64,000 bases of DNA from Malus domestica (lineage: Eukaryota; Streptophyta; Magnoliopsida; Rosales; Rosaceae): positions 26,565,501 through 26,629,500 of the forward strand of contig NC_091665.1 in assembly GCF_042453785.1 (NCBI RefSeq), in the 5' to 3' direction. Both the position numbers and the translations under genes were made by a program. Positions 1 to 64,000 of the stretch are shown in pieces (within the stretch, counting starts at the first letter, position 1; each line of letters opens with the position of its first letter). Under the pieces are notes generated by a model. It was given only the letters and a program-made list of their open reading frames with translations. It was not told the DNA's origin and did not search any database.

Positions 1-323
1 GGAAGTATACTTAGCTATGAACGTTGTAAACCCAAAACTTTTTTCAGTTGCATTGCTCATAAATCGTATCGTACCCCTAAGTAAAATTGCAAACCAAAAC
101 CACAATAATGAGAGTTCACTCAAAGCGACACAAATGACTCGGAAAGGCAGATTGAGATGGAGCAGCTACAGAGTGTTGGATGCACCAGTTCGTGCAAATC
201 TACCCAGCTAGACCATTTCCTCCCCCAACATCACCTCTCATGTTTCGATATTGGCTCTAAGCTATTATTTTAGTGGGCAAACTCACCTTTTTACATAAAG
301 TAATGCTACATACGAGTAATGCT
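1..323. other. No recognised gene or repeat
   Basis: I see no convincing coding signal, RNA gene or terminal repeats here. The one short open frame near the left edge lacks a recognisable domain. The stretch may be the edge of a repeat that begins outside the window. Confidence 0.3.
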
Positions 324-633
324 CAAGGTTTTAAAAAAATGCTAGGCGCTAGGCGGGTTGGGGCCTAGCGCTTAGACTGTTAAACGGATTTAATTAAATT
401 TATTATATAACATATAAATAAGTACTTACTTATACTTTAAAAAATAAATAAATACTTATTCAAAATTTAGGAAAGTTAAAACTTAAGCGACATTACCATT
501 TTGAAAATTCACTAATTAAGTAGGTTATTCATAAAAGCCTTTAACGTAATTAAAATAAATAAATAAAAACAATGGAACTGCCTAACCCGCCTAACACATC
601 TAGCCCCTACCCTAAGCCGATTTTTAGAACACT
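324..633. mobile_element. Non-autonomous hAT-like MITE with GCCTAGGCG-type ends
   Basis: The left end begins CAAGGTTTTAAAAAAATGC, followed by GCTAGGCGCTAGGCGG. The reverse complement of the right end begins CAAGTGTTCTAAAAATCGGC and is also followed by a TAGG/GGCGGG-rich stretch. The two ends therefore form imperfect terminal inverted repeats around an AT-rich, non-coding core of about 200 bases. The same terminal signature bounds the element at 41502-42639, which has an 8-bp target duplication typical of hAT elements. I could not find a clean target duplication here, so this copy is probably older. Confidence 0.6.
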
Positions 634-745
634 TGGAATATGAAAGTGTGAGAAAATTTACGTATGTAACGGATGAATTCGCAACATGAATGTGAGAGTC
701 TTCTGTGAGCATTTGAATCAAACTCTTAATGAAAGCACCAAGTTA

Positions 746-1383
746 TGGTAACAAGAATCTACCGTCTTCAATCTTGACGAATTTGTACCAACAAAACAAT
801 CAACACTTTTGATCAAGGTCAAAGCCTCATGCGCCCACGAGGAGTGGGAGTGTGGCTAATGGATCTCCGATGCTTAAGTTAACTCAGAAAAGAGTGAGTG
901 TGTTAGGGTTTAAGTGCCTAGCAAATGCTTACTAGTAAATGGTGGAGATGAGGTATTTATAGGAAGGTGGTTGGGCCTAGGGTTAGGGTTTTTCCTACAC
1001 ATAGCGGTTTCCTATTGACCAAGGTTATGTCATCCTAAATGAGAAAATAATATTCCCAATATGTTAATTGGGAGATAATATCTTGGGATGATGATGGAGG
1101 TATCATTGATTGATTGTGATGAGGATTCCTTACTCGTGTGAGTTGATCTTTAATTGAGAATGTATTAAAGATAGGATTTGATGATTAATCCTAACTTTAA
1201 TGCCTTTGATTTTACCATACCACGAGCAAGAGAGCTTTGATATGTCATAGCAATCTTTAGGGATGTTAAGTTGCACATGGGTGTATTAGTGTGGCCTGCC
1301 TATTTAATGAGAACATTTTTGTCTTATTGGAAAAAAATTTATGTGTCGTCTTTTGAATTTTTGAGATTATTTTTTGCTAAACA
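746..1383. repeat. LTR-like dispersed repeat (relative of the solo LTR at 38093)
   Basis: Near its start this stretch shares a run of similar words with 38093-38676: a CTTGA(C/T)...AATT(T/G) block, CAA(C/T)AAAACAAT(C/T)AACAC, GGTCAAGG/AAGCCTCA, GCCCACGA and ATCTCCGATGC. It also ends similarly, with GTGTCG followed about 25 bases later by TTTTTTGCT and ACA. I read it as a diverged LTR of the same retroelement family. Boundaries are approximate, and no target duplication was seen. It carries no coding sequence. Confidence 0.5.
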
Positions 1384-1403
1384 CGTATCATATGAGAGAA
1401 AGA

Positions 1404-1676
1404 ACTAGGGCTGGTTCGGTATGAGATACCAAACAAAAAACAACATGCCAAACCAAATCCAATGCGGAAGACTGATCCCGTACATAAATTATTGCTTGGG
1501 TACGGGATGACCTAACAAACCAATGCGAAAGACTGATCCCGTACAGAAATTATTGGTTTCAATTTGCTACACGGGTACCGAAATTCTAGGGAATGTCAGT
1601 TCTGGATTTTTTTGCTTTGGTATCGGTTTGGTTCGGTTCTATTTCGGTATTTTCGGTATTTTTTTCCACTCCTAGT
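1404..1676. repeat. GGTTCGGT-type inverted-end repeat
   Basis: The stretch opens TAGGGCTGGTTCGGTATG and closes with GGTTCGGTTC...CCACTCCTA, so its ends form a weak inverted pair (TAGGGCTGG against TAGGAGTGG). Internally it holds two related copies of a segment containing 'GCGGAAGACTGATCCCGTACA'-like words, about 60 bases apart. This resembles the many non-autonomous DNA elements with GGTTCGGTT-rich ends in plant genomes. The class is uncertain because no target duplication is evident. Confidence 0.35.
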
Positions 1677-1681
1677 AGGAA

Positions 1682-2227
1682 TGTAACAACCTGTTCGTAA
1701 TTTTACTGTTTTTATGATTTTAAATGTGTGATTTTACAAAAATGCCCCTAGAGGCGAGGTTTTTTACTTTCGTTGACTTTTGTGTCGTGAAACGTTTGAT
1801 CTACTACGTTAGCATATTTGTGTAGTACTATATGAGCTTTTCAAAACAGAAGGTTAGTATGTTCAGAAAGAAAATGGTTTTACTTAGTATTATTATTATA
1901 AACTTTGGTCCACTCACTTTTCTGTTTTGCGCCACCTTCACAACTTTGAATTGAGGCTTATGATCCCTACGTTTAGGCATTCCCGTATACATACCTTCGA
2001 GTCCTCTAGGTGTAGGACCCCCTTTCTTTGTAATCTCATTGTTTTATAAATATATATATGTTCCTTTCTTAGTATTCTTGATTAGTTGTATGTTCCGAAC
2101 ACACGTTCCTGCTTTCGTTCTTTCTTCATTACTTACATGCATGTTAAAATGGCTTCGCCACCCTCAAGTGCCGGCCAAACACGTGCCCACCCTGATGTTT
2201 GGAAGATATCAAGATCGGGGCGTGTCA
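1682..2227 (+). mobile_element. Solo LTR, Gypsy-like
   Basis: A 546-bp unit begins TGTAACAACC and ends GGGGCGTGTCA, i.e. TG...CA ends in the style of plant Ty3/Gypsy LTRs. It is flanked by the same five bases, AGGAA, at 1677-1681 and 2228-2232. There is no internal retroelement sequence, PBS or second LTR, so it is a solo LTR left by recombination between two LTRs. It lies at the right edge of the GGTTCGGT repeat. The perfect duplication makes the boundaries secure; the Gypsy label rests on LTR style only. Confidence 0.75.
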
Positions 2228-2484
2228 AGGAACCAAAAAATCAAAGCTATTCCCATAGGGCAGCTGTCAACACGCAAAGACTTTCTTGGTCGGAAAGTTT
2301 TGGAGGGTTAGGGTTTCTTCCAAGACTTTATCTGCATGGTCTATGATATTTTCTATATTTGGATTTGATTTATGTTTCTTAACCGAAATATTACCATAAA
2401 TGGAATACAATCAAAGGTTACCCTTTGGATAATTGTATTTTTTTTTAATAAAAAAGGGGGACCGTTTGGATAATTGTATTGACA

Positions 2485-3060
2485 ATCCACAATTTGTTTA
2501 AAGTCACCCTCACCTCAGCAAACTTCCAGCTTTACCCCTTGGCCCTTGTACTATTTTATCTTTCACCATATGAAGAAATGAGTTGAGAATTTTCTGATTG
2601 TTTTCTACTCATTAGCAGGGTAACTATAAAAGCATATGAAAATTTTAACCTTTTTATAATAATAATAAAGGCATTTCTAACATAAACACTTATAAAAAGT
2701 ATTTTATACGGGACACTAGGAATAATTATTTTGTTTTTAATTCTATTGAAAGTAAAAAAGTGAAAACTCGAATAAAATGGTTATCAAACCAATAAAAACA
2801 AAAATTGAAAATCAAATGGTTATCTAATTTTTTTGATAAAAGTTATATTTCTTGGAAAGTAAGTTCTTCTGTTCTTGTTTTATCTGTAGCTAAATCTTTT
2901 GGATAATGTCCTAGGCAATTTATTGAAGTAGGGCCCACATCAACAAAATTCCTGCTTTACCCACTTGTCTTATTTGATCTTTAACCATATGGAAGTATGA
3001 GTTGAGAATTTTCTGGTAATTTCCACTCGTCAACAGGGTAACCATAAAATTATATGAAGA
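2485..3060. repeat. Diverged direct duplication upstream of the PP2C-like gene
   Basis: About 165 bases near 2485-2640 recur in the same orientation at about 2900-3060. Shared words include GCTTTACCC, TTTGATCTTT/TTTATCTTT, ACCATATG, ATGAGTTGAGAATTTTCTG and CAGGGTAAC(T/C)ATAAAA. The two copies are separated by about 250 AT-rich bases. The right copy lies just upstream of a TATA-like box, so the region looks like a duplicated promoter segment. The age and function of the duplication cannot be read from sequence alone. Confidence 0.6.
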
Positions 3061-3081
3061 AACAAGCCAGAAGGAAGAATA

Positions 3082-3090
3082 ATATAAATA
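3082..3090 (+). promoter_or_regulatory. TATA-like box of the PP2C-like gene
   Basis: ATATAAATA sits about 80 bases before the Copia insertion. If the insertion is ignored, the box lies roughly 110 bases before the ATG at 8023, a normal spacing for a plant core promoter with a short leader. Today 4.8 kb of retroelement lies between the box and the coding start. Function is inferred from position only. Confidence 0.45.
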
Positions 3091-3170
3091 CCACAAACTG
3101 TTTGCGCTTTTCAAGTTTGCCTTTCAAAAGATAAACTTTTCAAGTTTGAAATACATTAAACCGCCTCTTT

Positions 3171-3378
3171 TGTAAAGAATAGAGCAAGAATATAATTTGC
3201 GGAAGTGTGTTTTCTTCTATTGAAACAAGGAGATTTATACAAAGAAGAATACTTGACTGAGAAGTAAATTACCCTACTTTCTAGGTATACAACAGGAAAC
3301 TAAACTTTATACAAATCAATTACAAAAATGTTTCCTAAACTAAGCCAAGATATCAGGAATGATATCATTGACTTCTCT
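3171..3378 (-). repeat. 3' LTR of the Copia element
   Basis: Near-perfect direct repeat of 7797-8004. It is adjacent to the purine-rich tract at 3382-3390, which marks it as the 3' LTR of a minus-strand element. Confidence 0.92.
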
Positions 3379-6300
3379 ACACTCCCCCTCAAGTTGAAGA
3401 GTGGATGTCAAGAACTCCTAACTTGTGTATAATGGACAAGAACGATTCCTTTCCCAATGCCTTCGTGAACACATCTACGAGTTGTTGTGAAGAAGGAACA
3501 AATCGCGTAACAATAGAACCATCTTGTATTTTATCTCGAACAAAATGGCAATCCATCTCTATATGTCTAGTTCGCTCATGGAAAACTGGATTGGCAGCAA
3601 TATGAAGAGCTGCCTTGTTGTCACAATGTAATAAGGCCGGTTTTGGATGCAACAATCCCAAGTCCTTTAGAAGATATCGAAGCCATGATAGTTCACAACA
3701 AGTTCTAGTCATGGCTCTATACTCGACCTCAGCTGATGATAAAGATACGGTTTTCTATCTCTTTGATCTCCAAGAAACCAATGAAGAACCCAAAAACACG
3801 CAATACCCTATGGTTGATCTTCGTGTCATAGAACATCCTGCCCAATTTGAATCACAGTATGCATTCAAGGTCAAGTCATTTTTAGAAGAGAAAAATAAAC
3901 CTTGTCCAGGAGTACTCTTTATGTACTTCAAAACTTGGAGAGCTTCTTCCATGTGTGGACGGCGAGGTTCATGCATAAACCTACTTAGCACATGCACTGA
4001 ATATGTGATATTCGGCCTAGTAATTGTTAAATAGATCAATCGACCCACCAACCTCCTATACTGTGCCGGATCTTTAAGTAACTCACCATTGTCAGAAAGT
4101 TTAAGATTCAACTCCATAGGAAACTCAATTGGGCGAGCTCCCAAGAGACCACCATCCTTCAGAATCTCTAAAGCATACTTACGTTGAGAAATGAAAATCC
4201 CATTCTTTGATCATGACACTTCGATGCCTAGAAAGTATTTCAAGTCACCAAGGTCCTTGATTTTGAAACGACTATTGAGAAAATTTTTGAGATCCCTAAT
4301 GGCATTAGGATCATTTCCAGTGATCAGAATATCACCAACATAAATTAAAAGAACTGTAAAAGACTTGCCTTGCTGCCTTGTGAACAAAGAGTAATCAGCA
4401 TTTGATTGAACATAACCAGCACAGTGAATAGACTCAGAAAACTTGGCAAACCATTGTCGGGATGCTTGCTTCAATCCATATAAGGATTTGTTAAGGCGAC
4501 ATACCAAATTCTCCCCCTGTCGCCGAAGACCGGGAGGAGGAAGCATATAGATTTCTTCATGAAGATCACCATGAAGAAACGCATTGTTGACATCAAGTTG
4601 ATGAAGAGACCAGGAACAGGAAGCAGCAAGAGCTAAGAGGCAGCGAACAATGGTCATCTTAGCAGTGGGAGAGAAAGTATCATGAAAGTCGATCCCTTCA
4701 AGTTGTGTGTAACCCTTGGCAACCAAACGAGCTTTATAACGCTCAATGGATCCATCAGAACGAAGCTTGATTTTATAGACCCATCGACAACCAATGGGAG
4801 ATTTACCAGCCGGAAGAGAGGTGAGAGTCCACGTGTGATTAGCTTCGAGAGCCTGTAGTTCAGAAGTCATGGCAGCCTGCCAATGAGAGGAAGCAGTAGC
4901 CTCGGAATAAGTCTGGGGCTCAACCTGTTGAGTGATAGTTGCAAGAAAAGATTGTTGTGCAGGTGAGAAACGATGATAAGTGAGATAATTAGCAAGTGGA
5001 TAACGCGTACCAGTAGTAGGACCAGACAACGAAGACGATGAAGGATCGGGTTGGGTAAGCTTAAGAGTAGGGCAGTCATAATCTCGCAACCGTGGAGGCG
5101 GTAAGGAGTGGTGGCTAGAGCGGCGAAGCATCGGTGCAGGTGGTGCAGGAGGCAAGGAGGCAGCATGCTCGATAAAAGATGCATCAGGGGGTAGGTCAGA
5201 ATCTGTGGAAATCTCGGGAGAAAACAAAGTGGTAGAAGTATCAGTAGACACGGGTGAGGGAGAAGGTGTAGTAGCTTGAGGCTCAGGTAAAGAGGGTGTA
5301 GGGTGAGGAGAGACGAGAGGTAGTGGCGTAAGGTTAGGTGAAGTAGAGGATGGAAAAGAATGGTAAGGAAAAATATGTTCATGAAAAACAACATCCCTGC
5401 TAGTAAAAAAGGTATGAGTGGTAAGGTTGTAAAGTTTGTACGCCTTTTGACCAACGGGCTACCCAAGGAAGACACATTTATGGGCTTGGGGAGCAAACTT
5501 GTGAGAGAGACGGGTGTTGGTGGCATAAGCAAGACAACCGAAGACTTTAAGGTGGGAAAATGAAGGTGGTTTTAAGTACAATCATTCAAAAGGAGTATTT
5601 TGGGAAAGAATGAGGGTAGGAAGATGATTAATAATATGAATAGCCGTAAGGACACATTCCCCCCAAAAAGTAATAGGAAGATTAGCTTGGAAACGCAAAG
5701 CACGAGCAATTTCAAGTATGTGACGATGCTTGCGCTCAACGACCCCATTTTGTTGGGGCGTATAGACATAAGAGCGTTGATAAAGGACCCCATGATCTTG
5801 GAAGAAACCACGAAGAGAAAAAAAATCTCTACCATTGGCTACTCGTATTTGGCGAATGGATGTATTAAACTGAGTTTGAACAAAAGAGAAAAAAAACTTT
5901 GAGAACGTGCTGTGTTTCTGATTTGTGTTGCATAAAAAATATCCATGTGAAACGAGAGTAATCATCCACAATAGTTAAGAAATACTTGGCTCCAGAAGTT
6001 GATGCAACTGCGTAAGGACCTCAAATATCACAATGGATCAAATCAAAAGGTTTTGTGGTTGTAATGGAACTGATACTAAAAGGTAAATGACTTTGCTTGG
6101 CAAAAGGACAAACATTACAAGCATTATTGGATTGAAAAGGAAAATGCAACAGGTGTTTTGACATGAAATCGAGCCTAGAAGGGGATATGACCCAAACGCC
6201 AATGCCACAACTCCGTGGGTGAGAGAACAAGGTTGTAGACTTGGCGGGAGCTACAAGAGACGGTGGGAATCAACGTCACCAAGTAGTAAAGTCCTCTGCG

Positions 6301-7796
6301 TTGCTTACCCAAACCAATCACCTTCTTCGTCGTCAAGTCCTGCATAATACACCATGAAGGAAAAAAAGTTACAGAACAATGCAATCCACTTGTAATTCGA
6401 CTCACAGACATCAATTCTACTTGAAAAGAGGGCACACACAACACATCTCGTAACAAAAAAGTGGAACTTAAAGGAACTGTCCCAGTGGAGACTATGCGAG
6501 CTTGCTCTTCACTTGGTAATAAAGCTGGTGACAAATTGGTGTTTTTGACACTATCAGTAAGCAAATCAGGTGATGAGGTTATATGATCTGTTGCACCACT
6601 GTCGATTATTCATCAACGTCAATTCAAAGAAGATTTCGACAAACCTGTTTTCATGGCAGCAACATTAGCTTTTGGAGGAACGGAGACATCAACTCCTTTA
6701 TTATTCATGATGTCAAGGATTTGCTGGAATTGGGTGTCAGATAACCCGGACATCACCGACTTCATCTCTTCCAAAGTTGCACCTGTTGAAACTTGATTTG
6801 CAGACGAAGAAGAACTGCCTTCCTTTTTAGAAGACTTACTTCCTTTTTGAGGCTTGACTTTGTGAAGACAATGCCCCGGTGGATACCCGTGAAGTTGGTA
6901 ACAAGTATCAATGGTGTGATAATCATGATCACAATGAGTACAATGCAAGGGCTTACGACTTGAAGATCTAGATGACCGTGAACCACCTTGTCGAACAGCC
7001 ATAGCTGCTGTCTCGGTGACTCCACGTGAAGCAGTAAGAGATCTTTGCTTCGCTTCCTGGGAAATTGAAGCATAGGCCTGACAAACAGTCGGTAAAGGGT
7101 TCATCAACAAGACTTGCCCTCGAATGGCACTATAGGACTCGTTGAGACCCATAAGGAACTGCATTAATTTATTTCTTTCATTATGCGCTCCGCATGTGCA
7201 GGAAGTAGAGTCACTGTATGACGCCAGTTCATCCCATAATTTCTTTAGCTTCGTGTAGTACGCAGCAACTGAGAGTTGGTCTTGAGTAAGAGAAGCAATG
7301 TCCCGTTGTAATTGGAAAATCCGAGGAGCATTGCTTTGGGAATAACGCTCATGCAATTCCTCCCAGATTGCATGAGCATCAGTCATGTATAGAATACTGT
7401 CAGAAATTTCTGAATCAATGGAGTTGATGATCCATGCAACGATCATGTCATTGCATCTCTGCCATGTAGCATGATCAGCACGTTTGGTTTTCTTGGAAGG
7501 CTGTGTAACAGTACCATCAACAAACCCTAGCTTGTTTTTGGCACTAAGGGAGATTCTCATTGCACGAGACCAGGTAGAGTAGTTGTCCCCATTAAGGGGC
7601 TTCGAAACTAGCATCATAGATGGGTGATTTGAATGATGAATAAACAAAGGATTGGAAGCATCAGTCTTGACGTCAGCCGCAAAACCTTTGGGAATTTCGT
7701 CAGCGGCCATGATGGTTGACGGAAGATGGCTATTGAAAAATAGCAAAAAGAAGGGCAGCGGCAAGAACTAGGGTTTCGACCTATCTCTTGATACCA

Positions 7797-8004
7797 TGTA
7801 AAGAATAGAGCAAGAATATAATTTGCGGAAGTGTGTTTTCTTCTATTGAAACAAGGAGATTTATACAAAGAAGAATACTTGACTTAGAAGTAAATTACCC
7901 TACTTTCTAGGTATACAACAGGAAACTAAACTTTATACAAATCAATTACAAAAATGTTTCCTAAACTAAGCCAAGATATCAGGAATGATATCATTGACTT
8001 CTCT
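7797..8004 (-). repeat. 5' LTR of the Copia element
   Basis: Near-perfect direct repeat of 3171-3378, adjacent on its inner side to the tRNA primer-binding site. Its outer edge is only 18 bases from the ATG of the PP2C-like gene, so any minus-strand LTR promoter would point away from that gene. Confidence 0.92.
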
Positions 8005-8022
8005 CTGTTTTCACTTAGAAAA

Positions 8023-11000
8023 ATGCCTCCAGGTACCAGCAAATCAGAGAATATATTACCACTGTATCACTCGAAAAAGAAAGCAGGGGCGGGAAAATCA
8101 GAGAGTACATTAACAGTGCGTTACTCGAAAGAGGAAGCAGGGACTAGTAAATCAGAGAATAAATTACCAGTTCAGCAATCGAAAACCGATATGCTTATCA
8201 GCAAATTTGACTACGTTTTTCGCTCTGGAAGCTGTTCCGGAGTTGGAAGAGAGTCAGAGGAGGATGGGCTTTTCTGTGTCGATAACCTTAAGGAACATCT
8301 CGGCATAACAGGGCACTTTCCTTTTCCTGCAGCAGCTTTCTACGGGGTCAGTAATCTAGCTAATCGCTAATCTCATAGAGTTAGTTTGTTAAGTCTGGTT
8401 GTTATGTTAGTTAGGGAAACATATCCTCTCTCTCTCTCTCTCTCCACACATTGCTCAGTATTCTGTAACTGTAAATGAAATCACTTCTTCTTCATTTCTT
8501 CCTCTATCATATCAATTTTTTTCTGAATGTGCTCTTCACCATTTTTTGTGGTGTCCTTGAGGGTACATTACATGATTTTAGCTTGTAGCTAGCTCAACAG
8601 ATTAGCGTTGCTGTGTGATCTTTAATCATAAATAACATGCCAACATTTAATTTGTAGGTTTTTAATGGCCCTGGTGGTGGAGCTGCAGCTTCTATCATAA
8701 GGGAGCACATTTTTAACTTCATAGTTGAAGATAAATGTTTTACCTTTACCATTAAGAAGGCAATTAGGGAAGCTTTCCAAAAAGCTGGCCATGCTTTTGC
8801 TGATATTGGTGCTCCTGATAGTTCATCCATCACCAGTGCACTTAGTGTCCTCTTCTTGGGAAGGTTAGTAGGCACACAAATTTGAATTTCATTGAGATTA
8901 AGATCGTTAATCTATATTGTAATATATCTCATCTTATTGTACCAAAGCCCGGCCACGGGTAAAATGTCATATTGTGTGATTGTATAATTATTTGCCAACT
9001 GTCTATTCTTGTTCAAATGTGATTTGTGTAAGAGTATGAGTATGATTCTTACAAGTCTTGGGATAATTGATATTATAAAAAAGTCTAAATCTGATAAGGA
9101 ATGCAGTCTTGAGAGAAGTTCCAATTGGTTTTGGAAAAGAACTTTGTGTTGGAACTTTATAAAGTCTCATGAATCTTTATGGTTTGTATGTCTTTGAATC
9201 CTAGTCCAATTCTGATAGGGAATGGACGAAGGAGCACTATATATTTATGGTTCAAACCACTGCTCTTGCGATTTTAGCTTATGTTGTTCTAAGTCCTATT
9301 GATTAGAGAAGCTATTGTGATCGTAAAAGAGGAGAAGGTTTCGAACACAGAGGCTGCAATGGCTTCTTCATCGGTATCGAACAATGCAGAACCAGGTTTG
9401 AGTTCCTGTCTCCTTAGAAATCAAGGTTATAAAGGTACGATCCTATAGAACATATCTTGTTCAGGTATGTACTGGTGCAATTGTTTCTGTTTTCACATTC
9501 ACATTACATACACGATCAAAGGGTTGTGATTTAGTTGATTAGTCCTTATGTTCTTGGCTGATGCGTTAGTCTATAAGTTTATATCTCCTATCTTACATGT
9601 GGTATCAGAGCCAATGGATTTTTCATCTAAATTCAATCTTAAAATCGTTCTTTAAAATCTGCAAAACAAACTAACCTGAAGGATAAAGTCTGTTTAAATT
9701 CAAATTGCAGAATACGACGTCGTTTTTTATAGTATTATTAAAAAAAATAAAAAATTATGATTGTTGGCTTCGAAAAACCAAACTGGGTTTTTAAAATTAC
9801 GTTCAAAATTTTTGACCGTTGTCGAAGCAAAGAAGGAAAACAACTCTCGATCTTCAATCTCTGAAGGAAAGATCCATAATCTTATATGGCAATTTCGTCT
9901 TTCCAAAACATCATAAAATCAAATTTCTTGTATAACTGTTTCCGCTGCGTTGATTATGATGTCTGCAAATTGAGGGGCCTGCATTGTTAAGCTTTGTCTG
10001 TTCAGGAAAGAATGGAAAGAGCAGGAGTTAGCCCTGATATGGTGACGTACAATTCTCTTATGTATGCGTCTTGTAGAGAAGGATTCTGGCCGATAACTTT
10101 GGTGATGGCAATCCATATGGATAGGTCTCAAGCATTGATGGATAATTTATTTCGTTGATTTGGAGCCAAGGAATTGCAATCGGGTTGACGAATACGGGTC
10201 CAATGATGCATTCAGGTAACCCACTTCACTATTTCATGCATGATTAATTGTTCTCCTCTATGCATGATTATAGTGTGATGAGTTGGAGCATAATGAATTA
10301 GGGTTTTTGCTATTTCGAGTATGCTTGTTTAAATATATTGTGAAGGCATGATTAAACTCGAAACCCCTATAGATGCCAACTTGTGATTTATGTGAGATGT
10401 CAGGAATCATCCTTTGCTGCATAAATAAATTAGTGTAGGTCTAGGTATACTCTTCTATATTTAATTAAAGAGCCTATGTGCATGCTAATGGTAAGTACCG
10501 TCTTCATTATGAGAGCATTTCTTCCAAAGCAATTCTTAATATTTCCTTGCTCCTCTTAATTCTTAGCAAGATTAACCTTAAATCTTCGACTGCATGATTA
10601 ATTTTTACAAAGTTGGACTTTAAATGTGGGAGGTTTAAGTAGATGGAATACAAGATATGCTTGTTTGGTTTGGAATGGATTCGACTGAATATATAAAGTG
10701 GATGTCAATTGTGTTGTGATTTATATATAATAGCATATATGAATGAAATTTGTATGCATATGGAGATAGCATTTGTGCATAGATGCTGTAATTATGGGCA
10801 TGCGGTTTTGTCTATATCAAAAAGAACTTGCATAAGTTTCTTTGCATATTGATGCATGCATACAAGAAAATATATGAACAAATGAATATATAAGGTAGAT
10901 GTTTTATTGACCGCCTACAATGAGTCTTGCGACAATAAACTTTTAGCCATTTACAAAATGTATATTCTATTATGAATCGGAAAACAAATAATTATTTTGT

Positions 11001-14000
11001 CATCTTATTGGAAATTCATAAGATTAATGATATGCGGCTATCATTATTTTCTCCATTGACTTGCTTGCGAATCTGTATATGATTGATGATGGTGTTGACA
11101 ATGAATTAAAGGCATGAAGATTTTTTAATTTGGATTATTGTCGACTAATCTTATCATGTATATATCAATGCATGCTTATTGTATATGTATATTTGTGATT
11201 TCATGATGCATGCTTCGGCTATTATATTTTGGTTGAAATCACAAATAGGGAGGAAGATGAACCTTGAGTTCTCCAGAAGAAATAGTGGTTTTGATTATCT
11301 CATTTTAATCAAGACATATTGTTGTGATATATATCCAGACATTATCAAATTTTGGTTGATCTTGCTCGATGGATGTTGAACTAGATATTGAACTAGTTAA
11401 GATCAAATTGAATGCAAAAATATTGTGCTTGCTATTCTGATTTTGATCATTGTTGAAACTGGTGATTTTGGGTTTATGTGAGATAAGTTTTTTTTTCGAA
11501 TGGATTGTGACTATCTTTTGATACATAGACTGTTTGCATAATGGTTTAGGTGTATATAACTAAACTAAGATTATGCAATTGGTGAGGAATCGGGAATTAA
11601 TTGGTTCATATCTCCGATTTCTTTATTGGTTGTGCAGTACATTCTGCTTATGCTTAAGTGGGAGAATCATATGTTTGACTGTAAGCATAAGGCTATTTAG
11701 GCCGGCCATTATAATTCATTTGGATGCTTGAAAACCAGTTTATGGTTTTATTGAAGCAATTGGTTGAATTATTTATGTTACTTAACTTTTTTAAGTAATG
11801 AGAGGTTTAGTGCTATTTGCTGGAACTAAACTTAAACTTGATATAGTGGGAGCAAACCAATTTATGTGTTTGTTCTGGTCAAGTAAAATCACATTGTTGT
11901 AAATACAAATTGGATGCATGTGATCATGGAATCTGTTTGCATATTGGTTATGGCAATTGATCACATTGATAAGACATTCAGTGTATTGCAATGACTGTTA
12001 GTTAATACAGTTGATATTAACTTATACCTAACTTGTTTGTGTTAAGTATAGCCTAGATAAGTGAGAGCAAATTGGTTTGGTTTTGCTAAATTGGTTCACA
12101 TAATTACAAAGTTCACATAATTACAAAGTGCAAATTAAGTATGTTGTGACTTTTGAGTTAATTCTGCGATGTAACAGAAAAGATTCTTAAGTTCAATACT
12201 TTAAAATGCATAGGTAAGTTGTATGTGAGGATAAGCTTTTGTTATCCAAAACATTTGGTAATTTTTATATCAATTTGGGCTATATGAGTGGGAGTAGACG
12301 TCTTGGTTTACTCTTGAGCTTAGATACATTGCTATGAACATAAACTGGACATTGTGATTTGTAAGTTAAATCTGTATTTTGTGTTGCAGAGGCAATTATA
12401 AATTCATTGTTTTGGTTTATGTAAGCAGGTTGTGTCTATGTACTAGTGTGATGGTGAATGACTTATCTGATCACCTTTATAATAATTTGAGATGATTATC
12501 TGTTGTGATGAATCATACTCAAGTGGGAGAATGTAAGAGTATGAGTATGATTCTTACAAGTCTTGGGATAATTGATATTATAAAAAAGTCTAAATCTGAT
12601 AAGGAATGCAGTCTTGAGAGAAGTTCCAATTGGTTTTGGAAAAGAACTTTGTGTTGGAACTTTATAAAGTCTCATGAATCTTTATGGTTTGTATGTCTTT
12701 GAATCCTAGTCCAATTCTGATAGGGAATGGACGAAGGAGCACTATATATTTATGGTTCAAACCACTGCTCTTGCGATTTTAGCTTATGTTGTTCTAAGTC
12801 CTATTGATTAGAGAAGCTATTGTGATCGTAAAAGAGGAGAAGGTTTCGAACACAGAGGCTGCAATGGCTTCTTCATCGGTATCGAACAATGCAGAACCAG
12901 GTTTGAGTTCCTGTCTCCTTAGAAATCAAGGTTATAAAGGTACGATCCTATAGAACATATCTTGTTCAGGTATGTACTGGTGCAATTGTTTCTGTTTTCA
13001 CATTCACATTACATACACGATCAAAGGGTTGTGATTTAGTTGATTAGTCCTTATGTTCTTGGCTGATGCGTTAGTCTATAAGTTTATATCTCCTATCTTA
13101 CAATTTGATCCATATGATATCCCTCTTTAGGAAAATGCTAATTGCGAGTGTTGGGGATTATCAAGCTGTGATGGGACGAAGAGGCAAGGAAGTTGTGCTG
13201 ACTTCCGAAGACCTAGAAGGCTCCAAATGTTCCTCAGGTCCCTTGCCTGCAGCGCCAAAAGTTCAGGAGATAATTCTGAGCGAGGAAGATGAGTTCTTGG
13301 TCCTAACATGGAATGATTATAATATGTGCAGCCCGCATTTATTTACCCATGCAAGGGAAGAATTAATGGATAACAATGATCCGGAAAGATGCGCAAGAGA
13401 GTTTGTTAGAGAGGCACTCCACTGGAAGTGGGGTACCAACACGAAGAATGTGGTAATATGCTTCTCGCCCAACCCACCGCCACTTCTGTCACCTTTGTCT
13501 GAGATTTCAAACCCAGAATCTGAAAATACGGAACCTAAAAATAATACAGAATCTGAAAACCATGTAAGTTCCGACATTTGTTTTGGCTAATTCCTTTCTT
13601 TCCTTCATTTTCCCATTCCAAGTTTATTAAAGGTAATACGTAATCAAACTTCTGTTGCAGGGTACTGACCTAGGTTGGATGTTTTTAGTCACGGCCCTTT
13701 GCCTGGAGACCATATCCATTTGTTGTGAACAAGTTGCCTCTCCACACAAGCCAATGTATGCAATATACGGCCTGGTATTGGCTTTTCTGGGTCTACTCGC
13801 AAGCATGTCTGAGATGGTTTACAATGGCAAAAGGCAAAAAGTTGAATTTAGGAGGTGGTGGTTCTACGAACCACGCCCCCCTCATAGGGCTTTGGGTGAT
13901 GTGATAGGTTTTTCATCAGTAATTGGTGCCTTCTCCCAGTGCGTTGTCGCTTCGCTTCAGTATGCTTACATAATCCGACACCGCGAAAATCCTATCAAGG

Positions 14001-14110
14001 CGGAACTCTTGCCTATGATCATTATCGTATGCTTGCTCGCTTTAAGATTAATAAAGCGTAGAAACAAGACCCGTGGGAACTATGACTCACAAATTCAAGG
14101 AGGGGGATAA
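8023..14110 (+). CDS. PP2C-like pseudophosphatase fused to a C-terminal four-helix membrane domain
   Basis: Four exons join in frame: 8023-8346, 8658-8863, 13131-13563 and 13661-14110, all with GT-AG introns, giving 470 aa. Residues 8-55 hold about three imperfect 20-residue repeats (TSKSEN-type). Residues 66-321 align with plant PP2C phosphatases: RSGSCSGVG, DNLKEHLG, FYGVFNGPGG (normally FYGVFDGHGG), GRKMLIASVGDYQAV, EEDEFLVL, NDPERCAREFVREAL and CFSPNPPP. The DGHGG aspartate is Asn, the DGLWD and DN(L/V)T aspartates are gone, and the DHKP...VARALGD centre is missing, so phosphatase activity is not expected. Residues 322-470 contain four predicted membrane helices (about 326-343, 354-375, 400-426, 437-452) with a basic tail. 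I cannot name this domain, but it resembles small plant-specific membrane proteins of unknown function. Intron 2 holds a 4.1-kb LTR element, and the leader is split by Copia. It could be a decaying pseudogene, but the frame is open throughout. Confidence 0.75.
9027..9597 (+). repeat. 5' LTR of the non-autonomous element
   Basis: 571-bp direct repeat of 12532-13102, followed at once by the tRNA primer-binding site. A TATATATTTATGG stretch near the middle is a possible LTR TATA region. Confidence 0.93.
10006..10089 (+). pseudogene. PPR-like gene fragment captured inside the LTR element
   Basis: One frame reads ERMERAGVSPDMVTYNSLM, then YASCREGFW. This fits the consensus of a pentatricopeptide repeat motif (..M..AG..PD.VTYN.L...) very well. 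It is the only recognisable protein signature in the interior of the 9027-13102 element. It is too short to be a gene and probably represents host sequence picked up by the element or by an ancestor. The match is from memory of the motif consensus. Confidence 0.5.
12532..13102 (+). repeat. 3' LTR of the non-autonomous element
   Basis: 571-bp direct repeat of 9027-9597, preceded by a purine-rich tract. Its outer edge lies 28 bases before exon 3 of the host gene, so the original branch point region may have been moved or replaced by LTR sequence. Confidence 0.93.
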
Positions 14111-15571
14111 CTACGCTTAAGGGGCTTATATCATAGGTTACACTAGAAGTTTAGCCGCACGTTGCAGTAGGAATGTGAAAAAAAAAGAATTATAAATATT
14201 GTGCATAGATATGTAAAAACTATTTATATAAAACGTGTACAAAGATTTTACATAAAATATAGTATTTTACCATCTACACCAATATTATATACATACAAAG
14301 AGTTGTTCAAAATATAACTACTCATGTTTTCAGGAATGTACTCCCAAAATTGTTGTGCTTTGACCACTGAGCAGCAGTTGTAGCTAAGACTATTTTTGCA
14401 CAACTTGTTGAGTGTTGATCTTCAATGCTATTCTACAATCGAGAGATTCATTCCTTTTTTTCTTTGGGTCCTCTGTTAGAATTCGGATCAACCAAATAAA
14501 GAATCTATAACTTAATTTCCAACCCACTATAAAAAGGAGATTCAAAACAGCACCATCAATATCATTTCGACCCAACTCAATGGAAACTGATTGTATGTCA
14601 TAAGTTTATAAACACGCAGAAAATATCCAACAAACTGATTCTATTTCATAACTAAAAACACAATTGAAATCCATCAAACAAAACAATCCTACAATTTAAA
14701 TCGTTCAAACTTATTGACTCCTATAAATTCAACTAAATACTAAAAAACAAAAATCCACTCTACAAAATACCCAACAAAATTTTCACATGATTTACATCAG
14801 TCCAACCATGAACTGAAACTTTAAGCAATCGGACCCGATGCAGCGAGAATAGGACCTTGGGGTAGAATAACACTGCTTTAAAGCTTGTTCCCCTCCACCA
14901 TTGCAGTTCTTCCTGCAACAACCACAAATTCACTAAACATACAAGGAATTCACTCGTATTCTGACTTACATACAACTCAGACCAGGAAACACTAAAAACA
15001 CAACCCCTAAACCCAAACTGAATCAAATTTAAAACAAATTCGAATATAATTTTCTAATATGAATGAGGGCAAATGGTTGATATTTATAATTGTGTTCACT
15101 GATCCATAATAAAAACTAAAAGGATGAAACTACGTACAAATTATAAATATTTTTCTATTTTTGGGAAGCAATTGAAAAACTTGACATTATAATCAAAGCT
15201 TTGGCATTCATCTTCAAGCCATGGCTAGCTATAAATCCGCACACTATTTTCATAAGAATTGTTTCTCTACTAACTTATTAATATTGCTCAATGGGAATGT
15301 CAGAATTGAATTTTATAGAAATGATGTAATGGGTTACCCTTGGTTCGGCACAGTGAAAACCTAATTACTAGTTATTGAACTTCGCAATGATCTAGTAATC
15401 TTGACTTCAGGTTCTAGAATCCAAGACAGAAACGCATTCCTTCCTTGGCCGTAATTGCTTAGATGCAAAAGTCAGCATCACATTTGACACCACCACCACA
15501 TCTATTCTACTCGCCCAACCGTGCTCGATTTCGAGTGGGCATGCCCATATTTACAAGAAGAACGTAGTTAG
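14111..15571. other. Intergenic, no recognised gene
   Basis: AT-rich sequence between the membrane-fusion gene and the second Copia element. The first 100-200 bases are probably the 3' untranslated region of the upstream gene. Short open frames on the minus strand (about 14390-14575 and 14760-15026) show no domain I recognise. No terminal repeats or RNA gene were found. Confidence 0.4.
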
Positions 15572-18500
15572 TATTAAGGATAAAAATGTAATTACACCTT
15601 CAAGGGATAATACTTAGAGGCTAAGGAATGTTTAGTTAGTTAGTTTAGTTATTCCTTTTGTTAGTTGTGATGACAATTGTGATGGTTGTGATAGCCTTGT
15701 ATAAATACTCAAAGTGTAAAGTTATGCATTGAATTAATGAGAAATATTTTTCCTAATATGGTATCACTCGCCCTCAGTCTCACAACGTCTATTTTTCGAT
15801 CCTCGTTTCCTGCTTCTCTCTGCACCACTTCATCTTCTCCGATCAATTGATCGCGTTCTTGATCTTGATCGTGATTTGTTGTTCTCGATCGTGATTTGTT
15901 ATTCTCGATCGTGATTTCTCTCTCAATCCAACTATGGTGACTGCTACATCTTCTTCCTTGGAGTCCACAACTCCAAACTCTAACCCTAATTCTGCGATTT
16001 CTTCCTCAATTACAATCCAAAATATTGGATCCCTGGTTCCGATCAAGCTTACAACCACAAATTACCTGACCTGGAGTGCCTTATTTGCTCCAATTTTTCG
16101 TCGCTACAATCTTACCGGTCTTATTAATGGAACCACGACGGCGCTGCCTTAATATCTCCTTGATTTTTTTGGCAATCGCACTGCAACTCTCAATCCTGCT
16201 TATGTTACTTGGTTTGAGAATGATCAAAACAGTCTGATCTGGATCAATTCCACTATGTCTGAATCTTTGATTCCTTACACAGTCGGCATAACTTCTGCTC
16301 GCGAACTTGGGCTAAATTGGAATCGCGTCTCGCCACTGCATCTCAGTCTCACATCCATGAGCTTCGATCTCATCTTCGCAGTCTTGTTAAAGGTGAATTG
16401 ACTGCTGCTCAATATCTCCAGCAAATTGAAGAAATTGTAGATGCACTCGCAAGTGCTGGTGCTCCTGTTGAAGATTCAAACCTCATCTCAGTCACACTTC
16501 ATGGCTTGCCTCCCGAATTTGACTCTTTTGTGGATGCTATTCAGTTTCATCTTGGTTCCACGACTATTGATGAATTGCACGGATTACTTCTCAGTAAGGA
16601 GATTCAACTCAACAATCGGAAGAAATCTGTCTCAGTTGCACCATTTCAGGCATATAATTCCTCCGCTGGTATTCTTCCCTTGCCTACTAACTCTACCCCT
16701 CAAGCATTTGCTACACAACATCTTCTTCATTTCTCCAATCAAGGCCGCAATGTGGATCGCAATTATCCGGGCACAAATTGGGGTAATTTTCAGAATCGTG
16801 GAAATTCCAAATTCAACAATGGCAGAAATAACTACTCTCGTAACAATCAAAGATTCAATCGTGGAGCTCGCAATAACTACTTTTCCCATCGAAAGGTTTT
16901 CTATCAGATTTGTCGACAACCAGATCATGAGGCTTGTGATTGTCCTCATCGCATGGATCAAAACTACAATGGCAAATCTTCTCATTCTGCGATGGTTGCT
17001 AGTACCTCAACTTCTACTCCTACCTGGATTGTTGACTTTGGTGCCAGTTCCCATATGACAAACTCGCATGCCAACCTTCAGAATCCAGAAGCATACACTG
17101 GTCTTGAGCAAGTGTATATTGGTGATGGCAAAGGTTTGCCTATTCTCCATTATGGCTCATCCTCTTTACATACTTCTACTGAATCTTTTGCATTGAAGCA
17201 TGTCTTACATGTTCCTGATTTGAAGCACAATCTTCTCTCTGCTAATCAATTTCTACTTGACAATTCTTGTTCTATGCATCTTTATACTTTTCACTTCACT
17301 GTGAAGGATCTTTCTTCGGGGAGAATGCTTTTTAAAGGAGCAGTTCAACATGGATTCTATCCTTTTCACTCATCATTCTATCCTGCTAATTCTCATCAAG
17401 CTTTAGCTGCCTCTGTCAAAGCTCCAAAGCATCTTTGGCATCAAAGATTGGGCCATCCTTCTGTAAAGATCATGAATAAGTTGGCCTCTCAATCATATAT
17501 TTTTGTTCTTGATGCTTCAAATAAAACTTTTTGGTCAGCTTGTGCACTAGGGAAATGTTCTAAACTTCCTTTTTCTAGTACTACTTGTACAACCCGCAAG
17601 CCTTTAGAACTTATCCATACGGATGTTTGGGGACCCTCACCCATAATGTCTCATCATGGTTTTCGGTATTATGTCATTTTCATAGATGATTATACCAGAT
17701 ATTGTTGGTTCTATCCTTTAAAGTGTAAATCTGATGTCTTCTTCACCTTTATGCAATGGAAATTACTTGTTGAGAATTCTCTGTGTACAAAAGTTATTAC
17801 ATTACGATCAGATTCTGGTGGCGAATTTGTTAGCACTGCATTCTCTCAGTTCTTAGCTAGCCATGGGATTCATCATCAGCTCACTTGTCCTCAACCCTCG
17901 AGCAAAATGGGTGTGCAGAACGTAAGCATCGGCATATTGTCGAGACTTCTTGAACCGTCTTGGCTGCATCTAAAGTGCCTCATGCTGATTGGGTTGAGGC
18001 TTTTTCTACCTCTGTCTATCTCATCAACAGGTTACCTACTCTATCCAGATACTCTAATTGGCAGTCTCTTTTCCAGAAAGCCCCTGACTATAAATCTCTC
18101 AAGGTTTTTGGTTGTAGTTGTTTCCCTTGGTTGAAACCATACACATCCTCAAAACTAGATCCTAAAAGCAAGCCATGTGTCTTCTTGGGATACAGCTTAA
18201 ATCACAAGGGCTACTTGTGTTTACATCCATCTACTCACAGGTTATATATTTCAAGGCATGTCCTTTTTGATGAGTCACTTTTTCCATTTCATACCTTGCA
18301 ACCTTCTCCATCCCAACCTGTCTCCTCATCTCCCTTATACCAATCCTCTATTCCCTCAGCGCTCACATTTACCTCTTATCTTCCTCATCCTACCTTTACA
18401 CCAAATACAACCTCCCAAAATACAACCTCAGCTGCTTCTCCAAACCAGATCCCAACCTTTGCAGCTTCTCCACACCAGATCCAAACCTATGCAGCTTCCC

Positions 18501-20286
18501 CAAATCCCCACTCCTCCCAGCCTATATTACCTATTAGCAACCACCAAATGCAAACCAGATCCAAATCTGGAATATTCAAACCCAAAGCATTAGCTGCAAC
18601 CACGCACCCTATTCCCTCCTATCTTGTAGTTGACTATGTTCCTATAACCTACCTACAAGCTTCTAAACACTCTCATTGGCGCATAGCAATGCAAGAGGAG
18701 TTCAATGCCCTTGTAACAACTGGTACATGGTCCATTGTACCACCTTCTTCTTTTCATAATCTTGTGGGATGTAAGTGGGTGTTTCGGATCAAAAGGAAAC
18801 TAGATGGCTCTATTGACAGGTACAAAGCCCGCTTGGTTGCTAAAGGGTTTCACCAACAAGAGGGTCTTGACTACACTAAAACCTTTAGTCCAGTGGCCAA
18901 ACTCGTGACTATTCGTCTCATTCTCACTCTTGCTGCTCAATTTGATTGGTTCCTCAATCAATTAGATGTCAGTAATGCCTTTCTCCATGGCACAATTACT
19001 GAATCAGTGTTTATGCAACAGCCACCTGGCTTTGAAGATCCAACAAAACCACATCATGTTTGTCATCTTCACAGATCCCTTTATGGTTTGAAACAGGCTC
19101 CTCGAGCTTGGTATGACAAGCTTCATAATGCTCTGCATTCTCTTAGGTTTCAAGGCTCTTAAAGTGATCATTCTCTGTTTATCAAGAGTTCCCCTACTCT
19201 GGTATTCATCCTAGTCTATGTCGATGACATCTTAGTCACCAGACCCTCATCTGCAGCTTGTCAACAAGTCATCACTCAACTCAGTGCTCTTTTTCCCATC
19301 AAGGATCTTGGTGCCCTTCACTACTTCCTTGGTATTGAAGTTAAAAGATCATATTCTGGTCTTTTAATCTCTCAAACCAAGTATATTTTGGATCTATTGG
19401 CAAAAGCAAAAATGGAAGGTGCCAAGCCCTGCAGCACCCCTCTCAATACCACCAAGCTGGATCACTCGTCTCCCCTGCTTGAAAATGCTTCTGAATATCG
19501 ATCTCTAGTTAGAGCTCTTCAGTACTTAACCTGGACTAGACCTGATCTCAGTTTTGCTATTAATTTGGTATGTCAGTTTATGCATAGTCAAAGACTTTCA
19601 CATCTACAAGCAGTAAAACGTATTCTCAGATATCTTAAGGGTTCTCTTGATCTTGGATTATGGTTCTCCAAGTCCTCTCAGGCTCCATCTATTCAAGCTT
19701 TTTCAAATGCTGATTGGGCTGGGTGTTCTTTGGACAGAAGATCCACATGAGGATATTGTGTATATTTTGGCAACTCTCTCATTAGTTGGAGTGCCAAGAA
19801 GCAACATATTGTTGCTCGTTCCTCAACTGAAGCTGAATATCGATCTCTTGCCAATACAGCTGCATAAATCACATGGATATGTAAACTGCTTGCTGACATT
19901 TCTTATTCTCTGCCTCATTCTCCCAAGATCTGGTGTGACAATCTCTCTGCCATTTCCTTAGCAAAAAATCCCATTTTTCATGCTAGAACAAAGCATGTCG
20001 AGATTGATTACCATTATATTCGTGAAAAGGTTCTAGCCAATCAAGTTTCTGTGCAGTTTATCTGTACACAGGATTAGGTAGCAGATATTTGCACCAAATC
20101 TCAGTCATAGCCTCGGTTCATCCTTCTTCGTGACAAACTACAACTGCGAATACCACAGTCTCGTTTGCGGGGGGATATTAAGGATAAAAATGTAATTACA
20201 CCTTCAAGGGATAATACTTAGAGGCTAAGGAATGTTTAGTTAGTTAGTTTAGTTATTCCTTTTATTAGTTGTGATGACAACTGTGA
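15572..20286 (+). mobile_element. Ty1/Copia retrotransposon with TA...TA LTR ends, broken
   Basis: The 5' LTR (15572-15758, 187 bp) begins TATTAAGG and ends CCTAATA. It is followed directly by a tRNA-Met-type primer-binding site (TGGTATCAC, 15759-15767). The 3' LTR starts at 20176 after a purine tract (GCGGGGGGA) and repeats the first 111 or so bases with about two differences. It then stops matching near 20286, so it is truncated. Parts in order: gag (about 15934-16960), protease and pre-integrase (about 17000-17460), integrase core (about 17600-18130), reverse transcriptase (about 18650-19370), RNase H (about 19480-20130). The coding region is broken at roughly five to seven places. The lineage looks Ale/Retrofit-like, which is tentative. 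LTR similarity suggests a fairly recent insertion. Confidence 0.88.
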
Positions 20287-20984
20287 CTGACTTGACTATT
20301 TCGATTGAAAAAAATAAATGATTCAACACAAGAAATTTTATGAAGTTGGTTACTAGTTTAAATTTAGTACACTAACCTCCACTGAGCTCTTTTACAACCA
20401 TAAGATCAACCCGTCGGCTGCTTCTCTTTTCAAAAAAGAAGATCTAAGGAGTGCAGTTCAAAGATTTAGGAATTAGGGTTATAGGAGTAAAAACAAAGAC
20501 GTAGTTTTAAAGTTCAGTTCGTTCCGGTGTCCGAAACAAAACTGAACCAATCAATTTTGGTTTGGTTTTTTTTGTTTGATTCGACGTTCAGTTTGATTTT
20601 TTCCAGTTTTCATTTTTCAGTTTTTCGAACCAACCCTAATAAATACAAGTATTTGTAAGGCAAAAGGAGTAGAAGTTGTTTGAAGTATAATATTAAATTT
20701 TGACTTGTAAACTCGTTTTAAGTGCCTTTTTTAAGAGTTTGTTAGTTGTCTATGTCGTAGGTTCGTACTAAAAGCGATGTTCTTAAGGTTTTCATGCATC
20801 GCCTTGCACTATGAGATAGTGGTTTCTATCTATTACTAACTATTTATTTTATTTTCATCTATATTCCCACCATGTTTCTCCCTGTATCAGTTGGTACTAG
20901 AGACTGAGTTCTTACGGTTTTCAAGTCTCTTCTCGATCTATGTATCAGTTAGTAAAGATTTATTATTAAATGACTTATATACTT
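20287..20984. other. Intergenic with a possible GGTTCGGTT-type repeat (20473-20640)
   Basis: At 20473-20640 the sequence is rich in GGTTTGGTT and CAGTTTGATT words and ends CGAACCAACCCTAA. Its start, TTAGGGTTATAGG, is a weak inverted match to that end. This recalls the repeat at 1404-1676 but is not a clear copy of it. The rest shows no gene or repeat that I recognise. Confidence 0.3.
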
Positions 20985-21330
20985 TGTTGATGCACAACAC
21001 CGGAGGTCTTGGAACAACGTAAATCCGACCGTGAATCTGCAAATAATGTAAATGACACAAGATGTATCGTGGTTCACCCCAAGGTTTAGGCTACGTCCAC
21101 ACTGATTGTATTTTGAGGGAGAGAGAGCTCTGAGAGTGAGAGCTTTGAGAGGGGGTGAGAGGGCCTAGGAATTGGCCTCCCCTAATTGTGAGGGTGAGGG
21201 GTCCTTTTATAGAATAAGGACTCTTCACTTATTACATATTTGCCCATTCCTTTATCACATAATTACATTTAAGTCCCTCGAGTATTTGTACGAGATCTAA
21301 ATATGAGGCCCTAAATATGGTATAAACATA
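20985..21330. repeat. LTR-like repeat fragment beginning TGTTGATGCACAACACC
   Basis: The segment begins with TG and contains a GA-rich block (GGGAGAGAGAGCTCTGAGAG), a TTTTATAGAATAAGG promoter-like stretch and no coding potential. This is the composition of a plant LTR. I recall it as a dispersed family in apple-like genomes, but cannot confirm that here. Its right boundary is unclear and no partner LTR is present in the window. Confidence 0.4.
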
Positions 21331-21419
21331 CTCTAATATAAAATGACTATTCAGTCTCCATAAATTAAAAAAAATATTAATTTCTGAATATACCCCAAAC
21401 TATTTTCATTGTGTATATG

Positions 21420-21660
21420 TGTAACATCCCACATCGCCAAGGGGAATGATCCTTAAATGTATATTCTCATCCCTACCTAGCACAAGGCCTTTTGGGAGCT
21501 CACTGGCTTTGGGTTTCGTAGGAACTCCGAAGTTAAGCGAGAAGGAGGCCGGAGCACTCCCAAGATGGGTGACCCACTAGGAAGTTGCTCGTGAGTTCCT
21601 AGAAACAAAACCATGGTGGAACAGGCTCGGGATGTGGTGGACCCGGGTCAGGATGTGACA
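21420..21660 (+). repeat. Cassandra-type LTR carrying a 5S rRNA-like domain
   Basis: A 241-bp LTR runs from TGTAACATCCC to GGATGTGACA and is followed two bases later by the primer-binding site TGGTATCAGAGC (21663-21674). Inside are AACTCCGAAGTTAAGCG and GATGGGTGACC, the hallmark 5S rRNA internal-promoter blocks. Cassandra TRIM elements are known to carry this 5S-derived polymerase III promoter in their LTRs. The usual second Cassandra LTR a few hundred bases away is not seen; the interior that follows is longer and different. Confidence 0.8.
21475..21602 (+). promoter_or_regulatory. 5S rRNA-like polymerase III promoter region within the Cassandra LTR
   Basis: The block from about 21520 to 21600 retains the box A-like AACTCCGAAGTTAAGCG and box C-like AAGATGGGTGACCC at 5S-like spacing, while the first half of the 5S gene is poorly matched. 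It is not a functional 5S rRNA gene. In the family this region can act as an RNA polymerase III promoter. Confidence 0.65.
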
Positions 21661-23090
21661 AATGGTATCAGAGCTTAGGTATTAGGTCCTTGTACCTTTA
21701 CCTTAGTGTTGGATAACGTCATTTGTAACTCTTACGAGACGCTACTTAAGCGTTGGATCTTGTTGGTTTGAAATCTTGTACTGCTTATGTGATCTTGCTC
21801 TTGATTGGTATCGATGTGTTGAACTCATGTATTGTGCTAATTTATTCTGAAGCAGAGTTTCAGTTGATGAATGTTGATAGTACGTTGAATAAGTGGTTTG
21901 GTTAAATTTTTTTTTAATCCTAGAAATTGTGGTGGGAAATTCACATGCATGTATATTACTTCAAATAGTAGTTAGAATGCCTTTCATTTAAATCATGGTT
22001 ATGGATGATTGTGAAATGGTTGTGTTCGTTTGATTGAATGGGAGAAGAAAATTTTTAAAATATCATATATCATGTTATAGCTTCAAATATGAGTATTTGA
22101 TCAAAGTCTCGAATTAGTCTTGAATTGGGTTGATATTATGTTATGCGATATGAAAATTTTGAACGTTAAGTTGATTGTGCAATTGTGATAAGTAGATAGA
22201 AAAGTCCTATTATACCTGTGCAATTAAGAAGTGTTGAATTGGGCGGTCAAGGCCCGTGGATGTTAATTGGAGCGAAAAGGCTCGTGAAATGTGAGAAATG
22301 GATGAGTGGGCACAAAGATCGCATGTTTCCGGGGAGAAACTCCACAAGTGAGATGTGGGAATGAATTATTGAAGTGATAATTATGGTTGGAATTTTTGTA
22401 CTTATGAAAGTCACGATGATTTTACGAACGAGAATGAAATCGCAACCCGAGGTTATGATTGGTTTAATTTATAATGGTGAGTAATTGTGACTTGGAATTC
22501 CAATGAATTTGGTTGGAATTTCTGATATTTGATTTACCCAGTTCAGACGGTTTGGCTTGAAATTCAAATATTTATTTAACCAATGAGGATTGAGGCTTGA
22601 TGTTTGATAATTATTTTGTCAATGTGTATGGCTAGAATTCTTGATATTTATTCTACTAATAAATGTTACTGAGAATCTAAGTATATGGGTGAGAATTATG
22701 ATGATTTTCGTTGATGTATTTATTTTGAGTTAAATAAACTCATAGGCTGAGGTTATGATTTCATTCACTATAAATGGAATGTTGGGGAAAGTTTGTAATT
22801 ACGAATTGGTTGGTTTGGTTGCCATAATCATGAGTATATCAAAGAATTCTCGTTAGTAGTGGCGTTCTCGATGCTTGTATAAAGGTTGGTGTTGAGATCG
22901 TTTTGAGATGATGATAATTGTATTTACAAGCAATGGTTTGATATTGTCGAGTTTGATGTTAGCTAAATTCGAGTATAATTAAAGAGTGAATGCCAATTGT
23001 GAATCGTTATCTATTTGATGTGGCATTAGTGGATATGGATTGGTACTGAAATTTCGAGGACGAAATTTTATAAGGGGGAAGAATGTGAAA
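21661..23090 (+). mobile_element. Non-coding retroelement interior ending in a Gypsy-like polypurine region
   Basis: From the primer-binding site, about 1.4 kb of AT-rich non-coding sequence leads to GAAATTTCGAGGACGAAATT and then AAGGGGGAAGAA (about 23048-23084). This is the characteristic junction of plant Ty3/Gypsy elements, where the end of integrase meets the purine tract. The next bases (TGTGAAATCCCG) look like the start of a 3' LTR but match the Cassandra-type LTR only over about ten bases. It is a truncated or chimeric non-autonomous element that looks broken and lacks coding domains. Confidence 0.5.
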
Positions 23091-25797
23091 TCCCGTTCTT
23101 GGATTTCACTGTTATAATCTACGAAATTATATTAATCACATGGAATGCGAACTCTTCCAAATCCAATTCTCCATCAGAAATCTTAAGCAAAAGCAAAACT
23201 CAGTCAAAAATCCTCTCCCCAGTTGAGAAGACTAAACTCTAGTGAGATGAAAATCACCATGAACAACTCTTCGGATTCGAAAGATCCAAATGTGAGCAGA
23301 TTTAGCAGCTTCAAGAAGCTTCCTTTTGAATCAACCCCAATTATGCCGGCCAATGTTCCAGCGTGCTAGACACTCCCATCACAATCCCCTGCATAGCTTG
23401 GAGCAAGGGTAACAATTAAAAGAACAAATTTCTGCGCAAATGTAAGTTCTACAAAATTAAGTTTGAGGTGAAGAATATTGTTGCGGTGGACTGGGGAGAG
23501 TCCAAGCGCTTCCTGGAGGCAATCACAGACAAGAGCCTTCACTCCAAGTGAAAAGTTGAAAACCCATATAACTTTTGCCAAAGTAACTCAGAGAGAGCAT
23601 ATCTTCAAATGATCTCTTCACCCAGACAATATGCTATAATCAATGGGACAAGTACCTAGCTTAAACCTTGTTCCTTTCCAACCTCTTGCCTTTTTCCACC
23701 AAAAGGAGAAGAAAATCTCTTCACCCTGTCGTTGTTAGCCCCTTCTTTGATAACTCAAGCTTTTGGAGTTAGTAGTTGTCTAACATGTTATCATCGTATT
23801 CAGAGTGTAGGCAGATAGGGCTACACCTATATGTTTGTCTCTATACCCCTATTGGTCTACCTCTCCATGCCGAAACTTTTAAGCTTTGAGGGGTAGTGAT
23901 TGTCTACATCGTTACACCTTCTGGCTTATAGACTATATTCGGGCAAAAATTTCTCTGGAGAAGGCTCCTCGGACCTCATCACAGCTCCCCAAGGGATTGG
24001 CACTTTGGATATACAATTGGGCTCTTACTTGTTGATGTGCTACAAGAAGAGACAAAGTTAGTTTTGAAAGATGCCTTTGTGGAGCCTTAGGTGTAGGCCT
24101 TGAGGCTCGCAATCAAAACTAAGTGCTAGGCGTGCCACTGCTATCTCAGTATAGCAGATGTAGAACAAGTATGTTTTAAGTCGATTACTTGCGCCCCAAG
24201 TTACTTCAAACTTCTTGTTATCAAAGAATTGTCGTGGATGGGTTAAGTCCACATTAAGTTCTTTTTCTTGCCTTGTAAACAAGGACTTTTTAGTTCATGG
24301 TCTTTTATGTTCGAATGAAGGGAGTCCATAGCCCCTTAAGTCATTTGTTTGGTCCTAGATTGCCTTTAATGAAACATGTCCATTAAACTAACTGGATCCA
24401 GATGCAAATGAGACTCTTTAAAATAGAAAAACAAGTGAAATGACTTGAATACATGTTGGAGAATGCATTAAGCAATAGATCTACTAATTTAGAAAATAAA
24501 CAAAGAGCTTCGGGCAAGATTTCACCTTGTCTGGCAAGGTTAAACTTCTTACAGTCACTTCTCTTTGTATTTACAGAGTTTATATGCTAAAAAGAAATGG
24601 ATGGTAAATAAGTTTACACAAGGAAATTGATACTACACCACTGAGGGAGATAGCAAAGCTTTTATACTAGACAAGAGATAGCTTTTTAAGAGAATTATCG
24701 CTAAAAATGACTGAATCTGGCTTGATTTCAGCTTTTAGATGCAAATTTGGCTTGAGAGCAGAGTTTGTATGTTTGTTTGTTTGATTGGTTGAGTGTCCTT
24801 GTCCCTATTGTCTCTTCTTCCTTTTGTAGGCAGTGTAGCCCGACTGCTGTAGCTTTTGTTCTTGCCCGAAAGTACTTGGAGGGTAATGAGTCATTAGCTT
24901 TTTACTAGAAATGCCATTGAAAAGTGTTTTTTGGCTGGTAGTAAGTTAGTCTTCATCACTTGTCACTTCAATTATAGACACGTGGCCTGTGTCTCTTGGC
25001 TGAGAAAGCCTCAATTTGCCTCTGGGTTTGATGTTGGGCTTCGGGCAAGTCCTCTTTTAATTGGCATCTTTGGATTTTTCTTTCATTCAAGCTCAATGTT
25101 CAAATATTAACCCAAACAGACTAACCTTGTACCTCACTAATTACCACTGCCTCCCATGCCATTGTTCTAAAGAGTGACTGGCACAAAAGAGAAGCAAACT
25201 CATGGCCCCTCCACCAAGACCAATTGGAAATCCATTTGCCCAAGTTGCTCCCTTTCCCTTGTTCGAAGTATTCTCATTAGAAGAATTAATTAAGGAACTA
25301 GCATTGCCTCACCCCCATTCTTTCTTTTGAGTTTTGCACACTCTAGCTAGCTTTACTTTAGGGAGTCGTCATTTTTCCTTTTTCCAAATTTTTATATTCA
25401 ATTCTTGTTCCCTTTTTATTTTCTCTCTTTTAATTAATGTCTTTTTTTAATTGATCGGTAGCTAGAAAAAATAGATAAAGTGCAGGGGGACAACAGTGGC
25501 CACTTGAACTTTTCACTTTTATTCATGCTTTGAGTTTGGTGGGCATTGCTTATATATCTAAATCTTGCTTTAGCGAGACAGATTTGTGCTTTTGGTTTGC
25601 CCAAATTGTTTCTCTGTCAGAATTTCCAAAGGTTTTTCTTGTTCTTTATGCTTTCTGAATGAAAGTGTCCTTGAATGTCAAGCTTCTTGTGATTAATTCT
25701 TACATTGACTGTGATTTTGAAGTTGAATTCGATTGTTTTATTTGTCATTTTGTTTCGATATACAAAACTTGGTGAGGTTCTCAGTCTTAGTACCACA
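23091..25797. other. Intergenic, probable retroelement debris then GLR upstream region
   Basis: The first kilobase or so continues from a possible 3' LTR start and holds only short open frames without domains (for example about 23366-23581 and 24058-24282 on the minus strand). A GCTTCGGGCAAG word occurs near 24509 and again near 25035, suggesting repeat debris. The last 600 bases, with pyrimidine-rich tracts, are the likely promoter and leader of the GLR gene. No boundary could be fixed. Confidence 0.4.
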
Positions 25798-29444
<3,647 letters not shown>

Positions 29445-30404
29445 TTAAATATGATTAAGTAGTTAATCATATCGTGTTTTTCTGACCAAGAAATAATCAT
29501 ATCATATTTTGTCTTTTACTCCCTCGTACTAATTTTAAGAAAAATCGATCATCAAACTTGGTAATGTATTGTCATATTTCATTTTTCAATAATAAATTGC
29601 TATTTCATTTATATACACTTTATTTGATTAATTTGGTCATGAAATGGAACGTTGATATGTTATTGTTAATGTATTGATATTATATTAGATTATTACCAAC
29701 AAATTATACATACATGATATCTGTACATTTATAACAAGAGAAATGTTAGAGGGCTTTCTCAAAAGTGAGACTCTTTATAAATTCTCTATCATCTCATGTT
29801 TTTGTTATAATTTTGGCATAAAAATTGACGTTAAACCATGAGATGCCGTTTGTCAACACACAATTTAACTTTAATTCCTATATCAACATTATAAAACATT
29901 ATAAAAAAACATGAGATGCCGACACCATACCACATCATTAATTAACATAAAAGTTAATGGTGAAGCTAACAAAAGTGAGAGAAAAAATTAATGTTTGGGA
30001 ACATAAAGATGAAATGCATTAAAAACTTTTTTTTCTTGGAGAAATACTTAAGAGGCTCTATCAAAGTAGAATTTTTTATATACTGTTTATCATCTTACAG
30101 TTTAAGATCAATTCTAGTACTATAAAATATTGTACTAAAACAAAAGTTGGAGAATCACTTTTTAGAGTGTCTCCCAAACATTTTTTTCTTCTTCTTATTT
30201 TGCCAGAAGCCGATAAGTATGAGATTTTAAAAATTGAGAAACTGGAGGAAAATTAGAAATAAAAAAATGAAGTGTCTTTTCAATTTCTCTTTGCAGAGTT
30301 ACGTCACTACCTAACCCCTGGCCCAGCCCATATAACATTTCTTCCAAAACCCCAAATCCCTGCAATTTCCCCTACACTCCCTCAGCTGCTCCCTCCGCCC
30401 AGCA
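29445..30404. other. Intergenic between GLR and homoserine kinase
   Basis: AT-rich, with GLR 3' untranslated sequence at the left. Words such as CATGAGATGCCG (29836 and 29911) and a GGAGAAATACTTAAGAGGCTCT-like segment related to 29740-29770 suggest a small decayed repeat. CATATAACA at about 30328 is a possible TATA-like site for the homoserine kinase gene. Confidence 0.4.
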
Positions 30405-31514
30405 ATGGCGATCTGCCACCAATCTCCGTTCAAGTTCTTCACCGCCATCCCATCACAATCATCGAAGCCCAAACCCCTCCACCTCCGATGCAATTTCTCC
30501 CTCCCCTCCCGACCCCCCCTCACCTTTACCGAGCCCGAACCCGTCTTCACCTCCGTCAAGGCCTTCGCCCCCGCCACCGTCGCCAATCTAGGCCCGGGAT
30601 TCGACTTCTTGGGCTGCGCCGTCGATGGTCTCGGCGATTTCGTCTCCCTCACCATCGACCCCCAGGTCTCGCCGGGCGAGATCTCCATTTCCGAGATCTC
30701 CGGCGACCACAAGTCCAAAAAGCTCAGCAGAAACCCTCTCTCGAACTGCGCCGGAATCGCCGCCATTGAAGTCATGAAGATGCTCGGAGTCCGATCGGTA
30801 GGCCTTTCCCTCACTCTGGAAAAGGGGTTGCCTTTGGGCTCCGGTCTCGGATCCAGTGCGGCGAGCGCGGCGGCGGGTGCTGTTGCGGTCAACGAGATTT
30901 TTGGCGGGAAATTGGGGATAGAGGAATTGGTGATCGCGGGGTTGAAATCGGAGGAGAAAGTGTCTGGCTACCACGCTGATAACATAGCTCCGGCGATTAT
31001 GGGAGGGTTCGTGTTGATTCGGAGCTACGAACCGTTGGATTTGATTCCGTTAGTCTTTCCGGATGGTAAAGAATTATTTTTTGTGTTGGCAACGCCGGAG
31101 TTTGAAGCTCCGACGAAGAAGATGAGGGCGGCGCTGCCGGCGGAGGTCGGGATGGCCCACCACGTCTGGAATTCGAGCCAGGCTGGGGCGCTGGTGGCGG
31201 CGGTGCTGCAGGGGGACGTGCCAGGGCTTGGCAGGGCCTTGTCGAGCGATAAGATAGTGGAGCCGCGGCGGGCCCCTCTGATCCCCGGCATGGACGCGGT
31301 TAAAAAGGCGGCAATCGAGGCTGGAGCATTCGGGTGCACAATAAGCGGGGCGGGGCCCACTGCGGTGGCGGTCACGGATGATCTCAAGAAAGGAAAGGTG
31401 ATCGGAGAAAGAATGGTGGCGGCATTTCTAAAGGAAGGGAAATTGAAGGCGGCGGCGAGTGTGAGCAGACTCGACCGGGTTGGTGCCAGGCTTGTCGGCA
31501 CCATTCCGAGATAG
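30405..31514 (+). CDS. HSK: Homoserine kinase, plastidial
   Basis: Single-exon gene of 369 aa. It phosphorylates homoserine to O-phosphohomoserine, the branch-point substrate for threonine and methionine synthesis in plastids. Residues 1 to about 50 are rich in Ser, Pro and basic residues with few acidic ones, fitting a chloroplast transit peptide. The mature part shows GHMP-kinase motifs: FAPATVANLGPGFDFLG near residue 54, the ATP loop GLPLGSGLGSSAASAA near 145, and a C-terminal GCTISGAGPTAVAV near 312. Length and the lack of introns match plant homoserine kinases (Arabidopsis HSK/DMR1 is also intronless). The coding sequence is strikingly GC-rich compared with its surroundings. The upstream leader is short, and a TATA-like CATATAACA lies about 75 bases before the ATG. 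The frame is intact. Confidence 0.96.
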   Translation: MAICHQSPFKFFTAIPSQSSKPKPLHLRCNFSLPSRPPLTFTEPEPVFTSVKAFAPATVANLGPGFDFLGCAVDGLGDFVSLTIDPQVSPGEISISEISGDHKSKKLSRNPLSNCAGIAAIEVMKMLGVRSVGLSLTLEKGLPLGSGLGSSAASAAAGAVAVNEIFGGKLGIEELVIAGLKSEEKVSGYHADNIAPAIMGGFVLIRSYEPLDLIPLVFPDGKELFFVLATPEFEAPTKKMRAALPAEVGMAHHVWNSSQAGALVAAVLQGDVPGLGRALSSDKIVEPRRAPLIPGMDAVKKAAIEAGAFGCTISGAGPTAVAVTDDLKKGKVIGERMVAAFLKEGKLKAAASVSRLDRVGARLVGTIPR

Positions 31515-31739
31515 AAGTATCACTAAACTAAGAGCTAGTCGGTTTTAAAATGATTGGAGGGAGAGTTTGTTTTGTTGGGTGAGGATTTTAGGTGGTTTTG
31601 TGTTGTTCTTTTTATTTCCGTCAAAAATAAACAGAGTGCGGAAATTATTTTTCTTGATAAATGCTCCAAAGTAGTCTACTTTAGAGTTGGATTTGGATGT
31701 TTGAACTAACGGTTGTTAAAGGTACTAACTGGTCTTTAA

Positions 31740-32279
31740 ATGCTCAATGATTTTCTACCTTGTATTGGTCCTTTAAATCCTCTCTTTTGGGAACTTGCTA
31801 TTCATCATTCTCTCATGGCTCTCCATTGCATGTTTTTCACCGGAAAAATTCCCCTTCTTACTCCGTTCTTTTGCATCTTAACCTTTATCATTGTCCTGAT
31901 CACTCCACTCTTGAGCATCTTAATCGTTGTTGTTGTCATGATCGTCCGCCTGGTGCTGTGGCTTGCTGCATTGTTCGACCGTCACATGGCCAGATCTAGC
32001 GCTTCCACGCCTCAGCCTCCCAACCCTTTGCCTGACCAAGGACTCGAGGAAATGATTATCTGTTCGCTTCCTAGCGTCTCGTACAATGCAGAAGCGGATG
32101 CAAGACTAGCAGAATGTGCAATCTGCTTGATGGAGTTTGTGGATGGAGATGTCACAAGGGTGTTGCCTCATTGTGGTCACGGATTCCATGTGAGTTGTGT
32201 TGATAGGTGGCTGAGGTGCCACTCTTCGTGCCCGTCTTGTCGCGGCAGTGTGGTTGCGGAAGAGGGGTGTTACAAATGA
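31740..32279 (+). CDS. ATL-type RING-H2 E3 ubiquitin ligase
   Basis: Intronless frame of 179 aa. An N-terminal hydrophobic stretch (about residues 41-80, two adjacent helices around PLLTPFFCILTFIIVLI and SILIVVVVMIVRLVLWL) anchors it in a membrane. A short linker leads to a RING-H2 finger near residues 125-166: CAIC, then CGHGFHVSC, then CPSC, with C-x-H-x2-H-x2-C and C-x10-C-x2-C spacing. This order (membrane helix, linker, RING-H2 with DRWL) is typical of the plant ATL family. These proteins are membrane-bound E3 ligases, often intronless and induced by stress or elicitors. A downstream Met at 31815 would still keep the hydrophobic region and gives 154 aa; I cannot decide between the two starts. 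It lies 225 bases after homoserine kinase, but there is no reason to link their functions. Confidence 0.88.
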   Translation: MLNDFLPCIGPLNPLFWELAIHHSLMALHCMFFTGKIPLLTPFFCILTFIIVLITPLLSILIVVVVMIVRLVLWLAALFDRHMARSSASTPQPPNPLPDQGLEEMIICSLPSVSYNAEADARLAECAICLMEFVDGDVTRVLPHCGHGFHVSCVDRWLRCHSSCPSCRGSVVAEEGCYK

Positions 32280-32677
32280 AGTTGGTATCGAGCTCATGGA
32301 TTCGGAGTTTGGAGCTCTGATAAGAGGGAGAGGAAAATATAGAAAAACAGATCATGTAATTGGCCTGAATCATTAACAGTTTGATTCAAGCCGCTGCAAT
32401 TTTCATTCAATTCGAAGCAAATGTAAAATTTCGACATGTAAATTAGTAAAGCAATCACCTTTCCCATGAAGTTATCCCACAATTTTCGTTCCGACGAGAT
32501 TGTACATTGAACTCTAGTCATTTTTATCAGGTATAACAAATGGGGGATAATTATACAATAATCCTTTCCATAAGGATCAATCGTACCAATTCCAAAACAA
32601 GTAAAGAAAATGTAGATTCGATGCAAAACTAGGGAGATTAAACAGCTTTCAAAACTTTTAACCCACTATGGATCAAG

Positions 32678-35600
32678 TTAATTGTTCTTGGCAGCTGCTG
32701 CCTGCTTTGCACCAACAGAGAAAAACTCGGTAATCACTTCAAGGGGCATGCCTTTGGTCTCGGGAACTTTCAAGAAAACAAAGATAAACGCTATGACGCA
32801 CACAACTGCATACATGCCAAAAACACCAGCAAGGCCAACTGATTTGAGCATCACCGGAAGTGAGTAGGTGACAATGATATCACCAATCCAGAATGTGAGG
32901 GCGCAGATGGCAATGCAGAGGCCTCGAACTCTGGTGGGAAAGATTTCTGCACAGAGTATGTTGGGGATTGGACCAAACCCCATAACAAAGAAACAGAAGT
33001 AGAGCACAACACTGACAGTCGAAACTGATGCATTTACAACACTTCCCATATTCACAAGACTTCCGAGGACTAGGATGGCCAGAGACACTATCAGGACAGG
33101 GATTGTGCCGAGCAGCAAACTCCTGAATTAAGAATGGTTCCAAATTGTTAAATTAGACAATACACAAATTTAACATTGAAAACTTAACCGAAACATAAAT
33201 GATGCTCAACATCTTATTTTGAGGATCACGAAATCGAGCATGCTAATGCAAACGAAAAATATACGAAGCAGTAAGTGTTCAGCTGGCCATTTGAGCAAGA
33301 TGTCAAGATATAACCAAAAGAATATATTTACCTTCTGCCGGCTAAATCCATGAGCCTCATGGCAATGGCTATGCTAGGAAGCATCAGTAAGGTTGTTACT
33401 GCACTGATAAGCAGAGATGCAGAAGCTGAACTAATGCCCAAATTCGAAAGAAGAACCCCAACGCCTGCCTGCTCAAGAATTTGAGGCGTGTAGTAGAGAA
33501 CCCCGTTTATGCCAGAAAACTGCATGAAAAAGAAAAAACAAAAAAAGTTGGAATCATTATAACACAAAAATTAATGGAGGTTTCTCAGTAATGAATTTTC
33601 ATTACCTGCTGAAGTATCTGAATTCCCACCCCAACAACCAAAGCATGCTTGACTCCGGGTTCGAAAAGGTCACTCCAACTTGGTCCTTTTGCAGGAGTTG
33701 CAGCTGGGTTAACCATTGCCGGTCCAACTGGATGCTGATTCATATGTTCACGTGAATAAAGAGCCGGTTCACTCACCAAAGCAGCAGCCTGGAAGAACTG
33801 ACCATCGTTCGGTGCATCACCACCGGGAATCGAAACAATAGACCCACGACGAGATGCAGCATCACCCTCCTGGTGTAAATAAATTCTTTTAAACCCTCCT
33901 TCCTTGTGTCCATCTTGGCCTTCTCTCTCACACCATTTCCACGCCAGCTGCCAACCGCCACCAATCCCGGTGCTACTAGCTCCCTCTCCACCAATGAGAC
34001 TGTTGTTTCTTATGCTAGCAAGGCTTCCATGTGGAGGTGGGCCAATGTCTTTTTCAAGGCTTGTTGCCTGACGCGAGATCAATGGACTCTGCAAATTGTC
34101 ATCAGAAACACCACCAGCTGCATCAGATGCATAACCCTCTCCTTCTCTGGCAAGGCTTTCCTCGTCCCACTCTTCGTGTCTAGGCTGATTCCCTCCCACA
34201 CTGAACATGCTGCCAAAGTGCGGAAAAAGCATACTTCCCTTACTTCCTGTATCGGGGAGCTTCTCATGTACACTGCCAAAGAGAGAGACGAGAGGATCAA
34301 CAATACCGCTTTGATTTACCATTCTTGCATGTCGAGACACAAGTCCAAGAGTGCTTTGCCCAGTTACAGGTCTGGCAACCCAGGATTGTCCTTGTTCAGG
34401 CCCATATAATCTGATTTTATCCTTTTCAGCGGATAAATCGTGGTCATCAGCGAGGTCATCCTCTGGGCCAATTATGTACTCCTCAAAAGATGTTTCACCC
34501 CCAACTCCAAGACCCTCAACAAGTAAAGCCATTTCACCTGTTGGTCAAATAAGGATCAAACATCACTCAAACAATGCAGGATTGCAAATCAAATAGTTAG
34601 TTTAGGGAAGCAAATATCACATACTTTCCTACTAACAAAGATTATGTAATGTGAAATAAGAACAGGAGAACAAAGCAACTTTATGCTTGCTCGAAAAAGG
34701 TTTCGTAATGTTACGGCTAAAAAGAATGCACAAAGGACTTTAACTCGAAGGACATAGAATGAAAATGCAGTCTTTTAAACATGACGACTCCAATTAAAAC
34801 TGACCTTTGAAATAAACCACTGGTTCTCTGATTTAATTTTTGAAAGTTTTACTATTTAGGTTGAACTAAAAATGACTTTACTAATAGTGACTAAATATTC
34901 AAAGATATCAGAATAAAGTCACTAACCAGAGACATCTTCTATTCCACGCAGCCTCTGTAGAACTTGTTTGGCCTCAAGCATCCGTCCCTTACTCACAAGC
35001 CATCGTGGAGACTCCGGCAAGAAGAACACAGTCAATACAAAATAAACAAGAGAAGGAATAGAGAGAACACCAAGCATCAACCTCCAACTTGGCGACTCTG
35101 TCAACGACATCCCAAAAACCATGCAATATGACAAGAACATCCCACCGGAGCCAGTAAACTGCGGAAGGGTATTCAACGATCCCCTTATCTCAGGTGGGGC
35201 TGTCTCAGATATATAAAGTGGTACCAAGGTAACCGCCAAACCAATCCCAAATCCATCTAAAAGCCGCGCCAAGAGAAGGATATAAACATTGGGAGACCAC
35301 AGCATTACAATACCACTAAGAAAGTAAAAGACAGAAGAGATTATAAGCATAGGACGGCGGCCTAGCCAGTCTGCTACGGCTCCAGAACAAAATGTAACCA
35401 CAGTTGCGCCTATAAGCGACATGGCCACAATCAGCCCTTCCACGGCGGGTTCACTTTCCAAGTTGAACTCCCTTTTTATGTACAAAACAGAAGCTGCAAG
35501 AAAAACCGAAAAGTTCACTATAAACACTAACTTATAAGCAAAACTCCTCACAGAAAAATCGAATCATAGACCGCAAATGAAGTAAACTTCAGGCTAGACC

Positions 35601-35836
35601 GATAGACTAAACTCGATTATAAACCAAGACAAAGCTAAAGAACCAATCTTTGAAGCATCTAAGTAGACAATTTTCCTCAATCTTAAAAGCATCGAACTTT
35701 CGAATGTTGAAAAAAGACAGACATGAAGCTATTGATACTAAATAGTTAGAGATTTACCTGCGATAGTCGCGTTGTCCCATCCTTGCAACAAGTTACCAAT
35801 TGCAGCAGCAACAGCAACAAGAACAGCTCCACTCAT
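32678..35836 (-). CDS. Tonoplast monosaccharide transporter (TMT/TST type, TST2-like)
   Basis: Five exons on the minus strand: 35758-35836, 34927-35493, 33606-34537, 33332-33519 and 32678-33122, giving 736 aa, the usual length. It begins MSGAVLVAVAAAIGNLLQGWD and carries the major-facilitator signatures ADWLGRRPML, PESPRWLVSKGR, FSGINGVLYYTPQI and VPETKGMPLEV. The six-helix halves are separated by a hydrophilic, Ser/Asp/Gly-rich loop of over 300 residues encoded mainly by the third exon. This long central loop is diagnostic of the tonoplast TMT/TST family. The family exports glucose or sucrose from cytosol into the vacuole by proton antiport and drives sugar storage in fruit and roots. The 5' leader likely extends to about 36180 with an intron, since CATCAATCTG is followed by GTAAAAACC at 36079. 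The frame is intact; the subtype is from memory. Confidence 0.94.
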
Positions 35837-36251
35837 TTTTCCACTCAAAAATCTAAACCAATTGGAACCCTCTTCACAAAATCTCACCAAAATCCAACCA
35901 ATCGAATCAAAAGAAACAAAAACCCAGATCAAATATCAACGAATCGAACCAGTTCTCGACCACCCAGTTCAGCAATCCTAGCAACAAAGTGATCCCATTG
36001 CATAAAACAACACAAAAAATCAAACACAAAGGAAAAACATGGGCAAACCCACAAGACAAGAACAAAAGGAGAAGGTTTTTACCAGATTGATGGTGTGTCT
36101 GTTCTGTTGTGTTTGTCTCCGAATGCAACGACGCCGTCAAAAGTTCGAGACTTTGAGTCTTGGTAGATGATATTATCACTCTTTTTCTATAATTTCCACG
36201 AAAACGAAACGCAGATTATTTAAAAATATATAAAACAAAATCCTATTCGTT

Positions 36252-36375
36252 TAGAGAAGAGGTGCTAAAGGAGAAGCCGACAAGGAGAAAACAGACGTAA
36301 GCAGTTTCGGAAACAGAGGTGGTAATGGAGAAGAAGACAAGGAGAAAACAGAGTTAAGCAGTTTTAGGAACAGAG
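36252..36375. repeat. Short tandem duplication upstream of the transporter
   Basis: Two copies of about 65 bases lie side by side. Each contains GACAAGGAGAAAACAGA, then TAAGCAGTTT and then GGAACAGAG or GGAAACAGAG. They lie about 70-190 bases upstream of the likely 5' leader of the sugar transporter, so they could duplicate promoter elements. The copies differ at several positions. Confidence 0.6.
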
Positions 36376-37929
36376 CGGTGGCTGTTGGACACCTGGCCCT
36401 TTCCTCCTCTCCTGGCCCTCCACGTCACTTCCCTTCCTGCTCAGCCTTCTGTTACATGCTCCATCATCCTCTGAACCCAACTTTTATCTCGAGTGTTCAG
36501 ATTATCAATCTGTTTTCTTTGAGCAATAAAGCAGAAGAGTATCTGAGAGAACTGATGGGGTTTTTGGGAGGAGAGAGAACTAACCAAGCGAACCAAGGCC
36601 GTATAGGTTAAACAAACCAAAGAAAAAAAAGAAAAAAACTTAAAGAATTTGCTAAAAAAAAAGAATTTGGTAAAAAATTAAAAGAATTTCTTAACAAATG
36701 GCCTGCAAGCTCAGCACACAGCACACAGCACACAGCACAAGCCCAGCTCAGCCCTTGAATATTCCCACCACCAATTAATGAAATTATTAGCTAGTGGACA
36801 AGAAGAATAGACAAATAAATCAAATCAGAAAGCATGTTAGCAGATGTTTCATAATTTAATTGGGATTTGTTTGTGTATATTGCAGAGTCCTTGTTTGTGT
36901 TGGAGATGTATTAAGTTTAATTAATCTTGTATTAGGAAAAGAAGAAGCATTAAACTAAAAACAATGATTGAGAGGTGAAGTAATCGAATCGGATCGGATC
37001 GGATCGGATCGGATTGTATTTGCCTTGTTGTAATGGAACACAAGTAACTACAGGACGAGGAATCCACAAGTCAGTGTAGTTCCAATAGGCAGGGCTCCTC
37101 CTGCTTTCGGGATGGCTCAAAGTTGTCTTTGCTTCTTTTTTTCTTCCCTTTGAGTGAAAAAAAAAATATTTATTCTAGATTTTTATCACAGATTCTCTTT
37201 TAAAAATTGATCTAACATTTTGGTCCTTTTAGTTCATAAGGATCATTTTTCATCCTTGAAGTTCTTTACCGCACATTAATTTGATCTTTTCGTTGGAATT
37301 TTGTTATGAAATTTGTTAGTTTGATTATGTTGCACACATATAAGACCCACTGCTTCAATAATATCATTAGATATGAAATACACAATAAATAAATAAATTA
37401 TGAAGTGTTTTAAAGTTTTAAAATCCCTTGAAAACACAATATAATAATTGAATTTTGAGTGTTTCAAAATAACCTAACATTTGGGTCTAATAATATAGGA
37501 GTGGAGGCAGTTTTTGTCATGCATAAGATTAGCCATTATTAGAGACTATTTTGATTACCAGGGGAAACATCATTAATGTGGAAGTTGAATAAGACTCTTT
37601 CTTTTTGTAATTTTCGTTTGGATGTTGTTTCTAACTTTTCAAGTTTGGAAACTAGTTTGGGGTTTCTTTATATAACCATATTCGTTTATTTTCTTCATTA
37701 CAAATAAATGTATAATGGTTTTGCATTTGCCTAATTTTCTGCAAGAATAATGTATAAATAATGTTCTAAAAAAAATATGTTCAATAGTTAAAATACATTA
37801 CGAAGAGGTGGACCCCACAAAACTTGTGTCAAAAGTTGTATAAAAGAAGTAGTGTCACGAATCCGTCTCCTTTATTTATTTATATACGGTTCGATCATTC
37901 GTACACTAGAAGCAAAACGAGCTCCATTT
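36376..37929. other. Intergenic with microsatellites
   Basis: No gene recognised. A GCACACA-type array lies at about 36713-36740, and a five-base GGATC/CGGAT array at about 36985-37013 (five units or so). AT-rich sequence follows up to the Copia relic. GTATAAAAG near 37837 is a TATA-like word without an obvious gene. Confidence 0.45.
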
Positions 37930-39240
37930 TGTTATAAAGACAATGAGGAAGAGGTTATGGAGCCTGAGGTTTCATACCTTAATGCAATCAGACGCTTTAT
38001 TCTATTTAGCTCAATGCACTAGACCGGATATATCCTTTATTGTTAATCTTTTGCCAAGATATAGCAACGCGCCAACATGCAGACACTGGATTTGTGGATG
38101 CAAATTTCTTCCTCCTTGATCTTGGACAAAATTGCACCTACAAAACAATTAACACCTTTGGTTAAGGCCAAAAGCCTCACGTGCCCACGATGAATGTGAG
38201 AGGGGGTTTTGGCTGAAAAACCTCCGATGCCAAAGTTAGAATTTAGAGAGAAAAGTGTTTAGAGAGTTTTTGGAGTTTTGCAAGAGTGTGGACCTAGGTT
38301 TTTAGAGAAAATGGAGTTCAATATATAGAGTATGACCGGTCCCCTTTGGAGAAAAGGTGGCCGGCCTTTGGGATGTTTTTTGGGTGTATTTTGTGGTTTA
38401 ATCTGTGATTTATTTGGCAAGTAATCCATTAATTAGCCAATTAACACATTTTTAGAAAGAAAATTTTGGAGGTTATGGAATGAATAAAATAAATAGCTAA
38501 TTGATTAGCTAAAAGATATATGGAATGAAATAGGTTTTGAATTGTTACCAATTTTGGGCACTTTTGATTTAGTTGAAGGATGATCGCGAGTAGGAATCTT
38601 GTTGTACCTCAAGGGTATTTTTGTCCTCTTTTGTCCAAAGATCCACGTGTCGCCTTGTGATTATTTTTGCTCCACATGATTGGTGTTAAAAACATTTTTC
38701 GTTTCCTTAAAGGTACTACGGACTTAAGCTTGTCCTATCCCTATGCATCCTCCAATAGGGATGTCGCTCCCTCGGTTCTTGTGTTGATTCTCGCCTTGTT
38801 GGTTATGTTGATGCAGGTTTTGTACAAGGCAATTTCTCAAATGGGTTATGTATTTACAATTAGAGACACCGCAATCTCTTGGAGGTCAACCAAACAGACC
38901 TTAGTTGGGACTTCTTCTAACCATGATGAAATTCTCGCCTACACGAAGCTACGCGTGAATGCTTCTAGCTAAGAGCCTTAATGGAGCATATCCGAAGCAT
39001 TGGTGGACTTTCTTTTGTCTTTGACCTCCTTACAACAATTTATGAAGACAACTCCGCCTGTGTCAACCAGATCAAGAAATGATACATCAAAGAAGACAAC
39101 ACCACGTATACTGCGCCAAAATTCTTCTTTTCTCATCAGCAACAAGAGCATTAGAAGATTGAAGTTAAGCAAATCCATTCCTAGGACAACCGTGCCGACC
39201 CCTTTACGAAATCACTGCCGAAGTCTACTTTCTAGAAACT
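37930..39240 (+). mobile_element. Ty1/Copia relic (end of reverse transcriptase plus RNase H)
   Basis: This is a fragment of an old Copia polyprotein gene. The C-terminal part of reverse transcriptase lies at about 37950-38090 and RNase H at about 38680-39230, in the sense direction. No LTRs are attached. The two pieces are separated by a solo LTR inserted between them (38093-38676). It is strongly broken with many interruptions and is older than the other two Copia elements. Confidence 0.7.
38093..38676. mobile_element. Solo LTR inserted in the Copia relic
   Basis: A 584-bp unit begins TGTGGATGC and ends GCTCCACA, giving a six-base terminal inverted repeat (TGTGGA/TCCACA). It is flanked by GGATT (38088-38092) and TGATT (38677-38681), a five-base target duplication with one mismatch. 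Copia-like sequence continues on both sides. No coding sequence is present. A related copy lies at about 746-1383. Confidence 0.7.
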
Positions 39241-39481
39241 TGTATAATAAATTAATATGCGTAATTATCTCATTTGAATTGCTTATAATTCTCATTGAAA
39301 GTTTTGTCAAACTCATGAACACTGTAAACCTAAAACTGAAAACCCAGAGCGTTGGAACCAGCACACTCCGTGAACCAAAATTTTTATTTTCGGAAACATA
39401 CCCCTGACGGCTGACGGAAGACCATTTCCGTTTAGCCACTTCTCTCTTAATTAAAGTTGAATTTAATTACTAATGTGCCAA

Positions 39482-39708
39482 TGCACATTCAGCCCAAAAC
39501 CCTTTTTTTTTTTAAAAAAATTAGTACATCAATAATTTTACACTAAGAAGATGAGGAATTTGGCAAAATCACACAATAGGCAGCCTAATTTGGTATCGAA
39601 ATCGCCATTCATGAGATTCGAACTAAGACTTCTCACTTCCAAGTGAATATGAATACGATCAAACCGTAATACTGAATGGCAGCCCAAAGCCTAATTTTTT
39701 TTATAAAA

Positions 39709-39762
<54 letters not shown>

Positions 39763-39796
39763 CACACAACGGAAGCAAAAGGCACAACCAAACAAT
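39482..39796. other. Low-complexity tract with a (TA)n microsatellite
   Basis: No gene. A poly-A stretch (about 39710-39729) runs directly into an AT dinucleotide array (about 39729-39760). A shorter poly-T stretch lies near 39505. Confidence 0.6.
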
Positions 39797-40077
39797 GAAT
39801 CAGGATCCTCTCCAGATCCATTTTGTGAGGATCTTGGAGATCCTCCAATTGTATACGTTCACCGTACATCGTGTGATCATAAATTATTGTAAATTTTTCG
39901 TGTGATCATAAATTATTGTAAATTTTTCGTGTGATCATAAATTATTGTAAATTTTTTTATTTAAAATTGAATATAAACGGTACCTGACAAAAACTGATCG
40001 CATGATGTACGATAAACGGACACGTTTGAAGGATTCATGAAATCTTCACAAAAAAAATCCGAAGAGAATCCTCATTC
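39797..40077. mobile_element. Mutator-like MITE with 9-bp target duplication
   Basis: A 281-bp element with terminal inverted repeats of about 80 bases: GAATCAGGATCCTCTCC at the left and, on the opposite strand, GAATGAGGATTCTCTTC at the right. Similarity continues through TTTTGTGA(G/A)GAT and CGTACATC. The nine bases CCAAACAAT flank it on both sides (39788-39796 and 40078-40086). A 9-bp duplication with long inverted repeats fits Mutator-like non-autonomous elements. It contains a three-unit tandem repeat. A relative lies at 44515-44705. Confidence 0.8.
39868..39955. repeat. Three tandem 29-bp units inside the MITE
   Basis: Three head-to-tail copies of a 29-base unit starting CGTGTGATCATAAATTATTG and ending AAATTTTT. 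The related MITE at 44515 has only one such unit (CGTGTGATTAAAAATTATTT), so the expansion is specific to this copy. Confidence 0.85.
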
Positions 40078-41086
40078 CCAAACAATTAATTCTCACACTC
40101 AATTCCTTCTTTCCTAAATAAAAAAACAAAAAAACTGTTTCGATTTTAATGTTCATACCAATCAAACCATTTTCAAACTGAAGGAAAAGAAGAATCGAAA
40201 ATTTGCCCATTGAATGAAGGTATCTGAATCTTACACTTTTTACTTTTTTTTTTTTTTCTGAAAAAATGATTTAAGATTAAATTTTTATAATGCTAATAAT
40301 AATTTACTTTAAAAATTGCAAAGAATATTTACTAAATTTTTTAACTATGTTTACAAAATGTGTGACCAGAGCTAGCTTTTAAGGGGTGTGGTCGGTTCTA
40401 TTGCACAGGCCCCCAAAATAGCTTTTTTATTGAATATAATAATATATAAAAATACTAATCAAATCAATATATATATATATATGATGGGCCCAAAAGCCAT
40501 AAGATACCTGCCTAAAATCTGTACAAAATTATATAAAATTATAATTAACAAAGTTATGTTGGCAAAGCTAATCAATTAAAAGGGGAGAACCCCACCGAGG
40601 CAAACAATTCAAAACTCAGAGTTCACTTTTCTTCTCTCACGTCAAAGTCTCATAGCTGCTTCCCACTTGTCTTCTTTCACACCAGAGTCCTAAACGTTAG
40701 AATCTCGGGCGACGTTACCAGTGTCCTAGTCTACTTTACTTCTCTATTTGTCCCATTGTTCTTTTTTCCACAAATTATTAAACCCTAATTTATAAGTTCA
40801 TGAAAATGAAGAGAAACTTCCGAATTATGAAGACAATTCAACTAATCAGAGTGATGTAGATTTCGATTAAAGTAAGATATTTACTAATTTAAGTATATTG
40901 ACTTGGAATATGAAGATTCAGGTATTTCTCATCTATAATGATTTTTTTTTCTTTTGTATTTTTCAGGGCAAAATCAAGATGAGAGCAGCCACAAAAAATC
41001 ACTAGACGCACTCGTATTGCAGACTATCAAGTTTCATTGTTCATACTTATTATAATTTTATTGTGATCTTGTTTGAGATATAAAAG

Positions 41087-43792
41087 ATGGCACCTACTAA
41101 AAAATATTCATCTGGCTACTTGAAGTGTCAAAGAAAAAGAAAAGTTGAACAATTGACTCAGTCTCAAAAATGAGCTATTGATAGGTTCTTTCTGAAAGAA
41201 AAAAACCACAAAGTTCAGTGGATGATTTAATTACGAAACAACAAGATGACAATGAGAAATTAGCTGATGATTTGGGCAATGATGAAATTGATGACGACCT
41301 TGATGAGAATGATAATCATGAGGATGATCATATTGTTACTGATCAACCAAGTGAGTCCATTCCCTCAAACATTTATGATCCTCAAATTTGGGATGGTCTT
41401 GATCCCAAATGGATTGATTTGTTGGCACATAAAGGTCCTGCAAGAGATCTATCAATTGAGAAAGGTCCCAAAAATCAGTTTAACAAGTGTTTTAATGCAA
41501 CTAGTGTTCTAAAATGCGGTCTGGGCGGCCGCCTAGGCGTTGGGCGTCGGGCCGCCACCGCAATTATTTCAAAAACGTTCAGGAAATCGGCATGGGTATT
41601 AGGCAATGCCTAGGCGGCCCACTAGGGGGGCTAGGCGGCCTAGACGCCGGGCTAAGCGGCCTCCGCGGCGGTTCTATTAAAATTTTCAGTCTCACTACAC
41701 CGCGATGGTGATGAAAGAGAAATCGAGAGAGCGTGAGGGAAGAGTAAACGTGAGAGAGATATGTAGAAGGAATCAGAATAACACTGCATTTGCAAGAAAA
41801 AAAAAACGAGAACTTTGAACTGGAAGCCCAGATTTCTTCGCCGGAGAAGATTTCTTCGTTGTGCTTGAGGAAATTGACTGGACTCATGATTAGGTTTTAG
41901 AAAATTATACAGAGCAAGAAGATGGAAATTAGGCGGAGAGATAGGGAATCAGGTGGAGCAATCGAAGAAGAATGAAGGGAGAGGAAACGAGAAACTTAAT
42001 CAGGCGAATAAGATAGGGAATCAGGTGAAGCAATTGAAGAAAAAAGGGAGATTTTACGGAGGGAAAATGGAAAAAAGAAGAAGAAGAAGAAGAAGACGGA
42101 ACTAAAAGAAGATGAATAGGATGAGGAAACAGAAAGAATGAAAAAATAGAAGATTCTGGTTTTCAAGGCATCAAAATGGACTCCTTGGTTTGGAGTCTCT
42201 AACCGTCTTGGTTGATGTGAGGTGCCGCATGGGAACTAAGGTTGGAAGGAAGGGTCACACACACCACACACGTGGAATGGGAAAGGATGCATATGCACCT
42301 TTTCTTCTTTTTATTATGAACCACCTAACCCGATTTTTACTTTTAATCTTTAAAACTTAGATATAGTCATTTAAAATATTTTAAATTATATGGTATACAT
42401 GCTTAATATGTTTTTAAATGCTGGACTTGCTAGATATTTTGTTTGCATTTTATCATTATTTTATTATCTTATTTATCTATTTCATATAAGTATAATTTTT
42501 TGTAAGTGTCAATATGCACTTATTTACAAGATATACAAGAAATTTACCTAAATCCGCCTAGACCGCCTAGTGCCTAGCCGCCTAGGCGCTAGGCGCTAGG
42601 CCGCCGCCCGACTAGTGCCTAACTTTTTTTAGAACCTTGAATGCAGCCTTTTACACTCGATACTTATCCAATAGAGAGAAACATGATAGAGATTGGCTAG
42701 TCTATTCAAAGGATGTTGATAAAGTGTTATGTTTTTGTTGTAAATTGTTCAAGAAAAGGCCTTTTAAAGATCAATTAGCAAATGAGAGCTACAAAGATTG
42801 GACATATCTCAATGTGAGGCTTAAAGAGCATGAAAACAATTTTGATCACATCTCAAACATGACCATTTGGATTGATTTGCGTCTTAGATTGTAGAAAAAT
42901 GAAACAATTGACAAAGTTGTGCAAGACGAGATCAAGAAAGAAAAAGAGTATTGGAGGGAGTTACTACGAATGTTGATTTCCATTATGAAATATCTGGCTT
43001 TTCGTGGAAATAAGGATAAGCTTTATCAAGAACGTAATGGAAATTTTATGGGCCTAGTTCAAATGATGGCTGAATCTGATCCATTGATAAAGAATCATCT
43101 TCAATGCTTCCAAAATAATGAGATTCGTTATCATTATCTTAGTCATACCATCCAGAATGAGTTGATATTGTTGATATCTTGTGAAATCAAAGCTGCAATC
43201 ATTCAAAAAAGTCAAAGAAGCTAAATATTTTACAGTGATACTTGATTGTACTCCTAATTTTAGCCACCAAGAACAGATGAGCTTGATCATAAGATGTGTG
43301 GATGTGAACAGTACTCCAGTAAAAGTAGAATAATATTTTTTGCAATATTTGATTGTGAATAACACATTAGGAGAAGGACTGTTTGAAGAGTTGCAGAATG
43401 TATTAAAAGTTCTTGCTCTTGATATTGATGAGCTCTTTGATGTTGATGTTGATGCATTATTAGTAGAGTTGAAGGTTTTATGAGAGTGTTTGCCAAAAGA
43501 AATAAAGCCATCCATTCACATATTGAACTACTCGAAGATGATGCGTTGTTTCCCGATTGCAAGTATTGCATACATAATTTTGTTGACTGTACCTATTACC
43601 GTTGCATCTGCAGAAAGGAGTTTCTTAAAGTTAAAGTTATTAAAATCATACTTGCGGTCAACCATGTTGCAGGAAAGGTTAAATGCACTTGCTTTGATAT
43701 CGATTGAAAGTTATTTTTTAGACAAAATTGATTATGCAGGTTTAATTGATGATTTTGCAGCAAAGAATGCACAAAAAGCCATCCTTAAGTGA
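41087..43792 (+). pseudogene. hAT transposase pseudogene, TTF-type zinc finger with hAT dimerisation domain
   Basis: The frame starts MAPTKKYSSGYLKCQRKRK at 41087, but a stop follows within 30 codons. An acidic stretch leads to NIYDPQIWDGLDPKWIDLL and then to the sequence interrupted by the nested element. After the insertion it resumes with FYTRYLSNREKHDRDWLVY and a TTF zinc-finger-like CFCCKLF. A DUF4371-like core (RNGNFMGLVQMMAE, HYLSHTIQNELI) follows, with at least one more stop and a frame change near 43200. Most of the catalytic middle is missing. The C-terminal dimerisation signature ASAERSFLKLKLLKSYLRS is present near 43600. Plant relatives are annotated as zinc finger MYM-type 1-like hAT proteins. 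It cannot encode an active transposase. Confidence 0.75.
41502..42639. mobile_element. Non-autonomous hAT element nested in the hAT transposase relic
   Basis: A 1138-bp element. The left end reads TAGTGTTCTAAAATGCGG, then GGGCGGCCGCCTAGGCG. On the opposite strand the right end reads CAAGGTTCTAAAAAAAGTTAG, then GCGGCGGCCTAGCGCC. It is flanked by AATGCAAC (41494-41501) and AATGCAGC (42640-42647), an 8-bp target duplication with one mismatch, as expected for hAT. The interior is non-coding and includes a GAA-type microsatellite (about 42074-42097). The GC-rich GCCTAGGCG subterminal blocks are self-complementary and would fold strongly. It belongs to the same family as 324-633. Confidence 0.82.
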
Positions 43793-44064
43793 AACTTCAG
43801 TGCTAGACTTTTTTAAGTTTTGTTTATTTGGTTTCTTTAGATTGAGCTTATTGTTAGCTATTAGTACGATGATTACTTTGTAGCTTTTTTTACAATTAAT
43901 AATATTTAGAAATAGATGGTTAGTGAGTTTTAAAGTTTATTTTGATATTGTTTTTTTAGCATCAATACATTGTTCAATTTCTTTTTAAGATGTCTTATAA
44001 GAAAGGCTCTTTTTATGAATTCTGCACAGGACCTCCGAAATCTCAAAGATGACCTTGCGTCAAA

Positions 44065-44514
44065 CAAATAGGTATACAATAAGTATACACAGAAATTAAC
44101 GTGAGTGAGCAACCATGCACCCTAGGATACGTGAAGGGGGATATCACATAGTAACCCAATTTTGTAGTGATATTGTAGTTTGGGCATGTGACTGAACTTG
44201 ATTCTGTTCTTGTCTATTCAAATCTGTCGTATTTAGGGTTATGAGTTATGACTGTAACATTAAACATACTAGAAGAGGACAGAAACTTCTTGACAAAGAG
44301 ATTTATTGTTGGACAAGCTATATGTGGATCTAAGACTAAAGACAATCATGCAGGCCTCGCATACAACTTGGACCTTCCTTTGTAAATTAGAAGATATAAT
44401 GTTCAAGCCCAAATAATATAGTGCTTGAGAAAGTTTTCAAATTTTATTTTATGGTCCGATAACCCTAGAATGGATACGAACAGAAAGTTCTAGCATACTA
44501 CAATGACATGTTTG
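44065..44514. other. No recognised feature
   Basis: AT-rich sequence with no open frame of note, no terminal repeats and no RNA-gene signature that I can see. Confidence 0.35.
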
Positions 44515-44705
44515 CGGGAAAAGGATCATTTTTTTGAGGATACTAAGGATCCTATGATTGGGATCATCTCTCGTACATCGTGTGATTAAAAATTATTTTA
44601 AAATTTAAAATTTAAAAGTAAATATAAATAGTACTTAACGAAAACTGACCGCACAATGAACGAGCGATCACGGGATCCTTAGGATCCCCAAGAAAAGGAT
44701 CCGTC
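44515..44705. mobile_element. Mutator-like MITE, relative of the one at 39797
   Basis: A 191-bp element. The left end CGGGAAAAGGATCATTTT and the reverse complement of the right end (GACGGATCCTTTTCTT) match as imperfect inverted repeats and continue into GGGGAT/GAGGAT and CTAAGGATCC. CATGTTTG is present on both sides (44507-44514 and 44706-44713), extending to nine bases with one mismatch. The core shares CGTACATCGTGTGAT and AACTGA(C/T)CGCA words with the first MITE. It is non-coding. Confidence 0.72.
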
Positions 44706-44779
44706 CATGTTTGAGTACATGAAATGAAATGACTCAAAAATGTGCACTTGATTACCTGATGATTAAAAATTGGATTTTT

Positions 44780-45806
44780 ATTACAAATGGTTCTTAAAAT
44801 TGACTCATCCCATCAAAATAGTCCATAAAATTGAAAATGTAGTTTCTAAAAATAGGCGTTGCAAATCAATATGCTCCTTCCATCACAATTCCGTTAAAAA
44901 TTCTGTTATATGCTAATGTGGTATATAACTGGATCCCACAAGTCTAAGTAAATATTACCATGTGGATTAAAAATATTTAAATAATAAAAAATAATTTTTT
45001 TTTTGAATAATTAAAAACTTAAAAAAAATGATTTGGGAATTCTACGGAGCTCGACTGCCTCGACAACAATGGCAGCAAAATTAGGTTCCTTCAATTACAA
45101 TTTCCAGGAGAAGAGAAAGCGGTTGCTCTTCGTCTAGAAGGGCTGCTCCTACTCCGAGCTGGGTGGCTTCCTCCACATCGAGGAGCAAGACCCGTCGTCT
45201 GTCATCTCTATCTCAACTTAGTTCTCTCATACCCCCCTATGAGGAATCAAATCCTTTTGGAACTCTATTTCTACCCTTTTCTTTCTTCTTTGGCACCCTG
45301 TTCAAATCATCAATTCCATCAGTTCCTGGTTCATTGGTAACTATTCAATCTTCGTTCACATCGATCGCAGAAGAAATTCCAGAATCATGAATTCCCGCTC
45401 AGCTTCATCCCCGCTGCTCAAGACAACAGAGGATGAAGAGTTTGTAAGTTTAGCAAAGAGAATGTTAGAAAACAGTAAATATCATGAATAACCTTTCAAT
45501 GGAATTGGAATCGGGCCGCTGGCTCTTTTTCCCGTCTGGAAGTGCAAGAGTTCCAAGACCATCACCTTTTTTTTTTTATTTTTTTTTAGTTTTTAATTAA
45601 TTTTTTTTAATCCACGTGGCAATATTTAATTAGATTTGTGGAACCTAATTATGTGCCACATTAGTACATAATAGAACTATTAACATAATTGTAACAGAAT
45701 GACCACATTGATTTGCGACGTCTATTTTTAGGGACTACATTGATTGATTTTTAATTTCATGGACCATCTAGATAAGATGAGTCAATTTTAGGAATTATTT
45801 ATGCCT
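44780..45806. mobile_element. Large inverted-repeat element with a foreign core (Pack-type candidate)
   Basis: About 230 bases at the left (44785-45010) are the inverted complement of about 235 bases at the right (45565-45800). Shared words, read inward, include AAAATTGACTCATC, TCAAT(A/G)TG, GTTAA and CCACGTGGATTAAAAA. Between the arms lies a non-repetitive core of about 550 bases with higher GC content. The core includes an ATG-led frame (45163-45390) and readable stretches such as GCSYSELGGFLHIEEQDP in another frame. This architecture fits a non-autonomous DNA element that has captured host sequence. I could not identify the captured gene or define a target duplication. Confidence 0.6.
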
Positions 45807-46364
45807 CTCTCTCTCATATAGGCATTTCAGCCTCTATCTAGCCATAAGTTTGGCTTCCACACCAAAAGTGGGGTTAGAACCCAAAACCTCAAGTTTTTAG
45901 TTTTAAAAATGTGTAATCTTTTTTTTACCAATGAACCATCAACTCATGATTATAAATGTGCTGAATTAGATAGTAACATGTAATCCGCCATTTTGGTCAT
46001 GTGACCAACATATGAGAAGGAGATGGAATAATCATGTGTCTTTAAAAATGTTTCTTTTGGATCATATAAGGAATTTGAACTCAAAAACATATTTTTTGAT
46101 GTTAAGATATTAACATCGAAACAGATGTTTTGAGTTCAAGTTTGTAATTTGAATATAGTCTCAACATTCAGTTCTTTTTGTGACTTGTTTTTTTGTAGCC
46201 TCATTATTGAGCAAAGAAAACCTTAGCTACGAAACGACTTTCACAAAAGTAAGAGTCTCTAGTATTCTAGTTATATTAGACTACACAAAAACCCACTCGA
46301 TATTGAAGTTTTTCTAGTTATGTAGTCGTGTCGAAATTTCTATCAACTATACATAAAAGAATAA
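45807..46364. other. No recognised gene
   Basis: AT-rich sequence. The part near 45850-45960, with CCAATGAACCATCAACTC and GGGGTTAGAACCC words, looks like decayed repeat. No open frame or terminal repeat is convincing. Confidence 0.35.
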
Positions 46365-46510
46365 AACTTTAACAAAAAGCTTCCAGTACTGTTTACTTTA
46401 ACGAAAAATCACATTTTTACACTAAAAAATCAATCTTACTATTCATTTTACCCTTTATTTTTTTCTTATTGTTAAAACTCAAAGTTTTCAAGTCATTTTC
46501 ATAAGTTTAC
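46365..46510 (+). repeat. MITE copy, AACTTTAACGAAAAGC family
   Basis: The stretch AACTTTAACAAAAAGC...CAGTACTGTTTACTTTAACG...GTTTTCAAGTCATTTTCAT is the inverted partner of 46761-46912. The two copies are about 85% similar by eye. I recall this as an abundant short non-autonomous family in Rosaceae genomes. It is non-coding. Confidence 0.6.
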
Positions 46511-46760
46511 CCATAAAAAAAGTTCTAACAAAGACACTGACTAGACTCAAAATTGAATACAATCACGATCGGCTTGTTGCCCACGCCAAAGAACAATAAT
46601 TTAGTGTGGTTGAGACCGCTTAATTAAAGCAAAGCCATATATTTGGAACTGTAAACGTGGCCGTATTGCAAGCAAGAGAAGTCGTCCATGGCATCGAACT
46701 TTTTGCTCACATCCCCGCTGCCACGTAATCCAAGAACCTCCTTTTTCCCTTTCTTTTTTA

Positions 46761-46912
46761 GGAAAACTAATAAAAATGACTTGAAAACTTTGAATTTTAA
46801 TGATAAGGATAAAATAAAGGGTAAAGTGAATAGTACCAGGATTGACTTTTTAGTGTAAAAATGTGGTTTTTCGTTAAAGTAAACAGTACCGGGTGCTTTT
46901 CGTTAAAGTTCC
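46761..46912 (-). repeat. MITE copy, inverted partner of 46365
   Basis: GGAAAACTAATAAAAATGAC...GTAAACAGTACCGGGTGC...CGTTAAAGTT is the reverse complement of the 46365-46510 copy, about 250 bases away. A transcript crossing both would fold into a long hairpin. It ends about 360 bases upstream of the phosphate-carrier ATG. Confidence 0.6.
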
Positions 46913-47271
46913 CTTCTTTTTTCCTTAACGCCTAAAATTCGGAAGATTTTTCAGTGTAACCGTTATACGAATAGTATATTATGTGTCGTTATATAAATAA
47001 TAAGATATATATGTTAAAAGTTAATAACTTCAAAAACAAAATTTCTCACCACTTACCTGAAAAGTACCACCGTGTTCCCGTTAAAAGTTTCTCCTCAAGT
47101 CCTCTCTCTCTCCATTTTGCCCTCTCCCTGTTGGCACCGCCGCTATTCGATATTTGGCGGGGCTCTGGCCACCGACCCGAGAATCTGTCAAATGGGTTTT
47201 TCTCCTCTTGGGGTTGGAACTTAGAGGAATGTGAGATTTGGAAGTGAGGGAGTGTCGAGCTTGTCGAGATC

Positions 47272-49639
47272 ATGAGAGGGGTTGAAGGAAGATTTTGTGA
47301 GGAATTTTCACCTGCTTATTACGGGCTGTGTACTGTTGGAGGAATGCTCAGTGCTGGCGCTACCCATCTCGCAATCACGCCACTCGATGTCCTGAAAGTT
47401 AATATGCAGGTTAGTTTTCGTTGATTTTTTCTGGGTTTTTGTTGTTATCAATTTTTTTAGCTTGCTTTCCAATTTTCTTGGATGTTTTGTGTGTTAAAGT
47501 TGAGAACTTTGCCTTTTGGTGACAAATGTTTGGTGGGGTTTTGTTGCTTTGTTTTGTCTGGCATTGCTTGTTGTTGTTGTTCTCGAATTAAAGAATTAAT
47601 ATTCAGCTTTGTGCGACAATTTTTCGGGCATTGTGTTCATGCGGTTCTTTTAGAGGTCCTTGTTGCTGTTGTCCTGTTCATCACTGTGATCATTCAAGTT
47701 TTTTTTGTTGTGTTGGATGTTTGAATAAAAGATTCGTGCTTAGTTTACTTTGCAAGAGTTAGAAGTTTCCGAAAAGGGAATAGGGGTTACGCGTTTGGGA
47801 TGTATCTCCTTCACCAAAACATCGTGAATGGATCTTCATGGTGCTGATGGGTTGTCACGACATATTTAATACTTTAAATGGCATGGGTCTCAGGTTAGTG
47901 TAACCAACTACATTGCATCCCAAGCATGTAATTCGTGCTTTAGCTCATATCTTCGAGTGACGTACCAAATGTGAATCTCTGTTCGTTCCAGTGATGAAAT
48001 TTCATGCGGTTGCATTGATTTCCATATGTCCATTTAAATTTTCATTTCCGTTAGTGGTGGATGCAAATTAATGTTTCGGGGGATCGATCTCCCTTAGTTT
48101 GATCTCTTCTGAAATTTGTTACTCTTTTGATAGTCGAGAACATAATTTGTCTCTAAAATGCTCTAATAATTTAACTTGTCCAATTCAGGTAAATCCAATT
48201 AAATATAACAGGATGGGTACAGGGTTTTCTACTCTTTGGAAAGAACAAGGCCCGTCTTCTCTTTGGAGAGGTTGGTCTGGAAAGCTTTTCGGATATGGTG
48301 TTCAGGGTGGCTGCAGATTTGGTCTCTATGAATACTTTAAGAAGCTTTACTCAGATGCATTGATAGATCATAACAAGAGTACCATATTCTTCCTCAGCAG
48401 TGCATCTGCTCAAGTATTTGCTGATGTGGCTCTCTGTCCTTTTGAAGCAGTCAAAGTCCGAGTTCAAACACAGCCCTACTTTGCAAAGGGCTTGGTTGAT
48501 GGGTTTCCAAAGTTATACTCAGCTGAAGGGATAACTGGGTAAGTTACCCCAAAAACTTGATGCCTTTTCTCCTGTTAGTTTCTCAGTTATCCTTATCAGC
48601 TTACCTACACTGCAGCTTTTACAGAGGACTTTTACCACTATGGGGTCGAAATCTTCCATGTAAAATCTCTATCTCTGCATTGCAAAAATCCTTCATTTGC
48701 TTGTTTAGTGGGATCCCTTCAAATTTCACTACTGACATATGATTGTTATTAAAAGGCTACTTGATATTATCTCATTCCTGCTTTTCTAGTAATCACTTTG
48801 GGTGAGAGTTATTATTGAACTTGTTAAAAAAAAAAAAAAAAACCTGAATTATTATGAACGGGAAAACATTAGGTTTTTGGTACTTTACCTTTGAGACTTT
48901 ATGTCATGCCTGAATCAAGCAATCAGCCAGTTGCTGGTTTTAGCATGACAAAGTTACTATATTTTCCTAGTTCTTGTGGTCAAGCATTCAGTACAGAGTA
49001 GAGACTTGTATTGTCAATTTGAAGTAAATCTTTATTAACTGTGCTGATGTGGATATGTTCTTCAGTTTCGATGATAATGTTCACGACGTTTGAGCACTCA
49101 GTTGATCTTATTTATCGCAAGTTTATGCAAAGGGGAAAAGAGGAATGCTCAAGAGCCCAACAGCTTGGTGTTACATGTTTAGCGGCCTATGCTGCAGGAG
49201 CTGTTGGTACCGTCGTCTCCAACCCTGCTGACAACATTGTTTCCTCACTTTACAATAAAAAGGCTGCCAATGTGATGCAGGTAGCCCTTCGAGTTAACCT
49301 TTTTGTTATGTTCCTTTTTGCATTTCAAAGTGAAAACATCAATTGCTCTGGCTTTTATCTTATCATCAGGCTGTGAAGAACATTGGATTCATTAATCTGT
49401 TTACTCGAAGTCTTCCTGTTCGAATTACACTTGTCGGCCCTGTTGTTACCTTGCAGTGGTTTTTCTACGACAGCATCAAAGTTCTTTGTGGATTGTAAGT
49501 GCATTTTACTTGATTCACACACACCAACAGGTTATCTTTCCTCCTTTTATCTAATTACAAGTTTCTCTTTGAACCTTTTAGGCCATCTAGTGGAGGGCTT
49601 TCCAGGCGTCTTGAAGAAGCTAACCTATCAGCTGAATAA
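47272..49639 (+). CDS. Mitochondrial phosphate carrier (PHT3;3/MPT1-like)
   Basis: Six exons with GT-AG introns: 47272-47409, 48189-48538, 48616-48659, 49066-49280, 49370-49494 and 49582-49639, joining in frame to 309 aa. It belongs to the mitochondrial carrier family and would import phosphate into the matrix across the inner membrane. Three carrier repeats are visible. Their signatures are PLDVLKVNMQ near residue 37, PFEAVKVRVQTQ near 120 and a degenerate NPADNIVSSLYN near 230. Phosphate-carrier-specific stretches include LWRGWSGKLFGYGVQGGCRF and FTRSLPVRITLVGP. It starts MRGVEGRFCEEFSPAYYG and lacks the long N-terminal presequence of PHT3;1/3;2. This is why I favour the PHT3;3 type. The gene is intact. 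A partial, dead copy of exons 4-6 lies at 54927-55990. Confidence 0.93.
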
Positions 49640-50260
49640 CATAGATTAGATAATGAACAGTTCAGCTGGTTTTTCAGCGTTGACACCTCGTCATGCTACG
49701 GTTCATCCCCGGTGTCGGTGGCAATTGAGTTAATAGTTTTGTTATATCCGGTTATATATCCATAACATTTCACGGATATGCAACCTAGCTTCGTGAAACT
49801 TTATAGTTTAGGGTACATAAGATGTAAATAGATTCTGCTGTACGATTTTATGTTAATGTGCAGCAGAAGCAATTATAAAATGTGGTTTGGAAGACATTTT
49901 GTGTACTTCAAATCTTGTTTTTTGTGGTAATAGACATCTACAGGCATAACACTGACGTTCATGCTGAAGATGCAAACAATAAACCAGAGCTTGACGGCTG
50001 AATCTAAGAGCCCGTTTGATAACCATTTCGGTTTTCGTTTTTAGTTTTACATAGAAGAGTATACAAAGTGAAGTAATGTTCATAAATCATGATAATCCAA
50101 CAATCTCTAAGAATAATGCATGGACTAATTTCAAGCTTATGGATCTACATCTTAGATGCATATATGTTTGCACAGATTTTTCGGCCGAAGCCTCCAAACA
50201 ATTACAGCAACGTATATGTTTTACCAGAAACATGGCTGATTTTTGAAGCAGTTCATCCTG
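49640..50260. other. Convergent 3' regions of the phosphate carrier and TNL1
   Basis: This holds the 3' untranslated region of the carrier and the downstream region of the minus-strand TNL. Much of it recurs in diverged form at about 55740-56060, including TAATAGTTTTGT(T/C)ATATCC and CTTTATA(G/A)TTTAGGGT-like words. It is therefore part of a segmental duplication and not unique spacer. Confidence 0.6.
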
Positions 50261-53200
50261 TTAAGTGCCAAATCTGTCATATCGACTGGCTTCAGATTCT
50301 GCTTGTCCCGTATCTTCTTCTCCTTTTGGTTCCGCAATCATGACATTGGAGTTCAATTTCCCAGCATCTTCGGCATACAGCAGGCAGATCCACCACATTT
50401 TAACCATCGGACTGAAATAGTAGGGGATGGTGGGGAATGAATCCAGTTTGCACAAGTCAACAGAGGCCTCAGTGACAAGTTTGTAAAAAGCAGTGGAGCA
50501 CTCTAAATCCGATTGCTCTATAAGCTCAAAGGCATTATACCACACAAACACGTGATCTGCATTGCAAGCGTCGATGGCTGTATGTATCCCAGTGCAGACT
50601 ATAACAACTGAATTCGCAGCTTTCACCATTGCTAGTTTTGAAATTTACATAGCATGCAAACTCTAAATCCCAATCAACAGCATAACCGGATGCAACAATA
50701 GATAGAGCGAAACCCAAGAAACCACTCTATGAAACCAGTTTGAAGAAGCTTGATATTTAGTGAAGATCCCTCGTTTTGTTAAGTATTGCAGTCTTCGAAC
50801 TTGACACTCTGTGTAGGGAGGTGTGTCAAGTAAAAGTAGCAATACGGGGAGCTCTGGTAAAGATTCAAGGCTCTTGCAATTGTTAAGCACAGGCAAAATA
50901 GTTCAGAAGCTTGTTTGATGCTTGCCTGTATGTTCTTAATCATGGTTCCAGTCAGATCTGAATCTCGTGATGAGGTTAAGCCAATGAGCTGATCAGGAAT
51001 TTCTGTAAGCCGGTATATTTTAAATCCTCTCAAATAGGAGAAATCAGATGAGCAGGCAGCGAATTTCACAAGTTTCAAACAGTCACCAATTTCGAGAATT
51101 GTAAGAGAATTTAAATAGTAAAAACTGTTTGGGACAAACTCAAGGTTCTTGCAGCCTGACATGTTTAATCTTCTAAGTCCAATGAGATTCACAATCGGCG
51201 AGAAGAGCTCCTTAACTGATGTTCTTTCTAAAGAAAGACACGCTAGATGTTCCATTGGCTCCAAGATTTCTGGGAAGTATTTCAATGCAGAGCAACCAGT
51301 GAGATCAAGTTCCTCAAGATATTTCAACCTACAAATGCTAGTTGGGAGACTCGCAAGTCTTTTGCAATTTTTCAGTTGAATTATGACAAGGCCAAAGAGA
51401 CACTTGATTGATGATAGCAGTTCTACTATTGCTGTACCAGCCAAATATAACTCTCTTATATACATAGGATGCTCCGAGAATTTTACAAGAGTTAAGCAGC
51501 CCTGTAAACTAAAAGTACCTGATATTTTCAGCTTACAACTGCAACTTTCAAGACTCTTAATTTTTTTCTTCGTCCAAATTGGAAGATTCTCAAGGTCGTT
51601 ATAAAATAGAATTTCCAAGGACCAAACTTTTTCGTGAGACCAAAGTGATGAAGGAAATTCCATTATTGCGGTCTTGAACATATCTATGGATGCAATACTG
51701 TGTGGCATCTCCGGAAGGTTTTTGAGTTTCAAGCAGCCCCCCAGCCTAAGATCTTTAAGCTTGTCAAGACATTGAATATACAAAGGAAGTTGAACCAGAC
51801 TTCTACAGTCACTAAGATCTATAAGCTCAATGTTTCGACTTTGAGAGAGATCCGGAAGTTTAGTCAGACTTCTTGAGCAATGAAGATCGATCACTTTTAA
51901 GTTCCTAAGATTCTGTAACAAATTTTAGACAAGAGACTTGAGACCTTGAGAAAGGTACAAAGGAGTATGAATCTCCAATGTAGGTTTCTATTGTTTGACC
52001 TGTCGAGGAATATCGACTGAACTGTTGCACTTCCCTGAAAATGAAGATCAATTTAAGTTATAAATGAGAATACAATAGGAAATAAACCACAGTTGTATAC
52101 ACATCTGACAGGTTCATGATATTCTTTTTCTTTCAAGAAAGTGAAAGGATTTGGCTCTTACCACATTATTTTCCAAAACGCGATAGACATTCCAAGCATC
52201 AAACAACCTATTACATTTTCCAGGGTCGTCAAGACATTGTTCACTTACAATTTGCTGACCCATCTTTTGTATCATATCATGCATCTCTATGCTCTTCCAG
52301 TATCCTCGTTATGAAATTGATATGAGAGACTTAGCGATGGGAGCTTCAATTCCAGTCAGATAGAAACCACGAATGTGTAACCTTCTTTTTACGTACTTCA
52401 CATCCATCCCTTTATAAAAACATGCTATATCAAGAAATATCTCCCTCTCATTTTCTTCCAATCCATCATAACTCAGCCTCAACGCATTCTGAATTTTTTT
52501 GCTGGGATATTTCTTCAATTTGTTCCACACATCTTCCCATTCTTCTTTGCCCTTGCAGTGAAAATAAGGAACCCAAAACTTTGAGACCTAAAAAGGAAGA
52601 CCCTTGACATAATCTAATACCTTTCCTGACAACTCTGCATTATCTGTTTGAGGAGTGCTGTTTCTGAAAGCATTCAAATTAAATAGCGTAAGAGCTTCAG
52701 CTGAAGGTAATCCTTGAACCCTGTATATCTTAGAATCATGAATATTCTTTTTCTCAAGTAGGCTTTTATCTCTAGTTGAATGATCCTACTTCCGGGGCCA
52801 AACCAAGCATCATCTCCAGCCAGAAGCTCTATCTGGTCCATTTCATCGACAGCATCAAGAACAACGAAGACCTTTGTACGGTGTAGCTTCTCTTGTACAG
52901 AAGTTGACCCTATAGATGGAGTGTCGATTCTTAGATCCCCTTCCTTTAGTATCTGACCAGGAAGTTCATCTCGCACATGATTCGGTCCATGTTTTGCATA
53001 TTTCTCACCAACATTTGCAAGAAAACAAGATGCTTCAAATTCATAATACAGCACCAGCAAGGGTGGTCTTTCCAATACCACCCATGCCCCAAATACCTAT
53101 CGGACTCAGACCGCTTGGTGAATCAATGCATAGTAACGATTCAACGTCCTGAATGAGACTTTCAATTCCAAATAGGCCTTTTAAATCACCTGACGATTTG

Positions 53201-53782
53201 CGACTCAATTGTTTCAAAATATATTTGACATTTAAGTCAACTAAACCTGCATCTGTCCTGGAAAACATGATTATGAAGGCAAAGTTTCCCTCCAGTCGTG
53301 CACCTTGTCAATCAAACCCAGATAGAATGGCTGCTTTCGTCAAAGTATCCCTCCAGTTGTTCACCTTGTCCATATTGTCCTTGAAACGTTCTTCAAGTTT
53401 AGCAAATGCATCTGCATAACTCCCCTGCTGCTTTCTTACATGTGATGGATCAATGTCGTAAAAAATGGGTAAAACAAGCTGCCCATTTCTTTCCTTGCCT
53501 CCAAGTATGTGCGCAAGTTCATCCAGACACCAAGTGGAAGAAGCACAGTTTTTCGAGAAAATGATAACAGAAAGCTTTGTTTTCTCGATTGCTTCGAGAA
53601 GGGCAGGTGAAATTTCGTTTCCTCTCTCAAGTATGTCGTCTATGTAGGTGATCTCTTCCCCGATAAAGCAGCGTAAAGATGGCTGGTAAGAGTATTGCGG
53701 GTGTCCTCACCTCTGAAACTTAGAAACACATCATACTTTTCTTGAGGGGGTATAGCAGCAGCAGCAGCAGAAGAAGCAGCCA
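50261..53782 (-). pseudogene. TIR-NBS-LRR resistance gene, decayed (TNL1)
   Basis: The domain order of a TNL receptor is complete but the frame is not. The start is MAASSAAAAAIPPQEKYDVF at 53782. The TIR domain (53330-53760) has YDVFLSFRGEDTRNTLTSHL; a frame change follows near 53655, and an in-frame TGA after LSGFD near the probable exon end. The NBS (about 52680-53270) has the P-loop GMGGIGKTTLAGAV and the kinase-2-like VFVVLDAVDEMD, with another frame change between them. The GLPLAL region is disrupted near 52580. The ARC2-like part (52310-52530) has FLDIACFYKGMD. A long LRR frame spans 50779-51921, and the post-LRR (C-JID-type) domain with LLYAEDAGKLNSNVMI ends at 50261. TNLs are intracellular immune receptors that detect pathogen effectors. 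At least four disruptions make it a likely pseudogene. Confidence 0.85.
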
Positions 53783-54926
53783 TTCTTAACCTGCAAATCC
53801 ACAAAACATATAAATCATGCAAATGCGCCTGGCCTGGAAATATATTCCTAAAATATTATCCAAATTGCAGAATTAGATATCGAAAACTAGAAAATCTAAC
53901 AGATTAATTGACAATCTTTGTACCCTGAAATGTCAAATGTTCTTGTGTAGCTTGAATTTTCGCCGTGTAAATGTGAAATCACTGTCTCATGACTAAAAGA
54001 AAGAAAGTCTATGAACTAAGAAGTGGGCTGCTTTCCAAAAAGGGGAGATGCTTAGGTCAAATTCCACAACCTTCATATTGAAGAGGGAAATAAAGTAGTT
54101 TAGTCACTAGCTAAGGTATTAATTAGAAATTCCTGATGACAGTACAAACTAAAAATATATTAAAGATGATCAGGTAAAGTGATTTATATTACCAAAAGTT
54201 CTAATATGCTCCGATGTATTCTATACCTCATTTTTGGCCGTTAGAACTTGGTACTAAAAGTCTGTGTATAGAATTCTCCTATGTATAAATACAAATAAAC
54301 TAACAAGCCAACAATAGAATGAGGGATTAGTAAATCGCAACAGCGCCTGCCGAGCCCTTGTTACAGGCCTTTGATCGAACACTGTATGGAGAATATCAGG
54401 AACTACCCAAGAACAAGTTAGAGAATTACCTCCAGTCCCCGGATGGAGAAGAAATAAGTAGGTTGTGGAGAGATTAATTTCCTTGATTATACTTCAGCTA
54501 GAATATTGAATATGCAGAGAGAGAGAGAGAGAGAGAGAGATTTTCCATGAACTATCAGGAAGAAAGAAGCAAGAGGGTCAGCAGTTGCAGCTACTGGTGG
54601 TGTTAGGTAGCTAGCTAGAGGAGAAATTGCCAAGCACTTTCCGGCAAGGGAATATTCAGGCCTGCATTCACACACAAATGTCAAAGATATGTCGAATCCA
54701 ATGGGTTCATGCAGGGTCGTTTTCGCTCTTATACTTTACATAGTTTTGCTTTTCTATTGTCTCTCACTAGTCCATGCCTGTACGTATATAAACGCTCGAA
54801 TTAGACGGGAATGACCAAAGGAGTTAACAGGTGAAATATGTTTTTTTCTTTCAAATTTCACCAAATAATCGATACTTATGGACATAGAACCTCAAGCTGA
54901 TCTTATTTACATGACAAAATCTTCCT
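53783..54926. other. Upstream region of TNL1, with (GA)n
   Basis: No gene recognised. A GA microsatellite occupies about 54516-54540. AT-rich sequence near the TNL1 start is its likely promoter and leader (minus strand). A short minus-strand frame at 54487-54684 runs through the microsatellite and looks accidental. Confidence 0.45.
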
Positions 54927-55990
54927 ACTTTTCCAGCAATCATTTTGGGTGAGAGTTTTGATTTGGAAATGCTAAACAAGGAGGAAATAGTCCTGAATCT
55001 ATCCTCAACTTTACCTTTGAGACTAATCGTACCCTGTTGAACCTATGTCATGCCGACTCAAGCAATCAGCCACTTTCTTTCTGGCATTTAGCATGACAAA
55101 GTTACTTCTAGTTGATGTGATCAAGCATTCAGTAGAGGCTACTCATTTTGTGTTATCAATTTGAAATCTTCACAGTCTCGATGATAATGTTCACGTTTGA
55201 GCACTCAGTCAATCTGATTTATCGCAACATCATGCAAAGGAGAGAAGAGGAATGATCAAGAGCCCAACAGCTTGGTGTGACATGTTTAGTGGCCTCTGCA
55301 GGAGCTGTTGGTACCGTCATCTCCAACTCTGCAGAAAACATTGTTTCCTCGTTTTACAATAAAAAGGCTGCCAATGTGATGCAGATAGCCCTTTGAATTA
55401 ACATTTTTCTTAGGTTCCTTTCTTGCATTGCAAGGTAAACTTAAACATCAATTGCATTGGCTTTTCTTATATCAGGCGGTGAAGAACACTGGGCTCATTA
55501 ATCTATTTACTCGAAGTCTTCCTGTTTGAATTACACTTGTCGGCCTTGTAGTTACGTTGCAGTGGTTTCTATGACAGCACTAAATTTCTATGTCGACTGT
55601 AAGTGCATTTTACTTGATTCAGATTTGAGACACACCAACACAGTTGCTTTCCTCTCTGTTTGAAATGTTTTTGGGCCTTCCAGTGGAGGGCTAATGAGGC
55701 ATCTTGAAGAAGCCAACTTATCAGCTGAATAACAGATTAGATAAAGAGCAGTTCAATAAGATCAATCTCTTCGAGCATGAGCTTAGTCACTCCCTATACT
55801 ATCATTTTCTCCGGCTTCTCAGCTTTGATCCTTCGTCATGCTACACGTTCATCACTGGCATAGGTTGCAATTTGAATTAATAGTTTTGTCATATCCTATT
55901 TCACAAATATGCATTCCAGCTTCATGATACTTTATAATTCAGGGTGCATAGGCATAACTGGTGGCCGAAGCCCACAAACAATAACAATAA
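54927..55990 (+). pseudogene. Partial copy of the phosphate carrier (intron 3 to 3' UTR)
   Basis: This is a diverged duplicate of 48780-49810. It includes the end of intron 3, exon 4 (about 55176-55383), intron 4, exon 5 (about 55477-55600), intron 5, exon 6 (about 55682-55733) and 3' untranslated sequence. Introns are retained, so it arose by DNA duplication, not retroposition. Exons 1-3 are absent. The TGC of the EECSRAQQ segment is TGA here, the CGA of the SLPVRITL segment is TGA, and a codon is lost near the start of exon 4, so it cannot make a carrier. It sits head-on against a TNL tail just as the intact gene does. Confidence 0.9.
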
Positions 55991-56062
55991 CAGCAACAAG
56001 AATCTGCTACCACATTTTGTTCACCATAAACATGGTTAATCTTTTGAATTAGTTCATCTTGT

Positions 56063-57440
56063 TCAGATCCAAAACTCCATATCTTCTTCTCCTTTTGGTG
56101 TCCAAATCATGATATTTGATCTAAATTTCTCTGCATCTCTAGCATACAACAAGCTGATCCCATACATTTTACCTGTCGAGCTCAAACAGTCAGGCGCTGT
56201 GTGGTGGTACCACCTGCCCTCCTCAGCAGGGCGAGAGTATGTTCCAAACATCATATAACATGACAAATCTCCCGAAATGACATGAGGATAAAAAGGATCA
56301 TCAGTGGTCTTGTCTTGGGTGCTTATCATCTTCTCTTCTAGCTCAGAGTACACAGCCTGGATTCCCCATTACTTTACCCGATACTCTTTACATCTTACGT
56401 ATACAGAAAAATTTACCTCATTGCCACCTTCCAATTTATTCCCAAACTTCCAATGGCTTAACCATATTACGTCTTGTACATCACCTGGAACACTGTATAA
56501 TGATGGCCCGTAGATCCACTTCAGAGTTCAGACCGTTACTCTTGTTACTAATTTGGCACATTATTGTATAATCTAAACATTGGTGTTAGGAGAATCGTTG
56601 CTGATGGATTTTGCATAGACAGAGAAGGTGTTCAGGCCTCGGATCCTGCGATTCGGAAGTACAAAGGCACAGTAAAATATATTGCGGACCATCGTATACA
56701 TTCATGGCTATACGAGCCGTAGTGAGGAACCTCATAATTCCCAGGAAGAAATGTACTGAATGTGCTGTATTCATACAGTCCCTATACACCACGGAAACCA
56801 AAACATTAGTAACGTACTACTGCATGTGATATGTGATCAAGAAAAATGTGTCTCTGTGTGTGTGTATTATAGAGATCTAGAGAGAAAAACACCTGGATGG
56901 CATGACGTTCCGCATTCCAACCATGCAACCGATGTATTTTGTACAACATTAGGGTTTGTGTGGAATACTTCAAGTTGCTCAAACCCAAAAGGTTCATCAT
57001 GTCCACATCAACTCTTTCAAATCTTGTATTTCGACTCATACTCCAGTAGCGTGTTGGTGCCACTGTGTTGCACGGTGCACCCCTGACCTAATGGCTGAAA
57101 TGTTACCTTTTCCAATGCTTTGAAGTGTGTGAGAACCAAATATCGTACACTTGGTAGCCCCGCTAGCAATTTAAATCTCGTACAACCCCGAAAAGAGGGA
57201 GTATCAAGCCCAGTAACACCTCTGAAGCAATCACGGTTGTTGGCATTCAAATCTCATTGATAGAAATTTGGTAACAACCGTGAAGAAAGCACAACCATCT
57301 AGTATTCTAGCAACGACATCTTTGTCCATTCCGATAAAGAAGCATGCAATATGAAGGTATACATCTTGGTCGTGGCTATCTTGCAAGATTTGACCATTTG
57401 GAATAGCTTCCAATTTGCGTAGTGCACTTCAGGTATGATT
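56063..57440 (-). pseudogene. TIR-NBS-LRR remnant with internal deletion (TNL2)
   Basis: Pieces of a TNL most like TNL3 lie in order on the minus strand. A short ARC2 fragment (QDSHDQDVYLHIACFFIGMD, 57231-57413) runs directly into the last LRRs (GVTGLDTPSFRGCTRFKLL, about 57020-57250). The next exon end (about 56806-57063) and the post-LRR domain (about 56063-56800, ending PKGEEDMEFW) follow. Compared with TNL3, the TIR, the P-loop half of the NBS and most of the LRRs are gone, and the surviving parts carry frame changes. It is a dead copy formed by a large internal deletion after duplication. Confidence 0.8.
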
Positions 57441-57875
57441 CAAACTTTTATTGTTGACTATACAATTGAACTTTGTACAGATATCTTGTTTGATTCAACA
57501 TTGTTCAATTTTGAATAAGTTCCAAACTTCACTTGACTATACAATTGAACCTTATCGTGTGGTATTGTTTCTTAATAGGTTTTATCAACTAGTATTTTTC
57601 ACCCGAGACCATGCAACGGCCTTTATTGAGAGCTAACAAAGTTTATGCAGACATGTCAAATTCTTAGTTATCAATGAGAAGGAAGAGCAAGTCCATATTA
57701 ACTATTACAAGGGCAAGTCAAAGCTTATTTACTGAGCATAACAGTCTATCTTAATCCCTTAGATGTGATTTTGTTAAGGCTGTTCCTGTTATCCTCATCA
57801 AAAGGTACCAGCAAAACAAGATCACCCATTTTCTCCTTCCTTTCTCCTGACACATTATCGAGGCTCCAACACACC
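57441..57875. other. Spacer between TNL2 and TNL3
   Basis: The left part is likely decayed TNL2 sequence; a 55-base stretch with TATACAATTGAAC is repeated at 57457-57472 and 57537-57552. The right part is the downstream region of TNL3. No gene is seen. Confidence 0.4.
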
Positions 57876-60800
57876 TCATGCGCCATTGTTACCATCTTCC
57901 AGTGACAAACATTTGTGCAACTGAAAGCATCTCAAGAAGTTAGCGGTCATGGTCATTATACTCAGTACCACTTTCCAACCTCTGCCTGCACCATTGCTAT
58001 TGCTACTGCTGCTCTCCTCATGTTCTACAAGCGTGCATTCACTTTCTCGATCTTCTTCTTGCTCTACCAGCTGATATTTAAGTCCCAAAGATCCATGGCC
58101 TTCGGACAAAAAAAACAAAAGATCAATGGCCTTAAAATAAACTTGTGAACATCTACCTACCTGATAAAGATCAGTGGTTTCATAGCTGGAGTGAAATACA
58201 CACACACACACACAGAGAGGACATACGAACCACACACCTGTTATTTCATTACTGTTGTGCTTGAACCAAACATAACTAAGCGCATCCCTTCTTTCTAATA
58301 CTGGATTATGGCAGAGAAGGTATGTTCCTGATGATCCTGGAAGCAGATACTGTGACAAATCTCCAGCAATGACACGTGGATAAAAAGGATTATCTGTGGT
58401 GAAATTTTCATGGGCGGTGACTGTCACCTTCTCTTCTTGCTCGTAGTACACAACCTGGACACCGAACTCCTTTACCTGAAACTCATCATATCTCATATAT
58501 GATGATGTTAATACTGAAATAGTCAGCTCATCGCCACCTTCCAATTTATTCCCGAATTTCCAATGGCTTAACCATATCACATCTTGATCATCACTTGGAA
58601 TTCCGAATAATGCTGGCCCGTAGATCCACCGCAGACCTTTACTCTTATTTCTAACATCTATCGTTATTGTATAACATAAATCATTCATATTTTTGACTCT
58701 GGTGTTAGGAGATTCATCGCTTTTGGATTTTTCATAGACAGAGAAGATGTTCAAGCCTCGGATCCTGCAATAGGGAAGTACAGGCACAGTAAAAGATATT
58801 GAGGGCCCTCTACTTTTATGGCTAAATGAGTCATATTGAGGAACCTCATAATTCCCAGGAAGAAATGTGCTGAATATTCCAAATTCATGCAGTCCCTATA
58901 CGTGCCATGGAAATGTATAAAAATTAGTCAGAATACTCTTGCGGGCATACAGTATTATGATCGGAATGAGAGAGACGTAGAGAGAAAGAAACCTGGATGG
59001 GAAGACGCTTTTCTATCCATCTGTGGAACCGCGCGGGTATCTTGTACTTCATAATGGATTTTGTTGAATATTTCAAGTTGCTCAAACCCAAAATGTTGAT
59101 CATTTCTATATCAACTCCTTCAATAGGCTCCATCTTGTACACTGACTCAAACTCAACTAGCTTATGGTTGCCACGGCATACGATGGAGCGCATTCTAGAG
59201 TACACCTCACTTAATGATTGAAATGTTACCGTTTCCAACTTTTCACAATCAGCGATTATCAAGTGTCCTACAGTTGGTAGCCTTACAAGCGATTTGAGCC
59301 TTTTACAATCCTCAAAAGAGAGTCTACGAAGCCCCGTAACACCTCTAATGCAATCTGGTAGGCTATGAATTGGATTACCCCCCAGATCTAAGCTACACAA
59401 CGCGGATAAGTTGCCAAATTCTCTGGGAAAATCATCATCACCAAGATTGCACTTTCTAAGACTCAAGTCTACCAAATTGCATGGTAGATAAGAAGCCCAA
59501 GTAATTTCTACATTTCGTCTTGGCCATAATGTGACCTCCTCGGTAGCAGTGAGTAACTGATGTATTGGAACACCGTCAGCTTGAAACACTTTCAGAGATT
59601 CCATCTTCCTCATGTCTATGGGAAAAACGCTGAGGCTTGAGCAACCAGATATAACAAGTGTTTCGAGGGAGGTTAGCTTAGAAATATTCTCTGGAAGCTT
59701 CTTAATACTTTTGCAATATTCCATATTCAAATGCACAAGTCCCTCTAGGTTTCCAATGGATTCATGGACATCAACCAAGCTTGAACAATCTTTAAGAATC
59801 AGCCATTCTAGATTGGGGACCAGAGAAAAGTCCAGGGTTTCGGTGAGGTCATTGGAATGGCTAAGATTTAGAATCTTTAGTGATGGGAGAAACTGTTCAG
59901 AAAATTGAAACAAGGTAGAATTACATTTTTACTAATGTACAACTAATCACTGAAAAACCTAAAAAGAAAAGGGAAATTATAACAGTGTGAAGAGTAGCAA
60001 ACCTTTGTTCCCTTCCAGACTTGCCTCATGCTGCTGTAACACATTTCCAGAACAACCAAATTCTTCAAAGAAAAATCAGAGGGTATAGAACCCTTAAAAA
60101 ATTTATGCCAACACAACCATCTTAAGCTTGTCGGAAATTCTTCATAGGATCCATTGAGTTCTATATAAGTAAGCTGCAGAAGTCTTAATTTGTGCATCAT
60201 TGAAAACGCACCCGTTTCAAAAACTACCTGATTTGAATTTCTTGAAGAAGAGTACTCTGGGTGGTTTTGCATGTTGAGAGCAAGACCTTCAATTGTTTGC
60301 GTTCCCTATTTAACATAGAGAAGAAAGAAAATTGGTTAATTAGCTATGACAGAACCAAAAGAAACATGAACACATATTAGGAGCATATGTTTCTTACATT
60401 CTTTTCTGCCAATACTGCAAAAGAATCCTTATGATGCCATAATCTACTACGTTCCCCAGGCTCCTTTGATTCCAGACGAACAATTCCTCTTGCCATGTCA
60501 CGGATCATGTGATGCATCTGCACCATATTATCTCCATCGAGTCTTACCAAATTTCTATCAATGAGATTTTGAATTCCAACAACTGTGAAAAAATCACAGG
60601 CATCTAGTATTCTAACGATGATATCTTTCTCCATTCCGATAAAGAAGCAGGCAATATGAAGGAAAAATCTTGGTCATGGCTATCTTGCAAGGAATCATAG
60701 CTTATTTTGAGTTTTTTCAAGATTTGACTGTCCGGAATAACTTTCAGTTTGCTTATTGCACTTTCCCATACAGCTATATTCTTTCCTGCCATTGAAGAAC

Positions 60801-62639
60801 CCAAAATTTTAAGTGCTAATGGAAGTCCTCCACAGTGGTGTACAAACCTTTTTGAAACGTCGCTATAGCTTTCAGTGGGATGGTCTTGCCCAAAAGCATG
60901 CAAACTGAAGAGCTCTAACGATTCACTGTCATTCAAAGTTTGACAACTATGAAACTTAACCATATGGTGGTAGGAATTTAACAACCCTGCATTACTTGTT
61001 GTAATGATGATTTTACTTCCCGGATAAAATTGATCTTGCATCCTTAGCAGTCCATCTAACTGCTCCATGCAATCTACATCATCGAGGACAAGAAGAACTC
61101 TTTTAGAGCAAATAGCATTTTCAATCTTAGCCATTCCTTCACTAATACTATGAATTTTCACTTTCCTCCCATTCAAAATATCATGAAGAAGCTGTTTCTG
61201 TATCTGAATCAAGCCATTCGATTTTTCTGAAAAGTCTCGTATGTTCTCTACAAAACTGTGTCTTTCAAATCTTTCAAAATTTGATCTGTAAACAAATTTT
61301 GCAATGGTTGTCTTTCCAATTCCACGCATTCCATGAATTACAAGCATACCAACATCCTTTGATCCATCTTGTAACCATAAGTTGATGTTCTTGACTCGAG
61401 ACTGGATTCCAACCAGGTTGGAGTCAATGGCGTAGCCAGAAATTATTCGATGGGTGGGCTAACCTAAAATTATAACTACGAAATCAAAATTTTAATCCTA
61501 TGTTGCCTACATAAAGTTATATAATAGTAAAAACTTGAATGTAGTAATTTGAAGCAAGAATTTTATGCTATGTTTTCTAGGTTTCTAGCCTTCAAAGCTT
61601 TCAAGTGAATAAAATAAGGAACCATTTGTGGTATGAAAGTTTTAATGTATTACTATTAAACATAATATTGATTAAAGTGATGAGTTTATTTAACATCTAT
61701 TAGCTCTTACTATTCTTAAAAACAGTATTACTAATAAAAAAAAATCATTCGTTAAGTGAAATATGACAATAAAAAATCATAAACTAAACCAAAAATTAAT
61801 ATTTTTAAGCTTGAAGAACCAAACTCTCCCTATGCTATAGCCCAGGGGAGCCTTGTACTTGGCTCCGCCCTTGGTTGGAGTCAACACTTATGGACGTCCT
61901 CCTTAGTTTGTCTTCAATCACTTTAACAATTTTCATGATAAACTTGGATTCATGCCTGAAAAAATGCAGTGAAATTGAACATTGAAAACCTAATCAAATA
62001 TGCAATGAGCCACGACTTCTATTAATTACAATAATTAAGGCAACAGATGTTGAAAGAATATATAGTTTGGAAGTTCAAACGTCATAAAATCGACTTAGCT
62101 ATTTGTAACGAAATTACGTACCCATCTTCTTCATTTTGTAAGACCATCCCAGCCAAATCTGCAGCTTCTGCGAGTGCTTCCCTCCATCCCATCACCGTGT
62201 CAAACGATTGAGTTTTTTGGTGTTTAGCAAATGCTTTTGCAATGCATCCTGTCTGCTTCCTCAAATGGGATGGATCGACATCGTAGAAGACCGGTAAGAC
62301 TACATGGTTGGAGGTCTTCTTGCGTTTGAGGATCATCACAAGCTCATTAAGGCACCATCTAGAGGACGAGTAGTCTTTCGAAAACACAACGACAGAACTT
62401 CGTGATTGCTGTATGGCTTTCACGAATTCTATCTTAATATCTTCCCCTCTCTCAAGTTCATCGTCATCTCGGAAAGTGCGAAGGCTTGCGTTGACAAGGG
62501 CTGTGTAGAGGTGATCCGTAAATGTCTTGCGAGTGTCTTCGCCTCTAAAACTCAAGAAAACGTCATAACTGCATCGAGAAGTACAACTGTTGGGATTGGA
62601 AGATGAGGAGGATTCTTGTGTTCCAATTACGAGAGCCAT
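57876..62639 (-). pseudogene. TIR-NBS-LRR resistance gene, nearly complete but interrupted (TNL3)
   Basis: The exon structure is clear: TIR exon 62122-62639 (MALVIGTQESSSSSNPNSC, YDVFLSFRGEDTRKTFTDHL), NBS exon from 61955 to 60398, first LRR exon 60003-60305, main LRR exon 58993-59892, post-LRR (C-JID-type) exon 58238-58895 (SHWKFGNKLEGGDELTI, VYYEQEEKV), and a C-terminal exon ending at 57876. NBS motifs are GMRGIGKTTIAKFV, VLLVLDDVDCMEQLD, GSKIIITTSNAGLL and GGLPLALKILGSS. Two defects are visible. A 445-bp element interrupts the NBS exon (61428-61872), and a one-base loss near 60660 shifts the frame within DFFLHIACF-type sequence. All other splice sites look canonical. TNLs sense pathogen effectors and signal cell death; this copy probably no longer does. 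A CA microsatellite lies in an intron at about 58196-58214. Confidence 0.86.
61428..61872. mobile_element. Short element with GGCGNAGCCA inverted ends in the TNL3 NBS exon
   Basis: 445 bases start TGGCGTAGCCAGAAATTATT and end CTTGGCTCCGCCCTT, so the ends share GGCG(T/G)AGCCA as an inverted pair. The 12 bases GGTTGGAGTCAA occur on both sides (61416-61427 and 61873-61884) and correspond to one original copy of the coding sequence VDSN. It is non-coding and AT-rich. The long duplication with short inverted ends suggests a Mutator-like or unclassified non-autonomous element; I see no poly-A tail or pol III boxes to support a SINE. Confidence 0.75.
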
Positions 62640-62903
62640 TGAATTCAGAAGAAAGCAACTAAATGTGCCCGGGGAAGATTAGGAAATCACTTCTTGTCTG
62701 TTTCTACATCAGGGGATGCTCAAGTCAATTGATCTTGGGCAGGCAATTATGTCCTACTTGTGATAAATTATCTTTTTTTTCATTTATCTCGAGCAGTGGA
62801 CTTTTGATTTCTTGTCATTTCATAATTTAGACTCCTTTTACAAGTTTTGCATTCGTCATTGTCTTCTTTGACTTGGCATGGGTGGCCTTTTCAACTGTTA
62901 TAA

Positions 62904-63567
62904 GATCATCTCCAACCGAAGGGTTAAGAGAAACAGAGGATCGAAAATAGTCCCAAAACAGTTTCCAACAGAGGTTCGTGGATCCCATAGAATCTGAAAG
63001 GACCAAAGGGCCAACAGAGGAACAGAATATCGAAAATAGTCCGAAAACAGTTTCCAACAGAGAGCTCATGGACCCCTCATAATTTGAAACCAAAGGGCCA
63101 GCCTGCTGGCTAGCCTAATTTCAATTTTTTTTTCCTTTTCCATTAGCCCAACCTTTTTTATTTCTTTCTTTTTTTGTTCTTTTCCATTGCCCAGCCCACT
63201 TTAGGGTTTAGGGCTTTGTTTTTTTTTTTTTTTTTTTATCTTAGCACACTTTTTGTTTTTATGCCTAGCAGCCTTTTTTTTTTTTTTAATTTCTAGTTTT
63301 TTTTTCCTACATCATTTTTCACATCTTTTTCACTATTTCAATCTTACCTCATTTTATTTCAATTTTTCGCATTCCATACTATAACCCTTTGGCCCACGGT
63401 TGGAAACGATTTTTTTGTGACAAGGCTAAAACGAGCCCTATGGCCCTTTGGTCCTCGGTTGAAGATGGAGGCAAATATGGCGATGTATTGTTCATTATAA
63501 TATTAATATCCTGGAGGGGCAGATGGCTAAAACGAGCCTTCTGAACCTCGTTCAGTTGGAGATGGCC
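62904..63567. mobile_element. Tourist/Harbinger-like MITE candidate
   Basis: The left end GATCATCTCCAACCGAA and the reverse complement of the right end, GGCCATCTCCAACTGAA, match at 14 of 17 positions. TAA flanks both sides (62901-62903 and 63568-63570), the three-base duplication used by PIF/Harbinger elements. Inside, a 45-base segment (GAAAATAGTCC(C/G)AAAACAG...) is repeated at about 62943 and 63032. T-rich tracts follow (63125-63310). It lies about 260 bases upstream of the TNL3 start, within its likely promoter. Confidence 0.5.
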
Positions 63568-63763
63568 TAAGTTTATCACAAGTGGGTAATGGCCAAAAGG
63601 CCATAAAAACTTCTTCTCCACCCACACATTGAGTAAAGTGATTCAGAATTCTGGACACACACTCATTTTCTCCTTTTTGCACTCATGCGATTGAATAAAC
63701 TAAAGAAAAATAAAAAAGACAAAAATAGACAGTATTTCAATCGTTATGCAAGGACTACACATT

Positions 63764-64000
63764 GTACAAGTACTTGTTTTAAGAAAGAAAACACATTTAG
63801 TTATATGACTAGTTGTGTGTTGCTTGCGAACCTCAAAACAATTTAGAGTTGTACAAGTACTTGTTTTTAGGAAGAGAACGCCCATGAAGTTTTATGACTA
63901 ACTGCGTGCTGCTTTATGACCTCAAAACACTTCAGAACTGTACAAGCACTTGTTTTTAGAAAGAAAACACCCTCGCAGTTGTATGACCAACTGAGGTCTA
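63764..64000. repeat. Tandem repeat of about 87-bp units, running off the window
   Basis: Three consecutive units begin GTACAAGTACTTGTTTT (63760), GTACAAGTACTTGTTTTTAG (63853) and GTACAAGCACTTGTTTTTAG (63939). Each is followed by AAAGAAAACAC or a variant, then TATGAC(T/C)A(G/A)(T/C)TG and CTCAAAACA. The units differ by several substitutions. The array continues beyond the right edge. No coding function is apparent. Confidence 0.75.

What the first reader, a model, noticed from the sequence alone, without database searches (positions are those of the whole stretch)
8023..14110. PP2C-derived pseudophosphatase fused to a four-helix membrane domain
Four exons with canonical splice sites join without a stop into 470 aa. 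The phosphatase part is clearly PP2C (FYGVFNGPGG, NDPERC, FSPNPPP) yet has lost the DGHGG, DGLWD and DN aspartates and about 60 residues between RRGKE and the EEDEFL segment. It is followed by four predicted membrane helices that I cannot place in a named family. Established knowledge: active PP2Cs need these aspartates to bind metal. Inference: a membrane-tethered, catalytically dead PP2C could act as a decoy or scaffold. I do not know of this combination as a described plant system. A recently dying gene fusion is the main alternative.
Basis: partly seen in the sequence, partly recalled or inferred. Interest (0 to 1): 0.8.

Follow-up and report, generated by a model that had tools for sequence, protein, structure and literature searches.

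The report
Broken phosphatase with borrowed membrane tail
A decayed copy of a plant phosphatase gene has gained a four-helix membrane tail, and relatives of that tail exon sit next to several unrelated signalling and immune-receptor gene copies in the same genome; whether the proteins are made and used is not known.

Summary
The four-exon, 470-aa PP2C–membrane gene model is real as sequence. The PP2C part is a decayed local copy of an intact PP2C 43 kb away: DGHGG, DGLWD and DN are lost (the first Glu-Asp pair remains), and 37, not 60, residues are missing. Two frameshifted sisters 15–18 kb away carry the same fusion. The last exon is the more interesting part. It belongs to a family of at least 23 loci in this genome, with no convincing Pfam, PDB or Foldseek match. 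All 20 members with a readable start have a splice acceptor at the same phase-0 position. It follows unrelated partners (PP2C, NLR fragments, IQ-motif, zinc-ribbon, U-box ARM) and precedes a CBP60 domain in one frame. Four kinds of chimaera lie 5–63 kb from a relative of their partner. The tail is constrained behind IQ and NB-ARC hosts (omega 0.33–0.49) but looks neutral in the window gene (omega 1.0; whole gene 0.78, interval about 0.5–1.2). The window frame stayed open while both sisters broke. A recent LTR element fills intron 2 and a Copia element ends 18 nt before the ATG. Expression and function are untested; a decoy role is speculative.

The parts
8023..8346 (+). Exon 1 of the model (may be a second exon): 59 residues without parental counterpart, then the start of the PP2C domain (RSGSCSGVGRESEEDG for the parent's RSGSCSEIGPKPYMEDE)
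8658..8863 (+). Exon 2: PP2C segment with NGPGG in place of DGHGG
9027..13102 (.). LTR retrotransposon inside intron 2, LTRs 9027-9597 and 12532-13102, no mismatch over 571 nt, target duplication ATTTG
13131..13563 (+). Exon 3: rest of the PP2C remnant; lacks 37 residues including the GDW aspartate; DGLWD and DN are gone; ends in a NPESENTEPKNNTESENH linker
13661..14110 (+). Exon 4: four-helix membrane tail (149 aa), phase-0 acceptor, no Pfam family over cut-off; member of a family of at least 23 loci in this genome
3171..8004 (-). Copia-type retrotransposon; LTRs 3171-3378 and 7797-8004, 99.5% alike over 208 nt; ends 18 nt before the ATG of the gene model; no target duplication tested for

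Best explanation
The gene is a young chimaera. A local duplicate of an intact PP2C gene lost most of its catalytic motifs and gained, as its last exon, a copy of a promiscuous four-helix membrane exon that carries its own splice acceptor in phase 0. The protein, if made, would be a PP2C remnant, very probably without activity, held on the cytosolic face of a membrane by four helices. Shown: the copy relationships, the motif losses, the shared fusion in two sister copies, and the tail family with its fixed splice phase and varied partners. Inferred: loss of activity, topology (positive-inside), translation, and membrane binding. The gene most likely was translated for part of its history. It is now weakly constrained and may be failing after two recent retroelement insertions.
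For: The nearest intact PP2C, C5:26529196 (seen in all its PP2C exons), and its homologue C10:24935907 keep MED, DGHGG, DGLWD and DN; of a further copy at C5:26513747 only the last exon was seen. The sister copies P1 (C5:26555541-26556846, +) and P2 (C5:26558389-26557100, -) have the same fusion and the same losses in exons 2-3, at 84% and 83% nt identity to the window; no exon 1 was found for them. Exon 4 joins in phase 0. The acceptor AG is at the identical position in 20 of 20 family members whose exon start could be read. The parents show omega 0.105 and the stem to the fusion clade 0.83, i.e. relaxation. Disabling changes in exons 2-4: window 0; P1 5 own frameshifts and 2 stops; P2 4 own frameshifts and 2 stops; 2 frameshifts shared by P1 and P2. 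Neutral expectation for nonsense alone over 470 codons is 2.9 to 5.9. The loop after helix 2 is the most positive (7 K/R), favouring a cytosolic N terminus.
Against: No transcript or protein evidence. The window tail exon evolves at omega 1.0, and for the whole gene omega = 1 is not rejected (95% interval about 0.5-1.23). The Glu-Asp pair of the first PP2C motif is retained, so inactivity is inferred, not shown. The parent's first exon was not found and a Copia element sits directly upstream, so expression may be lost. I chose the one intact copy of three, which weakens the survival argument; that argument also assumes that the sisters' frameshift rate applies to the window copy.
Confidence: 0.68

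Rival explanations
1. A working membrane-tethered pseudophosphatase: the PP2C remnant still binds PP2C partners (kinases, or pathogen effectors that target them) and holds them at a membrane as decoy or scaffold. (Overlaps with the best explanation, which leaves function open.)
For: Frame kept open in exons 2-4 while two sisters broke. PP2C part omega 0.55 on three taxa (2dlnL 2.8) and 0.36 with parents as outgroup (2dlnL 3.3), neither significant at 5%. The tail family is constrained behind other hosts. A PP2C pseudophosphatase is described in animals: PHLPP2 (PMC12002173, start of abstract in the listing); TAB1 is recalled.
Against: Tail of this copy neutral; 37 core residues are missing, so the fold itself may be broken; recent insertions upstream and in intron 2; no expression data.
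Confidence: 0.2
2. A dying fusion: the window copy is a pseudogene in the making that has not yet taken a stop. (Overlaps with the last sentence of the best explanation.)
For: omega not different from 1; 2 of 3 sister copies already broken; parental first exon not found and a Copia element 18 nt before the ATG.
Against: Zero disabling changes in exons 2-4 against 7 and 6 in the two sisters.
Confidence: 0.35
3. Two separate genes: the tail exon is an independent small gene that only happens to follow PP2C and other genes.
For: The tail exon is found beside many different partners; no RNA seen; for 4 of 22 loci no partner was recognised.
Against: A splice acceptor opens the exon in 20 of 20 readable members. 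In C8 NB-ARC and tail share one uninterrupted 643-codon frame. In C6 tail and Calmodulin_bind domain share one 353-codon frame.
Confidence: 0.06

Closest known systems
Plant PP2C phosphatases of the parent type (C5:26529196, C10:24935907; subgroup not determined here)
   Same: Exon layout of the PP2C part, 134 of 259 aligned residues identical, FYGVF, NDPERC and FSPxPPP retained
   Different: DGHGG, DGLWD and DN and 37 core residues lost; foreign N-terminal 59 residues; four-helix tail
Animal PP2C pseudophosphatases: PHLPP2 (PMC12002173, start of abstract listing) and TAB1 (recalled)
   Same: PP2C-derived domain without phosphatase activity
   Different: Not four-helix membrane fusions (recalled); studied and expressed proteins, whereas this one is weakly constrained and untested
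KAPP, a membrane-anchored plant PP2C (recalled, no call)
   Same: PP2C held at a membrane by a fused anchor
   Different: KAPP has one N-terminal anchor, an FHA domain and an active PP2C; here a C-terminal four-helix tail and a PP2C remnant
NLRs with integrated domains / integrated decoys (PMC4759884, start of abstract seen)
   Same: Extra domains joined to duplicated immune genes; some tail copies are joined to NB-ARC genes
   Different: Here the shared piece is an unnamed membrane exon joined to NLR and non-NLR partners; no decoy function shown

Membership tests
Active PP2C phosphatase | Aspartates of DGHGG, DGLWD and DN | tested here: not met
   NGPGG, gap plus TWN, TN in place; parent keeps all
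Active PP2C phosphatase | Glu-Asp pair of the first motif (MED in the parent) | tested here: met
   EED in the window: M changed, E and D kept
PP2C superfamily by descent | Pfam PF00481 above cut-off | tested here: met
   55.8 bits, cut-off 20.3
PP2C pseudophosphatase with a function | Protein expressed and conserved under purifying selection | tested here: inconclusive
   omega 0.78, interval about 0.5-1.23; expression not testable
Four-helix tail family of this genome | Sequence relation, phase-0 acceptor at the same residue, four helices | tested here: met
   27-43% identity to the 13 other aligned members, acceptor, helices
Any Pfam membrane family | Pfam score over the curated cut-off | tested here: not met
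   Window member: both listed matches below cut-off. Over 14 members the best E is 0.001 (DUF6057, 4 members), matches scattered over 17 families; cut-offs are printed for the first member only
Pentameric ligand-gated channel four-helix domain (top Foldseek rows) | Significant structural match | tested here: not met
   0 matches at E<=0.001, best E 0.28, model pLDDT 59
Integrated decoy | Binds a pathogen effector in place of its target | not testable with these tools
   no interaction data

The most novel reading that the evidence does not exclude
A self-contained exon (branch-point region, phase-0 acceptor, four-helix domain, stop) has been attached repeatedly to duplicated or broken copies of signalling and immunity genes. 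It turns soluble NLR, PP2C, IQ-motif, CBP60, zinc-ribbon and U-box proteins into membrane-tethered versions that serve as decoys or local competitors of their intact parents.
Probability: 0.17. Interest if true: 0.85.

Novelty: new variant of a known kind. Interest (0 to 1): 0.6.

Why it matters
If the tail exon is a recurrent add-on, plants would have a route for making membrane-bound versions of signalling proteins by reusing one exon with a fixed splice phase. The relatives that lie beside four kinds of chimaera make this testable: one can ask whether the tethered copy competes with its untethered relative. It also points to a conserved membrane domain for which the Pfam copy used here has no convincing model.

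Tried and rejected
Pfam for 14 tail members and a profile search of PDB sequences gave no family. Foldseek of the first tail model against PDB gave only non-significant four-helix channel rows. The second model was also low in confidence, so I did not search with it.

Mobile-element ends around the tail exon: DNA similarity between members with different partners is mostly confined to the exon plus roughly 20-45 nt upstream, so I could not name a carrier element. C7a, C3b, C5c and C11c have no recognised partner in the DNA I fetched.

Long-ORF lengths alone separate the upstream sense side only weakly (15 of 22 loci with an ORF of 100 aa or more, against 9, 10 and 7 of 22 on the other three sides); the Pfam comparison is the cleaner test.

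Ten paper searches listed nothing that describes this fusion or the tail family. Some listings were cut (12 of 944, 15 of 52, 10 of 75). Most subscription papers and all preprints are missing from the library. I opened no paper.

Full report
What is there. The window is G000:C5:26565501-26629500 in a 651-Mb assembly of 19 contigs; the size and matches on contigs C1 to C17 fit apple (inference, not stated by any tool). Pfam sees PP2C only. Three things differ from the finding. The block missing from the PP2C core is 37 residues plus 4, not 60. The Glu-Asp pair of the first motif is still there: MED has become EED. The model's first exon is doubtful: its first 59 residues match nothing in the parent, the parent's first exon was not found in the window, and an acceptor-like AG lies 4 nt before the ATG.

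Where the PP2C part comes from. The nearest intact PP2C lies on the same chromosome at C5:26529196, about 43 kb from the window gene, with a homologue at C10:24935907; a further copy at C5:26513747 was seen only in its last exon. The first two keep MED, DGHGG, DGLWD and DN. The window has NGPGG, a gap plus TWN, and TN for the last three, and the GDW segment is deleted. Two further copies of the same fusion lie between parent and window, 15-18 kb from the window gene and in inverted orientation to each other: P1 C5:26555541-26556846 (+) and P2 C5:26558389-26557100 (-). They are 84% and 83% identical to the window in DNA and 90% to each other; both are frameshifted, and no exon 1 was found for them. 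So the fusion came before the local duplications.

Selection. On 339 codons and three taxa, the window branch (which includes the stem of P1/P2) has omega 0.78; 1 is not rejected (2dlnL 1.2), interval about 0.5-1.23. The PP2C part gives 0.55 (2dlnL 2.8) and the tail 1.0. With parents as outgroup (180 codons) the parents show 0.105, the stem to the fusions 0.83, the P1/P2 stem 1.19, and the window PP2C part 0.36 (2dlnL 3.3, not significant at 5%). Against simple decay stands the open frame. In exons 2-4, P1 has 5 own frameshifts and 2 stops, P2 4 and 2, with 2 more frameshifts shared; the window has none. Nonsense changes alone would be expected 2.9 to 5.9 times under neutrality (P of none 0.057 to 0.003). 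The window copy was picked because it is intact, so these probabilities should be multiplied by about three. My reading: selected for translation in part of its past, now weakly constrained.

Recent insertions. Intron 2 holds an LTR element at 9027-13102 with LTRs that do not differ in 571 nt and a 5-bp duplication. A Copia-type element (gag domains) lies at 3171-8004 on the minus strand, LTRs 99.5% alike over 208 nt, ending 18 nt before the ATG. Its LTR next to the gene would drive transcription away from it (inference).

The tail family. The 149-aa tail finds at least 23 loci in this genome (my merging of the rows). Labels used here: C2a 33400059, C2b 33442920; C3a 8217330, C3b 26979566; window, P1, P2, C5b 16197231, C5c 17790975 on C5; C6 33772214; C7a 3886539, C7b 3913250, C7c 3923239; C8 12142167; C10 13104653; C11a 29793128, C11b 30198045, C11c 30217988, one at 30224000, C11d 30253207, C11e 30263715; C15a 3825522, C15b 3830354. 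Fourteen align with mean column identity 58%. None fits a Pfam family convincingly (best E 0.001), PDB sequences give 0 hits, and Foldseek gives 0 significant hits. Two AlphaFold models of low confidence (mean pLDDT 59 and 62) agree on four helices. A splice acceptor AG stands at the same phase-0 position in 20 of 20 members whose start could be read; one more (C2b) shows it by eye, C3a lacks the first half and the C11:30224000 copy was not fetched.

Partners. Of the 22 loci fetched, 12 have a Pfam domain over its cut-off in sense within about 1.7 kb upstream: PP2C in the window, P1 and P2; Rx_N at C2a, IQ at C15a and C15b, NB-ARC at C7b, C7c and C8, zinc-ribbon at C11d, ARM at C3a; and the ROQ1-type winged helix of a TNL at C10. 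Many of these are tandem copies, so the number of separate joins is smaller. Below cut-off or by genome search only: NB-ARC at C2b, zinc-ribbon at C11a, C11b and C11e, and an EF-hand/EH-like piece at C5b. At C6 the tail shares one 353-codon frame with a Calmodulin_bind (CBP60-type) domain that follows it; the piece before it looks like a CBP60 N terminus by eye but has no Pfam match. That makes 18 of 22; C7a, C3b, C5c and C11c stay unexplained.

Control. For a like-for-like test I took the longest ORF of at least 100 aa on each side of each locus. Upstream sense: 8 of 15 have a domain over cut-off. Upstream antisense: 0 of 9. Downstream sense: 1 of 10, the CBP60 fusion itself. Downstream antisense: 3 of 7, of which two are the neighbouring inverted PP2C copy and one a UDP-glycosyltransferase. 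The other 4 of the 12 (C2a, C15a, C11d, C10) came from stretches that I picked by eye, which the control sides did not get. C3a holds only half of the tail exon, so its link to the ARM gene may be chance.

Beside relatives of the partner. Besides PP2C, the CBP60 chimaera lies 25 kb from a relative (C6:33746761, 69% identical), the IQ pair 5 kb from C15:3835961 (60%), and the ARM copy 63 kb from C3:8280914 (91%); these three were judged by one open matching exon each, not as whole genes. The zinc-ribbon and EH-like copies do not lie near likely parents, and the NLR partners were not tested. In a tree of 22 tail sequences the PP2C, IQ, NB-ARC and C11 tails each form a group; C2a (Rx_N) falls apart from the NB-ARC group, C3b falls with C11, and 7 of 19 inner branches are unresolved. 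This fits, but does not prove, separate joins.

Is the tail functional anywhere? Pairwise omega of the tail exon is 0.40 for the IQ pair (2dlnL 9.2), 0.33-0.49 in the NB-ARC group (2dlnL 19.1, 3.9 and 3.6; the last not significant at 5%; one of these pairs uses C7a, whose partner is unknown) and 0.39-0.53 across hosts (2dlnL 6.7 to 15.8, at high divergence). Four pairs on C11 give 0.76-1.37 and cannot be told from 1. The domain is thus kept in some hosts, and not demonstrably in the window gene or on C11.

Mechanism. From topology rules the PP2C remnant would face the cytosol. I think an inactive PP2C piece tethered to a membrane by a reusable tail is the best description of the product; whether it is made, and whether it works as a decoy, scaffold or nothing, cannot be told here. 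Literature: ten searches listed nothing on this fusion or tail (call numbers under Tried and rejected); no paper was opened.

Noticed in passing
window 60607-61347, 62085-62639, 58927-59913 (minus): NB-ARC, TIR and LRR frames of one or more TNL-type resistance genes at the right end of the window.
   Followed up: partly
window 26145-27638 (+): ANF_receptor domain frame, probably a glutamate-receptor-like gene (name by recall).
   Followed up: no
window 30405-31511 and 31740-32276 (+): GHMP kinase (probably homoserine kinase, by recall) followed by a RING finger gene.
   Followed up: no
window 34925-35551 (minus): Sugar transporter frame (Sugar_tr).
   Followed up: no
window 16317-19162 (+): A second Copia-type element (integrase and gag domains in 16317-18131; the second frame 17960-19162 by eye).
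   Followed up: no
L017:1-1929 (C8:12142167): Rx_N + NB-ARC + tail in a single uninterrupted 643-codon frame; the old acceptor is still visible inside the frame, as if the intron had become coding.
   Followed up: partly
L018:1483-2541 (C6:33772214): Tail exon without a stop, read on into a CBP60-type calmodulin-binding domain.
   Followed up: partly
L069:2831-3259 (C7:3888301-3892800) and L014: An unplaced stretch (APADNLAKVWNFISNSPIQFHQGM) that occurs three times upstream of the C7a tail; the two forms scanned have no Pfam match.
   Followed up: partly
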